Program-made: the position numbers and the translations under genes
Shown: one piece after another, positions 1 through 54,613 of the stretch
How positions within the stretch are numbered: position 1 is the first letter of the stretch
Layout of the letters: each line of letters begins with the position of its first letter
Assembly (NCBI GenBank): GCA_014728175.1
Contig: WJMA01000027.1
Coordinates: 1-54,613, forward strand
Length of the DNA stretch: 54,613 bases
Reading direction: 5' to 3'
Source: Candidatus Fermentibacterota bacterium
GTDB taxonomy: Bacteria; Fermentibacterota; Fermentibacteria; Fermentibacterales; JCC-6
The notes under the pieces: model-generated
Told to the model about the DNA's origin: nothing
The model's input: the letters and a program-made list of their open reading frames with translations, nothing else
Databases searched by the model: none

Positions 1-564
1 CCCGAGGAGGAAGAAGCGGTAGAGGAAGAGGCCGAAGAGGAAGGTCTACCCGAACCGGCCAGGTACACGATTCACAGTCCGGAGTCGGGCGACCTGGTCA
101 CGGTGGAGCTTAAATCGGGCAGACTGGTGGCCATGAAGCAGTACTTCGTCGCTTCCGAGCAAACCGTCGATGTGGAAGAGGCGGAAGGCAGGTCCGGCAT
201 ATCGGGTACCGGCCTGATCTGGTTGGGCCATGGCGACGAGATCCCCTTCATCGCAGAGCTCAAGAACGACATGCTGGTCAAGAGAGATGCTCTTGCTCTT
301 CACGACGTCGTGGTCAGTAGATCCTCGGCGGAGGGAGAGGACCTGGAATGGGCGGACAGGCTTCAGGGCCCCGACGGGTCCAAGCTCCTACTTTTCGGAA
401 CGGGAAGGTTCAGGACCATAAAGCTGGACAAGGATCTCCCAGGGGTGAGATTGAGACGAGACGCTCTTGTTGCCGCCGACCCCGAGGTCGAGGTAAAACC
501 TATCGAGAATGAGAAGGACTTCCTCATGGTATCTGGCGACGGCCAGGTCATCATCTCCGGGTGA
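1..564 (+). CDS. AIM24-like protein, 5'-truncated by window edge
   Basis: The frame is open from base 1, so the true start lies outside the window; 187 residues are visible. The first 14 or so are almost all Glu/Ala/Val, an acidic low-complexity linker. The rest is beta-rich: 'VTVELKSGRLVAMK' near the start and 'LLLFGTGRFRTIKL...RRDALVAADPEVEV' near the end. That late segment follows the pattern of AIM24/DUF124 proteins (a glycine-containing strand, then an 'LA-d' strand), which form a TRAP-like beta fold. The assignment rests on this pattern alone. The function of AIM24-type proteins in bacteria is unclear. The stop is followed 54 bases later by tRNA-Ala. Confidence 0.45.
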   Translation, partial: PEEEEAVEEEAEEEGLPEPARYTIHSPESGDLVTVELKSGRLVAMKQYFVASEQTVDVEEAEGRSGISGTGLIWLGHGDEIPFIAELKNDMLVKRDALALHDVVVSRSSAEGEDLEWADRLQGPDGSKLLLFGTGRFRTIKLDKDLPGVRLRRDALVAADPEVEVKPIENEKDFLMVSGDGQVIISG

Positions 565-618
565 CCGCGCCTCCGCCCCCGTAGGAAAGCTGGAAGTCGA
601 CATCCTGGAAACAACGGT

Positions 619-694
619 GGGGATGTAGCTCAGTTGGCAGAGCGCTGCCTTCGCAAGGCAGAGGTCGGCGGTTCGATCCCGCTCATCTCCACCA
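619..694 (+). tRNA. tRNA-Ala (anticodon CGC)
   Basis: A full cloverleaf can be drawn. The 7-bp acceptor stem pairs 619-625 with 684-690 with one G-U pair. The D arm contains AGCTCAGTTGG, the anticodon stem CTGCC/GGCAG encloses the loop TTCGCAA (anticodon CGC, reading GCG), and the T arm contains GGTTCGATCC. The 3' CCA is encoded (692-694). Length is 76 nt. Confidence 0.95.
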
Positions 695-742
695 CTTCGG
701 GCACCGTATCGCAGAAGGCGGGCAGGCAGACGTGAAGATCCG

Positions 743-2131
743 GTGAGTATGGAGGATTCCCCTCTCGTTACCGCCTGCTGGGCTCAGCAGAGCGGCAGAA
801 GCAAGTTCGAGCGCGTTACCTGCGCGGAGGGGGTGATTCAATCCCACCCCTTCGCCGGAGTTATCGTGGTCTCCGAGGGTCTGCAGGGCGACGGCCGATC
901 GGCGGGTCTGGCCGCTTCGATAGTCAGGGAGACCTTCGCCGAAGGCGTTGCCTATGGGGTGGGAGAGGCTCTTCAGGACTCCTTCGCCGAGGCAGCGGAG
1001 CGAGTGCGGGAATCGAAGCTCCGCGGATGCTCCATGATCGCCGCCGCCTTTCTGGAAAACCAGGTATGGATAGCTCACACGGGGATATGCAGAGCCTACC
1101 TTACGAACGGTCCCCGAAGTCGACGGCTAACCACCGAGTACAACCTGGCGCGCCAGATGGGTCTCTCCCCCGGTGACCCCGGTTTCGGTCAGAGGGTTAA
1201 GGATGCCACCAGGTACGTGGGTTTGGAGGAAGCCGGGCCGGAGATACTGAGCCTGCAGTTGGATCCGGGGCAGTCGATCCTACTGGCAACTTCCGCCGTG
1301 TGGATGCACCTGGACGAACACGCGTCGATCGAGGGCAGCGACCCCCGGGGAGTGAAAAACTCCCTGGGAAGCCTTTTGAGGAAGACCCGGGTGAGGTTCA
1401 GGAGGCAGGGCGGCGCGGCCGCCTGCGTCCGAATGTGTCCTGCCGTCTCCCCCTCGGTTTCCTCCCGGTTTCCCCTTCGAATATGGCTTCCGCTGCTGGT
1501 GGCTCTGGTGGTGGCGGGGGCGATCATCCTACGACCGCGAGAAGAAGGTGAGAACGATGACCGGGAAGGGCCGGAATCCCGAACGGAAGAGATGGTCATG
1601 CCCCTTCCGATCCGGGAGGAGGATTCCGAGGCCACCGAGTCCTCGACGGACGACAGAGCCGTTCCCCTCAGGACCCTGGTCCTGGCGGACGATTCCCTGA
1701 GCGTATCCCCGGACACGTTCCTTCAGAGAGTGGTAGGCCCGCCCGACCCCAGATGGGAGCATTCTCCTTCCGGCGTCTACTTCCTGGCCGGCGACGTGTT
1801 GGGGGTGAAGATGGCCGAGAGGGTGTCGGATCTCCTGGGAGGTACCCGGACGGTTCCCCTGGACAGAATAGTGGTGGTCAGGGAAGGCGACGAGCGGCTG
1901 TTTTCTTCCTGGCTGAGCGATCAGGATCCGGGCGACGTGTCCCGCACGGCGGTGGTGGTGGAAACCGAGTCCAGCGTGGCCGGTGGCGCTCCCTGGATCA
2001 GGAACTACGCCCTCTTCGCCAACGGGGACCAGTCGGAGGGATCCCGCAACAGCTGCTTCACGGGCGACCCTCTGGAGGGTCTGCCGGCCCGCCGCGACAC
2101 CATATCCTACAGGCTTCTGGTGGTTCCCTGA
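743..2131 (+). CDS. Membrane-anchored PP2C-like pseudo-phosphatase
   Basis: The N-terminal ~230 residues follow the PP2C/PPM layout: strand-rich blocks, an alanine-rich helix, 'GCSMIAAAF', 'IAHTGICRAYL', 'RRLTTEYNLARQMG' and 'ILLATSAVWMHL'. The metal-binding acidic positions are gone. The family's DGxGG block reads EGLQGDG, GDSR reads GICR, the SDG of the CSDGL block reads TSAVW, and no DN-(I/V)-T motif is seen. Residues ~245-263 form one transmembrane helix, followed by an acidic linker and a C-terminal ~120-residue domain ('VYFLAGDVLGVKMAERVSDLLGG') that faintly resembles LytR_C domains. The likely role is a signalling or scaffold protein without phosphatase activity. The GTG at 743 or the ATG at 749 could be the start; no strong ribosome-binding site decides it. 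Confidence 0.6.
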   Translation: MSMEDSPLVTACWAQQSGRSKFERVTCAEGVIQSHPFAGVIVVSEGLQGDGRSAGLAASIVRETFAEGVAYGVGEALQDSFAEAAERVRESKLRGCSMIAAAFLENQVWIAHTGICRAYLTNGPRSRRLTTEYNLARQMGLSPGDPGFGQRVKDATRYVGLEEAGPEILSLQLDPGQSILLATSAVWMHLDEHASIEGSDPRGVKNSLGSLLRKTRVRFRRQGGAAACVRMCPAVSPSVSSRFPLRIWLPLLVALVVAGAIILRPREEGENDDREGPESRTEEMVMPLPIREEDSEATESSTDDRAVPLRTLVLADDSLSVSPDTFLQRVVGPPDPRWEHSPSGVYFLAGDVLGVKMAERVSDLLGGTRTVPLDRIVVVREGDERLFSSWLSDQDPGDVSRTAVVVETESSVAGGAPWIRNYALFANGDQSEGSRNSCFTGDPLEGLPARRDTISYRLLVVP

Positions 2132-2145
2132 CCCGCGTTCGGTCT

Positions 2146-2173
2146 TTGGTAGGCGGCACATACTTCGTATATT
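2146..2173 (+). promoter_or_regulatory. Promoter for SRP RNA
   Basis: A -35-like TTGGTA (2146-2151) and a -10-like TATATT (2168-2173) are separated by 16 bases. The inferred RNA start is about 7 bases downstream of the -10. Placement just before the SRP RNA 5' end supports the call. Confidence 0.55.
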
Positions 2174-2179
2174 TTCGGC

Positions 2180-2450
2180 CCGGCCGTGCTAGGTGGGGAG
2201 CCAGCGGTGCCCTGAACCCGCAATCCGCTATAGCGGGACCGAAAGCCCGGAGAGGCATCGTCTGTTGCTGTCGGGTCGGGGCAAGCGGTGTCGATGAACA
2301 GGACCTGCGCGGTGGCAGGCCGTCGAACCCCGTCAGGACCGGAAGGTAGCAGCGGTAGGCGAGCCGTGCCGGGCGACGCAGAGAGACCTGTTCTGAGCTG
2401 GCTGCTTCGTCCCGCGGTATCAGACATGTCGAACCGGGTCGTACGGTCGG
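2180..2450 (+). ncRNA. ffs: Large (Alu-domain-containing) SRP RNA
   Basis: The S-domain signature GTCAGGACCGGAAGGTAGCAG, including the GGAA tetraloop and asymmetric loop bound by Ffh, lies near 2330-2355. The 5' part carries conserved Alu-domain text (GCCGTGCTAGGTGGGGAG, then GCGGTGCCCTG and CAATCCGCTATAGCGGG). The 5' GGCCGTGC pairs with the 3' GTACGGTC (2441-2448), closing the molecule, and an inner helix pairs GAACAGG with CCTGTTC. This is the Bacillus-type ~270-nt form rather than the ~110-nt enterobacterial 4.5S form. It lies directly upstream of dnaX, as in Bacillus subtilis. Ends are accurate to about 5 bases. Confidence 0.92.
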
Positions 2451-2474
2451 GGCTCAATTGCTTCGGGGGTTGTC

Positions 2475-3797
2475 TTGAGCTATCTAGTCTTTGCCAGAAA
2501 ATGGCGTCCTCAGTCCTTCGACGAGGTCCTGGCCCAGGACCATGTCACCGTTACGCTGAAGAACGCTATTCAGAGCGGGAGAATAGGGCACTCCTATCTC
2601 TTCGCGGGCCCCCGGGGTGTGGGCAAGACCACCACCGCCAGGATACTGGCCAAAGCACTCAACTGCGAGCAGGGCCCTACGGCCGAACCCTGTCAGGAAT
2701 GCGACGCCTGCCTGAGCATCACCAGAGGCTCTTATCTGGACGTCCTGGAGATAGACGGCGCCAGCAACAGGGGCATCGACGAGATAAGGGACCTGCGGGA
2801 GAAGGCCAGGTACGCCACATCGGCTGGTCGATACAAGATCTACATAATCGACGAGGTACACATGTTGACCACCGAGGCTTTCAACGCGCTCCTGAAGATA
2901 CTGGAGGAGCCGCCGTCCGGGGTGATATTTGTCTTCGCCACCACCCAGCCCCGAAAGGTTCCCGCCACCATACTGAGCCGTTGTCAGAGGTTCGACTTTC
3001 GTCGGATTCCGGCCTCCGTAATGACCGAGTACATACACTCCGCGGCGGAGAAGGAAGGAATCTCCATCGACTCTAACTCCCTCGCCCTCATCTGCCGGGC
3101 CAGCGGAGGCAGCCTGAGAGATGCTCTCTCCATAATGGATCAGCTGGTCAGCTTCGCGGGTAAGGAGATAAGCTCGGATCAGGTGTCGGACTTCTTGGGG
3201 GTGGTGGAGAACGATCTGCTGGCCTCCCTGTCGGAAGCGGTCCTGCTGGGAAAGCAGGCCCGGGCTCTGGGCATCGTGGCCAATGCAATGGACGAGGGCT
3301 ACGGGGTTCGGGAGTTGGTGGAGTCCATGCTGCATTATCTGCGCAAGCTGTTGATGGTGGCGGCCGGCGCCGAGAAGGGGCTGGAGGCGGTATCCGAGGG
3401 CGAGCTGGAGCTACTGAGACGGACCTCGGGAATGGTGAGCGATGTGACGGTGCTGAACGTGCTGCGGATATTCAGCGGGGCCCTGTCCGAGATACGCCGG
3501 GGCGGGCTTGCCCGGGTGGTCCTGGAGAGCGCGGTGATGTCCGGGGCGAAGCTGTCCCAGGCCTTGGAGTTGGAGGAGATGCCCGAGGTATCCACTCGAG
3601 CGGTTTCCGAAGCGTCCGGTGAATCCGAGCCGGTCGTCCAGCCCCCGGACAGAAAGGAAAAGGCTCCCGAGGAGGAGGGGCCCGGGGAACGGACCGACGA
3701 GGGGAAGAATGAGCCCGGTTCCACCAGGAAGGAGGAAGAGGAGGTTTCCAGGAAGGTGTTCGACCTCTTCGATGCCATTCCCAGGGACCGATCCTGA
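2475..3797 (+). CDS. dnaX: DNA polymerase III subunit gamma/tau
   Basis: This is the clamp-loader ATPase subunit of the replicative polymerase. Starting at a TTG, the 440-residue protein opens with the typical 'SYLVFARKWRP-SFDEVLAQDHV'. A Walker A motif GPRGVGKTT sits near residues 45-53, followed by a four-cysteine zinc module (C-x9-C-x2-C-x2-C type) and Walker B 'IIDEVHMLTTEAFNALLKILEEPP', then the SRC sensor 'ILSRCQRFDFRRI'. Domains I-III are complete. The tail after residue ~370 is a Glu/Lys/Pro-rich linker, and there is no long tau domain V, so the product resembles a gamma-length or short-tau form. It is followed by ybaB and recR, the standard bacterial arrangement. Confidence 0.96.
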   Translation: MSYLVFARKWRPQSFDEVLAQDHVTVTLKNAIQSGRIGHSYLFAGPRGVGKTTTARILAKALNCEQGPTAEPCQECDACLSITRGSYLDVLEIDGASNRGIDEIRDLREKARYATSAGRYKIYIIDEVHMLTTEAFNALLKILEEPPSGVIFVFATTQPRKVPATILSRCQRFDFRRIPASVMTEYIHSAAEKEGISIDSNSLALICRASGGSLRDALSIMDQLVSFAGKEISSDQVSDFLGVVENDLLASLSEAVLLGKQARALGIVANAMDEGYGVRELVESMLHYLRKLLMVAAGAEKGLEAVSEGELELLRRTSGMVSDVTVLNVLRIFSGALSEIRRGGLARVVLESAVMSGAKLSQALELEEMPEVSTRAVSEASGESEPVVQPPDRKEKAPEEEGPGERTDEGKNEPGSTRKEEEEVSRKVFDLFDAIPRDRS

Positions 3798-3850
3798 CCC
3801 CCCGGCTTCGTAACAGGCCTTCCCCCAATCAGTAACGAAAGGTGGTTGGT

Positions 3851-4171
3851 TTGAGCAATAGAATGAAGAAGATGCTGGCCCAGGCGCAGAAGATGCAGGC
3901 CGGTCTAGCCAAGGTTCAGAAGGAGTTGGAAGAGGCCAGGGTGGAGGGAAGCGCCGGTGGTGGCATGGTAAAGGCGGTAGTGAACGGTCGGGGCGAGGTT
4001 CTCTCTGTAAACCTGTCACCCGACGTGGTGGACCCGGACGACACGGAGATCCTGGAGGACATGATCCTGGCGGCGATAAGGAACGCCACCGAGCAATGCA
4101 AAGAGTTGGGCGAAAAAAAGATGAGAGAGATGGGGCTACCTACGGGAGGCGACCTGGGGGGCCTGATGTGA
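3851..4171 (+). CDS. YbaB/EbfC family nucleoid-associated protein
   Basis: The 106-residue product has the YbaB/EbfC pattern: an N-terminal Met/Gln/Lys helix ('MKKMLAQAQKMQAGLAKVQKEL'-like), then 'GMVKAVVNGRGEVLSVNLSPDVV' and a C-terminal helix ending MGLPTGG. The family forms dimeric DNA-binding proteins and is usually found between dnaX and recR, as here. A GTG at 3842 would also open the frame, but AAAGGTGG at 3838-3845 overlaps that GTG and is well spaced for the TTG at 3851, so the TTG is preferred. The stop overlaps the recR start (GTGA). Confidence 0.93.
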   Translation: MSNRMKKMLAQAQKMQAGLAKVQKELEEARVEGSAGGGMVKAVVNGRGEVLSVNLSPDVVDPDDTEILEDMILAAIRNATEQCKELGEKKMREMGLPTGGDLGGLM

Positions 4172-4755
4172 CCTCCCGGGTTTTCGAGGAGCTGGTGTCC
4201 GCCCTGGCGCAGCTTCCGGGAGTGGGAAGGAAGACCGCCCTCAGACTGGCCTTCTACCTGGTCGACCGCCGGGAGCTGGCCGGAGAGCTCTCCCAGGCCC
4301 TGGGAGCGGTTTACGATAAGGTCCGGGAGTGCGACATGTGCCGCAACCTTACTCAGTCCGATCTCTGCGAGATCTGCAGCGACAGGTCACGCACCGCCTC
4401 CATCTGCGTGGTGGAGAGCCCCGCCGACCTGAGGTCGATCGAGGACGCGGGTCTGTTCAGGGGAAGGTACTTCGTCCTTCACGGTCTGCTCGCCCCCCTG
4501 GACGGGGTCGGGCCGGAGGAGCTGGGTATCGACAAGCTGCTGGAAATGGTTCGGGAGACGGAAGCGGAAGAGGTCATCCTCGCACTGGATGCCACGGCCG
4601 AGGGGGAGGCCACCTGCTCGTACCTGGCGAGGGCGCTCGAGCCGAAGGTGGCGCAGGTCACCAGGCTGGCCAGAGGGCTGCCCTCGGGGGCGTCGGTCGA
4701 GTTCGCCGACGAGCTCACCCTCTCGCAGGCGTTCGAGGGCAGACGCAAAGCCTGA
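4168..4755 (+). CDS. recR: Recombination mediator protein RecR
   Basis: RecR works with RecO/RecF to load RecA on gapped DNA. The 195-residue length is normal. Features in order are a helix-hairpin-helix ('LAQLPGVGRKTALRLAFYL'), a four-cysteine zinc finger ('CDMCRNLTQSDLCEIC'), a Toprim domain ('ICVVESPADLRSIE', 'VILALDATAEGEAT') and the C-terminal 'TRLARGLPSGASVEFADELTL'. The frame is open further upstream, but GTG at 4168 overlaps the ybaB stop as GTGA and gives the family's usual N-terminus. Confidence 0.95.
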   Translation: MTSRVFEELVSALAQLPGVGRKTALRLAFYLVDRRELAGELSQALGAVYDKVRECDMCRNLTQSDLCEICSDRSRTASICVVESPADLRSIEDAGLFRGRYFVLHGLLAPLDGVGPEELGIDKLLEMVRETEAEEVILALDATAEGEATCSYLARALEPKVAQVTRLARGLPSGASVEFADELTLSQAFEGRRKA

Positions 4756-4766
4756 CGGATTAGAAG

Positions 4767-5339
4767 GTGAAGCTCAACTGGCCCAACCGTATCACCATTC
4801 TCAGAATCATCCTCAGCCCGGTCTTTATGATGCTGCTGCTGGACGAGCGCCTGGGCTTCAGGATCGCGGCTCTGGGCACTTTCACCTTCTCGGCGATGAC
4901 CGATCTCTACGATGGCTACATCGCCAGGAAGTACGGCTGGGTAACCAACCTGGGCAAGTTTCTGGATCCCCTGGCGGACAAGCTTTTGGTATCCCTGGCC
5001 CTGGTCGGTCTGGTCCAGATCGAGCTGGTCCCGGTCTTCGCGGCTTACCTGATAATAGGGAGGGAGCTTCTGGTTACCGGCCTGCGAGCCATAGCGGCCT
5101 ACGCGGGCATTCTGATCCTTTCCTCCGGTCTGGGGAAGTGGAAGGCCACCATCCAGATGGTAGCGATATTCTTCTACCTTCTGCTCTCCGTGCTCCAGAA
5201 GGCCTCGGTGGACGGCCGTCTTTATTACCTGGAATCGGCTTCGTTCCTGCTCCTTCTGGTGGCGGTGGCGCTGACCCTCTTCTCCGGTTTCGTCTACTTC
5301 AGGCGCAACGGGTCCATTCTACTGCGGCTGCTGCAGTGA
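4767..5339 (+). CDS. pgsA: CDP-diacylglycerol-glycerol-3-phosphate phosphatidyltransferase
   Basis: This inner-membrane enzyme makes phosphatidylglycerol phosphate from CDP-diacylglycerol and glycerol 3-phosphate. The CDP-alcohol phosphotransferase signature is complete: D-x2-DG-x2-AR-x8-G-x3-D-x3-D in 'DLYDGYIARKYGW...GKFLDPLADK' near residues 51-75. The start 'MKLNWPNRITILRIILSP' is typical and several transmembrane helices follow. Length is 190 residues. GTG at 4767 follows AGAAGG. The next gene, pgpA, is the following step of the pathway and is coupled by a GTGA overlap. Confidence 0.94.
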   Translation: MKLNWPNRITILRIILSPVFMMLLLDERLGFRIAALGTFTFSAMTDLYDGYIARKYGWVTNLGKFLDPLADKLLVSLALVGLVQIELVPVFAAYLIIGRELLVTGLRAIAAYAGILILSSGLGKWKATIQMVAIFFYLLLSVLQKASVDGRLYYLESASFLLLLVAVALTLFSGFVYFRRNGSILLRLLQ

Positions 5340-5797
5340 GAAGGTCACTTCGCTCGCTGGCCGGGATCGTTGCCAGCGGGTTCGGTACCGGATACTCCCC
5401 GTTCGCGCCCGGAACGGCCGGAAGCGTTCTGGCGGTGGCCCTGTTCTACCTGGTCAGGTCGGGGATGGGCACGGAGGCCGTATGGGTAGTGCTTCCCGTT
5501 CTGGTTGGGTTGGCCTTCTGGAGCTGCCGGGTCACCGAGCCCCACTGGGGACACGATTCCTCCAGGATGACGGTGGACGAGATGGCCGGATGCTGGGTGG
5601 CATGCCTGTCCTCCCCCGCCGTGTGGGGCCCGTGGGGCCTGGCGGGCTCGATGGTTCTGTTCCGGCTACTGGACATACTCAAGCCCTGGCCTATATCCTA
5701 CCTGGACGAGATCGATAGACCCGCCGCCGTCGTGCTGGACGATCTGGCCGCAGGCGCCCTGGCGGCTCTTCCGGCCCTGCTCTGGAGGTTGATCTAG
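5336..5797 (+). CDS. pgpA: Phosphatidylglycerophosphatase A
   Basis: This enzyme removes the phosphate from phosphatidylglycerol phosphate, the product of PgsA encoded just upstream. The 153-residue protein shows the PgpA marks: 'SGFGTGYSPFAPGTAGS', the acidic 'VDEMAG' block, 'LFRLLDILKPWPI' and 'DDLAAG', with three or four hydrophobic helices. The frame extends upstream through pgsA, but GTG at 5336 overlapping the pgsA stop gives the proper family start ('RRSLRSLAGIVASGFGTG'). Confidence 0.92.
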   Translation: MRRSLRSLAGIVASGFGTGYSPFAPGTAGSVLAVALFYLVRSGMGTEAVWVVLPVLVGLAFWSCRVTEPHWGHDSSRMTVDEMAGCWVACLSSPAVWGPWGLAGSMVLFRLLDILKPWPISYLDEIDRPAAVVLDDLAAGALAALPALLWRLI

Positions 5798-5848
5798 AGC
5801 CTTGCGTTGCTCTGAAAGTCAAATGCTGCCGGTTGGAGACGAGCCGAT

Positions 5849-5862
5849 GGACGGTTCCGTCC
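5849..5862. repeat. Short palindrome in the pgpA-cinA gap
   Basis: GGACGG and CCGTCC are separated by TT. It lies in the ~120-base gap before the shortened cinA gene. It could be an operator upstream of the cinA-thpR-recA-recX operon or a small hairpin; nothing identifies the binding protein. The same gap ends in a T6 run (5909-5914). Confidence 0.25.
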
Positions 5863-5917
5863 GGGATGGGAATCTCCGGCCGGCCGCCGGGCTGCTTCGG
5901 GATGCGGGTTTTTTAGA

Positions 5918-6697
5918 TTGAACGGAGTGAGGATTCTGTTCCAAAAGATGCGGAAGCTGATTCCGGATTGCCTGAACGCGGCGGGGCAGGGAACGCCGGG
6001 CGCGGGTGGAAAATTTCTTACCGTCAGAACGTGGGGCATGTCCGAGACCGAGCTGGAGAGCATGTTCCGGGAGCACGGTTCGGAGCTCGGGGTTCGGATG
6101 GGGTTTTTGGCGCGGCCGGGAAGGGTTGACCTAAGGATCTCCGGTGGTCGCGGCGACGAGATGAAAGGGATCGTGCTACGGCGACTGGAAGATAACGTAT
6201 ACTCCATCGATCCGAACGAATCGCTGGAGAGTGCTCTGGCCCGTCGGATTGCAGATTCGGGCCGGGTCGTCGCGGTCGCCGAGTCCTGTACCGGGGGAAG
6301 CCTCGGTGCGGCCCTGACCTCGGTTCCGGGTGCGTCCGAGTGGTTCGTCGGAGGGATAATCGCCTACTCCAATCGAGTGAAGACGGAAACTCTGGGTGTT
6401 AGAGAATCGACCATGGAGAGGCTGGGAGCGGTGAGTCTGGAGGTAGCCGAGGAGATGGCCCGCGGAGCGCGGGGTCTGTACGACGCGGATCTGGGCGTGG
6501 GGATAACCGGGATCGCGGGCCCCTCCGGGGGGACCGCCCAAAAGCCAGTGGGCACCGTCTGCGTCGCCGTATCCTGCGGCGACGATCTGCAAGCGAGAGA
6601 CCTGCTTCTGCGAGGGGGACGGAGCTCGGTCAGAGCCTCGGCGGTCAGCCATGCCCTGGGCATGATGCTTCGGGCCTGCGGGGGATGGTCCCAATGA
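5918..6697 (+). CDS. CinA-like protein lacking the MoCF domain; C-terminal PncC amidase
   Basis: The C-terminal ~160 residues are a PncC/CinA_C domain (nicotinamide-nucleotide amidohydrolase, a pyridine nucleotide salvage enzyme). They show 'VAVAESCTGGSLGAALTSVPGASEWFVG', 'GGIIAYSNRVKTETLGV', 'TGIAGPSGGTAQKPVGTV' and 'SAVSHAL'. The preceding ~100 residues match the CinA linker/KH-like domain ('VRTWGMSETELESMF', 'GRVDLRISG'). The N-terminal MoCF (ADP-ribose pyrophosphatase) domain of ordinary ~410-residue CinA is absent, and there is no room for it before pgpA. The start (TTG 5918, or GTG 5927) is unsure because homology begins almost at once. It heads the thpR-recA-recX run. Confidence 0.82.
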   Translation: MNGVRILFQKMRKLIPDCLNAAGQGTPGAGGKFLTVRTWGMSETELESMFREHGSELGVRMGFLARPGRVDLRISGGRGDEMKGIVLRRLEDNVYSIDPNESLESALARRIADSGRVVAVAESCTGGSLGAALTSVPGASEWFVGGIIAYSNRVKTETLGVRESTMERLGAVSLEVAEEMARGARGLYDADLGVGITGIAGPSGGTAQKPVGTVCVAVSCGDDLQARDLLLRGGRSSVRASAVSHALGMMLRACGGWSQ

Positions 6698-7224
6698 GGC
6701 TGTTCGTGGCGTTGTGCCTGCCTTCCGAGCTACGGACCTCTATGGACGAGTACCTCGAACCTCTTCGTGAGAGGTACCCGAACCTGAAGTGGGTGGACCC
6801 GGAGAAGATACATCTTACCCTGCGCTTCCTGGGAAACGTGGACCTCGAGGCGTCCGACCGAGTGGCCGAGATCGTGGAGAAACTGGACCTCCCGAAGATC
6901 TCCTACCGGGTGGATAGAGCCGGCTCCTTCGGAAGGGGCAGGTCCCGGGCCCCGTCGGTGTTCTGGGTGGGCGGCGAGTTCGGAAAAGAGGTCTACGTGC
7001 TGGCCGAACGGCTGGCGGCGCTGCCGGACGACAGGGGAAGGAAGGGGCGGAGAAGGTTCACTCCCCACCTGACCGTCGCCAGGCGAAGGAAGAAGGGGCC
7101 CGTTCCGGAGCTACCTCCTCCTGGGCCGTGGAGCGGCTCGATGGATACGTTGCGGGTGTACAACAGCAAACTGACCCCGCGAGGACCGGAGTACGAAACG
7201 ATGAAAGAGTTCGAGCTTGGATGA
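6694..7224 (+). CDS. thpR: RNA 2',3'-cyclic phosphodiesterase (2'-5' RNA ligase family)
   Basis: This is a 2H phosphoesterase acting on 2',3'-cyclic or 2'-5' linked RNA ends. Both HxTx motifs are present: 'HLTLRF' near residue 45 and 'HLTVAR' near residue 126. The 'MRLFVALCLP' opening is typical, as is the length of 176 residues. The ATG at 6694 overlaps the cinA stop (ATGA); an in-frame ATG at 6685 is possible but lies further inside cinA. The gene sits between cinA and recA, a common arrangement. Confidence 0.92.
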   Translation: MRLFVALCLPSELRTSMDEYLEPLRERYPNLKWVDPEKIHLTLRFLGNVDLEASDRVAEIVEKLDLPKISYRVDRAGSFGRGRSRAPSVFWVGGEFGKEVYVLAERLAALPDDRGRKGRRRFTPHLTVARRRKKGPVPELPPPGPWSGSMDTLRVYNSKLTPRGPEYETMKEFELG

Positions 7225-7244
7225 TACCGGAAAGGCGGTAGAGG

Positions 7245-8300
7245 ATGGCGGAAGGCCGTAAGAGCAAAGATGACAGGCAGAAGGCGTTAAAAGCGGCTTG
7301 CCACCAGATCCAGAAGCAGTTCGGACAGGGAGCTATCATGCGGCTCGGTGAGAGTACCACCATGAAGGTGGACGTCATACCCACCGGCTGTTTATCGCTG
7401 GATCTGGCCCTGGGCATAGGTGGAATGCCCAGAGGGCGCCTGGTGGAGATATACGGGCCGGAAGCATCCGGTAAGACCACCCTCGCCCTGCAGATCCTGG
7501 CCAGCGCTCAGAAGCACGGGGGGGAGGTGGCTTTCGTGGACGTGGAGCACGCCCTGGATCCGGTCTACGCCGAGGCAATAGGCCTGGACATAGACCAGCT
7601 CCTGGTCTCCCAGCCATCCAGCGGCGAGCAGGCGCTTGAGATAACCGAGATGCTGGTGAGGAGCAACGCGGTCGACTCGATAGTGCTGGACTCCGTGGCG
7701 GCGCTGGTCCCCAGAGCTGAGATAGAGGGCGAGATGGGCGACTCGCACGTGGGGTTGCAGGCCCGTCTGATGTCCCAAGCGCTGAGAAAGCTGGCCGGAG
7801 CGATCAGCCGATCGAAGTGCGTGGTGGTGTTCATAAACCAGATCAGGATGAAGATAGGGGTGATGTTCGGGAACCCGGAGACCACTTCCGGGGGCAGGGC
7901 CTTGAAGTTCTACTCCAGCATGAGGCTGGATATAAGAAGGATCGCATCGATCAAGAGCGGCAACGACGTCGTCGGAAGCAGGACCAGGGTCAAGGTGGTA
8001 AAGAACAAGCTGGCCCCCCCCTTCCGCACTACCGAGTTCGACATCCTGCATGGCTACGGTATTTCCAAAAGCGGTGAGCTCATAGACCTGGGCCTGGAGA
8101 AGGACCTGATAACCCGCCGCGGAACCTGGTACTCCTACGGGGAGCAGCAGCTGGGACAGGGCAAGGAGAACGCCCGGGAATTCCTGGACCAGAATCCCGA
8201 GCTGGCCGAGGAGATCGAGACCAAGCTGAGAAAGGACTACGGCCTGGAGTCGTCTGCGGACCAGCCCTCCGAGAAAGAGCAGGAGGAGGAAGACAAATAG
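7245..8300 (+). CDS. recA: Recombinase RecA
   Basis: RecA is the strand-exchange protein and SOS co-protease. The 351-residue product has the N-terminal polymerisation helix ('[24 protein letters not shown]'), Walker A 'GPEASGKTT' near residue 69, '[16 protein letters not shown]', Walker B '[11 protein letters not shown]', the L2 loop '[17 protein letters not shown]', and an acidic tail ('EKEQEEEDK'). Start ATG at 7245 follows AGAGG. It ends with TAG, showing that amber is an ordinary stop in this genome. The GA-rich bases coding the acidic tail (8281-8290) could also serve as a ribosome-binding site for recX. Confidence 0.98.
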
Positions 8301-8350
8301 ACCCCTGCGAGATACTGGAGTCGGAGAGGATACGAAAGGGCTGGGTCCGG

Positions 8351-8932
8351 GTGAGCACCGGCTGTGGGACCTGGCTTCTTACCGGCGAGGCGGTCAAGCG
8401 ATACGGTCTTACCCCGGGCACCATGCTGGCCAGAGACAAGCTGGACGCTCTGGCCGAGGAGGTTCAGCTTCCCGCCGCCAAGAGAGACACCGGACGCTAC
8501 CTCGAGCGGTCGGAGCACTCCACGTCCCAGCTCAGGAGCTACCTGCTGCGAAGAGGATATTCCCCCCGGGTGGTGGAGAGCGTCTCCGGTTGGGCCGAGG
8601 AGGTGGGTTACGTCGACGATGCGAGGTTCGCCCGGGCCTACGTGAGAAGCCACCGGGAACGATCTCCCATGGGCGTCAGACGATTACGGGGCGAGCTGAT
8701 CCGGAGGGGGGTTCCCGAGCCGGTGGCCGACGAAGTGCTGGGGGAGATGGACGACGCGGATCTCATGGAGGTTCTGGTGGGAAAGGTTCGCAGCTCCTAC
8801 GGATACCTGGATCCCGGCAAGGCACGGAATCGCGCCCTCTCCTATCTCAAGAGAAGGGGTTTCGATTATTCCCTGTCCTCGGAGGTGGTCTCCCGAGCGC
8901 TGTCCCCGGAGGACGATGGGGACCGGCCTTGA
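8351..8932 (+). CDS. recX: Regulatory protein RecX
   Basis: RecX binds and modulates RecA filaments. The protein has the three-helix repeats of RecX ('SQLRSYLLRRGYSPRVVESVSGWAEEVGYVDDARFARAYVRS', then 'ELIRRGVPEPVADEVL', then 'ALSYLKRRGFDYSLSSEVV'). GTG at 8351 is the first standard start codon. However, the codons just before it (8309-8350, reading EILESERIRKGWVR) align well with the usual RecX N-terminus. The real start is therefore probably upstream, where the only candidates are near-cognate codons: ATA at 8297 overlapping the recA stop, or CTG at 8315. From 8297 the protein would be 211 residues. Confidence 0.9.
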   Translation: MSTGCGTWLLTGEAVKRYGLTPGTMLARDKLDALAEEVQLPAAKRDTGRYLERSEHSTSQLRSYLLRRGYSPRVVESVSGWAEEVGYVDDARFARAYVRSHRERSPMGVRRLRGELIRRGVPEPVADEVLGEMDDADLMEVLVGKVRSSYGYLDPGKARNRALSYLKRRGFDYSLSSEVVSRALSPEDDGDRP

Positions 8933-9471
8933 AGAGCAGGATCCATCGGCTGTTCTGGACCGAGGTGGGAAGAAGGGTGCTGCAGGACGACCCCGGAGCG
9001 GATTCCGACGCCTTTCCCCCGCCCATGGCCGCCGCCCTGCGAAATGCTCACCACCCGCCCCCGCAGCGGATCGTGAAGCTGGGAACCTCGCTTCGGCCCC
9101 GGAAGACGCGCTACCTGTACGGATTGTGTTGGAACGTCCTCCGCGGAATGGGTGGCTTCAAGAGACCGTTGAGGTTACGGCCCTTTCCCGGGGTGACCCT
9201 TATGGTTCCCTTCGGAGCTCCGGGCCTGGGAGTGCTGCCGCAGTCCCTTTCGAAGAGAATCCCCAGGACGAATAGGGCCTATGCGCTGGTGGGGAAGGGC
9301 AGCGCCGCCGCCGGGGTAGGAACTACGCTACTGGTCGTGCTGGGTGTCAGATCGTCAGAGGTGGAGAACCTGCTGGAGAGGGGGTCGGTGTCCGTATGCA
9401 CGCTGGATACGCTACGGCAGGCCGTCGACTGTATCGAATCCGGCTCCGGTGCTCGGCAACCCACCCGTTGA
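8929..9471 (+). CDS. Uncharacterised 180-residue protein
   Basis: I do not recognise this protein. TTG at 8929 overlaps the recX stop as TTGA, which fits the coupling style of the neighbours. The product begins with a basic segment ('KSRIHRLFWTEVGRR'), has a Pro/His-rich stretch ('MAAALRNAHHPPPQRIVKLG'), then 'VTLMVPFGAPGLGVLPQSLSKRIP'. It ends with an alanine/glycine-rich strand-helix pair ('AYALVGKGSAAAGVGTTLLVVLG'). There is no clear transmembrane helix or cysteine cluster. Its last bases overlap a promoter for rplM-rpsI, so it closes the recA transcription unit. Confidence 0.6.
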   Translation: MKSRIHRLFWTEVGRRVLQDDPGADSDAFPPPMAAALRNAHHPPPQRIVKLGTSLRPRKTRYLYGLCWNVLRGMGGFKRPLRLRPFPGVTLMVPFGAPGLGVLPQSLSKRIPRTNRAYALVGKGSAAAGVGTTLLVVLGVRSSEVENLLERGSVSVCTLDTLRQAVDCIESGSGARQPTR

Positions 9472-9495
9472 CCTGCGGCTCGCTGGTCTTATGTT
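9468..9495 (+). promoter_or_regulatory. Promoter 1 upstream of rplM-rpsI
   Basis: TTGACC (9468-9473) and TATGTT (9490-9495) are separated by 16 bases. The -35 box overlaps the stop codon of the preceding gene. The leader to rplM would be about 125 nt. Confidence 0.5.
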
Positions 9496-9516
9496 TGGCA
9501 ACTCTCCGCATGCCCG

Positions 9517-9545
9517 TTGCATTACGGCGCACGCAATTGCATATT
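9517..9545 (+). promoter_or_regulatory. Promoter 2 upstream of rplM-rpsI
   Basis: TTGCAT (9517-9522) and CATATT (9540-9545) are separated by 17 bases in the AT-richer part of the gap. The leader would be about 75 nt; its GC-rich segment (9552-9590) could form a hairpin, as expected for an L13 leader, but I could not fit a known motif. Confidence 0.4.
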
Positions 9546-9626
9546 TACCGCCCGGTTTGGGACGAGAGCACGAACCGTCCGGCCGGGCTTGAATTCGAAC
9601 GATCGGTAGTATCGATGGAGGAAGAA

Positions 9627-10055
9627 GTGAAAACCTACTCGGCCAGAAGGGGCGATATAGAGCGGTCCTGGTGGCTGGTGGACGGAACGGACCAGATCCT
9701 GGGAAGACTGGCGTCCAGGATAGCGGTGGTGCTGCAGGGAAAGGACAAGCCGGCCTACACGCCAAATGCGGATACCGGCGACTTCGTGGTGGTGGTGAAC
9801 GTGGACAAGGTCCGCATCACCGGCAAGAAGCTCCAACAGAAGTCCTACCACAGCCACAGCGGCTACCCCGGGGGAACCAAGACCGTAACCCTCAGACAAA
9901 GGATGGAGAAGAGCCCCGAAAAGGTCCTTAGAGAGTCCGTGAGGGGGATGTTGCCCAAGAACAGGCTGGCCAGGAGACAGTTGAGAAAGCTCAAGATATA
10001 CAGGGGTGCGGACCACCCCCATCAGGCTCAACAGCCGACGAGCCTGGAAATCTGA
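9627..10055 (+). CDS. rplM: 50S ribosomal protein L13
   Basis: L13 is an early-assembly large-subunit protein. The product has the L13 core: 'WWLVDGTDQILGRLASRIAVVLQGKDKPAYTPNADTGD', 'VRITGKKLQQKSYHSHSGYPGG' and 'VRGMLPKNRLARRQLRKLKIYRG'. The frame is open far upstream. GTG at 9627 is chosen because GGAGG at 9617-9621 sits 5 bases before it; the in-frame ATG at 9615 would overlap that site. Length is 142 residues, as usual. It forms the standard pair with rpsI, 17 bases downstream. Confidence 0.97.
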   Translation: MKTYSARRGDIERSWWLVDGTDQILGRLASRIAVVLQGKDKPAYTPNADTGDFVVVVNVDKVRITGKKLQQKSYHSHSGYPGGTKTVTLRQRMEKSPEKVLRESVRGMLPKNRLARRQLRKLKIYRGADHPHQAQQPTSLEI

Positions 10056-10072
10056 ACGACCTGGGAGGTCGG

Positions 10073-10459
10073 ATGGAGCAGTACATAGGAGTCGGTCGCC
10101 GAAAGACGGCTACCGCACGATGCTATCTGAGACCGGGAAGAGGCCGGGTATTGATCAACCGCCACGACCCCGAGGAGTATTTCGGCAGGCTTTGGCAGAT
10201 GGATCATGCCCTTGAGCCCCTGGACGTGGTGAACGCGCGTGGCAAGTACGACGTGCTGATCAACGTCCGGGGCGGGGGCCTCACCGGCCAGGCCGGTGCC
10301 ATAAGGCTGGGAATAGCCCGGGCGCTGGTCGAGGCCGACCCGGAGCACAGACAGCACTTGAAGGCGGAATACATGCTCCGCCGTGATCCACGGGTAGTGG
10401 AGAGGAAGAAGTACGGCCGGAGAAAGGCGAGAAAGCGCTTCCAGTTCTCCAAGCGCTGA
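10073..10459 (+). CDS. rpsI: 30S ribosomal protein S9
   Basis: S9 has the conserved opening 'IGVGRRKTATARCYLRPGRGRVLINR', 'VNVRGGGLTGQAGAIRLGIARAL' type core and the basic tail 'KKYGRRKARKRFQFSKR' that reaches the P-site tRNA. Length is 128 residues. ATG at 10073 follows GGAGG. It is co-transcribed with rplM. Confidence 0.97.
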   Translation: MEQYIGVGRRKTATARCYLRPGRGRVLINRHDPEEYFGRLWQMDHALEPLDVVNARGKYDVLINVRGGGLTGQAGAIRLGIARALVEADPEHRQHLKAEYMLRRDPRVVERKKYGRRKARKRFQFSKR

Positions 10460-10596
10460 TCTCTCCACCGCTCCGTGGCTTGTGTATCCATAACACACGG
10501 CAGAGACCGGGCCCCCGGTGTTTCCGGGCGCAGCCGGGAATTGGGGCCCGACCTTGTCACCTCTGTCGGAGGAATAACCGAAGGGAAGTCCCGTAG
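10460..10596 (+). promoter_or_regulatory. Structured leader before rpsB
   Basis: This 137-base gap holds a strong GC hairpin: CGGGCCCC near 10516-10524 pairs with GGGGCCCG near 10545-10552, enclosing an inner CCGGG-containing arm. A small TGTGT/ACACA hairpin lies near 10481-10497. There is no T run, so it does not look like an intrinsic terminator. rpsB leaders are often bound by S2 for autoregulation, so this may be such a leader, but I cannot match it to a described S2 leader. Confidence 0.35.
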
Positions 10597-11436
10597 ATGA
10601 GAATACCCACCATGCAGGAGCTGCTGAAGGCCGGCGTCCACTTCGGTCATCAGGAGCGGCGTTGGAACCCCAAGATGAAGCCATACATCTTCATGGCTCG
10701 TAATGGGATACATATAATCGACCTCAAGAAGACCAGCAGCATGCTGGAGGATGCGGCCAACCTGGTCAGCAAGACCGTTTCCGATGGAAAGTCCATCCTC
10801 TTCGTATCCACAAAGAAACAGGGACGGGAATGTGTCCGGGAGCAGGCCCAGAGATGCGGCCAGTTCTACATGACGGAGCGTTGGCTGGGCGGCACCCTCA
10901 CCAACTTCCAGACCGTATGGAAGAGCGTGAAGAGGTTGGAGGCGCTGGAGAGAGCTGAGGAGAAAGGATTTCCTCCAAATCTTACCAAGAGAGAGGTGTT
11001 GCAGAAGGTACGGGAGAAACAGAGGCTGCAGAAGTATCTGGCTGGCATACGGGGCATAGAGGATCTGCCCGGGGCGGTAGTGGTGATCGATGTGAAGAAG
11101 GAGCAGATAGCGGTGCGTGAGGCCCGAAAGCTGGAGATACCCTGCGTGGCTCTGGTGGACACGAATTGCGACCCCACGTTGGTCAACTATCCCATACCCG
11201 GTAACGACGACGCAATCAAGTCGATTTCTCTCATCGTGCAAACGTTGGCGGACTTCGCTTTGCTGGGCGGCGAGGGAAAGGACGCTCCCCGGGAGGCTCC
11301 GGAGGAAGGCGGGGAGCAGGAGGCTGCCGAAGAGACCTCCGAGGCTTCCGAGCCTGAGGGTGACTCCAACGAAGAGACCGACGGCGAGGAGGCCGAGGCA
11401 CCGGCTTCCGAAAAGCCTGGAAAGGACGAGAGCTGA
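10597..11436 (+). CDS. rpsB: 30S ribosomal protein S2 with acidic C-terminal tail
   Basis: Residues 1-230 are a normal S2 ('[28 protein letters not shown]', '[22 protein letters not shown]', '[29 protein letters not shown]'). The last ~47 residues are an extension made almost only of Glu, Ala, Ser, Pro and Asp, predicted disordered. Such tails occur in several candidate phyla and Bacteroidetes relatives. Total length is 279 residues. It heads the rpsB-tsf-pyrH-frr run, with tsf starting 2 bases after its stop. Confidence 0.97.
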
Positions 11437-11438
11437 TC

Positions 11439-12035
11439 ATGGCTGTAGACGCGAAGCAGGTGAAGGAGCTGAGAGACATCTCCGGAGCGGGCGTGATGGA
11501 TTGCAAGCAGGCCTTGCAGGAGACCGACGGCGACATGGACAGCGCGCTCCGCTATCTGCGGGAGCAGGGCGTCAAAATAGCCTCCAAGAAGGCCGGCCGG
11601 GAGGCCGGAGAGGGAAGGGTGCATTCCTACATCCACGGTGACGGCAAGATCGGCGTTCTGGTCCAGGTGAACTGCGAGACCGATTTCGTGGCCCGCAACG
11701 ACCAGTTCAAGGACTTCTGCAAGAAGCTGGCCATGCAGATCGCGGCCAGCAACCCGCTGGTGATAGACAGGGAAGACCTGACGGAGGAACAGGTTCGAAC
11801 CGAGAAAGAGATTCTGCTGGCTCAGCTGAAGGATTCCGACAAGCCCGACGACATAAGGGAGAAGATAGTATCCGGCAGGTTGGAGAAGTACTACGCCGAG
11901 GTGTGCCTGCTGGATCAGGAATGGGTACACGACAGCTCGGAGGGTACGGTCGGGGACGTGCTTGCCGATCTGGTGGCCACTATCGGTGAGAACATGGTCG
12001 TAAAGAACTTTGCGAGGTTCGAGGTCGGCTCCTGA
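11439..12035 (+). CDS. tsf: Elongation factor Ts
   Basis: EF-Ts is the guanine nucleotide exchange factor for EF-Tu. The UBA-like N-terminus ('VKELRDISGAGVMDCKQALQETDGDMDSALRYLREQG') and the core 'GRVHSYIHGDGKIGVLVQVNCETDFVARND' with its TDFVA motif are present. At 198 residues it is the short form, as in Thermus, with one core subdomain rather than the ~280-residue enterobacterial form. Its stop overlaps the pyrH start. Confidence 0.97.
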   Translation: MAVDAKQVKELRDISGAGVMDCKQALQETDGDMDSALRYLREQGVKIASKKAGREAGEGRVHSYIHGDGKIGVLVQVNCETDFVARNDQFKDFCKKLAMQIAASNPLVIDREDLTEEQVRTEKEILLAQLKDSDKPDDIREKIVSGRLEKYYAEVCLLDQEWVHDSSEGTVGDVLADLVATIGENMVVKNFARFEVGS

Positions 12036-12763
12036 TGGAAGGGGAGCCACCGTCCGCTTCCAGATTCCTTCTCAAGCTTAGCGGTGAGTTGCTCGCAGCC
12101 GAGTCGGGAAAGGGGCTGAGCCCCCCCCGGGTGGATTCCTACGCCGCCGAGATAGCCGCGATACTTACCCGAGGACACCAATTCGCCGTAGTGGTGGGCG
12201 GGGGCAATTTCATAAGGGGCAGAGAGCTGCAAGGTTTCGGAGCCGTTCCCGCCGATTACATGGGGATGATAGCGACCGTGATCAACGCCGTTGCCCTGGG
12301 GGACGCGGTGGAGCGTGCCGGAGGCCGGGCGACGGTTCTGTCGGCGTTACCGGTACAAGGAATCGCGGAAAGCTTCGACCCCATCCGGGCCTCCGAGCTG
12401 ATGGGCTCGGGTACCGCCGTTTTATGCGGTGGAGGTACGGGCAACCCCATGGTGACGACCGACACGGCGGCGGCGCTCAGGGCGGTCCAGACCGGCTGCG
12501 ACATGCTCCTCAAGGGCACGAAGGTAGACGGAGTCTACGACAGCGACCCCGAGACCTCCCCCAACGCCCGGCGTTTCGATAGACTTAGTTACGATGAGGT
12601 TATCCGGAAGAGGCTAGGGGTCATGGATCTACCGGCGATAGCGATTTGCCGGGACGCCGATCTGCCGGTAGTGGTGTTCGATGCCTGGTCGGCGGACAAC
12701 GTCTCGAAGGCCGTGTCCGATCCGACCCTGGGAACCGTTATTGACAGGGGGAATGAGTCATGA
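12035..12763 (+). CDS. pyrH: UMP kinase
   Basis: This enzyme phosphorylates UMP to UDP in pyrimidine nucleotide synthesis. It belongs to the amino acid kinase fold: 'FLLKLSGELLA', 'VVVGGGNFIRG' and 'DYMGMIATVINAVALGDAVE', then 'LCGGGTGNPMVTTDTAAALRA' and 'LLKGTKVDGVYDSDPET'. Length is 242 residues. ATG at 12035 shares a base with the tsf stop; the stop in turn overlaps frr (ATGA). Confidence 0.97.
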   Translation: MEGEPPSASRFLLKLSGELLAAESGKGLSPPRVDSYAAEIAAILTRGHQFAVVVGGGNFIRGRELQGFGAVPADYMGMIATVINAVALGDAVERAGGRATVLSALPVQGIAESFDPIRASELMGSGTAVLCGGGTGNPMVTTDTAAALRAVQTGCDMLLKGTKVDGVYDSDPETSPNARRFDRLSYDEVIRKRLGVMDLPAIAICRDADLPVVVFDAWSADNVSKAVSDPTLGTVIDRGNES

Positions 12764-13317
12764 TCGACAGCTTGTTGGAGGAGCTACGCCAGAATCTCAG
12801 GAAATCCGTAAAGAGCACCGCCCACCAGATGGCGGTGGTGAGGACCGGCAAAGCCAGCCCCGCCCTGCTGGAAGGCATAAGGGTGGAGTGTTGGGGGGAA
12901 AGGCTTCCTCTCAAGCAAGTGGCCGGCGTGTCGGCTCCGGAGCCCAGCCTGCTGGTGATACAGCCCTACGACCAGAATACCGCCCAAGATGTGGCCAAGG
13001 CCATCGAGGCATCGGATCTGGGCTTGAGGGCCAACGTCGATGGGGGGATCGTAAGGATTCCCATACCCAAGCTTTCCGACGAGAGACGGGAGGAGCTCGT
13101 ACGCCAGGTAAGAAAGATGGCCGAGGACGGCAAAACGGCGATAAGGAACATTCGCAGGGACGCCAACGACTCTCTGAAGTCGGCCTCCAACGGCAGCGAG
13201 ATTACCGAGGACCAGGAGTACAGGGCGATGGAGAGGGTCCAGAAGGTCGTAGACGAGTCCATAGAGGAGATAGACAAGATACTTGCAGCCAAGGAGCGTG
13301 AGATAAGAGAGGTCTGA
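12760..13317 (+). CDS. frr: Ribosome recycling factor
   Basis: RRF splits post-termination ribosomes together with EF-G. The 185-residue protein shows the helical-bundle motifs 'VRTGKASPALLEGIRVECWGERLPLKQVAGVSAPEPSLLVIQPYD', 'NVDGGIVRIPIPKLSDERREELV' and the C-terminal helix 'ESIEEIDKILAAKEREI'. It follows pyrH by ATGA overlap, as in most bacteria. Confidence 0.97.
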   Translation: MIDSLLEELRQNLRKSVKSTAHQMAVVRTGKASPALLEGIRVECWGERLPLKQVAGVSAPEPSLLVIQPYDQNTAQDVAKAIEASDLGLRANVDGGIVRIPIPKLSDERREELVRQVRKMAEDGKTAIRNIRRDANDSLKSASNGSEITEDQEYRAMERVQKVVDESIEEIDKILAAKEREIREV

Positions 13318-13321
13318 GGGC

Positions 13322-14050
13322 TTGGGTCTCGACGAAAGCCTGCCCGCGCACGTGGGCATAATAATGGACGGAAACGGCCGATGGGCCCGGAAGCGGGGGC
13401 TTCTCCGCATCGAGGGTCATCGGGCCGCAGAGAGATCGATCCACGAGGCGGTCGAGGGTTGTGGAGAGCGGAGCGTCGGGTACCTGACCCTCTACGCGTT
13501 CTCCACGGAGAACTGGAAAAGACCTTCCGCCGAGGTCAGCTTCATAATGAAACTGCTCTCGAGGTTCCTGGAGAGGAACGTCGACGACCTCGACCAAAAC
13601 GGGGTCCGGATAAGGGCCACGGGAAGGCTGGACGATCTTCCCGAAGGCCCCAGGAGAGATCTGGAAAGGGCGATGAAGCGGACCGCGGCCAACGACGGGC
13701 TCCACCTGATCCTGGCCCTCAGCTACGGCGGCAGATCGGAGATCCTGGATGCGGTAAGGAGGATCGCTTCGGAGGTGTCCCGGGACGAGCTGTCTCCTTC
13801 CGAGCTCACCATGGGAACCATTTCCTCCCGCCTCTACCTTCCCGACGTCCCCGATCCAGACCTGATAATAAGGACCAGCGGCGAGATGAGGCTGTCCAAT
13901 TTCCTTCTCTGGCAGTCCGCCTACTCCGAGCTCTACTTCACCGATGTCCTGTGGCCCGACTTCAGAAAGGAGCACCTGTTCGAGGCCCTCGATGACTACG
14001 CCGGCCGAAGCAGACGATTCGGGTCGCTTTCCCGGGACTCGGATAATTGA
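13322..14050 (+). CDS. uppS: Undecaprenyl diphosphate synthase
   Basis: This cis-prenyltransferase makes the C55 lipid carrier for peptidoglycan and other envelope glycans. Conserved motifs are 'HVGIIMDGNGRWARKRG' (catalytic Asp), 'GYLTLYAFSTENWKRP', 'LALSYGGRSEI', 'PDLIIRTSGEMRLSNFLLWQSAYSELYFTDVLWPDF'. Length is 242 residues. The start is TTG at 13322, 4 bases after frr. It ends in an overlap with cdsA (TTGA). Confidence 0.96.
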   Translation: MGLDESLPAHVGIIMDGNGRWARKRGLLRIEGHRAAERSIHEAVEGCGERSVGYLTLYAFSTENWKRPSAEVSFIMKLLSRFLERNVDDLDQNGVRIRATGRLDDLPEGPRRDLERAMKRTAANDGLHLILALSYGGRSEILDAVRRIASEVSRDELSPSELTMGTISSRLYLPDVPDPDLIIRTSGEMRLSNFLLWQSAYSELYFTDVLWPDFRKEHLFEALDDYAGRSRRFGSLSRDSDN

Positions 14051-14871
14051 GGGACTTTTCCGCCCTACCGACAAGGCTCCTGGCCGCGCTGGTGGGGCTG
14101 TCGCTGTTCGCAGCCGCCGTGTTGCCGTCCTGGCCGGCGGTTACCGTGGTCTTCTTCGCCCTAATCGGGGGTAGGGGGGCTTACGAGGCCTCCCGTTTGC
14201 TGGACCCGGCTCTGTCCAGGGTGGCCGCCTGGGGCACCGGCACGGCCTGTGCCGGAGCCACCGTGGCCGTAAGCATCCGCTGGCCGTTCTTCCCCGCGTT
14301 CCTTCTGCTGCCCCTGGTGGTTCAGGGTGCGTTCCATCTGATGGAGCGGGGTCCGGACGAAGCGGGTAAGGGAATCGCCGGGGTGGGAGGCATATCGCTG
14401 GTCCTGGCTCTGGGAATGGGTCTGTTGTGCAGGCACCGGATCGAGGCGGCGGGATTCTTCCCCGTACTTATCCCGTTCTTCATCTGCTGGTTGGGAGATA
14501 CCGCGGCCTACTTCACGGGTTGCGCCTTCGGCAGGCACAAGCTCCTTCCCCGGGTCAGCCCCAACAAATCGTGGGAGGGATTCTTCGCGGGTCTCGTCGG
14601 GTCGATGGCTGGAGCTATGGTGGCCGGTCATCTGGCCGCTGGTCTTCCGGCCTGGGAGATGGCGGTCCTGGGTCTGGCCGGGGGTTTGGTCGCCGTGGTG
14701 GGAGATTTGATTGAATCCGCCCTGAAGCGCGACGCCGGGGTAAAGGACAGTGGAAAGCTCTTGCCGGGGCACGGCGGCGTGCTGGACCGTTTCGACAGCG
14801 CGGTCGCGGTGGCCCCCCTGACCTGGGTCTGGCTGGTCGCCGACGGTCTTCTCGGGGGTGGTGCGGTCTGA
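14047..14871 (+). CDS. cdsA: Phosphatidate cytidylyltransferase
   Basis: CdsA makes CDP-diacylglycerol, the precursor used by PgsA encoded at 4767. The protein is polytopic (seven or eight hydrophobic segments) and carries the signature 'GDTAAYFTGCAFGRHKLLPRVSPNKSWEGFFAGLVGS' and 'GDLIESALKRDAGVKDSGKLLPGHGGVLDRFDS'. Length is 274 residues. It starts at TTG 14047 overlapping uppS. The stop overlaps the probable CTG start of dxr. Confidence 0.96.
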   Translation: MRDFSALPTRLLAALVGLSLFAAAVLPSWPAVTVVFFALIGGRGAYEASRLLDPALSRVAAWGTGTACAGATVAVSIRWPFFPAFLLLPLVVQGAFHLMERGPDEAGKGIAGVGGISLVLALGMGLLCRHRIEAAGFFPVLIPFFICWLGDTAAYFTGCAFGRHKLLPRVSPNKSWEGFFAGLVGSMAGAMVAGHLAAGLPAWEMAVLGLAGGLVAVVGDLIESALKRDAGVKDSGKLLPGHGGVLDRFDSAVAVAPLTWVWLVADGLLGGGAV

Positions 14872-15980
14872 GGAAGATAGCCGTTCTCGGTAGCACCGGG
14901 TCGATAGGAAAGCAGGCCCTGGAGGTGATAGAGAGATCTCCCGGCCTGGAGGTCTGGTCTCTTCTGTGTGGGCGTAACGCGGAGCTGGTCTTGCGGCAGG
15001 CGAGAAAGCTGAGCCCGAAGGTGGTCGCGGTTGCCGATCCCCGGTTCGCCCCGTCGGACGTTCTATCCGGCCCCGATTCCATGCGGGCCTGCATTGAGGG
15101 AGCGGACATGGTTCTCAACGCCATAGTGGGATTCGCGGGAATCAGGGCCAGCATTCTCTGCTCCAAGCTGGACGTTCCACTCGCCCTGGCCAACAAGGAG
15201 AGCCTGGTAACGGGGGGACCGCTTCTGGGGGATTTCGTCCGCAGGGGAATGATCGTACCCGTGGACAGCGAGCACAGCACGATCTTCCGGTGTCTGGCCG
15301 GAGAGACCAAAAGACCGCTGGGTCTTCTTCTCACCGCCAGCGGGGGGGCCATGAGGGATACACCCCTGGACGAGCTGAGGCTGGCGGATGCGGCCCAGGT
15401 CCTGGACCATCCCACGTGGAGCATGGGAGCCAGGATAACCGTGGATTCCGCCAGCATGGTCAACAAGGCCTTCGAGGTGGTGGAGGCCGGATGGTTGTTC
15501 GGAGCGGATCTGGAGATAGACGTGGCCATACACCGGCAGAGCATAGTCCACTCCCTGGTCCGTCTTGCCGACGGTTCGTGGAAGGCCCTGCTGGGAGCGC
15601 CGGACATGAGGGTTCCCATCCAGTACGCCCTACAGTGGCCGGAGGGAGAGCTATACCCCGTTCTGGAGGGGGACCGTCCGACCGGGTGGGAGGAGCTGAC
15701 CTTCGAAAGGGTCGATAACCACCGTTATCCCGCCTTCGAGACCATCGTGTCCGCCGTAGTCGACGATCACAGCTACGCCGTAGCTGCCAACGCGGCGGAC
15801 GAGGTGGCCGTGGAGGCTTTCCTGCAGGGCAGACTGAGGTTCGGAGGGGTGGTCCGGGTGATAGAGGAGACCCTTCGGAGGCACGATCCGACCGGGTTGG
15901 TCGATTTGGAAACCATCGAGTCCATCGACAGCGACTCCCGAGCTGTCGCGGAGGAGGTGGTAAGGGTTCTATGCTTATAG
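14868..15980 (+). CDS. dxr: 1-deoxy-D-xylulose 5-phosphate reductoisomerase (probable CTG start)
   Basis: Dxr is the committed NADPH-dependent step of the MEP isoprenoid pathway, supplying substrate for UppS. The core is intact: 'LANKESLVTGGPLL', 'PVDSEHSTIFRCL', 'LTASGGAMRD', 'ATWSMGARITVDSASMVNKAFEVVEAGWLFG'-type blocks with metal ligands, and the C-terminal 'NAADEVAVEAFLQG'. The first standard start codon is GTG at 14925, but that would remove the NADPH-binding 'KIAVLGSTGSIGKQALEV' encoded from 14868. The codon at 14868 is CTG, overlapping the cdsA stop as CTGA, with GGGGGTGG 6 bases before it. I take CTG as the start (370 residues). Confidence 0.93.
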   Translation: MRKIAVLGSTGSIGKQALEVIERSPGLEVWSLLCGRNAELVLRQARKLSPKVVAVADPRFAPSDVLSGPDSMRACIEGADMVLNAIVGFAGIRASILCSKLDVPLALANKESLVTGGPLLGDFVRRGMIVPVDSEHSTIFRCLAGETKRPLGLLLTASGGAMRDTPLDELRLADAAQVLDHPTWSMGARITVDSASMVNKAFEVVEAGWLFGADLEIDVAIHRQSIVHSLVRLADGSWKALLGAPDMRVPIQYALQWPEGELYPVLEGDRPTGWEELTFERVDNHRYPAFETIVSAVVDDHSYAVAANAADEVAVEAFLQGRLRFGGVVRVIEETLRRHDPTGLVDLETIESIDSDSRAVAEEVVRVLCL

Positions 15981-17212
15981 TTCTGGCCGTCGCTCTGGGC
16001 CTGGGCGTGATAATCCTGTTCCACGAGTTCGGTCATTTCATCGTGGCCAAGTTGGTGGGTCTGGAAGTGGAGAGGTTCTCCATAGGATTCCCCCCCCACG
16101 TGGTCAAGCTGAGGAAGGGTGAAACCGAATACTGCGTGGGTGCGATACCCCTGGGCGGCTATGTGAAGGTGGAACTGGGAACCTCCGGCGAGGAGGTCTC
16201 GACCACTCCCTGGTACCTGAGGATGCTGGTAGTGCTGGCCGGTCCCGGGGCCAACCTCTTGCTGACCGCTCTGTTACTGTTTCTGGTTCTGGGCGTCGTG
16301 GGAAGGGAGGTGTCCGTGCTCTACCCGGTCGTTGAGAACCCGGACAATGTCCTGGGCCTTGCTCCGGGAGACACGGTGGTGTCGGTGGAAGGTCGCCCCG
16401 CAGATAACTACTCCGACGCCATCCGGTCGCTGCAGCAGCACCGTAGTGGCACCATGGTGGTGGGATCGGAGGCCGGGCGGAGAGAGGTTTCGTACTCGCT
16501 TTCCCCGGATGAGGTAATACCCTTCGAGCCCCTGGTTCCTCCGGTCGTAGGCGAGGCCGCGGTGGGAACGCCGGCCTTCGAGGCCGGAATAAGAAACGGC
16601 GACAGCCTGGTCTCGGTGAACGGCAGGCCGGTGAAGAGCTGGGCGGACCTGACCGCGCTGGTCCAGGACTCAACGCTGTATCCGCTCAACATAGCTTACG
16701 TTCGCGACGGCAAGGTGCATTCCGCCGAGTTGACCCCGATCGTGGTGCAGGGCAACAGAAGGATCGGTGTGGTTGCCCGTACCCGGACCAGAAGGATGCT
16801 CTTTCCCCTGCCCCGGGCGGCGGCCCTGGGGGTGGAAGCTGCGCTGAAGGGCGCGGCCGGATACTACCGGACCCTGGTGGGGCTGTTCACCCGGCCCCGG
16901 GAGCTGGTACGCATGTCCGGGGGACCGGTCTATCTGGCCGAGACCCTTGGACAGCAGGCCGGTCTGGGTGTGGCTCGGCTTCTGGAGACCGTGGCGGTCA
17001 TCTCGCTGGCCGTGTTGGTGTTCAATCTGTTGCCGATTCCCGTGCTGGACGGGGGCCAACTCATCTTCCTGGCCTGCGAGGGAGTAAAGGGCCGTCCCCT
17101 CTCCAGAAGGAGCGTCAGGATAGCACAGCAGGCGGGAATATTCGTCATCCTGGTCATATTCGTCCTGGTGGTAAGCAAAGACATTTCAAGGCTTTACACC
17201 CGGGTGTGGTGA
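15971..17212 (+). CDS. rseP: Site-2 protease RseP family, two PDZ domains
   Basis: This is an intramembrane zinc metalloprotease that cleaves anti-sigma factors and signal peptides. The zinc motif HEFGH lies in the first membrane helix (near residue 18) and the third ligand region 'NLLPIPVLDGGQL' near residue 351. Two PDZ domains lie between residues ~115 and ~275 ('GLAPGDTVVSVEGRPADNY' and 'GIRNGDSLVSVNGRPVKSW'). Length is 413 residues. The start overlaps dxr by 10 bases, and dxr-rseP adjacency is common. It ends 11 bases before a convergent gene. Confidence 0.95.
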   Translation: MLIVLAVALGLGVIILFHEFGHFIVAKLVGLEVERFSIGFPPHVVKLRKGETEYCVGAIPLGGYVKVELGTSGEEVSTTPWYLRMLVVLAGPGANLLLTALLLFLVLGVVGREVSVLYPVVENPDNVLGLAPGDTVVSVEGRPADNYSDAIRSLQQHRSGTMVVGSEAGRREVSYSLSPDEVIPFEPLVPPVVGEAAVGTPAFEAGIRNGDSLVSVNGRPVKSWADLTALVQDSTLYPLNIAYVRDGKVHSAELTPIVVQGNRRIGVVARTRTRRMLFPLPRAAALGVEAALKGAAGYYRTLVGLFTRPRELVRMSGGPVYLAETLGQQAGLGVARLLETVAVISLAVLVFNLLPIPVLDGGQLIFLACEGVKGRPLSRRSVRIAQQAGIFVILVIFVLVVSKDISRLYTRVW

Positions 17213-17223
17213 ACCGCTCGGCT

Positions 17224-19020
17224 TTAGGGTCCGCCCCTCAAAAATCGGAGAAGACTTTCGGCCTGGTCATGATCGGGATAATCACCCAGAAGCTTTACCA
17301 GCAGGGAGTCCGCGGCCGTGCTGTCTCCCCTCCGGGTATACAGCAACGCCAGATCGAACCTGGCCAGAGGGCGTGAGGGATCGATGCCTATCGCGCGGCG
17401 CAGCCTGTTCTCCGCAAGATCGTTAGCTCCGGCCATGCCTGCTGCCAGCGCCGCGTTGACCATTACTCCGTAGTCCCGGTCGCCCCCCGACCTCAGCGCT
17501 TCCTCCGCGCTCTGCAGGGCCAGTTGGGCGTTCCGCACGGACAAGGCCGTCTCCAGGGCGACCGACCACCCCCACAGCCCCTTGCCGGAAAGGTCCTCGA
17601 TCGCCCGGGCCGCCCTCACCGCCTCTCCGGGGTTCCCCGCGTCACGGGCGGCCATGGCCAGCTGGGTCCAGACCACGTCCAGGGAGGGGCGCAGCTCGAC
17701 CGCCTTGCGGGCGGTATCCAAAGCCTCATCGAACCTTCCCGCCAGCCTGAGGGCCTCCGCGGCCTGGGCCAGATGCCTGCCGTTGCGGTCCAGACGGAAG
17801 GCCTTTCCGAAGAGCTCGGCCGCCAGGTCAGGCCTCCCCGCATCTCGCCGGTATATGGCGGCTTCCTCGTAGACTCCGGCGTTGGGGTCGGCCCGAAGGG
17901 TCTTTTCGAATCTGGCGAGGCTGAGCTCCGGTTCCAGGAACGAGCCTACGGCCGGCCCGGCCGCCACCAACGCCGCCAAGGCCGTCGGGGCCAGTATCGA
18001 TGTTCGGCGGGAAAGGCTGGCGACCAGAAGGGTGTAGGTGGGCAGGAGCATGACGGCTATCAGATCCCAGTCCCGGCTGGGGCCCCTCTCCATGGGGAGG
18101 AAAAGGATTACCAGCAGGCCCATTACGGCCGGAGGAAACAGGGAGAGCCTCGCTCTCCGGCCGACACATGTCAACATGGCCAGAACCCCTGGAGCGGAGA
18201 AAAACATGGCTTTCAGCGTCTGCATCGTACCTCTCGGGCCGAAGGACGGTGGAACGCTAAGTGTTTCGCAGGCCAGAAGAAGCCAGGCGAGCAGAGCTCC
18301 CAGGGCCATGACCGGGGGGAGAAGGGCCGCAGGCCTTCTCCTGCGCAGGACGTAGAAGACGACTCCGGGAAAGAGCGCCACCCCCAGAACGTGGAACAGG
18401 GCGGCCAGAGAGGCGGCCGTCGATACCGCCCACGGCGTGGACCCCCTGCGGATGAGGGCCAACGTGAGCATGGACAGGGCCGCCAGGGGCGCGTAGCTCT
18501 CCACGTAGCCGGTAAAGAAGACTATCCACGTGGGAGCGAGAAGAAGAACCATGACCCATGGGGCTCCCCTGGAAGGCATCGAGGTGGAGAAGAGGTAGCA
18601 GGAGAGCATGTAGATCGCGGCGGCCGCCGCCCCCACCAGGACGAAGCTGCCCTCCGGCCTCATCCCCAGGCCAACCAGCATCGAATGGAGGTAGGTGTCC
18701 CCGGGCTCGAAGGCGCCGCTTGCCGCTACGCCCTGTTTCGAGGCCAGGTTTCTCAGCCTCAGGGCACCATCACCCCACAGATGGACATCGGGGGCAAAAA
18801 GCAGGGAGCAGCCTACCAGGAGCACCAGGGCCAGGCCGGCGCTCAGACGAAGATCCGAGAAGGCCAGAATCAGAACCAGGGCCAACCCGACCGCAACCAG
18901 GACCTGGGATGGGGAGGAGAAGCCGGGAGAGTACCAGGAGGAGCCGAGTAGAACCAGAAGAACCAACGCTGTGGGTCCGGTAAGGCGGAGGGCGATTCGC
19001 CACCCCCTCCCTCCGATCAT
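17224..19020 (-). CDS. Polytopic membrane protein with C-terminal TPR repeats
   Basis: The N-terminal ~370 residues contain ten or more hydrophobic helices. An acidic periplasmic motif 'VHLWGDGALRLRNL' near residue 75 and 'GPSRDWDLIA' near residue 313 recall GT-C glycosyltransferases (PMT/GT39-like), which place catalytic Asp residues in the first extracellular loop. From ~380 on there are tandem TPR-type helices ('YEEAAIYRRDAGRPDLAAELFGKAF', 'AEALRLAGRFDEALDTARKAVELRPS', 'DLALLYTRRGDSTAADSLL'). A membrane glycosyltransferase with TPR tail is plausible but unproved. It is the second gene of a minus-strand pair; its ATG overlaps the stop of the upstream lipoprotein gene. Confidence 0.65.
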   Translation of the reverse strand: MIGGRGWRIALRLTGPTALVLLVLLGSSWYSPGFSSPSQVLVAVGLALVLILAFSDLRLSAGLALVLLVGCSLLFAPDVHLWGDGALRLRNLASKQGVAASGAFEPGDTYLHSMLVGLGMRPEGSFVLVGAAAAAIYMLSCYLFSTSMPSRGAPWVMVLLLAPTWIVFFTGYVESYAPLAALSMLTLALIRRGSTPWAVSTAASLAALFHVLGVALFPGVVFYVLRRRRPAALLPPVMALGALLAWLLLACETLSVPPSFGPRGTMQTLKAMFFSAPGVLAMLTCVGRRARLSLFPPAVMGLLVILFLPMERGPSRDWDLIAVMLLPTYTLLVASLSRRTSILAPTALAALVAAGPAVGSFLEPELSLARFEKTLRADPNAGVYEEAAIYRRDAGRPDLAAELFGKAFRLDRNGRHLAQAAEALRLAGRFDEALDTARKAVELRPSLDVVWTQLAMAARDAGNPGEAVRAARAIEDLSGKGLWGWSVALETALSVRNAQLALQSAEEALRSGGDRDYGVMVNAALAAGMAGANDLAENRLRRAIGIDPSRPLARFDLALLYTRRGDSTAADSLLVKLLGDYPDHDQAESLLRFLRGGP

Positions 19021-19421
19021 ATCCTGCCCTGCGAATCTTCGTCGGAGACGGCCGGAGCGGGTGCGGAATCGGGCAGCGACTCCGGGGGCTGCTCCTCCTG
19101 ACAGGATGGCGGAGGCTGGGGTTGCTTGGCCAGGCTGTCCTTCAGGCAGGCGTAGAGATACACGTACCTGGCCGGCCTTTCCTCACAGAATTCGATGAAG
19201 GCCTCCATCTCCGAAGAATCCGGCCTGCCCGGCGGGTCGCTACTCAGGCAGACGGCCAGCTTTCCGGCCCATAGCTCTATTCTGGATCTGTTCCCGGGGC
19301 TTAGCGATTCGGGTTTCTTTGCCCCTCCGCAGCCGCCCGAAAGAAGGAGGAGAAGACATCCGCCGGCAAGCGCCAACGCTCCTATCGGTCTCCGGGTTGA
19401 TACGGGATTTCTCCTGCTCAA
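19017..19421 (-). CDS. Small lipoprotein
   Basis: This 134-residue protein has a basic N-terminus ('SRRNPVSTRRP'), a hydrophobic stretch and a lipobox-like 'LLSGGC' with the Cys near residue 31. The mature part has a short Cys-containing helical region ('MEAFIEFCEERPARYVYLYACL') and ends in a Pro/Gln/Glu-rich tail. TTG at 19421 is the only usable start. It is translationally coupled to the TPR membrane protein downstream (4-base overlap), so the two probably act together at the envelope. No family was recognised. Confidence 0.6.
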   Translation of the reverse strand: MSRRNPVSTRRPIGALALAGGCLLLLLSGGCGGAKKPESLSPGNRSRIELWAGKLAVCLSSDPPGRPDSSEMEAFIEFCEERPARYVYLYACLKDSLAKQPQPPPSCQEEQPPESLPDSAPAPAVSDEDSQGRI

Positions 19422-19628
19422 GGCACCGTTCCCATCGGTGAGGGTACAACGACTATGAGATATATGGACCGGTTGCGGCGGCAGACAAGCGGGGAGATGC
19501 GCGGATTCGCGGCAGGCGGTGCTGGAACGACGCGGTTCGAACGGGGTAGGATAACTTGGTCCGGTCGGGTCAAAAGAGCCGCGAGAACGCTGTTTGGTGC
19601 TCTCCTGTTCGGTGGTTTGGGCTGGCAG

Positions 19629-19634
19629 TATAAT
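19629..19634 (+). promoter_or_regulatory. -10 box for the 974-residue envelope gene
   Basis: A perfect TATAAT lies in the 287-base divergent gap (19422-19708), but no good -35 is seen 16-18 bases upstream. The rest of the gap shows no RNA gene; an 85-codon open frame across it has no coding character. Confidence 0.35.
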
Positions 19635-19708
19635 CCCTCCCGCGCGGTTGGGACGGTCGTCGAAGTCGGAGGTGTGAGATCTCCCCTTTCAGGTTCTTCC
19701 TTTCGTCG

Positions 19709-22633
19709 TTGATTCTGTTTACCGGTCTGGCGTCTGCCACCACGTACGGGCGCAGCAAGGTCCAGACATCCATGCCGAACTGGTGGGTGGTTCAGAGCCA
19801 GAACGTGACCATAGTCTATCCCCAGGGGTCGGAGACGGTGGCAGAGAGCCTGATGGCTATTTCCGAGAAGGAGATAGATGAGCTGGGGGCGTTCTTCGGT
19901 TACATCCCCGCGCATCGTATTCCCATCGTCCTGTACACCTCGCCCGCCAGCTTCCGCCAGACCGACATAACCACCCAGGAAATAGGTGAGGCTGTGGGAG
20001 GCTTTACGGAGTTCTTCAAGGGACGGGTGGTGGTTCCCTACACCGGGGTCTGGTCCGAGTTCCGTCACGTCGTTACCCATGAGCTTAACCACGCCCTGGT
20101 CATTGATATGCTCTACGACACGTCGATCGAGCGCATCGTGCGCTCCAACGCTCCCCTGTGGACGCTGGAAGGGCTGGCCGAGTACACCTCCGAGGGCTGG
20201 AACGCCGACGCGGAGGCCGAGTTCAGGGACATGGTCATATCCAACCGGATGGTTCCCATCCGACAGCTCTCCCGACGGGCGGACTACATAGTCTATACGG
20301 AGGGACAGGCCCTGTACCATTTCATCGCCACCAGGTACGGGGAAGACAAGCTCAGGGAGTTCGTTCGCAACCTGGGAGCGTCGGGGCAGCTGGATCGGGT
20401 GGTGGATAACGTTTTCAACATGACCGTGGAGCAGCTTAGCGACAAGTTCATCGAATGGGCCCGGGAAACGTATTGGTCCGAGCTGGCCTGGAGTGAGGGG
20501 CCGGAGGACGTGGCCAGGCCGCTTCCCGGTGGCGACCAGGTGTACCAGATGGGAACCGTCGTGTCCCACGACGGCCGCTACGTCGCCGGCGTGGAGCAGC
20601 ACAAGGGCAACTACGCGCTTACGGTCAGGTCCACCATAGACGGCCGGGTCGTCGACCGGCCGTTCGAGGAGGGAGGAGTAAGCGACCTCGGGATCTCGCC
20701 CGCCTACCGGGTCTGTACCTTCTCGCCCGGCGGCGACTCTCTGGCTCTGGTCTATCACGAGTTGGGTTGTGACCGGCTCGCGGTGCGCAAGATCGACGGG
20801 GACCTGACGGATCTACCGGTAAGATTCGACCTGATAAGGGACCCCTCCTGGTCGCCCGACGGAAGGTACATAGCCTTCGCGGCCCTGGAGAACGCCCAGC
20901 TGGACGTATACCTGTGGGACACTTCGTCGCGAACCCTGTCCAGGCTGACCGAGACCTCCGAGGGGGAGAGGGATCTCAACTGGACCGACCGCGGCCTGCT
21001 GGCCAGCGTGGAGTCCGCATCCTGTGAAACCTGCCGGATAATGGCTTACCGGCCCGTAGGAGAGGCGGAGGTGCTGTTCGCCGATTCCGCCGAGATCAGG
21101 TATCCCGTATGGACGAACGAGGGTCTTCTCTTCCTCTGGAAGAGGGAGGGCCCGGCGGACGTATACCTCTACAGGCCCGATTCCGGCGAGGTGGTCCAGA
21201 CCACGAACCTCTACCGGAGCATCGATTGCCTTTCCTGGGCCGAGTCCTCCAAAACCATGGTTTTTCTTTCCTCCAACTGGTCGGGCGGAAACGTATTCAT
21301 AGCCGACGGGATTACCTCCAGGAGGGTCAGCTACCGGCCGGGCAGGACCATCGAGGTCACCCGCCCGGCCCCTTCCCGACCGAACGCTTCGTCCGATGAT
21401 GAAGGCTCCCCTGCGGATTCCACGCGGAGCCGGCCGGCGCCCCGGGCTGGACCCGAACCCCCTCCGGGAGGCGAGAGACCGCCGGGGCCCCGCCGCCAGG
21501 GAGAGGCGGGCGTCCCGAGATCATCGTACCTCAGGATAAGCCCCTACTCCTCCAAGCTGTCGCTGGACTACGTAAACGCCCTGGCCTCTTTCGACTCCTT
21601 CCTGGGATTGGCGGGGTATACCCAGTTCGTGTTCAGCGACGTCCTGGCCCATCATAGGCTCTATCTGAGCGTCGATTTCAACGGCAGCGTCAACGACGCG
21701 GACGCCGTCGCCAGCTACAGCTACCTTCCCATGAGAACCGACCTGGGAACCACGCTGTTCAGGCAGACCAGCAGGTATCTGTTCAAGTTCGAGGACGGGC
21801 ACACCGAAGAGGTTAGAGACGTCAACCACGGTGGAGCCGCGGGAGCCCTGTATCCCTTCAGCCCGGCCTTTAAGGTCGAGGCGGACGCTGGATACAGGAG
21901 GATCAGCCGGGTGGGAACGTGGAACTCGGACGCGGATTTCAGGGCGGACGTCTTCTTCTCCTCGTTGGGGCTGGTGGTGGATAACGCGAAGTACGGATAC
22001 GTCGGTCCCAGGATAGGAAGCAGGCTCAGGATGGGCATCGAGGCCGCCCCCGGCATAGACGGATCGGCAAGCTACTACGTGGCCAGCACGGATCTCCGGC
22101 ATTACGTCTGGGTCTCATCCAACGTAAGCCTGGCCATGAGGCTGGCTGGGGCCACCAGCTGGGGCCAGGATGCACCGGAGTTCTTCCTGGGCGGAGCAGT
22201 CCCCCACAGGTTGATATGGGGCGAGGTGGAGGAGTTGGGTGATCTGGTGGGCTTCTACACCAACTACGCGGACATACTTCGCGGCTACGACTACGCCGAG
22301 TTCAACGGCAGAAGGTACGTCTGCGCCAATCTGGAGATGAGGGTGCCCTTCGTGAAGCGGATGGACCTCGGTGCGCCCCTCCCCATGACCCTGAGCAACA
22401 TCAGAGGAGCGCTGTTCGTTGACGCCGGAACCGCGTTCGACGACGTCCACGATTGGCGGGGGGCAGAGGTCGACGGCGGCTACCGGCTGAGGGACATCAA
22501 GCTGGGGTTCGGCATAGGTTTCAGGTTGAACCTGGGCTACTTCGTGCTCAAGGAGGACACGGCCTGGAGAACGGATCTGCGCAGTGTCTCCCATCACCCG
22601 AGACACTACCTCACACTCGGGGCCGAGTTTTGA
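19709..22633 (+). CDS. Gluzincin-TolB propeller-Omp85-like barrel protein
   Basis: This is a 974-residue envelope protein in three parts. Residues ~20-260 form a Peptidase_MA-like gluzincin domain with HELNH at 124-128 and the third ligand in 'EGLAEY' from residue 154. Residues ~270-545 carry TolB/WD40-like propeller blades ('DPSWSPDGRYIAFAAL', 'DLNWTDRGLLA'). After a Pro/Arg/Ser-rich linker (~550-600), residues ~605-974 look like an outer-membrane barrel: 'LRGYDYAEFNGRRYVCANLEMRVPF' near 855, 'IRGALFVDAGTAFDD', and a final Phe. TTG at 19709 gives a poor signal peptide. The preceding in-frame codons (19679-19708, ISPFRFFLSS) would complete one, preceded by GGAGGTG at 19668-19674, but with no standard start codon. 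A near-cognate ATC start or a frameshift is possible. Confidence 0.78.
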   Translation: MILFTGLASATTYGRSKVQTSMPNWWVVQSQNVTIVYPQGSETVAESLMAISEKEIDELGAFFGYIPAHRIPIVLYTSPASFRQTDITTQEIGEAVGGFTEFFKGRVVVPYTGVWSEFRHVVTHELNHALVIDMLYDTSIERIVRSNAPLWTLEGLAEYTSEGWNADAEAEFRDMVISNRMVPIRQLSRRADYIVYTEGQALYHFIATRYGEDKLREFVRNLGASGQLDRVVDNVFNMTVEQLSDKFIEWARETYWSELAWSEGPEDVARPLPGGDQVYQMGTVVSHDGRYVAGVEQHKGNYALTVRSTIDGRVVDRPFEEGGVSDLGISPAYRVCTFSPGGDSLALVYHELGCDRLAVRKIDGDLTDLPVRFDLIRDPSWSPDGRYIAFAALENAQLDVYLWDTSSRTLSRLTETSEGERDLNWTDRGLLASVESASCETCRIMAYRPVGEAEVLFADSAEIRYPVWTNEGLLFLWKREGPADVYLYRPDSGEVVQTTNLYRSIDCLSWAESSKTMVFLSSNWSGGNVFIADGITSRRVSYRPGRTIEVTRPAPSRPNASSDDEGSPADSTRSRPAPRAGPEPPPGGERPPGPRRQGEAGVPRSSYLRISPYSSKLSLDYVNALASFDSFLGLAGYTQFVFSDVLAHHRLYLSVDFNGSVNDADAVASYSYLPMRTDLGTTLFRQTSRYLFKFEDGHTEEVRDVNHGGAAGALYPFSPAFKVEADAGYRRISRVGTWNSDADFRADVFFSSLGLVVDNAKYGYVGPRIGSRLRMGIEAAPGIDGSASYYVASTDLRHYVWVSSNVSLAMRLAGATSWGQDAPEFFLGGAVPHRLIWGEVEELGDLVGFYTNYADILRGYDYAEFNGRRYVCANLEMRVPFVKRMDLGAPLPMTLSNIRGALFVDAGTAFDDVHDWRGAEVDGGYRLRDIKLGFGIGFRLNLGYFVLKEDTAWRTDLRSVSHHPRHYLTLGAEF

Positions 22634-23352
22634 CCAACGAGGTTCTATGGCTGCTATTCATGACCGGTACCCTGCTGGTGGTGCTGGGGGTGTTCCGCTG
22701 GTTCGGTCGGGAGGGTCTGCTGGCCCTGATCGCCGCGGCCATAATCGTCTGCAATCTGCAGGTAATGAAGATAACCACCCTGTTCGGCGTTACGGTGACT
22801 CTGGGGAACGTGCTCTACGGAACCGTATTCTTCTGCACCGATCTCCTCAACGAGATGTACGGACCGTCCGCCGCCAGAAAGGGAGTTCTGATAGGCTTCG
22901 TGTCCATGCTGTTCATGACCGCCGTGATGCAGGTGGCTCTTCTGTTCGGAGTCGCCGACGATCCCTGGGCGGTGGAGGTGCAGGAGTCGATGCGGACCAT
23001 ATTCGGGTTCATGCCCAGGTTGGCTCTGGCCAGTCTGGGAGCATACCTGCTCAGCCAGTTCCACGATGTGTGGGCATTTCACTTCTGGCGCCGGAAGACC
23101 TCCGGAAGACACCTCTGGCTCCGCAACAACCTCTCCACCATTGTGAGTCAGCTGATCGATACCCTGGTCTTCTGCACCATCGCATTTTTGGGGGTTCTGG
23201 CCAGGGAACATTTTATGCAGGTTATGGTAACGACATACGTGATGAAGCTGGTGGTGGCGGCGTTCGATACACCGTTCATGTACCTGGGCAGGAAGCTGGC
23301 CGGCGCCGGGTACGGAGTGGAAGGGAACGTCTCCCGACCCCACCGGATTTGA
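22630..23352 (+). CDS. Queuosine precursor transporter (YhhQ/vut_1 family)
   Basis: Six or so transmembrane helices and the family motif 'LGNVLYGTVFFCTDLLNEMYGPSAARKGV' near residue 60 identify a VUT_1/YhhQ protein, which imports queuosine precursors (preQ0/preQ1-type) in studied bacteria. The later 'QLIDTLVFCTIAFLGV' and 'YVMKLVVAAFDTPFMYLGRKL' also fit. The frame extends upstream inside the preceding gene. TTG at 22630, overlapping its stop as TTGA, gives the natural 240-residue protein. Substrate is inferred from the family; no queuosine synthesis gene is in the window. Confidence 0.87.
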   Translation: MTNEVLWLLFMTGTLLVVLGVFRWFGREGLLALIAAAIIVCNLQVMKITTLFGVTVTLGNVLYGTVFFCTDLLNEMYGPSAARKGVLIGFVSMLFMTAVMQVALLFGVADDPWAVEVQESMRTIFGFMPRLALASLGAYLLSQFHDVWAFHFWRRKTSGRHLWLRNNLSTIVSQLIDTLVFCTIAFLGVLAREHFMQVMVTTYVMKLVVAAFDTPFMYLGRKLAGAGYGVEGNVSRPHRI

Positions 23353-23362
23353 GAGGGGGAGG

Positions 23363-24202
23363 TTGTTGAGGCCCGTTGCTTTGGTCTGGACGGCATGTCT
23401 GATCGTGGCATGCCCCTCGGCGCTTGGTTGGATATGTCCCGCCTGCTCCACGGAGAGCGAAGGTCTTCTCTGCACAGACTGCGGTCTACCCCGCCCGCCC
23501 GAGGGGATGGGGTACGCCCCGGCCTGCACCGTCGAGGTGCGGGGGGCCGCCGTACGGGTGGAGAGCTTCTTCGTAGACTCCTTCCCGGTCACCTACAGGG
23601 AGATCCTGCCATGGATGAACGAGAACGTTTCCACCCTGGAGGACATGGCGGGCATCGTAACCGGCCAGTACGACGCCAACCTGCAGTTTCTCAGATACAC
23701 CCCGTTCACGGGGAACAGCGAAGGCACGGGAATCACCGTTCCCTCCAACTGCTTCTCGCTTCCGGTGGGCTCCTTCACCTACGAGGGAGCGGCGTCCTAC
23801 CTGCAATCCAGGGGGGCCAGGCTACCCACCACCGCGGAGATACTGGCCGCAAAGCGTCAGGGCCTGGTCGACCGATTCGACGTGGAGTCGGTCATGCGGA
23901 GGTTCGCGGCCATGATGCGCAGCACCATGGGTTCCATGCTGGGTGACCTTGCCAACCAGGCGATGTTCGCGGGATACAGCACGGTCGACGAGCGGCTGAT
24001 GTGGGAATGGACGACCGACGCCTGGCGTCAGCCGCCGGATTCGATATACCGGCTCGACGCGCCCTACAGGGTAATAGTCAGGCCCACGGAGGAAGCCGAG
24101 CTGGGCGCCGCGGGCAGTGACATGGGTTATTTCAACGTTACTTTCAGGGGGGTAGTGCCGATCCTGACCGGGGAAGGGCAGGATCGACCCGAAGGGGGAT
24201 AG
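23363..24202 (+). CDS. Secreted SUMF1/FGE-like protein with zinc ribbon
   Basis: The 279-residue product has an N-terminal signal peptide ('RPVALVWTACLIVACPSALG'), then a four-cysteine ribbon (CPAC...CTDCG) near residues 25-41. The domain beyond it resembles the formylglycine-generating-enzyme/sulfatase-modifying fold: 'VESFFVDSFPVTYREILPWMNEN' matches 'v-sF-iD-tEVT-~qY--F', 'ASYLQSRGARLPTTAEILAAKRQG' matches the 'RLPTEAEWE-AAR' block, and 'MWEWTTDAW' matches 'VWEWtsd-'. The Cys residues of true FGE are not obvious, so a binding role is more likely. It lies in an envelope-gene run; TTG start at 23363. Confidence 0.65.
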   Translation: MLRPVALVWTACLIVACPSALGWICPACSTESEGLLCTDCGLPRPPEGMGYAPACTVEVRGAAVRVESFFVDSFPVTYREILPWMNENVSTLEDMAGIVTGQYDANLQFLRYTPFTGNSEGTGITVPSNCFSLPVGSFTYEGAASYLQSRGARLPTTAEILAAKRQGLVDRFDVESVMRRFAAMMRSTMGSMLGDLANQAMFAGYSTVDERLMWEWTTDAWRQPPDSIYRLDAPYRVIVRPTEEAELGAAGSDMGYFNVTFRGVVPILTGEGQDRPEGG

Positions 24203-24206
24203 ACTT

Positions 24207-24806
24207 ATGTGGAAGATGATCATTCTCCTGGCGGCGGTCGTAGTCCTTGGCGTATTGGGCTGCGGAGGTAGAACTGTAACCAGAACCGAAACCGACACTG
24301 TAACCGACCTCAGCGGAAGATGGAACGATACGGATGCCCGTATGGTGGCCGACTCGATGGTCGAGCAATGTCTCTCCGGCGATTGGCTGGACGAGTACGT
24401 GAATCGAAGGAGCGGGGAAAGCTACCAGAGCAAGCCGACCATAGTGGTGGGAAGCGTGTTCAACAGGAGCTCGGAGCACATAGGCACCGAGGTCTTCATG
24501 AACGAGATCGAGCGGGCCCTTCTGGAGTCCGAACGGGTCCAGATAGCCGCCGGAAGGGGTGAGGACGTGGAGATCAGGGAGGAAAGAGCGGAGCAGCAGA
24601 TGTTCGCCTCCCCGGAGACCGCGGCCAGCTTCGGCCGGGAGATCGGAGCGGACTACGTGATGATGGGCAGCGTCGACTCCATAGTTGACGAGGGAGGTGA
24701 AACCAGGGCCATATACTACCAGGTCAGCCTTCAGCTCATAGACGTTGAAACCTCCCTGAAGAGCTGGATGGGCAGCCTGGAGATAAAGAAGATCGTAGAG
24801 TGGTAA
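24207..24806 (+). CDS. LpoB-like lipoprotein (penicillin-binding protein activator family)
   Basis: The 199-residue lipoprotein has a signal peptide with lipobox 'VLGVLGC' (Cys near residue 19). The body follows the LpoB pattern: 'KPTIVVGSVFNRSSEHIGTEVFMNEIERALLESERVQIAA', 'ADYVMMGSVDSIVD' and 'YYQVSLQLIDVETSLKSW'. In E. coli LpoB activates PBP1b from the outer membrane; here only family membership is claimed. The next gene, a COG3014-like lipoprotein, overlaps by 7 bases, an association seen in several proteobacteria. Confidence 0.8.
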   Translation: MWKMIILLAAVVVLGVLGCGGRTVTRTETDTVTDLSGRWNDTDARMVADSMVEQCLSGDWLDEYVNRRSGESYQSKPTIVVGSVFNRSSEHIGTEVFMNEIERALLESERVQIAAGRGEDVEIREERAEQQMFASPETAASFGREIGADYVMMGSVDSIVDEGGETRAIYYQVSLQLIDVETSLKSWMGSLEIKKIVEW

Positions 24807-26116
24807 AACGCCCCACAAAGGCCTTCGTTCTCGGCTGTCTGCTTCTCTGGCTATTCGTCGGCTGCGGGTCCCACACCACCCGCATGCAACCGGTAAGGGA
24901 CAGCCTCCGAAGCGGCAGCTACGACGAGGCCCTCCAGCGCTTCCAGGACGAGTCTCCAATCGACAGCACGGGGAAGGATCGTCTGCTTTTCCTTATGGAG
25001 AAGGGCAATCTGCTGCGGCTGGCCGGCAGGTATCGGGTGGCGGAGGAGCTGCTGCTGGAAGCCGATCTACTCAGTGACGTCCAAACCGGCACCTCGGTGG
25101 GCGAAGAGGTGGGGGCGATTCTGACCAGCGACGTTTCCAGACCCTTCAGGGGAGCCGACTACGAGAAAGTCTTTATCAACTATTGCCTGGCCTCGTGCTT
25201 TGCCTCCCGGGGGCTGGTGGAGGACGCTCTGGTCGAGTGCAGGAGGCTTACCGAGAAACTCAACGTTTTCAACCAGCGCTACAAGCGGGATAACGTGTAC
25301 ATCGACGACGCCCTAGCCAGATACCTCACCGGGGTCCTTTACGAGGCGGCCGGAGATCTGGACGACGCCCTGGTCGCCTACAGGAACAGCCTCCGGGTTT
25401 ACCGGGAAGGCTACTACGATACTCCCACTCCGGATCAGCTGGTTCTGGACGTACAGAGGTTGTGTCTGACCCTGGGATTCCTTGACATGTACGAGGAGTA
25501 CGGGAACGCCTTCCCCGAGATACGCTACGACCCGGAGGATCTGCACGCCGGTTACGCCGACCTGGTGGTGGTGGTCGAGGAGGGATTCGTTCCCCCCAAG
25601 CGCTCCCGGGAGTACACGTCTTTCACCCGGCACAGGATCTACAGGGTTAGTCTGCCCGCGATCCCCCACACTCCCCTTCCTCCCCGCAGCCTTAGCGTAG
25701 CCGCCGGCGAGGGGCCGACCGTTCCCTGCTGGCTGGCCGAGAACGTGGCCGCCATAGCCCGGAAGAACCTGGAGGATCACGCTACCCGGGACATCGCGAG
25801 GGCGGTGGCGAGGTTCGTGGCCAAGGGGGTGGTATCGGAGGTGGGCGAAGAGATAGCCGAAGAAATTTCCGGAGAGGAAGACGGTGTCTGGTCGGAGGCG
25901 ACCGGCACCCTTTTAAGTATAGTGGGCGCGGCCACGGAGCAGGCCGATCTAAGGGCGTGGTCCACCCTTCCTCGGCGGATATACATTGCCCGGCTGAGGT
26001 TACCTCCCGGGGAGCACCTGATCAGGGTGACCGAGTCCGGAAGGACCCTATCCGCGCCCGTCGAGGTCGAGTTGCATGCCGAAGAGGTTCGGGCGGTGTT
26101 CCTGTCCGTTATCTGA
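24800..26116 (+). CDS. COG3014-like lipoprotein with TPR-type helices
   Basis: The 438-residue product starts with a lipoprotein signal ('LLLWLFVGCGS', Cys near residue 22). Residues ~30-240 are paired helices of TPR type ('RSGSYDEALQRFQDE', 'NLLRLAGRYRVAEELLLEADLL', 'VLYEAAGDLDDALVAYRNSLRVYREG'). The C-terminal part has 'AENVAAIARKNLEDHATRDIARAVARFVAKGV' and ends in a PEGA-like beta segment ('LPPGEHLIRVTESGRTLSAPVEVEL'). This layout matches COG3014 proteins. The GTG start overlaps the LpoB-like gene, implying joint function at the outer membrane or cell wall. Confidence 0.72.
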   Translation: MVKRPTKAFVLGCLLLWLFVGCGSHTTRMQPVRDSLRSGSYDEALQRFQDESPIDSTGKDRLLFLMEKGNLLRLAGRYRVAEELLLEADLLSDVQTGTSVGEEVGAILTSDVSRPFRGADYEKVFINYCLASCFASRGLVEDALVECRRLTEKLNVFNQRYKRDNVYIDDALARYLTGVLYEAAGDLDDALVAYRNSLRVYREGYYDTPTPDQLVLDVQRLCLTLGFLDMYEEYGNAFPEIRYDPEDLHAGYADLVVVVEEGFVPPKRSREYTSFTRHRIYRVSLPAIPHTPLPPRSLSVAAGEGPTVPCWLAENVAAIARKNLEDHATRDIARAVARFVAKGVVSEVGEEIAEEISGEEDGVWSEATGTLLSIVGAATEQADLRAWSTLPRRIYIARLRLPPGEHLIRVTESGRTLSAPVEVELHAEEVRAVFLSVI

Positions 26117-26123
26117 GGTGATT

Positions 26124-26774
26124 ATGGAGAGAAACAAGCTGGCATCGATAATAGACCATACCTGTCTGCGACCGGACGCCTCGGCGAAGGACATCGAGAG
26201 GCTGTGCAACGAGGCGATGGAGTACGGCTTCGCGTCGGTTTGCGTCAACCCGGTATGGGTCAGCCTGGCCAGATCCATTCTCGAAGACGGTGACCCGTTC
26301 GTGTGCAGCGTAATCGGCTTTCCCCTCGGGGCCACCGAGACCAAGGGAATCGAGGCGTCCAGAGCGATAGACGACGGGGCGTTCGAGCTGGACATGGTGA
26401 TACCAATAGGACATCTGAAGGATGGAGATACCTCGAAGGTTTCGGAGCATATAAATGGAGTGGTCGAGGTGGCCGGAACCAGGCCGGTGAAGGTAATCCT
26501 GGAGACCTGCTACCTTACCGATCCGGAGAAGAGGCTGGTCTGCAAGCTGGCCATCGAGGCCAAAGCGAGCTGGGTCAAGACCTCCACCGGCTTCGGCAGG
26601 GCTGGAGCGACCACCCACGACGTCCGGCTGCTCTCGGATGCGGTGAGCGGAAAGCTGGGCGTCAAGGCTTCCGGGGGAATACGGTCCCGGGAGCAGGCCC
26701 TGCAGCTGGTGGAAGCCGGGGCCGACCGGCTGGGTTGCAGCAGAAGCGTGGATATCGTCACCGGACGGGAATAG
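26124..26774 (+). CDS. deoC: Deoxyribose-phosphate aldolase
   Basis: DeoC cleaves 2-deoxyribose 5-phosphate to glyceraldehyde 3-phosphate and acetaldehyde in nucleoside catabolism. Motifs are 'IDHTCLRPDAS', 'VCVNPVWVSLA', 'CSVIGFPLGATETKGIEA', 'VKVILETCYLTDPE', the Schiff-base lysine in 'WVKTSTGFGRAGAT' and 'VKASGGIRSREQALQLVEAGADRLGCSR'. Length is 216 residues. The usual 'DMVINIG' reads 'DMVIPIG'. ATG at 26124 follows GAGGTG. It is the last gene of the run and is followed by a hairpin. Confidence 0.95.
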   Translation: MERNKLASIIDHTCLRPDASAKDIERLCNEAMEYGFASVCVNPVWVSLARSILEDGDPFVCSVIGFPLGATETKGIEASRAIDDGAFELDMVIPIGHLKDGDTSKVSEHINGVVEVAGTRPVKVILETCYLTDPEKRLVCKLAIEAKASWVKTSTGFGRAGATTHDVRLLSDAVSGKLGVKASGGIRSREQALQLVEAGADRLGCSRSVDIVTGRE

Positions 26775-26779
26775 TAGAA

Positions 26780-26806
26780 GGTGGCCGGCGGGGTTGACCG
26801 GCCACC
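26780..26806 (+). terminator. Terminator-like hairpin after deoC
   Basis: GGTGGCCGG (26780-26788) and CCGGCCACC (26798-26806) form a perfect 9-bp stem with a 9-base loop. No T run follows, so it may end transcription weakly or protect the mRNA end. The ~195 bases between it and the helicase gene show no other feature I can name. Confidence 0.4.
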
Positions 26807-27002
26807 CTCGAGTGGCAACTCGGATCCGTAGTTTTTACCCGAAGGTCAGGGAGGGGGTCAGACCTGCCAGGTAAGCAGTATCAGAGCTGGCACCACTAGA
26901 CAGCTCAGTGCAAGGAGCATCCAGCTAACGAATCCGGGTTTGCACACTTCCTACTTGCCTTTCGCTCGAAGTTACACGCAGGCTATTAGAGAAGCATATT
27001 TC

Positions 27003-29147
27003 ATGCCAACATCATCTACCGAAGGAAATCTCGATCCAGGCCAGCGAAAAGCTGTGGAGGCCCCAGAGGAGCACGCCCTGGTCCTGGCCGGCGCCGGAAG
27101 CGGAAAGACCAGAATGCTGGCCGCCCGGGCGGCCTGGCTGGTGTCCAACCGGTTGGCCGTCCCGGAGCGGATACTCGCTCTCACCTTCACCAACAGGGCC
27201 GCCCGGGAGATGGCCTCCCGCATACGGTCCATGGTGGGGACGGAGGTGGTAGCGGGTACGTTCCACTCGTTCTGCAACCGCGTGCTGCGTGCTGAAGCCC
27301 CCAGGCTGGGCTACCCCATCGATTACACCATTGTGGACGAGCAGGACCGACGTCGGGTCCTGGGTAGGATTCTCAGGGAGGCCGGTCTTGTCGGCGAGAT
27401 GACACCGGCCGCCGCCTCCTCGGTCGTTTCGAATATCAAACGTGAAACGATTGCTAAGAAACAAATTAATGCCGATACTGAGGACGGAATATCCGGCCAC
27501 GTTCGGAGGGTTTACCTGCGTTACCAGGAAATGCTGAAGCGTTCCGGATGTATCGATTTCGACGATATGCTAACGCTCGCGCTCCGGCTATTCCGTCAAT
27601 ATGATGACGTTTTTGAAGGCTACTCATCCAGATTCGACCACGTCCTGGTCGACGAGTATCAGGATACCAACCGGCCGCAGCACGAGTTGCTTCTTTGCCT
27701 TTCCACCGGGGGAGCCAAGGTCTTCGTGGTGGGGGACGACGACCAGTCCATATACGGATGGAGAGGGGCAAGGCTGGATAACATACTCCACTTCGAGGAG
27801 GACTTTCCCCGAACCCGGGTGTTCAGACTGGAGCGCAACTACCGCTGCACGTCCTCCATTCTGAGCGCGGCGACCGAGTTGGTGTCGAAGAACATGAAGC
27901 GTCATCCCAAGAGTCTCAGAGCTGTTTCCGGAGCCGGGAAGGCTCCCGCTCTCAAGGTACTTTCGGACGAGCGGGAAGAGGCACGCTGGATCACCGAGGA
28001 GGTGCGGCGGCTCGGCCTGGAGGGAACGTCTCCGGGAGAGGTGGCGGTGCTGTTCAGGACCAACGCCCAGTCGCTGCTCCTGGAGCTGGAGGCGCACGGG
28101 CGGATGATACCCTACCAGCTGGTGGGTACCGTCCGGTTCTTCGAGCGGACCGAGGTGAAGGACGTAATTTCCTACCTGAGGCTGGCCGTCAACCCGGAGG
28201 ACGCAATAAGCCTGAGAAGAATAATCAACGTTCCGGCCAGGGGCGTGGGCAGAAAGAGTCGTGGAGTCTTTTTCTCCTTCCTGGAGAAAAGCAACCTTAC
28301 GGCACGGGACGCTCTGAGGGACGCGGGCAGCATTCGGGGCCTGCGGCCCGGGGCGGCGAAGAGCCTTACTGAGCTGGACGAGCTTCTGGGCAGGATGTCG
28401 TCCGTCGGAGACTCCAGGGGAGTTGCCCCGGCGATGGAGGAGCTTTTGAGGCACACCGGTTACGCCGATCCTCTCGATCCCTCCAGCGAGGAGGATGCCG
28501 CCCGCCTGGAGAACCTGGACAGGTTGAGGGAGATGGCCGAGGATTTCGACCGGGGTACGTCCGGGGGAGGCCTCAAGGCCTTTCTGGAGGAGGTCAGCCT
28601 GGAATCGGCGGCCGACGAGTACGAAGGCGGAGATACGGGAACCCTTTCGCTTTTAACCCTGCACTGCGCGAAGGGCCTGGAGTTCGATACGGTCTTCGTG
28701 TCCGGAATAGAGGAAGGCCTTCTGCCTCTGATCAGAAGGGGCGAGCGGGAGCCTTCGGACGTGGAGGAGGAAAGACGTCTTCTGTACGTGGGGATGACCA
28801 GGGCGAAGAAAAGGCTTTACCTTACCATGGCCCGCAATCGCTGGCGCTACGGGGGCTCAGCCGCGAGGCCCTCCAGGTTCCTGCTGGAGATCTCAGACCT
28901 TCTGGAGGGAGACGTAGTGGAACGGTCGAGCAACCGGGCCGAACCCGCCCGTGGTAAAGGTTATCGCCCGGGCAACCTCATAGAGCATCCTCGGTTCGGG
29001 CGGGGTCTGGTGACCAGGTCGGGGCGGGTCGGCTCTGAATGGGAGTTGACTGTGGATTTCGGATTCGACGAGCCAAAGACACTGAGGACGGGGTACGTCC
29101 CCATCAGAATAATCAAGAAAAAGGGGAGCAGGCTGGATCTTACCTGA
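27003..29147 (+). CDS. UvrD/PcrA-type DNA helicase
   Basis: This superfamily 1A 3'-5' helicase carries '[27 protein letters not shown]' (Q motif and Walker A), '[14 protein letters not shown]', '[17 protein letters not shown]' (motif II), '[16 protein letters not shown]' (III), '[12 protein letters not shown]' (IV), '[17 protein letters not shown]' (V) and '[18 protein letters not shown]' (VI). The C-terminus ends in a PcrA-like beta domain ('[15 protein letters not shown]'). ATG at 27003 gives a normal 714-residue protein; a TTG at 26940 would add 21 non-homologous residues. Bases ~27425-27625 are AT-richer with different codon choice from the rest of the gene. Confidence 0.95.
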
Positions 29148-29158
29148 GGGAGCTGAGC

Positions 29159-29815
29159 ATGGAGCTGTATCTGGATACCGCGAACGTGGAAGAAATAAAA
29201 GAGATAGCCACCTGGGGCGTTCTTTCCGGGGTGACGACCAACCCGACCCTGGTGGCCCGCGAGGGCCGGGACTTCGAAGAGGTGATAGCGGAGATCTGCG
29301 ACATCGTGGGCGGGCCGGTCAGCGCCGAGGCGGTAAGCACGGACACCGAGGGAATGCTGGAGGAGGCCAGGAGGAGCTCGGAGTGGCACCGAAACGTTGT
29401 GGTGAAGATACCCATGATCCCCGCGGGCCTGGCCGCCGTATCGATCCTGGAGAAGGAGGGGATAAGGTGCAACGTGACCCTCGTTTTCTCAACAAACCAG
29501 GGACTACTGGCCGCCGAGGCCGGGGCCAGCTTCGTCAGCCCCTTCGTGGGGAGGCTGGACGATACGGGGAAGGACGGGATGCAGGTGGTGGCGGAGCTGT
29601 CTGAGATCTTCGACATCTACGGCTTCGACACCAGGATAATTGCCGCCAGCATCCGCCACCCCACCCACGTGACCGAGGCAGCCCTGGCTGGTGCGGACAT
29701 AGCTACCGTGCCCTACAAGGTGGTCAAGAAAATGGTCGGACATCCATTGACCGACCGTGGTCTGGAGAGGTTCCTGGCCGACTGGGAGGGCTTCTCCGGA
29801 TCGAAGAGCCGATGA
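29159..29815 (+). CDS. Fructose-6-phosphate aldolase/transaldolase (short TalC type)
   Basis: This 218-residue class I aldolase belongs to the short transaldolase/FSA family. Motifs are '[33 protein letters not shown]', '[15 protein letters not shown]' (Schiff-base lysine), '[34 protein letters not shown]' and '[20 protein letters not shown]'. Transketolase subunits follow at once, indicating a non-oxidative pentose phosphate operon. The start is ATG at 29159, 11 bases after the helicase stop. Confidence 0.94.
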
Positions 29816-29832
29816 GGAGGTGACGGTCGACG

Positions 29833-30660
29833 ATGCCCGAAACCGAGGACCTCATCGAGTTGGCCAGGACGGTCAGGCGGGACGTAATCGAGATGGTGTG
29901 CAGCGCTGGAAGCGGCCACCCCGGAGGCTCGCTGTCGGTGGTGGAGATCCTGGTCACCCTGTTCTTCGACAGGATGAGACTGGACGTCGAGCGTCCCCAC
30001 CAAGAGGAGAGGGACAGGTTCGTACTGTCCAAGGGGCACGCCTGCCCGGCCCTCTACTCCGTTCTGGCCCGGAGAGGGTTCTTCGAGCCCTCGGAGCTGC
30101 TGACACTCAGGTCCTTGGGCTCGCGACTCCAGGGCCATCCGGATATGCGGAAGCTGCCCTTCCTGGAGGCGTCTACCGGAAGCCTGGGGCACGGCCTGGG
30201 CATCAGCGTGGGCCTGGCCCGGGGGCTTCGGCTGAAGGGTCTGGACAAACGGGTTTACTGCCTGATGGGGGATGGCGAGCTGCAGGAGGGAAGTATCTGG
30301 GAATCGGCCATGACCGCCGCCCATCACCGTCTGGGCAACCTGGTGGCGGTGGTGGATAGAAACCGGGTACAGCTGGACGGCAGGGTGGAGACGGTGATGG
30401 ATGTAGAGCCGCTGCGGGACAAATGGCTGGCCTTCGGATGGAACGTGGCGGAGGCCGACGGCCACGATTTCGATTCCCTGGGGGAAGGTTTTCGCCGGTG
30501 CGAGAGCGAAAACTCCCCGGGGGTGTTAATCGCCCATACGGTCAAGGGCAAGGGGGTGTCGTTCATGGAGGACACCTGCCTGTGGCACGGAGCCTGCCCC
30601 GACGGGGATCAGCGGAAGGCCGCCCTGCGGGAGATAGGGGGTGCCGAGAATGCCCGGTAA
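29833..30660 (+). CDS. Transketolase, N-terminal (TPP-binding) subunit
   Basis: The 275-residue protein covers the PP domain only: 'GSGHPGGSLSVVEILVTLFF', 'RFVLSKGHACPALYSVLARRG', 'STGSLGHGLGISVGLA' and the TPP/Mg motif 'MGDGELQEGSIWESAMTAAHHRLGNLVAVVDRN'. Split transketolases are common in archaea and many bacterial candidate phyla. ATG at 29833 follows GAGGTG. The 3' end overlaps the second subunit gene by 11 bases. Confidence 0.95.
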   Translation: MPETEDLIELARTVRRDVIEMVCSAGSGHPGGSLSVVEILVTLFFDRMRLDVERPHQEERDRFVLSKGHACPALYSVLARRGFFEPSELLTLRSLGSRLQGHPDMRKLPFLEASTGSLGHGLGISVGLARGLRLKGLDKRVYCLMGDGELQEGSIWESAMTAAHHRLGNLVAVVDRNRVQLDGRVETVMDVEPLRDKWLAFGWNVAEADGHDFDSLGEGFRRCESENSPGVLIAHTVKGKGVSFMEDTCLWHGACPDGDQRKAALREIGGAENAR

Positions 30661-31597
30661 CCGGCTGAAGGCCACCCGGGAGGGATACGTGGAAGGGCTC
30701 CTGGAAGCGGGACGGCGGGACCAAAGAGTCGTGGTTCTCGATGCCGATGTCTCCAGATCGATAGGCAGCATTAGGTTCGCCGAGGAGTTTCCCGACAGGG
30801 CTTTCAACGTGGGAGTGAGCGAGCAGGACATGATGGCCGAGGCCGCCGGCCTGGCCCTGGCCGGTTACGTGCCCTTCGTAGGGACCTACGGGGTGTTCGT
30901 GGTGGGCAGGGCATGGGACCAGCTGCGCACCAGCGTCTGCTACATGGGCCTGGACGTAAAGGTGGGTGGAGCCCACGCCGGGGTCAGCGTCGGACCCGAT
31001 GGAGCGACGCACCAGGCCCTGGAGGATATTGCCCTGACCCGGGTTCTGCCCGGGATGAAGGTCCTGACCCCCGCCGATTCCAACCAGACCCGGGCCGCGG
31101 TCATGGAGGCCCTGCGCCTGGACGGCCCCGTTTACGTGCGCTTCGGTCGCAACCCGGTTCCACAGATATACCCCGGGGACGTAGAGCTCACCGCGGGGAA
31201 GGCCGACGTCCTGGAGGAAGGCGACGACGTGGCGCTGGTGGCCTGCGGGGTCATGGTGAGCGAGGCGATGCAGGCCCGGAAAATGCTATTTAAGAAGGGT
31301 ATACGGGCGGAGGTAGTGAACATGACTTCCGTCAAGCCGCTGGACGAGGAGGTCCTGATCGATGCCGCCCGGAGGACTGGACGCCTGGTGGTGGCGGAGG
31401 ACCATCAGAACCACGGCGGCCTTTACGGGGCGGTGTCGGAGCTTATTTGCCGCAGCCACCCCGCCGCCATGGCTTCGATTGCGGTGGGCGACAGTTTCGG
31501 AACCAGCGGGTCGCCGCGTCAGGTGAGGAGCGAGTACGGCCTGACGGCCGGAGCGATAGCCGCCAGGGCAGAGTCCCTGATGGAGGGAAAACGGTAG
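30650..31597 (+). CDS. Transketolase, C-terminal (Pyr) subunit
   Basis: The 315-residue partner holds the Pyr and C-terminal domains: 'VVVLDADVSRSIGSIRFAEEFPDRAFNVGVSEQDMMAEAAGLALAG' with the catalytic Glu, 'VGGAHAGVSVGPDGATHQALEDIAL', 'VYVRFGRNPVP' and 'GRLVVAEDHQNHGGLYGAVSE'. ATG at 30650 is inside the end of the N-terminal subunit gene, so the two are translationally coupled and expected to form a heterotetramer. A GTG at 30641 is an alternative. Confidence 0.95.
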   Translation: MPGNRLKATREGYVEGLLEAGRRDQRVVVLDADVSRSIGSIRFAEEFPDRAFNVGVSEQDMMAEAAGLALAGYVPFVGTYGVFVVGRAWDQLRTSVCYMGLDVKVGGAHAGVSVGPDGATHQALEDIALTRVLPGMKVLTPADSNQTRAAVMEALRLDGPVYVRFGRNPVPQIYPGDVELTAGKADVLEEGDDVALVACGVMVSEAMQARKMLFKKGIRAEVVNMTSVKPLDEEVLIDAARRTGRLVVAEDHQNHGGLYGAVSELICRSHPAAMASIAVGDSFGTSGSPRQVRSEYGLTAGAIAARAESLMEGKR

Positions 31598-31617
31598 ACC
31601 GGCGGTCATATGGATTA

Positions 31618-31646
31618 TTGACGAGCGAAAGGGCTGGGGCTAGTTT
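31618..31646 (+). promoter_or_regulatory. Promoter for serA
   Basis: TTGACG (31618-31623) and TAGTTT (31641-31646) are separated by 17 bases. The leader to serA would be about 65 nt. It may also drive the DUF6754-like cluster that follows serA by 22 bases. Confidence 0.5.
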
Positions 31647-31718
31647 GCACAGTCGAAACGTTCCCCAATTGAAATGCAACCGGGGCACTGCTCCGGGAGA
31701 CTGACCGGGAGGATTAAG

Positions 31719-32633
31719 ATGGCGAGAGTTCTGATCTGCAATCCGGTGGACCAGGAGGCTCTGGATCGCATCCGCGAGGCGGGCCACGAGGTGGTCGAAA
31801 AGCTGGACATGACTCCCGAGGAACTGGTCGAGACCGTTCCAGACTTCGACGCGATGGTTGTCAGAAGCGCCACCAAGGTTCGCAGACCGGCCATAGAGAA
31901 GGCGGCCTCCGGAAGGATGAAGCTGATAGTTCGCGGGGGCGTGGGTCTGGACAACATCGACCTGGACGCCGCCGAGGAGTTCGGAATAGACGTGATAAAC
32001 ACCCCCGAGGCCAGCACTGTGGCCGTAGCCGAGCTGACCATGGCCCATCTACTGGCCTGCTGCCGGTACATAGGGGCCTCCGACCGCACCATGAAGCAGG
32101 GCCAGTGGAACAAGAAAGCCTACGGCAAGGGAAAAGAGCTCCTCGACTCCACTCTGGGCCTGATAGGTTTCGGGCGGATAGCCCGCGAGGTGGCCAGACG
32201 CGCTCTGGGCTTCGGGATGAATGTGGTCTTTTACGACCCTTACGTGGATGACTCCGGCGACATCGACGCAGAGAAAGTAGACCTCGTTGAGCTCTGCAGG
32301 AGGTCCGATTTCGTTAGCCTGCACATTCCCCACAACGACGAGACTCACCATCTTCTCAACGAAGAGCGCTTCTCATTGATGAAGGACGGGGTGGTTATCG
32401 TGAACTGCGCCCGGGGAGGCACGGTCGACGAGAAGGCCCTTCTGAAGGCCCTGGAGGCGGGCAAAGTGTTCGCCACGGGCGTGGACGTTTACGAGGAAGA
32501 GCCGGCGACCGAGAATGATCTAGTCCGGCATGAAGGAACCGTTTCCACACCCCACATCGGAGCGGGGACGTCGCCCGCAAAGACGAGGGTGGGAACGGAG
32601 GTCGCCAGGAAGATAAACGAGTACTTCGGCTAG
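31719..32633 (+). CDS. serA: D-3-phosphoglycerate dehydrogenase-like 2-hydroxyacid dehydrogenase
   Basis: This NAD-dependent dehydrogenase probably catalyses the first step of serine synthesis. It has 'MKLIVRGGVGLDNIDLDAA', 'NTPEASTVAVAELTMAHLLACCR', the NAD fold 'STLGLIGFGRIAREVARRALGFGMNVVFYDP', 'VIVNCARGGTVDEKALLKAL' and the catalytic His in 'STPHIGAGT'. Length is 304 residues, with no ACT or ASB regulatory domain, so feedback control by serine is unlikely. GGAGG precedes ATG 31719. Other 2-hydroxyacid substrates cannot be excluded. Confidence 0.9.
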   Translation: MARVLICNPVDQEALDRIREAGHEVVEKLDMTPEELVETVPDFDAMVVRSATKVRRPAIEKAASGRMKLIVRGGVGLDNIDLDAAEEFGIDVINTPEASTVAVAELTMAHLLACCRYIGASDRTMKQGQWNKKAYGKGKELLDSTLGLIGFGRIAREVARRALGFGMNVVFYDPYVDDSGDIDAEKVDLVELCRRSDFVSLHIPHNDETHHLLNEERFSLMKDGVVIVNCARGGTVDEKALLKALEAGKVFATGVDVYEEEPATENDLVRHEGTVSTPHIGAGTSPAKTRVGTEVARKINEYFG

Positions 32634-32655
32634 AATAGAGATGAAAGGCGGACCT

Positions 32656-33861
32656 ATGCTATCACTCCGGGCAACAGTCCCGGCAATGGTGCTGTTTGCC
32701 ATGGCGGGTAACGTTCTGGCGCAGCAGGGTGCGGGAGTCCTGGCTCCCCCCGGCGAAGTTACGGTCTCCGATGTACCTAACGACGGCGGCGACCAGCTTC
32801 TGGTATGCTTTGAGCCCAGCCCAGACGACGAGAGGGTCAATTCCTATACGGTCTACCGCCGTATGCAGGGCGAGGGCGACGATGCGTGGAGACCCGTCCG
32901 CGTGCTATTCCCTGGCCAGGGTACGAGCTTCGTGGACGGCCGCGATCCCGACTACTCGGTAAGACCGGGACAGATCTACGAGTACAGGGTGACCGCCTTA
33001 TCCGAAAGCGGAGAGGCGACGGGACCCGTATACGTCGCGGAAGAGGCCGCAGATGGAGAATGGTTCAACACGAATAAGGTGCGCATACTCATCGGATGCG
33101 CCGTCTTCCTGGGACTGATCTTCTTCTTCTTCAGCAAGGCGCAAAGCGGCGACAAGCTATACCTGCGCCCCATTCCCGGCATAGAGGCCATCGACGAGGC
33201 CATAGGCCGGGCCACGGAGATGGGCAAGCCCATTCTCTACATTCCGGGTTTATCGACCATATCCGACGTGGCAACCATAGCCAGCCTCACCATCTTAGGG
33301 AGAGTGGCCAAGAAGGTGGCCGAGTACCAGACACCGATAATGGTTCCCAACCGCAACCCCATAGTTTACACGGTGGCCGAGGAGTCGGTGAAGCAGGCCT
33401 ACCTGGAGGCCGGGAGGCCCGACTCCTACGATCCTGACTCGGTGTTCTTCCTCACCCAGAGCCAGTTCGCCTTCGTGGCCGGGGTGAACGGGATAATGGC
33501 CCGGGAGAAGCCGGCCACCAACTTCTACCTGGGAATGTTCTGGGCGGAATCGCTGATACTTGCGGAAACGGGCTCTTTGTCCGGTGCCATTCAGATAGCG
33601 GGCACCGACGCCGTGACCCAGCTTCCGTTTTTCATTACCACGTGCGATTACACTTTGATAGGCGAGGAACTGTACGCGGCCAGCGCCTACCTGGGCCGGG
33701 AGCCGAAGCAGCTGGGCGCAATCAAGGGACAGGACTACTTCAAGGCCCTGGTGATGTTGATCATCTTCGGTACTCTTGTCCTGGGGATTCTGGACGTCCT
33801 GGCCAATACGGACCTGGTAGCCTGGCTCGACCACCTGGTAACCTCGCCGGCGGCCGGATAG
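32656..33861 (+). CDS. FN3-TM-DUF6754-like membrane protein, copy 1
   Basis: The 401-residue product has a signal peptide ending near 'GNVLA-QQ', a fibronectin type III domain at ~35-125 ('VTVSDVPNDGGDQLLVCFEPSPDD', 'YEYRVTALSESGEATG'), and a transmembrane helix at ~141-161. A ~195-residue core (~165-360) follows, beginning 'KLYLRPIPGIEAIDEAIGRA' and ending 'LGAIKGQD', then a last transmembrane helix. Positive charges after the first helix put the core in the cytoplasm and the FN3 domain outside. The core matches my recollection of DUF6754; its function is unknown. ATG 32656 is chosen because AAAGGCGG at 32644-32651 lies just before it. It heads a four-gene membrane cluster. Confidence 0.82.
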   Translation: MLSLRATVPAMVLFAMAGNVLAQQGAGVLAPPGEVTVSDVPNDGGDQLLVCFEPSPDDERVNSYTVYRRMQGEGDDAWRPVRVLFPGQGTSFVDGRDPDYSVRPGQIYEYRVTALSESGEATGPVYVAEEAADGEWFNTNKVRILIGCAVFLGLIFFFFSKAQSGDKLYLRPIPGIEAIDEAIGRATEMGKPILYIPGLSTISDVATIASLTILGRVAKKVAEYQTPIMVPNRNPIVYTVAEESVKQAYLEAGRPDSYDPDSVFFLTQSQFAFVAGVNGIMAREKPATNFYLGMFWAESLILAETGSLSGAIQIAGTDAVTQLPFFITTCDYTLIGEELYAASAYLGREPKQLGAIKGQDYFKALVMLIIFGTLVLGILDVLANTDLVAWLDHLVTSPAAG

Positions 33862-33883
33862 CCCACCGGAAGGGAGATACGAA

Positions 33884-34528
33884 ATGAGACGAACGATCCC
33901 TCTGCTGATAGTGATGGTGGGCGGAATAATGATGATGATCCAGTTCTTCATCCCCCATCAGATTTCGCAGGCGGTATTCGGCCTTTACACCGACTACGTT
34001 CCGGTCATAGCCGGATTCGCCCTCATACTAGGTGTAGGAAGCCTTACCCGCGTACACTACCACAAAGTGAGGAGGCGGGCCGAGAACTGGCAGTACAGTC
34101 TTCTGGTTATCTTCTTCCTCTACCTGATGCCCGTCTTCGGAATCATCCTGCCCGCCAGCCTGGGAGGGCAGGCCGAGGAGCCCAGCGTCTTCCACTTCCT
34201 CTACCGTTGGGTTCAGATACCTATACAGTCCAGCATGTTCAGCCTTTTGGCCTTCTACATTGCCAGCGCGGCCTTCCGGGCGTTCAGGGCGCGGTCGGCC
34301 ATGGCCACCGTACTGATGTTGGCTGCCGTAATCGTGATGATGGGTCAGGTGCCCATCGGCGACTACCTGGGGAAGTGGTTCCCGGCCCTCGGGTTGTGGA
34401 TCCTTCGTCACCCGAACCTCGGCGGCAAGCGGGCCATACAGCTGGGCGTGGGATTCGGAATACTCGCCACCAACCTGAAGATCATCTTCGGCGTCGAGCG
34501 CAACTGGCTCGGCGGAGCCGGAAGGTAG
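33884..34528 (+). CDS. Polytopic membrane protein of the DUF6754-like cluster (B)
   Basis: This 214-residue protein has six likely transmembrane helices: 'IPLLIVMVGGIMMMIQFFI', 'YVPVIAGFALILGVGSL', 'YSLLVIFFLYLMPVFGIIL', 'SSMFSLLAFYIASAAFRAF', 'MATVLMLAAVIVMMGQV' and a final one near 'AIQLGVGFGILATNLKIIFG'. A short basic loop (HYHKVRRRAENW) follows helix 2. No enzyme motif is seen and I do not recognise the family. It lies 22 bases after the FN3/DUF6754-like gene with GGGAG before the ATG, and 9 bases before gene C. Confidence 0.72.
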   Translation: MRRTIPLLIVMVGGIMMMIQFFIPHQISQAVFGLYTDYVPVIAGFALILGVGSLTRVHYHKVRRRAENWQYSLLVIFFLYLMPVFGIILPASLGGQAEEPSVFHFLYRWVQIPIQSSMFSLLAFYIASAAFRAFRARSAMATVLMLAAVIVMMGQVPIGDYLGKWFPALGLWILRHPNLGGKRAIQLGVGFGILATNLKIIFGVERNWLGGAGR

Positions 34529-34537
34529 GTGGTAGGT

Positions 34538-35557
34538 ATGGCCGAAAATAATTCCATATGGGACAAGCTGTTCAACATGGACCGGCGTTGGATCTTCCTG
34601 CTTATGGCGGTGGTGGTGATTATTCCCTTCTTCTTCAAGATGGGTCTGCCTATAAACACCACAGACGAGGTCGAGGGCATCTACAACTACGTAGACTCGC
34701 TGGAGCAGAATGACGCGGTGATGATAGGCTTCGACTACCAGCCGGGCACCATGGCGGAGAACCAGCCGATGAGCGAGGCGGTGATGCGCCACTGCTTCGC
34801 GCGAAAAGTACCGGTCTTCATCACTGCGGTTCTGCCCCTGGGTAACGGCTTGGCCGAGGAGGCCATCGCGAACCTCACCGACCCCGACGAACCCGGTACC
34901 TTCCAGCGGGTGCGGTACCGGGAGTGGCACAGCTATGACTACGGGCAGGACAGCCTGCCCTCCAGGGTGACCCACGACCAGCTGGTGAATCTCTGGGAGC
35001 GCGACCACCAGCTCCGCGAGGACGCCATGGGCTGGGTTTTCGAGGGCGTTGATTACGTGATACTTGGGTACGCGCCGTTGTTCCACATAGTGCTCCTTGG
35101 TATGGGCCGATCCATAGTCAGCCAATACCCGGCCGACCTCTACGGCAATCCCACCGAGAACATGCCCATGGTCAAACGCAACAAGAGCGCCCGGGAGGTC
35201 GACCTCGGAGTGACCGTCGCCGGGTCATCGGCGGTTCTCTGGTGGCTTACCTACGCCCACGAGAGCTACGGGATGCCGATAGCCTTCGGGGTTACGGCGG
35301 TGATGGCAACGGACTACCTGGTATATCTTCAGTCCGGCCAGATCGTCGGCCAGATGGGCGGTCTGCGGGGAGCGGCGGAGTACGAGGTCATGCTGAAGCG
35401 GGACGGCTATTCCATCGAGGAAGGCAAAGCCTTCCGGGGCATGGATGTGCAGTCGATAGCCCACATCCTGATAGTCATCCTTATTGTTGTAGGAAACGTA
35501 GCCTACTTTGCGGGCGGTTACCACAGGAAGGGCCGCCGACTGAGGGCAGGGAGGTAG
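34538..35557 (+). CDS. Membrane-anchored protein with extracytoplasmic alpha/beta domain (C)
   Basis: The 339-residue protein has one N-terminal helix ('WIFLLMAVVVIIPFFFKMG'), then ~150 residues that look like an alpha/beta (Rossmann-like) domain outside the membrane. The pattern there is 'VEGIYNYVDSLEQNDAVMIGFDY' then 'SEAVMRHCFARKVPVFITAVLPLGNGL'. Further hydrophobic segments follow near residues 165-180 and 225-265, with a last helix 'AHILIVILIVVGNVAYFAGGY' and a basic tail. I do not recognise it. ATG 34538 is used; an in-frame GTG at 34529 abuts the stop of gene B. Confidence 0.72.
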   Translation: MAENNSIWDKLFNMDRRWIFLLMAVVVIIPFFFKMGLPINTTDEVEGIYNYVDSLEQNDAVMIGFDYQPGTMAENQPMSEAVMRHCFARKVPVFITAVLPLGNGLAEEAIANLTDPDEPGTFQRVRYREWHSYDYGQDSLPSRVTHDQLVNLWERDHQLREDAMGWVFEGVDYVILGYAPLFHIVLLGMGRSIVSQYPADLYGNPTENMPMVKRNKSAREVDLGVTVAGSSAVLWWLTYAHESYGMPIAFGVTAVMATDYLVYLQSGQIVGQMGGLRGAAEYEVMLKRDGYSIEEGKAFRGMDVQSIAHILIVILIVVGNVAYFAGGYHRKGRRLRAGR

Positions 35558-35561
35558 CCAC

Positions 35562-36191
35562 ATGTATGAGCAGATAGGGATCTGGTTGGCCGCCTTTTTT
35601 ACCCTGGCCATCTACTCCTTCCTATACAAGGAGAACCCGGTGTACAGGTTCGCCGAGCACGTGGTGGTGGGGATCTCCCTGGGATACTTCATGGTCTACA
35701 CGTACAACAACGTGCTGGAGCCCAGGCTCGTCCGGCCTCTCTTCGTGGAGGGTCAGCTGGGCTTGATACCCATAATGCTGCTGGGGCTGTTGTACATAAC
35801 CAGGTTCTTCCGGAGTGTCTCCTGGCTGTCCAGGTACCCCATAGCGGTCGTGTTCGGAATGGCCATGGGCCTTTCCTTTCCCAGGACTATGCTCTCCATG
35901 GTTCTCAGGCAGGCAGAGGCCACGGTGATCCCCATATACAGGACCGGTTACGCCTGGCACGACGTGCTGGGAAGCGTGATTATCATCGTGGGTACCCTCA
36001 CGGCCTTGATCTACTTCTTCTTCAGCAAGCCGCACAAGGGGTGGTTCTTCGGAACCGGTTCCAAGATAGGCATCTGGATCATAATGATAGCCTTCGGGGC
36101 CACCTTCGGTTTCACGGTCATGGGACGTATCAGCCTGCTCATAGGAAGGGTCCAGTTCCTTCTGACCGACTGGCTGCATTTGATCGAATGA
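35562..36191 (+). CDS. Polytopic membrane protein of the DUF6754-like cluster (D)
   Basis: The 209-residue protein has six or so transmembrane helices, including 'IGIWLAAFFTLAIYSFLY', 'AEHVVVGISLGYFMVYTY', 'GLIPIMLLGLLYITRFF', 'VLGSVIIIVGTLTALIYFFFS' and 'IGIWIIMIAFGATFGFTVMG'. The phrase 'IYFFFSKPHKG' near residue 150 resembles 'IFFFFSKAQSG' after the first helix of the FN3/DUF6754-like protein. A GGGAGGTAGCC ribosome-binding site precedes the ATG. It closes the four-gene cluster. No function can be given. Confidence 0.72.
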   Translation: MYEQIGIWLAAFFTLAIYSFLYKENPVYRFAEHVVVGISLGYFMVYTYNNVLEPRLVRPLFVEGQLGLIPIMLLGLLYITRFFRSVSWLSRYPIAVVFGMAMGLSFPRTMLSMVLRQAEATVIPIYRTGYAWHDVLGSVIIIVGTLTALIYFFFSKPHKGWFFGTGSKIGIWIIMIAFGATFGFTVMGRISLLIGRVQFLLTDWLHLIE

Positions 36192-36221
36192 TGACCCGGG
36201 CGGGGTAACGCGGCTGGATCG

Positions 36222-36581
36222 ATGCATTCCGGCGAGCTCCTGTCCCAGGTGTCCCGGCTGGTGACCGGCATCGGAGGGGTAACAGCGACCGGTGAGGACA
36301 CTTTCCTCTTCTCGGGGGTCATGATCGCCGAGGCGATTCGAGCATCGGGGTCGATCGTGATGGAGGTAAGGTCCCATCCCAGCGACGCATTGGTGCTTGT
36401 AGACGAGTATCCGTTCTGTAGGACCATAGACAGCGTCGAGCACAGCGAGTCGGGATGGGTCAGATTCATGTTTTTCTCACCCCCAGATGAGATGGAGAGG
36501 GAGGCGCTGCTGGAATCCGTGAGGTCGGCCGCCGACAGGGTGGAGGAAGAGCAGGGGCGGGGTACGGACGGATCGGAGTGA
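36222..36581 (+). CDS. Uncharacterised 119-residue protein
   Basis: A small soluble alpha/beta protein with two possible strands ('VTATGEDTFLFSGVMIAEAI', 'WVRFMFFSPPDEM') and a Glu/Arg-rich C-terminal helix. It is not recognised. The stop overlaps the next gene (GTGA). It lies 30 bases after the DUF6754-like cluster and could be co-transcribed with it. Confidence 0.55.
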   Translation: MHSGELLSQVSRLVTGIGGVTATGEDTFLFSGVMIAEAIRASGSIVMEVRSHPSDALVLVDEYPFCRTIDSVEHSESGWVRFMFFSPPDEMEREALLESVRSAADRVEEEQGRGTDGSE

Positions 36582-37426
36582 GCGCTGAGCTCACCGCCGT
36601 CCTGGAAAACCTCTACCGGTGCTTCGACTTCCGGGAGTGGGTACCTCCGGATCCGTTGCAGTTCCTGTACGGCTACCCCGACCCCGCCGACATGGAGATC
36701 GTCGCCCTGCTGTGCTCCTGTCTGGCCTACGGTCGGGTGGCCCAGATAGTGGGCAACCTGAGAAAGATACTGGGGCTTCTGGGGGCCCATCCCTCACGGC
36801 TTCTGAGAGAGACCTCCCGGGACCGGCTGTTGTCGATGCTGGGGCGGGCGGGGCACAGATTCGCCAGGGGCACCGATATCGCTCTTCTGCTGTGGGGCGC
36901 CTCCCACCTTCAGCGGGATCATGAATCGCTGGGGAATGCCTTGTCCTGCTACGGCTCGTCCGAAGGGCTGCTGGGCGGCCTGGAGCGTCTGGTCGAGGAG
37001 CTGCTGGCCAGATCGGGACTGGGCCGCAATCATCTCCTGCCCAGACCCTCGGGGGGAAGCGCATGTAAGCGGCTGATGCTCTTGACCAGATGGATGGTGC
37101 GCCATGACCGGGTGGATCCGGGCGGTTGGGGACACCTGGGGCGGGAGAACCTGATCGTGCCCCTGGACACCCACATGTACCATGCGGGAAGGGCCCTGGG
37201 ATTTACCGACCGCAGGAGCCGGGACTTGAGGACGGCCCAGGAGGTAACCGAGGGATTCGCCCGCATTCGGCCTGACGATCCGGTAAGGTACGATTTCGCC
37301 CTGACCAGATTCGGGATCAGGAAGGAATTGGACCGGGACGAGTTGATAGGTATGCTGAGGGAGTACTGCAGCGGAGACGGAGCCGGGTCGCGACCCGCAG
37401 AAACCGGGCGGGGCCACCGAGCTTGA
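36578..37426 (+). CDS. TIGR02757 (DUF2400) family protein
   Basis: The 282-residue protein has the family's characteristic blocks: 'DPLQFLYGYPDPADMEIVALLCSCLAYGRVAQI', 'SGGSACKRLMLLTRWMVRHDRVDPGGW', 'LIVPLDTHMYHAGRALGFTDRRSRD' and 'PVRYDFALTRFGI'. The family is helical and remotely related to helix-hairpin-helix DNA glycosylases, but its function is not established. It is best known in Bacteroidetes and their relatives. GTG start overlaps the previous gene; tRNA-Phe follows 36 bases later. Confidence 0.85.
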   Translation: MSAELTAVLENLYRCFDFREWVPPDPLQFLYGYPDPADMEIVALLCSCLAYGRVAQIVGNLRKILGLLGAHPSRLLRETSRDRLLSMLGRAGHRFARGTDIALLLWGASHLQRDHESLGNALSCYGSSEGLLGGLERLVEELLARSGLGRNHLLPRPSGGSACKRLMLLTRWMVRHDRVDPGGWGHLGRENLIVPLDTHMYHAGRALGFTDRRSRDLRTAQEVTEGFARIRPDDPVRYDFALTRFGIRKELDRDELIGMLREYCSGDGAGSRPAETGRGHRA

Positions 37427-37462
37427 CCGCATGTCCCCCTTTGGCTAAATTGCCGCTCCGGT

Positions 37463-37538
<76 letters not shown>

Positions 37539-37542
37539 GCCC

Positions 37543-37887
37543 TTATGGCTCCTCGGCAAGCCTATCCTCCAGCTGCCCGATCTTTCTGCCCAGCGAGTTC
37601 ATCTGGAACTCTATCGAATTGAGCACCCAGAACTGGAAGTGGTATACTCGGGCCTGCTGATGTATCATCCAGATGATCTTCAGAGAGACCAGCAGAACCG
37701 CGATCTCCAGGGATATCAGAGGAGGAAAGCCCTCGACGTGGATTCCGGCGAGGTGACGGAACAGATCGAAGAAAAACAGTCCCCCTACCAGGACTACGAA
37801 GATGGCGTTCATGATCCGGTCCCTCCTGGAGACCACCTTTCCTCCTATCTGGCCGATTATCTTACGAACCTTTTCCTTCTCGGCCAC
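37543..37887 (-). CDS. Small coiled/transmembrane protein, upstream amber codon
   Basis: From GTG 37887 the protein has 114 residues: a charged helix ('AEKEKVRKIIGQIGGKVVSRRDR'), two transmembrane helices ('IMNAIFVVLVGGLFFFDLF' and 'LISLEIAVLLVSLKIIWMI') and a C-terminal amphipathic helix. No ribosome-binding site precedes this GTG. A near-perfect one (AAGGAGG) with an ATG lies 14 codons upstream in the same frame, but the fifth codon there is TAG. The frame after the stop continues as an acidic helix (ILKEELEQYV) leading into AEKEK. The gene may be a recent nonsense mutant, restart after a four-codon leader, or contain a base error. It ends 4 bases from tRNA-Phe on the other strand. Confidence 0.6.
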   Translation of the reverse strand: MAEKEKVRKIIGQIGGKVVSRRDRIMNAIFVVLVGGLFFFDLFRHLAGIHVEGFPPLISLEIAVLLVSLKIIWMIHQQARVYHFQFWVLNSIEFQMNSLGRKIGQLEDRLAEEP

Positions 37888-37914
37888 GTATTGCTCGAGC
37901 TCTTCCTTGAGAAT

Positions 37915-37940
37915 CTAGGTCTCTTCCATGCTACCTCCTT
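37915..37940 (-). promoter_or_regulatory. Strong ribosome-binding site with four-codon ORF ending in amber
   Basis: On the minus strand the order is AAGGAGGTAGC (37930-37940), ATG (37927-37929), three codons (GAA GAG ACC), then TAG (37915-37917). The same frame is then open into the 114-residue membrane protein. ATT follows the TAG directly. Confidence 0.6.
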
Positions 37941-38012
37941 GTATAAGGGGACGCCGAACCCCAACGATAGCCGGCCCGGGCGGCTTCGTCTAACGGTGGA
38001 GAGAGGGCGGGC

Positions 38013-39086
38013 ATGAAGGTCGTGCACGTGGTGAACTCGATGGTCAGGGCCGGGGCGGAGCTTCTGCTGGCTGAGCTTCACCATCACCTTCTACGACTGG
38101 GAACCGACAGTCACGTGCTATCCCTTACCCGATCGCCCGATGGGCCCTCCGTCGAGGAGGCCCTCGATCTGGGGGCGCGCTCTCTCTACCGCCCCACCAC
38201 GACTCTGAGGCTGGCTCGTGCCCTGAGCAGAGAGCCGGCGAGAGGAGCCGACGTATTCCACGTGCATCTGTTTCCCTCCCTCCTTCATTTCTCGCTGGCT
38301 TCCAGGCTGGCCTCGACCCCCGCTCCCGCGGTCTACACCCAGCACAACGTAACCAACCGTCGTCGGGGGCGTTGGTGGGGCAAGATCCTGGACGGGGTGG
38401 GATACTCTCCCTACCGTCGGGTGGTTTGCGTGAGCGAGGCCGTCCGCTCCTCGCTGGTGGAGTGGATGCCGTCCCTCAAAGGCAGATGCGAGGTGATCCA
38501 CAACGGCATCGACCTGCGGCGCTTCCGGCCCGGCGAACGTACGGACAGATCCGTTCCCGTGGTCATATCAGTGGGTAGGCTTACCGCGAGGAAAGGGTAC
38601 GCAACCGCCCTTCGGGCCCTCGCCCTGCTCCCGAACCTGGATCTGAGATACGTACTGGTTGGTGATGGTCCGCAGAGAAAGCGGTTGGAGAAGCTTGCCC
38701 GCCATCTGGGCGTATGGGAGCGGGTCCGCTTCGCCGGGCGCAGCCCCGACGTTCCCGGGTTTCTGGCCCGGGCGGACGTTTTTCTGCACCCTTCCCGGTC
38801 CGAGGGATTCGGAATAGCCGTGCTGGAAGCGATGGCCTCCGGGCTGCCCGTGGTGTGTACGGACCTTCCAGCCCTCGCGGAGATAACCGGGCCTTCCGGG
38901 CAGTCCGCCCTGCGGTGCCCTCCGGATCCCCGGGCCGTAGCCGGCCACCTTAGAGAGCTGTTGCGGAGCCCCGGTCTCCGGGATAGGATGGGGCGCTCGG
39001 GCAGGGCCAGGGCGGAAGGATTCGATATCCAGTCGGTAGCCCAAAGCCATCTTGCTCTATACGAGCATGTTGCAGGCAATGGATGA
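38013..39086 (+). CDS. Glycosyltransferase family 4 protein
   Basis: A GT-B fold, retaining glycosyltransferase of 357 residues. The N-terminal domain begins 'MKVVHVVNSMVRAGAELLLAELHHHL'; the C-terminal domain has 'PVVISVGRLTARKGYATALRALALL', 'LVGDGPQRKRLEKLARHLG', 'FAGRSPDVPGFLARADVFLHPSRSEGFGIAVLEAMASGLPVVCTD', with the EGFGIAVLE form of the E-x7-E motif. It probably adds a sugar to an envelope polysaccharide or lipid. Acceptor and donor cannot be read from the sequence. It has its own GC-rich upstream and no partner glycan genes nearby. Confidence 0.92.
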   Translation: MKVVHVVNSMVRAGAELLLAELHHHLLRLGTDSHVLSLTRSPDGPSVEEALDLGARSLYRPTTTLRLARALSREPARGADVFHVHLFPSLLHFSLASRLASTPAPAVYTQHNVTNRRRGRWWGKILDGVGYSPYRRVVCVSEAVRSSLVEWMPSLKGRCEVIHNGIDLRRFRPGERTDRSVPVVISVGRLTARKGYATALRALALLPNLDLRYVLVGDGPQRKRLEKLARHLGVWERVRFAGRSPDVPGFLARADVFLHPSRSEGFGIAVLEAMASGLPVVCTDLPALAEITGPSGQSALRCPPDPRAVAGHLRELLRSPGLRDRMGRSGRARAEGFDIQSVAQSHLALYEHVAGNG

Positions 39087-39221
39087 TCTCGGGGCCGGGG
39101 ATTCTCCCGGTGGCGTCGATGGCCCGATTCCCGGCATCTTTTCTGCTGCTAAGGGTAGCGATTATCATTTCCTGGTGGGTAGGCTTGGTCGCCCCGACGA
39201 AAGGGCCTGGTATTTCGGACG

Positions 39222-39689
39222 ATGGTTTCGATAAAAAGGATGGAGCCCGAGGATCATCCGGCCCTGCTGCGTCTGTGGAACCGGTTCGAGGAGACTACGA
39301 CTACGGGAGCAGACGGTCCGGAGGGCTTCGCCGGGTTTCTGGGGCGCAACGAGGGCCTCTGTTATTGTGCCGTAGACGGTGAGGATCTAATCGGGTCCGT
39401 CATGGCCGGCGACGACGGCCGCAGGGGTTACGTGTACCACCTGGCCGTGGACGAGAGATACCAGGGCAGGGGAGTGGGCAGAATGCTCATGGAGGAAGTG
39501 GAGAAGAGCCTGAGGAGCCGGGGCGTGGAGAAGGCGCATCTCTTCATTTACGGGGATAACCCGGCCATAGACTTCTACCGGCGGTTGGGATGGCACCTCA
39601 GGGGCGATATAGAGATTATGAGCAAGGTCCTTATAGGCAGCGAGTACATGGGAACCAGACTGGATGAGGGAGGGGCGGATCGAGAATGA
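39222..39689 (+). CDS. GNAT family N-acetyltransferase, upstream of DUF6754-like copy 2
   Basis: The 155-residue protein has the GNAT core: 'HPALLRLWNRFEE' helix, strand 'DLIGSVMAGDDGRRGYVYHLAVDERYQGRGVGRMLMEEVE' with the acetyl-CoA pyrophosphate loop Q-GRGVG, and 'FYRRLGW'. It resembles YpeA/RimI-like members. The stop overlaps the ATG of the second DUF6754-like protein (ATGA). The substrate is unknown. A 135-base gap precedes it in which I see no further gene. Confidence 0.9.
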   Translation: MVSIKRMEPEDHPALLRLWNRFEETTTTGADGPEGFAGFLGRNEGLCYCAVDGEDLIGSVMAGDDGRRGYVYHLAVDERYQGRGVGRMLMEEVEKSLRSRGVEKAHLFIYGDNPAIDFYRRLGWHLRGDIEIMSKVLIGSEYMGTRLDEGGADRE

Positions 39690-40849
39690 TGCTGCTTACC
39701 CTTTTGCTGGCAGCCCTGGCCGCGGGCGGGGCTCCGGAGATCCTGGCGGTGGAGGACCGCCCCAACGACGCCGGGGACGGCCTTCACGTCCACGTGCGCG
39801 GGTTGGAGGACGAGAGCGCGCTAAGCCTTTACCTGCTTTTAAGGCGTCGGGAGGGAGAGAGGTCCTTCCGGCGGGTTATGGACCTGTTTCCCCCGCTGGG
39901 AGAGACCGTTCTGGTCGATGGCAGAGATCCGGACTACCCGGTTCTACCGGGGGTCAGATACCAGTACAGGCTGCTTGCGGTTACCGCTTCCGGGGATACG
40001 ATATCCAGTCGAAACTACACCGCGGATGAGACCGCCCGGGGAGAGCTCTTCCATACCGGTACCGTACCCGTACTTGTGTCGTGCGTTCTGTTCCTGGGCC
40101 TGATGCTGACCTACTTCCACAGGGCCCGGAGGGGTGAGAAGCTGTACCTGAGGCCCATTCCCGGCATAGAGGCCATCGACGAGGCCATAGGCCGGGCCAC
40201 GGAGATGGGCAAGCCAATCCTGTACGTTCCCGGGCTTTCCACCATATCCGACGTGGCCACCATAGCCAGCCTCACCATCCTGGGGAGGGTGGCCAAAAAG
40301 GTGGCCGAGTACCAGACTCCGCTGAAGGTTCCCAATTGCGATCCCATCGTCTACACCGTGGCCGAGGAGTCGGTAAGGCAGGCCTACCTGGAGGCCGGGA
40401 GGCCCGACGCCTACGACGAGGACTCGGTGTTCTTCCTCACCCAGAGCCAGTTCGCTTTCGTGGCCGGGGTCAACGGGATAATGGCCCGGGAGAGGCCGGC
40501 CACCAACTTCTACCTGGGCATGTTCTGGGCGGAGTCGCTGATCCTTGCGGAGACGGGTTCTTTGTCCGGTGCCATTCAAATAGCAGGCACCGACGCCGTG
40601 ACCCAGCTTCCGTTCTTCATAACCACCTGCGACTATACCTTGATAGGCGAGGAGCTGTATGCGGCCAGCGCCTACCTGGGCCGGGAGCCGAAGCAGCTGG
40701 GCGCAATCAAGGGCCAGGATGCGTTCAAGGCCGTGATCATGTTGCTGGTGCTGGCCAGTCTGCTTCTGAACGTTTACGCCCTGCTCTTCGGCGACAGCTT
40801 CCCCCTGCAATGGACGAGAGATGTCATACACGCGGTGGGCGGTGAGTAG
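39686..40849 (+). CDS. FN3-TM-DUF6754-like membrane protein, copy 2
   Basis: The 387-residue paralogue of the protein at 32656 has the same layout: signal peptide, FN3-like domain (~20-110), transmembrane helix ~127-147, core ~150-344 and a C-terminal helix. In the ~195-residue core I count only about nine differences from copy 1, most in the short stretch 'PLKVPNCDP' versus 'PIMVPNRNP'. The FN3 part and both helices share only scattered residues, such as 'VDGRDPDY'. The DNA of the core differs at many third codon positions, so this is not a very recent duplication. It is coupled to a GNAT gene on each side rather than to genes B, C and D. Confidence 0.82.
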   Translation: MMLLTLLLAALAAGGAPEILAVEDRPNDAGDGLHVHVRGLEDESALSLYLLLRRREGERSFRRVMDLFPPLGETVLVDGRDPDYPVLPGVRYQYRLLAVTASGDTISSRNYTADETARGELFHTGTVPVLVSCVLFLGLMLTYFHRARRGEKLYLRPIPGIEAIDEAIGRATEMGKPILYVPGLSTISDVATIASLTILGRVAKKVAEYQTPLKVPNCDPIVYTVAEESVRQAYLEAGRPDAYDEDSVFFLTQSQFAFVAGVNGIMARERPATNFYLGMFWAESLILAETGSLSGAIQIAGTDAVTQLPFFITTCDYTLIGEELYAASAYLGREPKQLGAIKGQDAFKAVIMLLVLASLLLNVYALLFGDSFPLQWTRDVIHAVGGE

Positions 40850-40851
40850 CC

Positions 40852-41328
40852 TTGCCCGATCTTCTGGTACCCCTTTACCATCTGCCCGGGCCGGTCGAGA
40901 TGAACGGTATCTGGATAGGGCGACCGCCTAGCCATCTTGCTCATAGGGTGGCCGGTTACGTGGGAGATAACTTCGGTGAGAGATGGAGATCGGAGAGCCT
41001 GTCCTCCCTGCGTGCAGTTCCGCCCAAGATGCTGGTGGCGGTGGAAGAGGGAGCGGGAGGGATAAAGGGCTTCTGCTGCTGGGACGCCACCGCCCTGGGT
41101 TTCCTGGGGCCGGTCGGAGTAAGCCCGGAGGCCAGAGGTAGAGGGATAGGGAAGGCCCTGGTCCTTCGATGCCTGTCCATGATGCGCGATCAGGGCTATG
41201 GATACGCGGTGATCGGAGCGGCCGGCCCGGTCGGGTTCTTCCAGAGCTTCTGCGACGCCCGGCCCATCGAAGGAAGCGAGCCGGGCATCTACCACTGCCC
41301 TATCGACGGATCCTCTCGACCGGACTGA
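40852..41328 (+). CDS. GNAT family acetyltransferase, downstream of DUF6754-like copy 2
   Basis: The 158-residue protein has 'MLVAVEEGAGGIKGFCCWDATALGFLGPVGVSPEARGRGIGKALVLRCLSMMRDQGYGYAVIGAAGPVGFF', with the R-GRGIG acetyl-CoA loop of GNAT enzymes. It differs from the other GNAT of this cluster and is not its duplicate. TTG start 2 bases after the preceding stop. The substrate is unknown. Confidence 0.85.
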   Translation: MPDLLVPLYHLPGPVEMNGIWIGRPPSHLAHRVAGYVGDNFGERWRSESLSSLRAVPPKMLVAVEEGAGGIKGFCCWDATALGFLGPVGVSPEARGRGIGKALVLRCLSMMRDQGYGYAVIGAAGPVGFFQSFCDARPIEGSEPGIYHCPIDGSSRPD

Positions 41329-41349
41329 CTACGCCCTACGGCGATCTTC

Positions 41350-41378
41350 TTGACGGTTGCGGACGGGGCGATTATCCC
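41350..41378 (+). promoter_or_regulatory. Promoter for the C25 peptidase gene
   Basis: TTGACG (41350-41355) and TATCCC (41373-41378) are separated by 17 bases, about 48 bases before the ATG at 41426. The -35 box matches that of the serA promoter. Confidence 0.45.
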
Positions 41379-41425
41379 ATCTTCAGATACTTATCCCCGT
41401 TGCGGACCTTTCCGGGAGGATTGCC

Positions 41426-43480
41426 ATGCGTATCGTTACTCTTCTCGCCCTGCTCGCGGTTTACTCCGCTCTTGCCGGTTCGATGAGCCTGGATCTCAGC
41501 TTCGATCCGTCCGATTTGGATATCCTCAACCGGGCGGGCTACCAGAGGTTGATCCAGAAGGGATGCGTACCCTGGGGAGAGCCGGGTGAGCCCCTTCTGC
41601 CCCACCGGATAGTGTCATTGGTCGTTCCTCCGGACGCCTGCAACCTCCGGGTGAGCGTGGAATCGAAAACCACCGAGTCCCTGCCGGGAAGCTACAGGGT
41701 ACAACCGGTGGCAGTGCCCAGGCCGATAGGGTTGCGGGCGGCGGGGCCTGCCGTTCTACATGGGGACCCGTCGATCTACCGACGGAGCGCCCCCTGGCCG
41801 GAGGCAACCGTCGGGCGGGTCCACTCCGGCAGGAAGGGCGGCTTCGGGATAGTGAGCTTCGTGGTCTGCCCCTACAGCTACCTTCCCTCCACGGGCGAGC
41901 TGTTTCTGCATAGGGAGATCGTGCTCAACGTCGACTGGGATTCGGACCACCGCGGTCCGACCCTTTGCGCCCGGCAGATAGACGCCGCGGCCGGGCAGCT
42001 GGAGCATTGGGTCGATAATCCGCTGGACCTGGAGAGGTACAGACCGCCTTCCCGGGGATTCTACAGAGACTTCGACTACCTGGTGGTTACCTCGGAAGAC
42101 TACTCCGACTCCTTCAGCTACTACGTCGACTACAAGAACGACGCGGGAGTACTCACCGACCTGGCGTACGTGGAGAACATACTCTCATCCTCCCCGGGTT
42201 GGGACGACGCGGAGAAGCTGCGCAACTACATAATCGACCGTTACCAGAACGACGGCATCCAGCACGTCCTGCTGGCGGGGGACGAGAACGTGCTGCCCAC
42301 CAGAGAGGTGTACCTGGAGTGTGAGGGATACTCGGATAACGCATCGTGCGATCTTTACTTCAGCGACCTCGACGGAACGTGGGACGCCAATGGAGACCAC
42401 GATTACGGCCAGCCCGGAGACAGCCTCGACCTCTACGCCGACGTCAGCGTGGGCCGGGCCCTGTTCTCAGACGCCGACGAGGCGGCGGTTTTCGTGACCC
42501 GCAGCATAATGTACGACGACCATCCACCCGCCGGCGATTGGCAGAGCAGGGCGATGCTCTGTGGAGCGGGCCTGTTCTCGGGCTATACCGGGGCCAAGGT
42601 CTGCGATTCCATAGCCGCGAGGCTGCCCGGTGACTGGGAGATAAACAAGGCCTACGAGCCGGCGATGTCCGACGGTTTTACGACCCACATAGACGTGATA
42701 GAGAGCGGAACGAACTGGAACCACTACGCGGGGCACGGCAACGATTACGGGGTCTACTGGCAGACCAGCCCCACCGATATGATGACCAACTCCATCGCCC
42801 GTGATCTGAGCAACGGCGACAAGGCCGGCTTCCATCACTCCATCGGTTGCATGCCGGGTTCTTTTCATCACAGCTACGACTGCTGCGCCGACGCCCTGCT
42901 TCACAACGCCGGAGGGGGAGCGGTATCGGTGATGTTCAACTCCAGCTACGGCTGGGAGGGGTACCTTCCAGAGATGGGGGTCAGCGAGTGGATGTGCGTT
43001 TACCTGACCGAGGAGGTGTTCCAGCTTTACAACAACCTGATCGGCCCCGCGTTCGCCACCTCCAAGGACCGCAGGGTTCCGTTGTGGTCAGGGGGCCGGG
43101 ACCGGGAGCTGTACTGCATTATGTGCTGGAACGCTTACCACGATCCCACGCTGAGGGTCCTGTCGTCGGAGACCGGTACGCCCCCCGAGCGCAACGCGGT
43201 CGCTCCAGCGTTCTCCGGGTACCTGGGTAGGCCTGCGCCCAATCCGGCGAGAAGCGGAGAGACCGTGTCCTTCAGAGTGGTCTCGCCCTCCGGTGACGCT
43301 ACGGTGCGGGTCTACGACCTGGCGGGTAGAGTCGTCTGGGAAGCGGCCGCGCCGGGTGAGGAGCTGGGAATCTGGGACTTGACAGACTCATCGGGCAGCC
43401 CCGTCAGCCCGGGAGTTTACTTCGTAGGCTTGTCCACCCGCGGTCCGGACGCTTACCGCAAGCTGGTGGTCATGCCCTAG
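41426..43480 (+). CDS. Gingipain-type (C25) secreted peptidase with T9SS-like sorting domain
   Basis: The 684-residue protein has a signal peptide ('RIVTLLALLAVYSALAGS') and a propeptide-like beta region to ~210. The C25 caspase-like catalytic domain starts with 'FDYLVVTSEDY' and 'GIQHVLLAGDENVLPTREV'. The expected catalytic His is in 'YAGHGNDYG' (His437) and the Cys in 'SIGCMPGSFHH' (Cys475), with spacing close to that of RgpB. The last ~80 residues ('PAPNPARSGETVSFRVVS', 'VRVYDLAGRVVW', 'SPGVYFVGL', 'RKLVVMP') form a FlgD-Ig/type A sorting domain. GGGAGGA precedes ATG 41426. Its TAG stop shares the palindrome CTAG with the stop of the convergent gene. Confidence 0.88.
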   Translation: MRIVTLLALLAVYSALAGSMSLDLSFDPSDLDILNRAGYQRLIQKGCVPWGEPGEPLLPHRIVSLVVPPDACNLRVSVESKTTESLPGSYRVQPVAVPRPIGLRAAGPAVLHGDPSIYRRSAPWPEATVGRVHSGRKGGFGIVSFVVCPYSYLPSTGELFLHREIVLNVDWDSDHRGPTLCARQIDAAAGQLEHWVDNPLDLERYRPPSRGFYRDFDYLVVTSEDYSDSFSYYVDYKNDAGVLTDLAYVENILSSSPGWDDAEKLRNYIIDRYQNDGIQHVLLAGDENVLPTREVYLECEGYSDNASCDLYFSDLDGTWDANGDHDYGQPGDSLDLYADVSVGRALFSDADEAAVFVTRSIMYDDHPPAGDWQSRAMLCGAGLFSGYTGAKVCDSIAARLPGDWEINKAYEPAMSDGFTTHIDVIESGTNWNHYAGHGNDYGVYWQTSPTDMMTNSIARDLSNGDKAGFHHSIGCMPGSFHHSYDCCADALLHNAGGGAVSVMFNSSYGWEGYLPEMGVSEWMCVYLTEEVFQLYNNLIGPAFATSKDRRVPLWSGGRDRELYCIMCWNAYHDPTLRVLSSETGTPPERNAVAPAFSGYLGRPAPNPARSGETVSFRVVSPSGDATVRVYDLAGRVVWEAAAPGEELGIWDLTDSSGSPVSPGVYFVGLSTRGPDAYRKLVVMP

Positions 43481-44130
43481 CCCCGGTCGGAGAGCCTCCG
43501 ACGCAGGAGCATCAGAGCCAGGGCCCCGAAGACCGAGCAACCCATGTACACGTCGGGGTGCAGAGATGTCTGTACCCCCCGCGACCACAGTGTGGATAGC
43601 GCGGGGTGGGAGGGGAACAGAACCACTTGCAGGGTGGTAGATCCGTCCGCCGGTACCATGGCCTGCGCGGCGTAGAAGACGGTCATGGCTACCCGTGCCG
43701 AGACGGTGGAAGCGTTTTCCTCCAGCAGGAGAACGGTGGAGGAAGCGGCCAGGGCGGAGAAGCAAGCCGTCACGAACGACTGCCAGACCATGCTACCGTT
43801 TACGACTGACAGGGAAAGCAGCACCACCACCCCCGCCGCCGCTCCGGCCAGGCTGGGCACGATCAGCTCCGTCCAGGTCAGCAAAGAGGGCCCCATCAGG
43901 GTGCCGGAGAGCGTTCGAAAAAGGTAGGCCCGGGTACGGGAGGAAGACCAACCCAGGAGCATGGCCGCGGGCAGGACCGCGCTTACCGAGATCAGGGCCG
44001 AGATCAGGGGATGGCTCCGGCTTTCCAGAACGGCCAGAGCCACCGGAGCGCCCACCAGAACCGCCCAGGTTACCGGCCTTAGGCCGGACCAGCGTAGTAA
44101 GTTCCCGGCCAATAGGATAATCGTCTTCAT
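43477..44130 (-). CDS. Small polytopic membrane protein, partner of degenerate ABC protein
   Basis: The 217-residue protein has about six hydrophobic helices ('PVTWAVLVGAPVALAVL', 'LISVSAVLPAAMLLGW', 'LIVPSLAGAAAGVVVLLSLSVV', 'VTACFSALAASSTVLLL', 'MGCSVFGALALMLLRRR'). The layout recalls small ABC-2-type permeases but no motif proves it. It is coupled by ATGA to the upstream degenerate ABC ATPase gene, so a joint role is likely. Confidence 0.65.
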   Translation of the reverse strand: MKTIILLAGNLLRWSGLRPVTWAVLVGAPVALAVLESRSHPLISALISVSAVLPAAMLLGWSSSRTRAYLFRTLSGTLMGPSLLTWTELIVPSLAGAAAGVVVLLSLSVVNGSMVWQSFVTACFSALAASSTVLLLEENASTVSARVAMTVFYAAQAMVPADGSTTLQVVLFPSHPALSTLWSRGVQTSLHPDVYMGCSVFGALALMLLRRRLSDRG

Positions 44131-45068
44131 TCGGTTACGCTTTCATCGAAGAGCTCGCCCTGTTGCTCCAGGTCGGTGAAGTAGCTCAACAGCACGTCGG
44201 TGGGAGGGGGATGGATGGAAAGGCCCACGATAGACCTGGCGTTGGCCCGGGAGATACTTACCAGATGGGTCAGGGCGACCGATGCGCTCTGATGCCGGAA
44301 GCTGAAGCCCTCCTCGGTGGAGACCAGCCCCGTGATCCCCGGCATCTCCTCCAGGACTTGCCTGGGCAGGCTGGGGTAGAAGCGTACCTCGACGCGCAGA
44401 TGGTTGCGGCAGGCCACCTCCAGATCGGTTCTTCGCACTATCGCGGCGATCCCGTCTGCGTCGCACAGGGCTACCCTGCCGGCGGAGGGGGGGATCTGAC
44501 CTATTTCGAGAGCCCTGAGGATAATGGCCCTGCCCGAGGAGCGGAGGTCCTCCAGGCGGGAGAGCATCCCGTGGGGAACCGGCCCCTCCATCAGCAGAAC
44601 CTCTGGGTTGGCTACCAGGGCCGAGGCCAGAGAGAGAGAGAACCTGCCCCGGGAGTCGAGGTTTCGGGCCGGCAGGTCGGCGCTGGGGGCCAGGGAGCAC
44701 CATCCCAGCAGCTCCTCGGTTACCTCCCTCAACCGCTTCCTGTTTAGGCCCTGAGCCGCCGAGACCAGACGCAGGTGGCTTCTAGGAGTTACTCCGGGGG
44801 GGAAGTCGGCCTTCGGGGACACGTATCCCAGGATGGTCCGGGCCTGCCGGGAAGCGGGATCCACATGGCTCTTCCCCACCCGGGCGCTTATGCCGGTCCC
44901 CCCTCCGCGCCCGGAGAGGATGCTCATCGCCGTATCCGCCGAGGAGCCGCTGTCGCCCAGCAGGACCATCACGGTTCCCCCGATTACCGCAATGTCCTTT
45001 CCGGTATCCTCCCGGTTGCCGGCGCGAAACCCTACAAGCTTGACCAGGACCACCGGTCCCTCGGTCAT
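44127..45068 (-). CDS. Degenerate ABC-type ATPase (catalytic motifs lost)
   Basis: The 313-residue product aligns by pattern with ABC ATPases of drug/ABC-2 exporters: a Walker A region 'GGTVMVLLGDSGSSADTAMSIL', a Q-loop region 'ILGYVSPKADFPPGVTPRSHLRLVSAAQGL', a signature region 'LDSRGRFSLSLASALVANPEVLLMEGP' and a switch region 'GRAIILRALEIGQI'. The Walker A Lys is Ala, the Q-loop Gln is not conserved, LSGGQ is LDSRG, the Walker B 'LDEP' is 'MEGP', and the switch His is absent. The frame is intact and coupled to the next gene, so it seems maintained as a non-hydrolysing protein rather than decaying. Confidence 0.62.
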   Translation of the reverse strand: MTEGPVVLVKLVGFRAGNREDTGKDIAVIGGTVMVLLGDSGSSADTAMSILSGRGGGTGISARVGKSHVDPASRQARTILGYVSPKADFPPGVTPRSHLRLVSAAQGLNRKRLREVTEELLGWCSLAPSADLPARNLDSRGRFSLSLASALVANPEVLLMEGPVPHGMLSRLEDLRSSGRAIILRALEIGQIPPSAGRVALCDADGIAAIVRRTDLEVACRNHLRVEVRFYPSLPRQVLEEMPGITGLVSTEEGFSFRHQSASVALTHLVSISRANARSIVGLSIHPPPTDVLLSYFTDLEQQGELFDESVTE

Positions 45069-45090
45069 GGGGGAAGGCCTTCTATCGGGA

Positions 45091-46077
45091 TCAGAGCTCC
45101 TGGAGGCTCTCGTCGGCTCTCTGTAGAGCCTTGACCACTACCAGGCCGTTCTTCCCGTTAGCTCGTGGCTCCTCCCCGGTCTGCACGCATCTAAGGAACT
45201 CGTCCATCTCCATGGATAGCGGCTCGTAAGTGTCCAGCTTGGGCGATATGACCGCTCCCGTACGGTATACGAGCTGGTACTCCCCGAAGCTCTCCGGTTC
45301 TATCAGATCCACACCCTTGTCGTATATCTTTATCTTCTCGTCGGGCTGGGTGTCATCGTAAACCAGCATCTTCCTGCTGCCCACGATGACGGTGCGGCGA
45401 AGCTTGGACGGGGCCAGCCAGGAGACCTGCACGTTTCCGATTATCCCGCTGGGAAAGCGGAGGTCGATGAAGGCCACGTCGGGAATGCCCTCGATGACGA
45501 AATCGTGCCCGAACGCCTTTACCTCGCTAGGCTCCTCGTTCAGCCAGTAGAAGAACATCGAGAAGTCGTGGGGAGCCAGGTCCCAGATGACCGAGACGTC
45601 CTTCTGATGAAGGCCCAGGTTGACCCGGCTGGAGGTGAGGAAGTGTATATCGCCCAACTCGCCGCTGTCCACGATCTTCCTTATGGTGACCACGGGTGGG
45701 GAGTACAGGAAGGTATGGCCGACCATGGTGACCAGGCCCTTTTCCTGCGAAAGACTCAACAGCTCCTCCGCCTCCTCGGTGCTGGAGGCGAAAGGCTTCT
45801 CCACGAAGACGTGCTTGGCACTCTGCAGGGCCTTCCGGGCCATGGGAAAGTGAGAGGAGACATGGGTGGCGATTACGATGGCGTCTATGGAGTCGTCTTC
45901 CAGCATCTGCTCGAAGCTATGGGCTTTCTTGGTGGAGGGGTACCTCTCCACCATGCGGTCGAGCTTGGCGGGATCCTTGTCGCATATGTGAATGGTTCCG
46001 GCCTTGCGATTCGAGATCAGATTCCGCAACAGGTTCGGTCCCCAATAGCCCAGCCCGACTATTCCCACGTTTGCCAT
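45091..46077 (-). CDS. Gfo/Idh/MocA family oxidoreductase
   Basis: This NAD(P)-dependent dehydrogenase of 328 residues is likely to act on a sugar or nucleotide sugar. The Rossmann fold opens 'VGIVGLGYWGPNLLRNL', followed by 'DAIVIATHVSSHFPMARKAL', the catalytic 'VFVEKPFASS' with Lys, 'GHTFLYSPPV', and 'VIWDLAPHDFSMFFYWL' with the His of the active site. It resembles WbpB/WlbA-type enzymes of UDP-sugar metabolism, which fits an envelope glycan role. A GGAGGTAAG sequence precedes its ATG on the minus strand. It is divergent from clpB. Confidence 0.9.
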   Translation of the reverse strand: MANVGIVGLGYWGPNLLRNLISNRKAGTIHICDKDPAKLDRMVERYPSTKKAHSFEQMLEDDSIDAIVIATHVSSHFPMARKALQSAKHVFVEKPFASSTEEAEELLSLSQEKGLVTMVGHTFLYSPPVVTIRKIVDSGELGDIHFLTSSRVNLGLHQKDVSVIWDLAPHDFSMFFYWLNEEPSEVKAFGHDFVIEGIPDVAFIDLRFPSGIIGNVQVSWLAPSKLRRTVIVGSRKMLVYDDTQPDEKIKIYDKGVDLIEPESFGEYQLVYRTGAVISPKLDTYEPLSMEMDEFLRCVQTGEEPRANGKNGLVVVKALQRADESLQEL

Positions 46078-46362
46078 TCTTACCTCCGATCGGGTCTTGA
46101 TTTTCTCTCTTCCGTCGCGTTGAAGCTACAACGAGCCCCGTTCATGGTAAAGAAAATACGATGCGTCAATATGACGCTACAGGTGCCCGAAGATCCTCTC
46201 CGTGTATTATGCGCATTTCTATTCTAATGTTTAGAAACGAGTTATGCAGCGGACTCATCGCGGATGGCTGGTCCGTATTATGCTCCAATGCATTACGAAT
46301 AGTCGGTAAAGACTGGAATCGAGGGGAAAAGGCTCTCCGGAGCCTTCGAAGGGATAGATGGG
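46078..46362. promoter_or_regulatory. Divergent AT-richer promoter region (oxidoreductase / clpB)
   Basis: This 285-base gap is clearly AT-richer than its surroundings and must hold promoters for both the minus-strand oxidoreductase and clpB. TATTAT at 46276-46281 is a possible -10 for clpB, but no good -35 is at the right distance. No CIRCE repeat (TTAGCACTC-N9-GAGTGCTAA) is present. GTTGAA at 46119-46124 followed 11 bases later by CCCC is only a poor match to heat-shock sigma promoters. GGCTCTCCGGAGCC just before clpB is a small hairpin. Confidence 0.4.
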
Positions 46363-48963
46363 ATGAAAGCAGAAAGATTTACGATCAAATCGAAGGAGGC
46401 CCTGCAGGCGGCCCAGAATGCCGCCGCGACCCGGGGTAATCCGGAGGTGACCGACCTCCACCTGGCCCTGGCCCTGATCGAGGATAGGGAAGGTGTGGTC
46501 GCGGGTATACTGCAGAGGATAGAGATTGGTCCGGATGCGGTGGCGCGGGAGGTTCGATCCAGGATCGACGAGCTTCCCAGGGCCTCGGGTGGAACCCAGC
46601 CCCGGATGTCCGGCGGGCTGAGCAAAGCCGTGGGCGAGGCGGAAAAGATATCCAACCGGATGAAGGACGACTACGTAGCGTGCGAGCACCTGTTCCTGGC
46701 TCTGTTGCGGGGGCGGGGTCCGGCTGCTGACGTGTTGTCGGGGGCCGGACTGGACGAGGATTCCTTCATGCGGGCGCTGGCCGACGTAAGGGGCGGCCGC
46801 AGGGTGGACACCGAGACCGCCGACGAGCATTACCAGGCGCTGGACCGCTACACCAGGGATCTCACCGCGCTGGCATCGAGAGAGAAGCTGGACCCGGTCA
46901 TAGGAAGGGACGAGGAGATCCGGCGTTTGATGCAGGTCCTCGGCAGAAGGCGCAAGAACAACCCGGTTCTGATAGGTGAGCCCGGGGTGGGCAAGACCGC
47001 CATAGTGGAGGGCCTGGCCGCCAGGATCGCCTCCGGAGACGTCCCGGAGGGCCTTCGGGAACGTAGGGTGCTGGCACTGGACATGGGTTCCCTGGTCGCC
47101 GGAGCCAAGTACCGAGGAGAGTTCGAGGAACGCCTGAAAGGAGTGCTCAAGGAGATAGCCGAGTCCGAGGGCGGAATCATCCTGTTCATCGACGAGATGC
47201 ATACCGTGGTGGGCGCGGGTGCCGCAGAGGGCGCGGTGGACGCGTCGAACATGCTGAAGCCCGCCCTGGCCCGGGGAGAGCTGCACTGCATAGGCGCAAC
47301 CACACTGGACGAGTACCGCAAGCACGTGGAGAAGGACGCTGCTCTGGAGCGCAGGTTTCAGCCCATACTGATTGACCCGCCCACCGTGGAGGATACGATA
47401 AGCATACTCCGGGGGCTTCGAGAGAGGTACGAGGTACACCACGGCATAAAGATCCAGGATTCGGCGCTGATAGCCGCAGCCACCCTGTCCGATCGGTACA
47501 TCACCGGGCGCTTCCTGCCCGACAAGACGATCGATCTGGTGGACGAGGCCGCCAGCAGGCTGAGGATTGAGATAGACAGCATGCCCTCGGAGATAGACGA
47601 GATCCGCAGGAGGATAATGCAGCTGGAGATAGAGCGCGAAGGCCTGAAGCGGGAGAAGGACAAGGCCTCCAGGAAGCGTCTGGACATGCTGGAGAAGGAG
47701 CTGGCCGAGCTGGAGGAGCAAAGGAAGTCCCTGGAGACCAGATGGCGTAACGAGAAGGACGTTATCGAGAGCATCAGGGAGAACGCCAGGCAGGCCGAGG
47801 AGCTTAAGGCGCAGGCCAAGGTCGCAAAGAGGGAGGGCGACCTGCAGAAGGTCGCCGAGATAGAGTACGGAAAGCTCCGGGAGTTGCAAAAGCAGAGCGA
47901 GAGCCTGGGCGAGCGCCTGGCCGAGTTGCAGAAGGACGGCTCCATGCTCACCGAGGAGGTCACTCCCGAGGACGTAGCCTCAGTGGTGTCCAGATGGACG
48001 GGCATTCCCGTAAGCAGGATGCTGGAGAGCGAGAGGGAGCGCCTGGTCCATATGGAGGAGGCCCTTCATCAGCGGGTAGTTGGCCAGGACGAGGCGGTAA
48101 GCGCCGTGGCGGAGGCGGTCAGACGGGCCCGGGCCGGCGTCCAGGATCCGAACCGGCCTTTGGGCAGCTTCATATTCATGGGACCCACCGGGGTGGGTAA
48201 GACCGAGCTGGGTAGGGCCCTGGCAGAGTTCCTGTTCGACGACGAGGACGCGATGGTCAGGCTGGACATGAGCGAGTTCATGGAGCGCCACTCGGTGGCC
48301 AGGCTCATAGGTGCGCCCCCGGGATACGTGGGTTACGAGGAGGGCGGATACCTTACCGAGGCGGTAAGGCGCAGACCCTACTCGGTTGTGTTGCTGGACG
48401 AGATAGAGAAGGCTCATCAGCAGGTCTTCAACATCTTCCTGCAGATATTCGAGGACGGTCGTCTGACCGACGGCAAGGGCAGGACCGTGGATTTCCGCAA
48501 CTGCGTGATAATCATGACCAGCAACCTGGGCAGTGACTGGATAGCCGCAGGCAGCGGATCGATGTCGGCCGAGGAGATGGCCCGCAGGGCCAAGAAGGAG
48601 CTGGAAGCCATGTTCCGGCCGGAGTTCCTGAACAGGCTGGACGATGTGATAGTCTTCCGGCCCCTTACCGAGGAACAACTGCGCCGAATCGTCGAGATCC
48701 AGCTAAAGCGGCTAAACCGTACGCTGAAGGACCAGCATCTGAAGCTTACCGCGTCTCCCGAGGCTCTGGACGTCCTGGCGCAGAGAGGGTACGACCCGGT
48801 TTACGGGGCCAGACCCCTCAAGAGGGTGATTCAGAGGTCGATACAGAACGTCCTGGCCCGGAAGCTGCTGGAGGGGGATCTGGTTCCCGGAAGCAGCGTA
48901 AGGCTGGAGGTGCGGGACGGAGAGCTGGCCTTCGAAAGACTGGGAGAGGCCGAGTCCGCCTGA
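46363..48963 (+). CDS. clpB: ATP-dependent disaggregase ClpB
   Basis: This 866-residue Hsp100 chaperone extracts proteins from aggregates together with DnaK. It has the double Clp N domain (1-145), NBD1 with Walker A 'GEPGVGKTA' near residue 205 and '[11 protein letters not shown]', the coiled-coil middle domain (~400-525; '[26 protein letters not shown]'), NBD2 with Walker A 'GPTGVGKTE' near 606, and '[36 protein letters not shown]'. It ends '[24 protein letters not shown]'. The middle domain separates ClpB from ClpA/C. ATG 46363; convergent with the next gene. Confidence 0.97.
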
Positions 48964-48988
48964 GCGCCGAAGCTATCTAATGCTCAGG

Positions 48989-50527
48989 TCAGTCCAACCT
49001 GACCAGTCTGACCGAGCCCACCCGTCCTCCGGCGGTACGCAGGCGGGCCAGGTACACCCCGCCGGGCAGACCGGAGAGATCCAGGCCGGTCTTCCCGTCG
49101 GTAAGACCTTGCCGAAGAACCATTCTGCCCGCTGTATCGAAAACGGACACCTCGGCCTGTACCGGCCTGGAGACGGTCAGTGTCAGCGATCCCCGGGAGG
49201 GATTGGGAAGAGCGCGTATCTCCAGGGGTGGACCCAGCTCGGCCAACTCGGGGGCCCGCACCGGGACATGGGAGCTGGGGATGAGAGTCGGATCTCCCAG
49301 GAGAACCATGCCCAGGTGCCATGAGGCCTCGTACGGAGTTATTCCGTTTCCGCTTACGTACTCCCACCAGTCCTGGTAGGCCTGGCCCATGTTGTCGCCC
49401 TCACCCAGGGGGGCGTAGAACTCGATGAAGTTCAGCATCGAGCCCGACTTGGTGCTACCTACCGAGGCCAGCCCGGCCGTGGTTCCGAAGGCGTAAACTC
49501 CACCCATATGATTGTTTTCCGTGAATCTACAGTTGGAGCAGGCGAACAGGTTGTAGAACCTGGCCTGGGGGTCTATGTCCCGGACCTCGTACCAGTAGGT
49601 GCTGGGACCGGGAGACCACTGGTGCAGCTGGGAGCTGGAATGGACGTAGGGACTGATCCAGGTGTAGTAGTTGCCTTGAAGCCTGTTCTGCTCGTAGTCG
49701 GTGCCGTTGGTCTGGGACTCGTCGTTGATGAGCTCGGTGTTGGGGTAGAGCTCCTGCATCGCGGCCTGGTAAGTAGGACCCCAGTAGGCCCAATCGTCGT
49801 CCACGTAGCAGAGGCCGCAGGCGGGTAGGGTGTCTCCCTGATCCCTCCAGGTGTGGTTACGCTCCAGGTAGTCTCGCAGTAGGTCGGTGGGGTCGCCCAC
49901 ACCGCCCAGGTTGTCGGTCTTGATCCTCCCCACGTAGATCTCTGGGGTCAGGTCTCCGCTCCAGGTGTCGTATATGCCGTCCTGTCCCGGATTGCTCTGA
50001 GAGGGATAGCCGATCCACTCGTCCTCCCACACCCCGTCGAGGTCCATGTAGAAATAATCGGAGGGGAAGGTCTCGCCGTAGCGGAGGAAGGTGTTGTCCA
50101 GGGCGGACCAGGGTACCGGCAGCTCACCAACCAGTACAGCGCCCTCCATCCCATTCTGATGGAGATCGGAGAGGTAGCTCCTCAGCGACTCCGGCGCGGT
50201 ATAGCTGACCTCCTGGACCTCCACCACCATGCCCTGCTGCTCTATATCGGCTACCCATTGGTCGAGAAGGGCCGTCCCTATGCTGTCGGCGAGCCCGTTC
50301 TCCAGAATGACGGCGAAGTCCAATGTATCGGTGGCTCTCTCTATGACCGTACGCACCACCAGTTCTCCCTCCTCGGGAATTGTCTCCCTGTACTGCTCGT
50401 AGGTTCCCGGATGCCATGAGGGATCCTGGTTGCGGGTGATCTCCGTCTCGAAGTAGACTCGGCTGGCCTGATCCATGTTGACCGTTGAAATCGCCAGAAC
50501 CATCGAAAGGAAAACCGGAATCGACAC
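48989..50527 (-). CDS. C25-like secreted protein with T9SS-like sorting domain
   Basis: The 512-residue protein has a short signal peptide ('VSIPVFLSMVLAIST'), then a caspase-like C25 region: 'GMEGAVLVGELPVPW', 'YFYMDLDGVWED', 'DLTPEIYVGRIKTD', 'LCYVDDDW', a candidate catalytic His in 'SPYVHSSSQ' (~296) and Cys in 'NLFACSNCRF' (~330), then 'STKSGSML'. The C-terminal ~75 residues ('RALPNPSRGSLTLTVS', 'VSVFDTAGRMVL', 'LPGGVYLARL', 'VRLVRLD') are a type A sorting domain. GTG 50527 is preferred since GGGAGGA precedes it; the ATG at 50542 would contain that site. It may be an active protease or an adhesin-like relative. Confidence 0.8.
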   Translation of the reverse strand: MSIPVFLSMVLAISTVNMDQASRVYFETEITRNQDPSWHPGTYEQYRETIPEEGELVVRTVIERATDTLDFAVILENGLADSIGTALLDQWVADIEQQGMVVEVQEVSYTAPESLRSYLSDLHQNGMEGAVLVGELPVPWSALDNTFLRYGETFPSDYFYMDLDGVWEDEWIGYPSQSNPGQDGIYDTWSGDLTPEIYVGRIKTDNLGGVGDPTDLLRDYLERNHTWRDQGDTLPACGLCYVDDDWAYWGPTYQAAMQELYPNTELINDESQTNGTDYEQNRLQGNYYTWISPYVHSSSQLHQWSPGPSTYWYEVRDIDPQARFYNLFACSNCRFTENNHMGGVYAFGTTAGLASVGSTKSGSMLNFIEFYAPLGEGDNMGQAYQDWWEYVSGNGITPYEASWHLGMVLLGDPTLIPSSHVPVRAPELAELGPPLEIRALPNPSRGSLTLTVSRPVQAEVSVFDTAGRMVLRQGLTDGKTGLDLSGLPGGVYLARLRTAGGRVGSVRLVRLD

Positions 50528-50591
50528 GCTCGTTCCTCCCATCTGGGAAGTGTTTAATCTCGAAGTCGCTCATCGGATTGGCTAAACCGAG

Positions 50592-50597
50592 TATAAT
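50592..50597 (+). promoter_or_regulatory. -10 box for the P-type ATPase gene
   Basis: A perfect TATAAT occurs in the 191-base divergent gap between the C25-like gene and the ATPase gene. The -35 position 17 bases upstream reads CTCATC, a poor match. The leader would be about 115 nt. Confidence 0.35.
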
Positions 50598-50718
50598 TCC
50601 CCCGAACCTTTCGAGCCACTTCCGGGTAGGACGGTCGGTTGCCGCGAACCCGCCGCCGACCCATGATTGCCACATCGAACCGATTGTCACTCGCGGAACG
50701 TTTCCCGAAAGAGAGCCC

Positions 50719-53481
50719 ATGGCCGAGACCTATTTCTACCGGATGACGTCCAGGGAGGCCCTCGAGGCCCTGAAGACCACTGAGAAGGGCCTGTCCCGGG
50801 AGGAAGCGAAACGCCGGAGGGAGCGCTACGGGCCCAACGAGATCGAGGCCGACGTGAGCGTGCCCAAATGGCTGGTCTTCCTCAAGCAGTTCACGGACCT
50901 GCTGGTGCTGGTGCTGATAGTTGCCGGAGTGATATCCATGGCGATCGGCAGCTACCGAGACGGCGCCGTGATGTTCGTCATAGTCCTTATCAACGCCATC
51001 ATAGGCTTCGTTCAGGAATACAAGGCCAGCAGGATCCTGCAACGGCTCAAGGAACTGATACGTTCGCCGGCCAAGGTGATGGTGGAAGGGGAGCTTACCG
51101 AGATGCCCCAGGAGCTCCTGGTTCCGGGAGACATCGTGGAGACAGACGCCGGAGACAAGATTCCCGCCGACATGCGATTGCTCGAGTGCTTCGACCTGCG
51201 GACGGTCGAGTTCTCGCTGACCGGGGAGTCCATGCCCCAGGAGAAGATAAGCAACGCCATTGCCGAGGAATGCGTGCTGGCGGACCGGGACAACATGGTA
51301 TACACCGGAACCACCGTAGCCACCGGCAACGGCCTGGGCATGGTGGTTGGCACCGGCATGAACACCGAGATGGGCAAGATAGCCAGCATGACCCAGAGGA
51401 CCGGCACGGTGCAGTCTCCCCTTCAGAAAGAGCTGGCCTCTCTTGCCAAATGGCTTACCGCTATCGTGGTGGTCATCAGTATCGGGCTGTTCGGGGTGGC
51501 CATCTGGCAGGGATTCGGTTTCTTCACCAGCCTGATATACGCTCTGGGAGTTGCGGTCGCCGCGGTGCCCCAGGCCCTGCCCGCCCAGGTTACAGTTGCT
51601 CTGTCGTCCGCCAGCAGAAGGCTGGCCGAGAGCAAGGCGGTGGTCAAAAACCTACCCTCGGTGGAAACCCTGGGGTCGACCACGGTGATCTGCACGGACA
51701 AGACAGGGACCCTTACCAAGAACGAGATGACGGTCACCACCGTTTGGTTCGAAGGCGAGGAGTACGGCGTAACCGGAATAGGTTACGAGCCGGAGGGGGA
51801 GATCCGGGATTCCGACGGCACCCCCCTCAGTCAGGAGCAGATAGACGAGATAGAGATCATGATGGACGCCGGGACCATGGCCTCCAACGCCGAGATCCAC
51901 CGCCCCGACGAGCAGCACCACGGATGGTACCCGGTGGGTGATCCCACGGAGGCAGCCTTGGTAACCCTTTCCACAAAGCTGGGTACCCGCAGCCCCATCG
52001 AGGACGAGGAGAATCCCGAGCTGCACGAGTTCCCGTTCGATTCGGAACGCAAGAGGATGAGCTCGGTCCGCAGGTTCGAGGACGGTCTGCGACTGGCGAT
52101 GAAGGGGGCGACGGACAGCGTTCTATCAGTAACCAAGTACATATACAGGGACGGCCGGGAGGAACCGATCACCGGGGAGGATCGAGAAACGATAAGAAAG
52201 ATGAACGAGACATACTCCGACCGTGCCCTGCGGGTGTTGGCCATAGCCTACCGCAAACTGGAACCGGGCGGCGGTGACTACGTGCTGGACGAGGTGGAGA
52301 AGGACGTGGTCTTCCTGGGTCTGGTGGGGATGATAGATCCCCCCAAGGAGGGAGTGAAGGAAGCCGTCGAGGCCTGTCACCAGGCGCAGATCAGGCTGGT
52401 CATGATGACTGGAGACCACTCGATTACCGCCAGGGCGGTGGGAAGGCAGATAGGCCTTTCCACCTCCGGCGACCCGCCCGTTCACACCGGCATAGAGATC
52501 GCGAGAATGAGCGACGAGAAGCTTACCGAGCTGTTGCTGTCCACCGATGCCATGATCTTCTCCCGGGTGGACCCCGAGCACAAGCTGAGGATAGTCAAGC
52601 TGCTGGAGGAACGGGGCGAGGTGGTCGCGGTTACCGGCGACGGGGTAAACGACGCTCCCGCCCTCAAGCGCGCGGCCATAGGGGTGGCCATGGGCCGGAC
52701 CGGCACCGACGTCAGCAAGGAGGCGGCCGAGCTGGTGCTTCTGGACGACAGCTTCCCCACCCTGGTCTCCGCGGTACGGGAAGGGAGGACCATATACGAC
52801 AACCTGAAGAAGACCGTCCTGGCCTCCATGACCACCAACGCCGCCGAGCTGGCGGTCGTTCTGCTGGGTCTTACCGCGGTTGTGATAGGCGACTGGGCCA
52901 TCCCTATACTGGCCATTCAGATACTGGCGATTGACTTACTGGCGGAGGTCATGCCCCTTACCTGCCTTACCTACGACCCCCCGGCGAAGGGGGTGATGAA
53001 AAGACAGCCCCGTAGCCAATCCACCCATATTATGAACGCCCGGTCGTCCACCGAGGTTCTGTTTCTCGGAGTCCTGATAGGCGTTCTGGCCTTCGGCAAC
53101 TTCGGGCTTTACATGCTTCGGGAGGGCGTGACTATATCCGAGGCCCTGAGTAAGAGCCCCCACCATCTCCGGGCGGCTACCCTGACCTATCTCACCATCG
53201 CTTTCTGCCAGCTGGTAAACGTTCTCTCCCGGAAGCACAGATTTTCCAGCTTTTTCAATCGTAACCTTTTCGACAACAAAATTCTCACCTGGTCCATAGT
53301 CGGCTCGGTGGCTCTCATGCTGATCGCGGTTTCCGTGCCGTTCGTAGAGCGGTTCCTGTACTTCATGGGCCCCAGACCGGAGGACTGGCTTTGCGTGCTG
53401 GGCGCTGCGGGCATATTCCTGCTGTTCTTCGAGATTATGAAGATGGCGAAGAGAAGGCGCGCGAGGGGATCGACGGGATGA
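50719..53481 (+). CDS. P2-type cation-transporting ATPase
   Basis: This 920-residue membrane pump has ten helices. It shows 'LTGESMPQEK' (A domain), the phosphorylation motif 'DKTGTLTKNEMTV' with Asp327, 'KGATDSVL', 'MMTGDHSITARAVG' and 'VTGDGVNDAPALKRA'. The N-terminal and C-terminal cation ATPase domains match SERCA/ENA-like P2 pumps. The M4 ion-site sequence is 'AVPQALPAQ' (Gln285) where Ca2+ pumps have PEGLP. M5 keeps 'NAAELAV', and M6 reads 'LAIDLLAEVMP' where Ca2+ pumps have N-x3-D. The ion may therefore not be Ca2+; Na+ or K+ is possible. ATG 50719 is chosen from the family start 'YRMTSREALEAL'. Confidence 0.93.
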   Translation: MAETYFYRMTSREALEALKTTEKGLSREEAKRRRERYGPNEIEADVSVPKWLVFLKQFTDLLVLVLIVAGVISMAIGSYRDGAVMFVIVLINAIIGFVQEYKASRILQRLKELIRSPAKVMVEGELTEMPQELLVPGDIVETDAGDKIPADMRLLECFDLRTVEFSLTGESMPQEKISNAIAEECVLADRDNMVYTGTTVATGNGLGMVVGTGMNTEMGKIASMTQRTGTVQSPLQKELASLAKWLTAIVVVISIGLFGVAIWQGFGFFTSLIYALGVAVAAVPQALPAQVTVALSSASRRLAESKAVVKNLPSVETLGSTTVICTDKTGTLTKNEMTVTTVWFEGEEYGVTGIGYEPEGEIRDSDGTPLSQEQIDEIEIMMDAGTMASNAEIHRPDEQHHGWYPVGDPTEAALVTLSTKLGTRSPIEDEENPELHEFPFDSERKRMSSVRRFEDGLRLAMKGATDSVLSVTKYIYRDGREEPITGEDRETIRKMNETYSDRALRVLAIAYRKLEPGGGDYVLDEVEKDVVFLGLVGMIDPPKEGVKEAVEACHQAQIRLVMMTGDHSITARAVGRQIGLSTSGDPPVHTGIEIARMSDEKLTELLLSTDAMIFSRVDPEHKLRIVKLLEERGEVVAVTGDGVNDAPALKRAAIGVAMGRTGTDVSKEAAELVLLDDSFPTLVSAVREGRTIYDNLKKTVLASMTTNAAELAVVLLGLTAVVIGDWAIPILAIQILAIDLLAEVMPLTCLTYDPPAKGVMKRQPRSQSTHIMNARSSTEVLFLGVLIGVLAFGNFGLYMLREGVTISEALSKSPHHLRAATLTYLTIAFCQLVNVLSRKHRFSSFFNRNLFDNKILTWSIVGSVALMLIAVSVPFVERFLYFMGPRPEDWLCVLGAAGIFLLFFEIMKMAKRRRARGSTG

Positions 53482-53512
53482 CGGTCGGCGTCTTCGCCGC
53501 GGGGAGGTAGCC

Positions 53513-54520
53513 ATGGCCCAGAGGATAGTCAAGATACTCCTTCCCGAGTCCCACGCCTCCGAGGTGGCCGAGGTTCTAAAGGGTCAGGAGCTGGTGGGCT
53601 ACTGGCAGGAGGAGAGGGACGGGGGCCAGTCCGTGGTCAGCGTCCTGACCGAGTCCGAGCAGGTGGAGAGCCTGATGGACCTGCTGAAGAGATTGTTCTC
53701 CCACGTGGAGGGCTTCCGTATGGTGGTTCTCCCCGTAGAGGCCTCCCTTCCCGACGCCAAGGAGAAAGATCCTCTGGTGCTGGCTCCGAAGAGCGCTTTG
53801 GGAAGGGGCTCGGACCAGCGGATCAGCCGGGAGGAGCTCTACGCCGACGTGGTGGACGGCACCCGGTTCTCGCCGGTCTACATGATCATGATATCCCTGT
53901 CCACTGTGGTGGCGGCGATAGGGCTGCTGCGGAACAACGTGGCAGTCGTAATAGGGGCGATGGTCATAGCGCCGATGCTGGGGCCTAACGTGGCGTTGGC
54001 CCTGTCCTCCACCCTGGCTGACCTGAAGCTGGGTAGAGAGTCCATGCGGACCTTCTCCCTGGGTGTTCTGATCTCGTTGTGCATAGGCTTTCTGGCGGGT
54101 CTGGTCATGGATGTCGATCCCTCGGTTCCGGAGATCGCCACTCGCACCGAGATAAGCATGTTCGACATAGTACTGGCTCTGGCCGCCGGCACCGCGGGGG
54201 TGATGGCCTTCACTACCGGGGCCTCCTCGGCGGTGATAGGGGTGATGGTGGCCGTCGCCCTGCTTCCGCCTCTGGTGGTCAGCGGTATGTTGGCGGGAGC
54301 AGGTTACTGGGAACTGGCGCTGGGGGCCTTGCTGTTGTTTGCCTGCAACGTGATAAGCGTTAACCTGGCCGGGGTTACCACGTTCATCCTGCGTGGCATA
54401 AGACCCATGACCTGGTGGGAGGAGGACAGGGCGGTCAAGGCAAAGCGGCTGGCCATAGTCTTCTGGTCGCTTCTGCTCTGCGCTCTTATCGCAGTTGTGC
54501 TCTTACGGGGACGTTTATAA
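53513..54520 (+). CDS. TIGR00341/DUF389 family membrane protein
   Basis: The 335-residue product has an N-terminal ACT/ferredoxin-like soluble domain (~1-85; 'RIVKILLPESHASEVAEVLKG') and six or so membrane helices. The latter hold the DUF389 signature 'RNNVAVVIGAMVIAPMLGPNVALAL' and 'GAMAFTTGASSAVIGVMVAVALLPPLVVSG'-type segments. The function of DUF389 proteins is not established. GGGGAGG precedes ATG 53513. The last codons (GGG GAC GTT TAT AA region) coincide with the start of a repeat found at the window end, so its natural C-terminus may have been replaced. Confidence 0.87.
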   Translation: MAQRIVKILLPESHASEVAEVLKGQELVGYWQEERDGGQSVVSVLTESEQVESLMDLLKRLFSHVEGFRMVVLPVEASLPDAKEKDPLVLAPKSALGRGSDQRISREELYADVVDGTRFSPVYMIMISLSTVVAAIGLLRNNVAVVIGAMVIAPMLGPNVALALSSTLADLKLGRESMRTFSLGVLISLCIGFLAGLVMDVDPSVPEIATRTEISMFDIVLALAAGTAGVMAFTTGASSAVIGVMVAVALLPPLVVSGMLAGAGYWELALGALLLFACNVISVNLAGVTTFILRGIRPMTWWEEDRAVKAKRLAIVFWSLLLCALIAVVLLRGRL

Positions 54521-54613
54521 GAACTCCGGGACGTTTTTCAAAAAACTAAAGAAACCCAGAAGATGTATGGTTTTCCTCCAGGTTTCTTTAGTTTTTTGAA
54601 AAACGTCCCGTAC
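54504..54613. repeat. Dispersed-repeat or transposon-end element at window edge
   Basis: A perfect 30-bp inverted repeat occupies 54527-54556 and 54581-54610, with a 24-base loop. The arms begin CGGGACGTTTTTC at the outside. A related sequence TACGGGGACGTTT starts at 54504 inside the last codons of the preceding gene, and the far end reads CGTCCCGTAC. GGGACGTTT therefore occurs twice in the same direction (54508, 54528) and once inverted. Such TACGGG(G)ACG-type palindromes are seen around REP/RAYT-like elements, but the class is not certain. The long stem could also end transcription. Confidence 0.7.

Follow-up and report, generated by a model that had tools for sequence, protein, structure and literature searches.

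A predicted zinc protease and a TolB-like propeller on an Omp85-type barrel in Fermentibacterota and other FCB bacteria

Several described Omp85 proteins carry a further domain on the outer-membrane barrel. The WD40-Omp85 subfamily defined by Heinz and Lithgow in 2014 (PMC4104836) has, according to the main-text description, an N-terminal propeller alone, and was likened there to a fusion of BamA with BamB. The same text describes Omp85 subfamilies besides BamA, TamA, and Lipo as conserved only at the level of the genus, accepts members without POTRA domains, and takes the barrel as the defining feature of the superfamily. It also names a subfamily, Metallo, in which an enzyme termed a metalloprotease is joined to the barrel; the domain in question is PF00149, a phosphoesterase family. 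In the relevant passages of PMC11116518 the Omp85 definition requires at least one POTRA domain, WD40-like Omp85 proteins are listed as not well characterized, and the patatin domain of PlpD, an enzyme placed before an Omp85 barrel, is reported to remain periplasmic. Passages of PMC12611786 report that Flavobacterium johnsoniae has an extended BAM, and that a BAM of this kind correlates with complex outer-membrane proteins in the FCB group.

Here we analyze a protein in which a predicted zinc protease precedes a TolB-like propeller and an Omp85-type barrel, encoded in a 54,613-nucleotide stretch of DNA from Candidatus Fermentibacterota bacterium (the window; contig WJMA01000027.1 of assembly GCA_014728175.1). 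A search of the available literature for a peptidase on WD40-Omp85 proteins or a pseudoprotease of this type returned only PMC4104836 and a mention in PMC11116518, and no paper on the fusion itself. The main text of PMC4104836 nowhere uses the word "peptidase", the passages of PMC12611786 cited above make no mention of the fusion protein, and it is apparently unstudied as a bacterial protein.

Domain layout and predicted structure

The features of the gene and of the region upstream of it are as follows.

10597 to 17212, forward strand: block rpsB-tsf-pyrH-frr-uppS-cdsA-dxr-rseP, upstream of the fusion gene
19668 to 19738, forward strand: ribosome-binding-site-like GGAGGT (19668-19673), ATC at 19679, and signal-peptide-like segment ending in LILFTGLASA, from sequence reading
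19709 to 22633, forward strand: reported open reading frame for the three-domain protein, 974 aa from a TTG start
19742 to 20512, forward strand: gluzincin (Peptidase_MA-like) metalloprotease domain, residues 12-268, from profile and fold matches
20078 to 20092, forward strand: HELNH zinc motif (H124, E125, H128), residues 124-128
20168 to 20185, forward strand: EGLAEY, residues 154-159, with E154 as the third zinc ligand
20549 to 21328, forward strand: TolB-like beta-propeller, residues 281-540, from profile and predicted fold
21347 to 21523, forward strand: disordered proline-rich linker, residues 547-605, pLDDT under 50
21524 to 22630, forward strand: Omp85-type barrel of 16 strands, residues 606-974
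22277 to 22288, forward strand: L6 motif LRGY, residues 857-860
22334 to 22348, forward strand: E-x-R-x-P motif (E876, R878, P880)
22415 to 22429, forward strand: F-x-D-x-G motif (F903, D905, G907), FVDAG at residues 903-907

The frame at 19709-22633 is uninterrupted over its 974 codons and has no ATG start, and in the stretch from the upstream stop (19631) to 19709 there is no in-frame ATG, GTG, or TTG. An in-frame ATC at 19679, located 5-6 bases after the GGAGGT, adds ten residues relative to TTG 19709 and yields a 20-residue signal-peptide-like N-terminus, and the N-termini of relatives at the equivalent position are likewise signal-peptide-like (MKKALL..). Judged from these sequences, the true start is probably ATC 19679 rather than TTG 19709.

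A preliminary description of this DNA had read the polypeptide as a protease, a TolB-type propeller, and an Omp85 barrel, and profile and fold searches uphold that reading. The motifs it quoted are all present, namely HELNH (124-128), EGLAEY (154-159), LRGYDYAEFNG (857-867), FVDAGTAFDD (903-912), and the terminal Phe 974. In Pfam, Peptidase_MA_2 matches residues 67-250 (36.9 bits, cut-off 32.4, E 4e-9), PD40 reaches 22.7 bits (curated cut-off 20.9, E 1e-4), and the proposed Omp85 relationship of the C-terminal region is borne out by a match above the cut-off to Omp85 (PF01103) at residues 676-955 (47.6 bits, cut-off 24, E 2e-12). NCBIfam matches to TolB, Omp85, TamL, and BamA are each below threshold and follow the same order along the chain as in Pfam; the score of the TolB equivalog model (39.8 bits, cut-off 343.15) is far too low for the protein to be called a TolB. 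A Pfam row for UPF0164 is also below threshold. No POTRA domain was matched by Pfam in the 974-aa protein, while POTRA matches are found in this genome's own BamA and TamA, and PF00149 is absent from the Pfam matches of the fusion protein. The protein thus belongs to the Omp85 superfamily when the barrel is the criterion and falls outside it under the POTRA requirement of PMC11116518, and we file it by its barrel.

The full-chain model, predicted from an alignment of 70 sequences, has a mean pLDDT of 86.4 and a pTM of 0.86. It contains 16 long strands between residues 618 and 971, counted from the strand listing, in agreement with the 16-strand-like barrel that had been expected. In the model, the long loop L6 bearing LRGY sits between strands 11 and 12, as is typical of Omp85 barrels. 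The structural matches of the full-chain model (Foldseek, VIA-align 2) are BamA, TamA, and TolB, with BamA 8bnz_A at Z 24.2 over 308 aligned residues (3.9 A) and TolB 2ivz_A at Z 24.0 (236 aligned, 2.5 A). The linker between propeller and barrel varies in length. The protease domain of the model (about residues 12-268) is helical. Predicted alone (pLDDT 86.3), it matches the M9 collagenase 8jt1_A (Z 18.7, 233 aligned, 3.6 A); the match list is otherwise filled by further M9 collagenases, M1 aminopeptidases (Z 13-15), and an M30 peptidase, and Foldseek agrees. By its modeled fold and its HExxH motif with a distant Glu, the domain is a gluzincin (MA clan), for which proteolytic activity is predicted. 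Several BamA and Sam50 alignments begin at model residues 80-92, facing the residues immediately N-terminal to the solved barrel, a hint from the model that the protease may occupy the position of the last POTRA domain.

Set against the described systems, the fusion shares with WD40-Omp85 a TolB-like propeller N-terminal to the barrel and the absence of POTRA domains, and differs from the main-text description of that subfamily in having a zinc protease before the propeller. Like Metallo, it bears an enzyme on an Omp85 barrel, but one with a gluzincin peptidase fold in place of PF00149. PlpD combines its lipase with one POTRA domain, whereas the fusion combines a protease with a propeller and has none. 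With BamA and TamA it has in common the 16-strand barrel, the L6 RGY/F, E-x-R-x-P, and F-x-D-x-G motifs, and it differs from both in lacking POTRA domains. The M9 and M1 enzymes share its gluzincin fold and HExxH motif with distant Glu, at about 13% identity, but are secreted or soluble and have no barrel.

Distribution of the fusion and fate of its zinc site

The fusion is not unique to the window. A search of genome contigs confirmed at least 356 relatives, of which 80 were kept; these come from Aegiribacteria/Fermentibacteraceae/Hyd24-12, Zixibacteria, Eisenbacteria, KSB1, Calditrichota, Neomarinimicrobiota, Ignavibacteria, Kapabacteria, Bacteroidota, Gemmatimonadota, Latescibacterota, Cloacimonadota, WOR-3, and others, so that named relatives extend across the Fibrobacterota-Chlorobiota-Bacteroidota (FCB) group. 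With a full-length profile at E 1e-60, 135 of 388 genomes and 101 of 319 genera were positive, in a sample with completeness of at least 90% that is weighted in favor of relatives. In a set gathered independently of the motifs, 69 of 72 distinct sequences span all three domains; the three exceptions are a truncation at a contig end (L028), a frameshift (L029), and a protease-only frame of 413 residues. When protease and barrel trees were built from 152 near-full sequences, 53 of the 69 well-supported protease splits recurred in the barrel tree, which has 83 such splits, and six were in conflict; tip-shuffled controls share at most two. Because the two trees agree, we infer a single ancient fusion whose domains were inherited together. 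The phylogenetic spread, which the preliminary description had left to be checked, is thus wide and old over the FCB phyla, unlike the genus-level conservation described for WD40-Omp85, and the protein may be viewed as an old, widespread relative of that subfamily distinguished, on the main-text description in PMC4104836, by the protease N-terminal to the propeller. Among the results of plasmid searches there was one weak match, from Salinibacter.

The zinc site had been taken as complete and its ligands as a feature to be expected in relatives. Loss of the ligands was in fact seen, but is confined to one clade, and in everything else examined they are intact. H124, E125, H128, and E154 are all present in the 70 sequences of the motif-independent set of 72 that cover the site (L028 and L029 miss it) and in 39 of 39 additional loci (L217-L255) outside the exceptional class; among the 152 near-full sequences the tetrad is found in 151, and the sole exception, L185, pointed the way to that class. 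Retrieval patterns for the 80 named loci included the third zinc ligand, which makes those loci uninformative on E154 and leaves the 70 and the 39 as the independent sets. The Omp85 signatures are similarly conserved (R858 in 69/70, D905 in 70/70, and E876 in 69/70).

Within the exceptional class, a homologue was found in 118 of 148 genomes at E 1e-25, and the protease profile matched 131 of the 148 at E 1e-5. Copies were read in 75 of these 131 positive genomes, comprising the best 30 with a zinc-less query, the best 30 with the active profile, and 25 picked by hand, mostly weak matches. In 70 of the 75 the copies are exclusively zinc-less; the other five have a copy with the zinc site, four of them belonging to one family and one also having a zinc-less copy. 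Of 28 class loci (L298-L325), 27 were matched, with no match for L306. The class is assigned to Bacteroidota on the basis of ribosomal protein L2, for which the nearest structures to the sequences of two class genomes are 7jil and 9i5t, and of full-length SprA in class genomes, for which the nearest solved structure is 6h3i. We take 7jil and 6h3i to be Flavobacterium johnsoniae structures, and the class is presumably Bacteroidia.

In the 30 zinc-less copies that were checked, the R-G, E-x-R-x-P, and F-x-D-x-G motifs of the barrel are retained, and the N-terminal domain has a conserved GG (97-98), W151, and G155. A tree of propeller and barrel columns was built from 233 sequences (186 with the site and 47 without), these being 278 aligned rows minus duplicates and truncated sequences; the truncated rows dropped include most of the class loci L256-L285, so that the class is represented by the 47 zinc-less sequences. 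All 47 fall in a single clade with support of 0.96 and 1.0, and Fitch parsimony assigns the zinc site one change, compared with at least 37 in 100 shuffles. These sequence comparisons are consistent with the site having been lost a single time. The tree is rooted at its midpoint, and the direction, from active to inactive, is suggested by the HExxH-E site being common to gluzincins at large. At a barrel identity of 0.30-0.36, identity of the N-terminal domain is 0.37 among active and 0.27 among inactive proteins, and that of the propeller 0.30 and 0.24, respectively; even in inactive proteins the N-terminal domain is no less conserved than the propeller. The inactive N-terminal domain thus appears to be under constraint, but a weaker one than in active proteins, and the figures would also fit relaxed constraint. 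That the architecture is kept in the zinc-less clade points to a role of the N-terminal domain beyond catalysis. The apparent loss of the zinc site across most of one Bacteroidota class, with the architecture retained, is the new and testable part of these observations.

Genomic context

The source genome has four PF01103 matches. One is a BamA with POTRA repeats adjoining lpxD, lpxC-fabZ, and lpxA, another is a TamA-type Omp85 with POTRA immediately upstream of tamB (TamB PF04357), both elsewhere in the genome, the third is the fusion protein, and the fourth is a partial match in a 340-residue protein. With both BamA and TamA encoded separately, the fusion is ruled out as a replacement for either, and their presence alongside it suggests a specialized third barrel.

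An opposite-strand TPR gene lies between the rseP block and the fusion gene. The distance from rseP to the fusion gene is shorter in Eisenbacteria and in several Fermentibacterota. The slot after dxr-rseP is occupied by bamA in many proteobacteria, and the position of the fusion gene is a hint of a bamA-like role. Most other phyla show no such placement, the neighbors being AsmA-like/DUF748 and rnr, a GWxTD protein, DsbD, or lpxH-type/radA/tgt (named by Pfam for tested representatives and by sequence reading for the others). As the neighbors vary among phyla, they suggest no client.

Possible roles

Both termini of Omp85 barrels face the periplasm, which would place the protease and propeller of the fusion in the periplasm beneath the barrel. 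In the reading that we favor, tentatively and with a little less than even confidence, the fusion is a protease that handles clients on the periplasmic side of an assembly-type barrel. The protein would be secreted and anchored in the outer membrane as a third Omp85-type protein beside BamA and TamA, with the gluzincin protease and then the propeller standing in for POTRA domains. This N-terminal pair would capture proteins that reach the barrel or stall there, and these would be trimmed or destroyed by the zinc site, so that capture and proteolysis are coupled to the barrel. Since the zinc-less Bacteroidota clade has retained the whole machine, capture and not cleavage would be its indispensable part. 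A broader version is conceivable but doubtful: the protein would be a third outer-membrane machine found throughout the FCB group, an insertase that has its own quality-control protease together with a docking propeller, and in one Bacteroidota lineage the protease would have turned once into a substrate-holding pseudoprotease that was retained across the class.

The evidence from the zinc-less clade could also be explained if the protein were chiefly an assembly or scaffold factor and not a protease, with the N-terminal domain and propeller forming a BamB- or POTRA-type platform and proteolysis a dispensable accessory. A single loss of the zinc site with the architecture retained and 70 of 75 class genomes exclusively zinc-less would be expected of such a factor, and the structural match of the propeller to TolB and the location after dxr-rseP in Fermentibacterota and Eisenbacteria, a bamA slot in proteobacteria, point the same way, as does the comparison of WD40-Omp85 to a BamA-BamB fusion in the main text of PMC4104836. 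We nonetheless consider it rather unlikely, as the zinc site is intact in every sequence examined outside the clade, and the protease is there the best-conserved domain (0.37 identity, with the propeller at 0.30 when barrel identity is 0.30-0.36), which argues that catalysis matters in those proteins. It is improbable that the barrel instead acts as a type Vd-like secretor exporting its own protease and propeller to the surface. The disordered linker of variable length at residues 547-605, between propeller and barrel, would suit such export, but a folded protease and propeller precede an Omp85-type barrel here, the modeled whole-chain pTM of 0.86 suggests a fixed arrangement, and the patatin domain of PlpD, the model for the idea, is periplasmic according to the passage in PMC11116518. 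A housekeeping protease of the periplasmic envelope, acting for example on lipoproteins or cell-wall proteins with the barrel as a mere anchor, would accord with the gluzincin fold and the absence of POTRA domains; the Omp85 signatures, however, are conserved as strongly as the zinc ligands, beyond what an anchor needs, and this is the least probable of the explanations weighed here.

A role in maturing surface proteins as a T9SS accessory, for instance on the C25 peptidases that the preliminary description had proposed as substrates, is very improbable in our estimation. The source genome encodes the T9SS translocon SprA, and the window contains two C25-type proteins bearing T9SS sorting tails. 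Across 388 genomes, the fusion is accompanied by SprA in 122 and lacks it in 13, while SprA is present without the fusion in 16 and both are absent from 237 (phi 0.84). An unrelated FCB gene used as a control, DUF5683, co-occurs with the fusion almost as well, however (101, 34, 14, and 239 in the same order; phi 0.72), so that shared FCB ancestry explains much of the association. Within the Bacteroidota class the two are associated (129 genomes with both, two with the fusion and no SprA, 13 with SprA and no fusion, and four with neither; Fisher p 0.0016), but a single family accounts for three of the four double absences and the fusion is missing from 13 of the 142 SprA-positive genomes. SprA had no match in at least one near-complete sister genome that carries the fusion, G001. 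The control and the class test therefore leave the fusion unsupported as a specific T9SS partner, and a link to C25 or T9SS proteins beyond shared ancestry is not supported; a strict T9SS role is unlikely, and a loose link may exist.

If the favored client-handling reading is true, many FCB bacteria possess a third Omp85 protein with integral proteolysis, and outer-membrane protein assembly and proteolysis are joined within one polypeptide. The naturally occurring zinc-less and active forms would allow the function of the N-terminal domain to be separated from cleavage. Inactive members are likely to be overlooked by annotation pipelines because their Pfam profile is poor, the four proteins examined giving at most a PD40 repeat, one peptidase match below the cut-off, and no Omp85 match. 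Inactive members are frequent in genomes that have the T9SS translocon.

C25-type proteins with sorting tails

Two C25-type proteins encoded in the window carry sorting tails for type IX secretion (T9SS), as judged against a TIGR04183 cut-off of 23 bits:

41357-43480, + strand, C25-type protein with T9SS sorting tail (TIGR04183, 28.2 bits; PF01364 match)
48989-50542, - strand, C25-type protein with T9SS sorting tail (TIGR04183, 41.2 bits; PF01364 match)

These tails indicate that T9SS substrates exist in the candidate phylum Fermentibacterota. SprA, the T9SS translocon, of the window's own genome was located at G000:C65:138204.

Gene neighborhoods of the fusion

Downstream of the protease-propeller-barrel fusion, the window encodes:

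22636-23352, + strand, queuosine-precursor-transporter-type gene (Vut_1; PF02592)
23363-26116, + strand, FGE-sulfatase-like gene, LpoB-like gene and TPR gene

The Vut_1-type gene begins immediately past the stop codon of the fusion. Neighborhood comparison also placed an FGE-like gene near the fusion in Fermentibacterota relatives. At seven loci of KSB1/Calditrichota-type relatives (L061, L064, L067, L069, L070, L088, and L116), proteins of a single cluster are encoded no more than 2 kb downstream of the fusion, mostly as its immediate neighbor, and the cluster representative, from L070, contains a GWxTD domain. In Ignavibacteria/Bacteroidota relatives (L074, L081, L090, L093, L100, and L125), the fusion is preceded by an AsmA-like/DUF748-type giant gene and rnr; two of these giants were searched against Pfam.

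Copies of the fusion in two genomes

At L029/L044/L054 (genome G040, UBA5074), the frame is interrupted between propeller and barrel, leaving one frame of 1081 codons that overlaps a second of 510 codons; this interruption may represent either an assembly error or a true split. Genome G507 encodes both a copy with an intact zinc site and one lacking it (L323 and L322).

Follow-up and report, generated by a model that had tools for sequence, protein, structure and literature searches.

The stretch of DNA analysed here (the window, 54,613 nucleotides) comes from a Candidatus Fermentibacterota bacterium and contains four membrane-protein genes, A, B, C and D, at 32656-36191 (Table 1). All four open reading frames, which the first-pass annotation had described as tightly spaced, are present on the forward strand, with intergenic gaps of 22, 9 and 4 bases. 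The second gap shrinks to 0 if gene C starts at the alternative GTG at 34529, and an in-frame ATG at 32641 is a possible alternative start for gene A. The four genes are an operon-like set and form a real, tightly conserved unit. No sigma-70-type promoters or intrinsic terminators were found around the cluster, which is uninformative. The genome contains two such cassettes, of which the one in the window is the second, paralogous set.

Table 1. Genes and tracts discussed in the text; positions are those of the window unless another locus is given.
Feature	Position	Strand	Description
Gene A	32656..33861	+	401 aa; signal peptide, FN3 ectodomain, TM, cytoplasmic DUF6754 alpha/beta core, TM
Gene B	33884..34528	+	214 aa; six TM, predicted N-in/C-in
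Gene C	34538..35557	+	339 aa from ATG; TM, extracytoplasmic six-strand alpha/beta domain, TM
Gene D	35562..36191	+	209 aa; six TM, predicted N-out/C-out
Lone A paralogue	39686..40849	+	FN3 ectodomain unlike that of gene A; near-identical cytoplasmic core
Core tract of gene A common to the lone paralogue	33148..33729	+	Delimited by third-position identity
Matching core tract in the lone paralogue	40133..40714	+	
M	4671-6542 in L004		Own genome
K	6546-7676 in L004		Own genome
M-K fusion	5803-8724 in L198		Own genome, on a contig other than that of the window

Gene A is a true DUF6754 protein (Pfam PF20539, E=1.1e-115, 385.6 bits, positions 3-247 of 257). A lone paralogue of gene A, overlooked in the first-pass annotation, lies 3.5 kb downstream of the cassette. 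It also belongs to PF20539 (E=3.6e-115, 383.9 bits), and both proteins pass the Pfam gathering cut-off of 27 bits with the whole domain covered. The topology prediction for gene A places the FN3 domain outside and then, in order, a TM helix, the core in the cytoplasm and another TM helix. The FN3 fold is backed by both PDB sequence matches and fold matches; among the 50 Foldseek matches listed for the AlphaFold2 model (pLDDT 93.1), almost all fall on this domain. The earlier description of an outside FN3 domain joined to a conserved cytoplasmic core is thus borne out.

No other part of the protein approaches the core in conservation (about 85-98% between genera of Fermentibacterota), and the ectodomain is variable, reaching about 700 aa in Cloacimonadota. 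In Chloroflexota, only E188 and a few glycines and aliphatic residues of gene A are kept. Gene A and the lone paralogue share 95% amino acid identity in the core vs 39% in the ectodomain, and third-position identity is 65-95% within A residues ~165-358 vs 15-55% beyond. Judging from this pattern, the shared core is probably a gene-conversion tract. The arrangement of a cassette with a lone A recurs in relatives (L039, L040, L199-L201). A mobile or plasmid origin was considered and rejected, as the A core is absent from the plasmids searched and the pattern within the phylum is vertical (42/42).

Genes B, C and D match no family above cut-off in Pfam or NCBIfam and no PDB sequence meaningfully. 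Topology prediction agrees with the first-pass view of two six-helix proteins and one with an alpha/beta domain outside: six TM segments are predicted for B and likewise for D, in mutually inverted orientations, and C consists of a TM helix, the outside domain and a second TM helix. The zinc ribbon at the N terminus of Chloroflexota C proteins is consistent with an N-in topology. The gene C model is confident (pLDDT 94.2, pTM 0.90). A structure search could have assigned C an unrelated function; Foldseek matched the model to no solved PDB fold at E<=0.001, and a fold search of viral libraries returned nothing significant. The alpha/beta domains of the A core and of C each contain six strands, agree in the order of helices and strands, and end in a TM helix; in a profile alignment, their first halves are in register. 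B and D contain few conserved charged residues. Few residues are invariant across the three groups compared, and as these are mostly glycines, there is no active site that would indicate a substrate. The absence of enzyme or transport motifs noted earlier still holds in that no catalytic motif was seen in the A core and no transporter motif in A-B-C-D. The phrases 'FFFFSKAQSG' and 'YFFFSKPHKG', which had been read as a hint of common membrane architecture, do not reflect homology (profile comparison of A with D, probability 2.2%). The idea that A core and C, and likewise B and D, are homologous inverted pairs remains speculation, with profile probabilities of only about 1.3-1.5% and 1.2%, respectively.

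The proposal of an undescribed system had been made to depend on co-occurrence of the four genes across genomes. As in the window, gene A is followed by B, C and D on the same strand and in the same order in 139 of the 151 loci elsewhere that could be tested, which come from many phyla; this is far beyond chance. Outside Fermentibacterota, A, C and D are present in an identical set of 16 out of 75 genomes; the chance of matching A and D sets is 1e-16 if genomes are taken as independent, which they are not fully. The distance matrices of A-B, A-C and A-D correlate at 0.78-0.82, partly through shared ancestry. Hosts span many bacterial phyla, mostly uncultured, and include 103 of the 121 Armatimonadota genomes sampled. 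Several genomes carry 2-6 copies of the system. The genes flanking the module differ between phyla. Constant neighbours were sought as a functional clue and discarded, since TonB receptors, V-ATPase, sugar ABC and M23 peptidase genes each occur in some groups only.

Four further families belong to the system: M, a MutL-type ASKHA ATPase; K, a sandwich-barrel/KOW protein; and the small proteins E and F. Gene orders include E-F-M-K-A-B-C-D, E-F-A-B-C-D and (E)-F-A-B-C-D-M-K, and A-B-C-D-M-K is also seen. In the 75 genomes outside the phylum, K is found in 15 of 16 A-positive genomes and in no others, and M exceeds the MutL cut-off in 14 of 16 A-positive genomes vs 2 of the 59 others. Two A-positive genomes have no M above cut-off (G186 and G237), and G237 has no K either; M-K may thus be dispensable, or may have been missed. 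M and K are present together with A-B-C-D in the bacterium's own genome, as the module defined here requires. In some genomes, M and K are fused into a single protein of ~920-970 aa. Its gene comes immediately after a window-type cassette in L200 and is found close to one in L199 and L201. The evidence for both the A-B-C-D unit and its association with M-K is strong. The system is larger than the first-pass annotation proposed, with the cytosolic ATPase M and adaptor K and usually also E and F.

M is a clear member of Pfam MutL (PF13941; 1e-125; 419.9 bits for the L004 protein and 309.8 bits for the fusion, cut-off 27). As it scores below both the subfamily and the equivalog cut-off for GlmL in NCBIfam (TIGR01319; 159 vs 204 bits), it represents a separate branch and is not classed as GlmL. 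M shares its family and ASKHA motifs with MutL/GlmL (the glycine-rich DxGSTTTK, DxGGATTD and G[ST]GG, read from sequence) but, unlike it, belongs with a membrane module and, in some genomes, is joined to K in one protein. It is also longer, at about 570-640 aa vs ~455 aa for the MutL of an A-negative genome (G229). In E, two hydrophobic stretches and a weak, below-cut-off match to bPH_6 (5e-4) recall the bPH_6/YcxB-like bacterial PH-domain membrane proteins, but E differs from these as a small partner of F-A-B-C-D.

The suggestion that this is an undescribed system has held up: neither a description of it nor a known function came to light. DUF6754 is a domain of unknown function without a prior link to B, C, D, M or K, and our literature search returned no paper naming DUF6754, PF20539 or PF13941. 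The MutL in a Dictyoglomus genome paper is the mismatch-repair protein (PMC5167688). No ABC domain was found in A-D, E, F, M or K, so the system does not meet the criterion for an ABC transporter. PilM-PilN-PilO/GspL systems combine a cytoplasmic actin-fold ATPase with bitopic proteins that have extracytoplasmic alpha/beta domains. A-B-C-D with M resembles them in concept only: we saw no homology, Pfam scans of the system members identified no PilM/GspL-type ASKHA protein or PilN/PilO homologue, and, unlike those systems, A-B-C-D has two six-helix proteins and alpha/beta domains on both faces.

On balance, we favour a reading in which A-B-C-D forms the membrane core of a trans-envelope complex that has not been described before, is inherited for the most part vertically and operates together with M, K, E and F, although considerable doubt remains. 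B and D would form the core within the membrane, A would offer an alpha/beta domain on the cytoplasmic side, to which this group adds a variable FN3 ectodomain, and C would offer the alpha/beta domain outside. The ATP cycle of M may act through K on the conserved A core and change the state of B-C-D, coupling ATP use inside to binding, movement or force outside. Alternative A ectodomains, from the cassette or the lone A, could be mounted on one core. The sequences themselves show the four-gene unit and the families that go with it, how the domains are laid out, which genes occur together and the apparent homogenisation of the core. That the proteins form a physical complex, that M is an active ATPase, that its activity is coupled to the membrane proteins, and what the substrate or load would be, are inferences, without direct evidence of contact, ATP hydrolysis or transport. 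ASKHA ATPases are also not established as a power source for transport, which counts against this reading.

Other readings of A-B-C-D are possible. It may be an ATP-driven transporter or flippase: B and D would line a path gated on its two sides by the Rossmann-like domains that A and C carry, and paralogous cassettes would differ in substrate. The opposite predicted orientations of B and D with an alpha/beta domain on each side would suit this, as would the 2-6 copies in several genomes. The same goes for the neighbours read from sequence, since cassettes adjoin genes for sugar-type ABC permeases at three loci (L126, L128, L172) and genes for TonB-type receptors at eight. However, we found neither a transporter motif nor a fold match, A/C and B/D homology is undetected (probability <=1.5%), conserved charges in B and D are few and the neighbours are inconstant, which leaves this reading doubtful. 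No less tentatively, A-B-C-D may serve as a scaffold in the membrane or as a relay of signals, linking an actin-like protein to the envelope in a role like that of PilM-PilN-PilO or of FtsA and its membrane partners. M-K would bind A inside and the complex would organise cell-wall or surface structures outside, which agrees with M being an ASKHA protein, with the variable A ectodomain and with the M23 peptidase lipoprotein gene near the Cloacimonadota loci. Yet M lies in the MutL/GlmL branch without a match to PilM or FtsA families, filament formation is unsupported and the M23 link is confined to Cloacimonadota.

GlmL is thought to serve glutamate mutase as an assembly and reactivation factor. 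By analogy, the A core could be an enzyme for a membrane-bound substrate, with B, C, D and M-K as its assembly or reactivation factors. Its conservation far above that of the rest and the membership of M in a family known from mutase operons speak for this, but the poor conservation of A in Chloroflexota, the lack of a catalytic motif and the absence of mutase genes adjoining the system make it improbable. An accidental neighbourhood of four unrelated membrane proteins, for which it can only be said that each family singly has no known function, is refuted by the order kept across phyla and the matched presence and absence.

The trans-envelope complex that we favour may, in a bolder and rather unlikely form, be a machine of a new class, in which a MutL-type ASKHA ATPase and a sandwich-barrel adaptor drive a two-faced Rossmann-like membrane complex, with A inside and C outside around two oppositely oriented six-helix proteins. 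Such a machine might be pseudo-symmetric and act as an ATP-powered transporter or a force relay, and it would have a core role in many phyla that are uncultured as well as in Armatimonadota and Chloroflexota. The eight-family set turns up in a few recurring orders among distant bacterial phyla; for six of the families (B, C, D, E, F and K), the libraries searched gave no name above threshold. The set links an orphan branch of MutL ATPases, hitherto taken as glutamate mutase helpers, to a membrane machine. If M-K binds the A core and hydrolyses ATP, the system would represent an overlooked class of envelope machinery that is missing from textbook model organisms.

The first-pass annotation had picked out four tightly spaced membrane-protein genes, and this description held: A, B, C and D all lie on the forward strand, with intergenic gaps of 22, 9 and 4 bases, respectively. 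A is a DUF6754 (PF20539) protein; Pfam and NCBIfam scans returned no match above cut-off for B, C or D. A gene for a D-2-hydroxyacid dehydrogenase is found upstream of the cassette, as it is, read from sequence, in two relatives (loci L199 and L201). The window further contains a second DUF6754 gene that had gone unmentioned and that stands without B, C and D (lone A). Between the cassette and lone A, a small membrane protein is encoded on the reverse strand (37543-37887), and it is conserved at that site in L199 (13573-13977). The window (contig C11) belongs to a genome of 2.6 Mb that has three DUF6754 genes in all. Within the genome collection, its nearest named relatives, Candidatus Sabulitectum and Fermentibacter, are Fermentibacterota.

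B, C and D follow A in order in 139 of the 151 A genes that had sufficient downstream sequence among all fetched loci. The proposed A-B-C-D cluster is thus real, and its genes co-occur across genomes. Profiles of the four families placed A-B-C-D on a single strand at nearly every locus, often in two or three tandem copies. The 12 exceptions include six lone A genes, the window's own among them, and two loci (L186 and L187) where an overlong C pushes D beyond the search distance. Among 42 tandem cassettes, 36 have an A that is nearer to the cassette of another organism than to the neighbouring cassette, which indicates that the paralogous sets are old.

All 42 genomes of Fermentibacterota carry DUF6754 (41 carry C), and the 14 well-known genomes used as controls lack it. 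Scanning genome contigs yielded at least 571 relatives, the best 80 of which came from WOR-3/Stahlbacteria, Zixibacteria, Cloacimonadota, Edwardsbacteria, Latescibacterota, Poribacteria, TA06, CSSED10-310, Eisenbacteria, Armatimonadota, Gemmatimonadota and others. Positive genomes numbered 103 of 121 in Armatimonadota and 34 of 121 in Chloroflexota, the latter phylum being inferred, partly from neighbouring genes. Several neighbourhoods were observed in passing. An Edwardsbacteria cassette (L131, 2717-10044) apparently lies inside a V-type ATPase cluster, with subunit I, E and C-like genes immediately upstream, as read from sequence. At L126, L128 and L172, the cassette is divergently oriented to genes for binding proteins and permeases of the sugar ABC type. 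Cloacimonadota A proteins have ~700 aa outside the membrane (L071, L072, L075, L089 and L097), and an M23 peptidase lipoprotein gene is found near the cassette in five Cloacimonadota loci (Pfam-tested only in L072).

Eight consecutive genes, E-F-M-K-A-B-C-D, make up a complete set in the other cassette of the window's genome (locus L004 on contig C52). M belongs to the MutL family of actin-like ASKHA type (PF13941, 1.6e-125) and scores under the NCBI GlmL subfamily cut-off. K has only weak barrel-sandwich and KOW domain matches, E shows two hydrophobic stretches and weakly matches a bacterial PH domain, and F is a protein of ~100 aa with one hydrophobic stretch. E and F precede the module in 19 of 20 fetched Armatimonadota loci, mostly as plain E-F-A-B-C-D; Chloroflexota loci read (E)-F-A-B-C-D-M-K, and L166, from another genome, A-B-C-D-M-K. 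No E, F, M or K adjoins the window cassette. In relatives, a fused M-K gene lies downstream of the orthologous cassette, starting 76 bases past D in L200 and 4-7 kb farther on in L199 and L201, with lone A 2-4 kb past the fusion. The window's genome carries its fusion on contig C17 (973 aa, MutL 3.9e-92). As the fusion is found by the orthologous cassettes and on C17, the window's cassette has an M-K of its own, separate from that of L004. The gene fusion suggests that M and K work together. One relative, G027 (C2, 57125-64453), apparently has a copy of the C-D and M genes that is broken or frameshifted (several pieces, one stop), although an assembly error is not excluded.

Coordinates of the cassettes, partner genes and other features
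Feature	Locus	Position	Strand	Remark
tRNA	window	619-691
Large bacterial SRP RNA	window	2184-2446
A	window	32656-33861	+	DUF6754 1.1e-115
B	window	33884-34528	+	ORF
C	window	34538-35557	+	ORF
D	window	35562-36191	+	ORF
tRNA	window	37463-37535
Lone A	window	39686-40849		second DUF6754 gene
Shared core tract	window	33148-33729 and 40133-40714		apparent gene conversion
E	L004	3892-4311
F	L004	about 4289-4708
M	L004	4671-6542
K	L004	6546-7676
A	L004	7680-8852
B	L004	8863-9519
C	L004	about 9516-10391
D	L004	about 10388-11038
M-K fusion	L198 (C17)	5803-8724
M-K fusion	L200	5725-8475
M-K fusion	L199	10476-13238
M-K fusion	L201	11622-14420

Among 75 genomes outside Fermentibacterota, A, C and D were each present in the identical 16. 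K was found in 15 of these and in none of the other 59, and M, scored as present when MutL exceeded its curated cut-off, in 14 and two, respectively. In one of the latter two (G229), the M reading frame is just 455 aa long, matching the NCBI GlmL model in size, and its product may be a true glutamate-mutase helper. The chance of matching 16-in-75 sets is ~1e-16 if genomes are independent, a figure overstated owing to shared ancestry, despite which the matched presence and absence of the module genes is a clear pattern.

The cores of cassette A and lone A share 95% protein and 91% DNA identity, whereas their ectodomains share 39% protein identity. Third-position identity is 65-95% within residues about 165-358 and 15-55% elsewhere, and the edges of the tract coincide with both TM helices. 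Comparison of L039 with L040 and of L199 with L201 groups the lone ectodomains with one another (61-69% versus about 30-40%), which means that the duplication predates the core similarity. Judged from sequence alone, gene conversion seems to have acted on the two paralogues within their cytoplasmic core only.

The membrane layout envisaged earlier for A and C is supported by structure models and by charge distribution over the families, which place the A core in the cytoplasm and the C alpha/beta domain outside. The A model (pLDDT 93.1) comprises FN3 (about 35-122), a TM helix (139-163), a six-strand alpha/beta core and a second TM helix (about 350-383). The C model (pLDDT 94.2, pTM 0.90) has a six-strand alpha/beta domain between TM helices at 16-32 and about 297-337. 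From the charge distribution, B is predicted to be N-in/C-in and D N-out/C-out. Chloroflexota C proteins have an N-terminal extension comprising a zinc ribbon and a long stretch of sequence, which fits a cytoplasmic location of that end. These proteins often reach 800-1480 aa (L180-L197, e.g., L186, 9570-13910), and their long low-complexity region has recurrent 'P-W-L' motifs such as PPWLQDL and TPDWLR.

A clear unrelated function, which would have counted against the cluster as an undescribed system, did not emerge from structure searches: the C model had no PDB match at E<=0.001 and none in a viral library, B, C and D had no meaningful match among sequences of known structure, and nearly all of the 50 listed fold matches of the A model were to FN3. 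Few residues are conserved at 85% or more in every one of three distant groups: E188, G198, G293, L300, G336 and A344 in A; G14, A129, R132, R183, G188 and G192 in B; E74, G177, G275, G278 and G319 in C; and T14, S19, G37, G41, G99, F152, G170, G179 and R196 in D. These positions look like packing and contact residues rather than a catalytic site, although the count took in no more than six A sequences from Chloroflexota.

Our data establish the module as a unit, its partners, layout and distribution. DUF6754, PF20539 and PF13941 went unmentioned in the papers searched, which did not extend to subscription papers or preprints, and we know of no described system that combines the A, B, C, D, E, F, M and K families. 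A specific transporter and a specific scaffold are both possible but rather unlikely versions, and the present data do not separate transport, scaffolding and signalling. We lean slightly towards the more general description of an ATPase-coupled trans-envelope complex. A, B, C and D would then form a single complex, M-K would act on the cytoplasmic core of A, ATP use by M would alter the state of the complex, and C and A would contact a substrate, ligand or load through their outer domains. Conversion of the core alone would be expected if the two A variants had to fit a common set of inner partners while their outer parts diverged.
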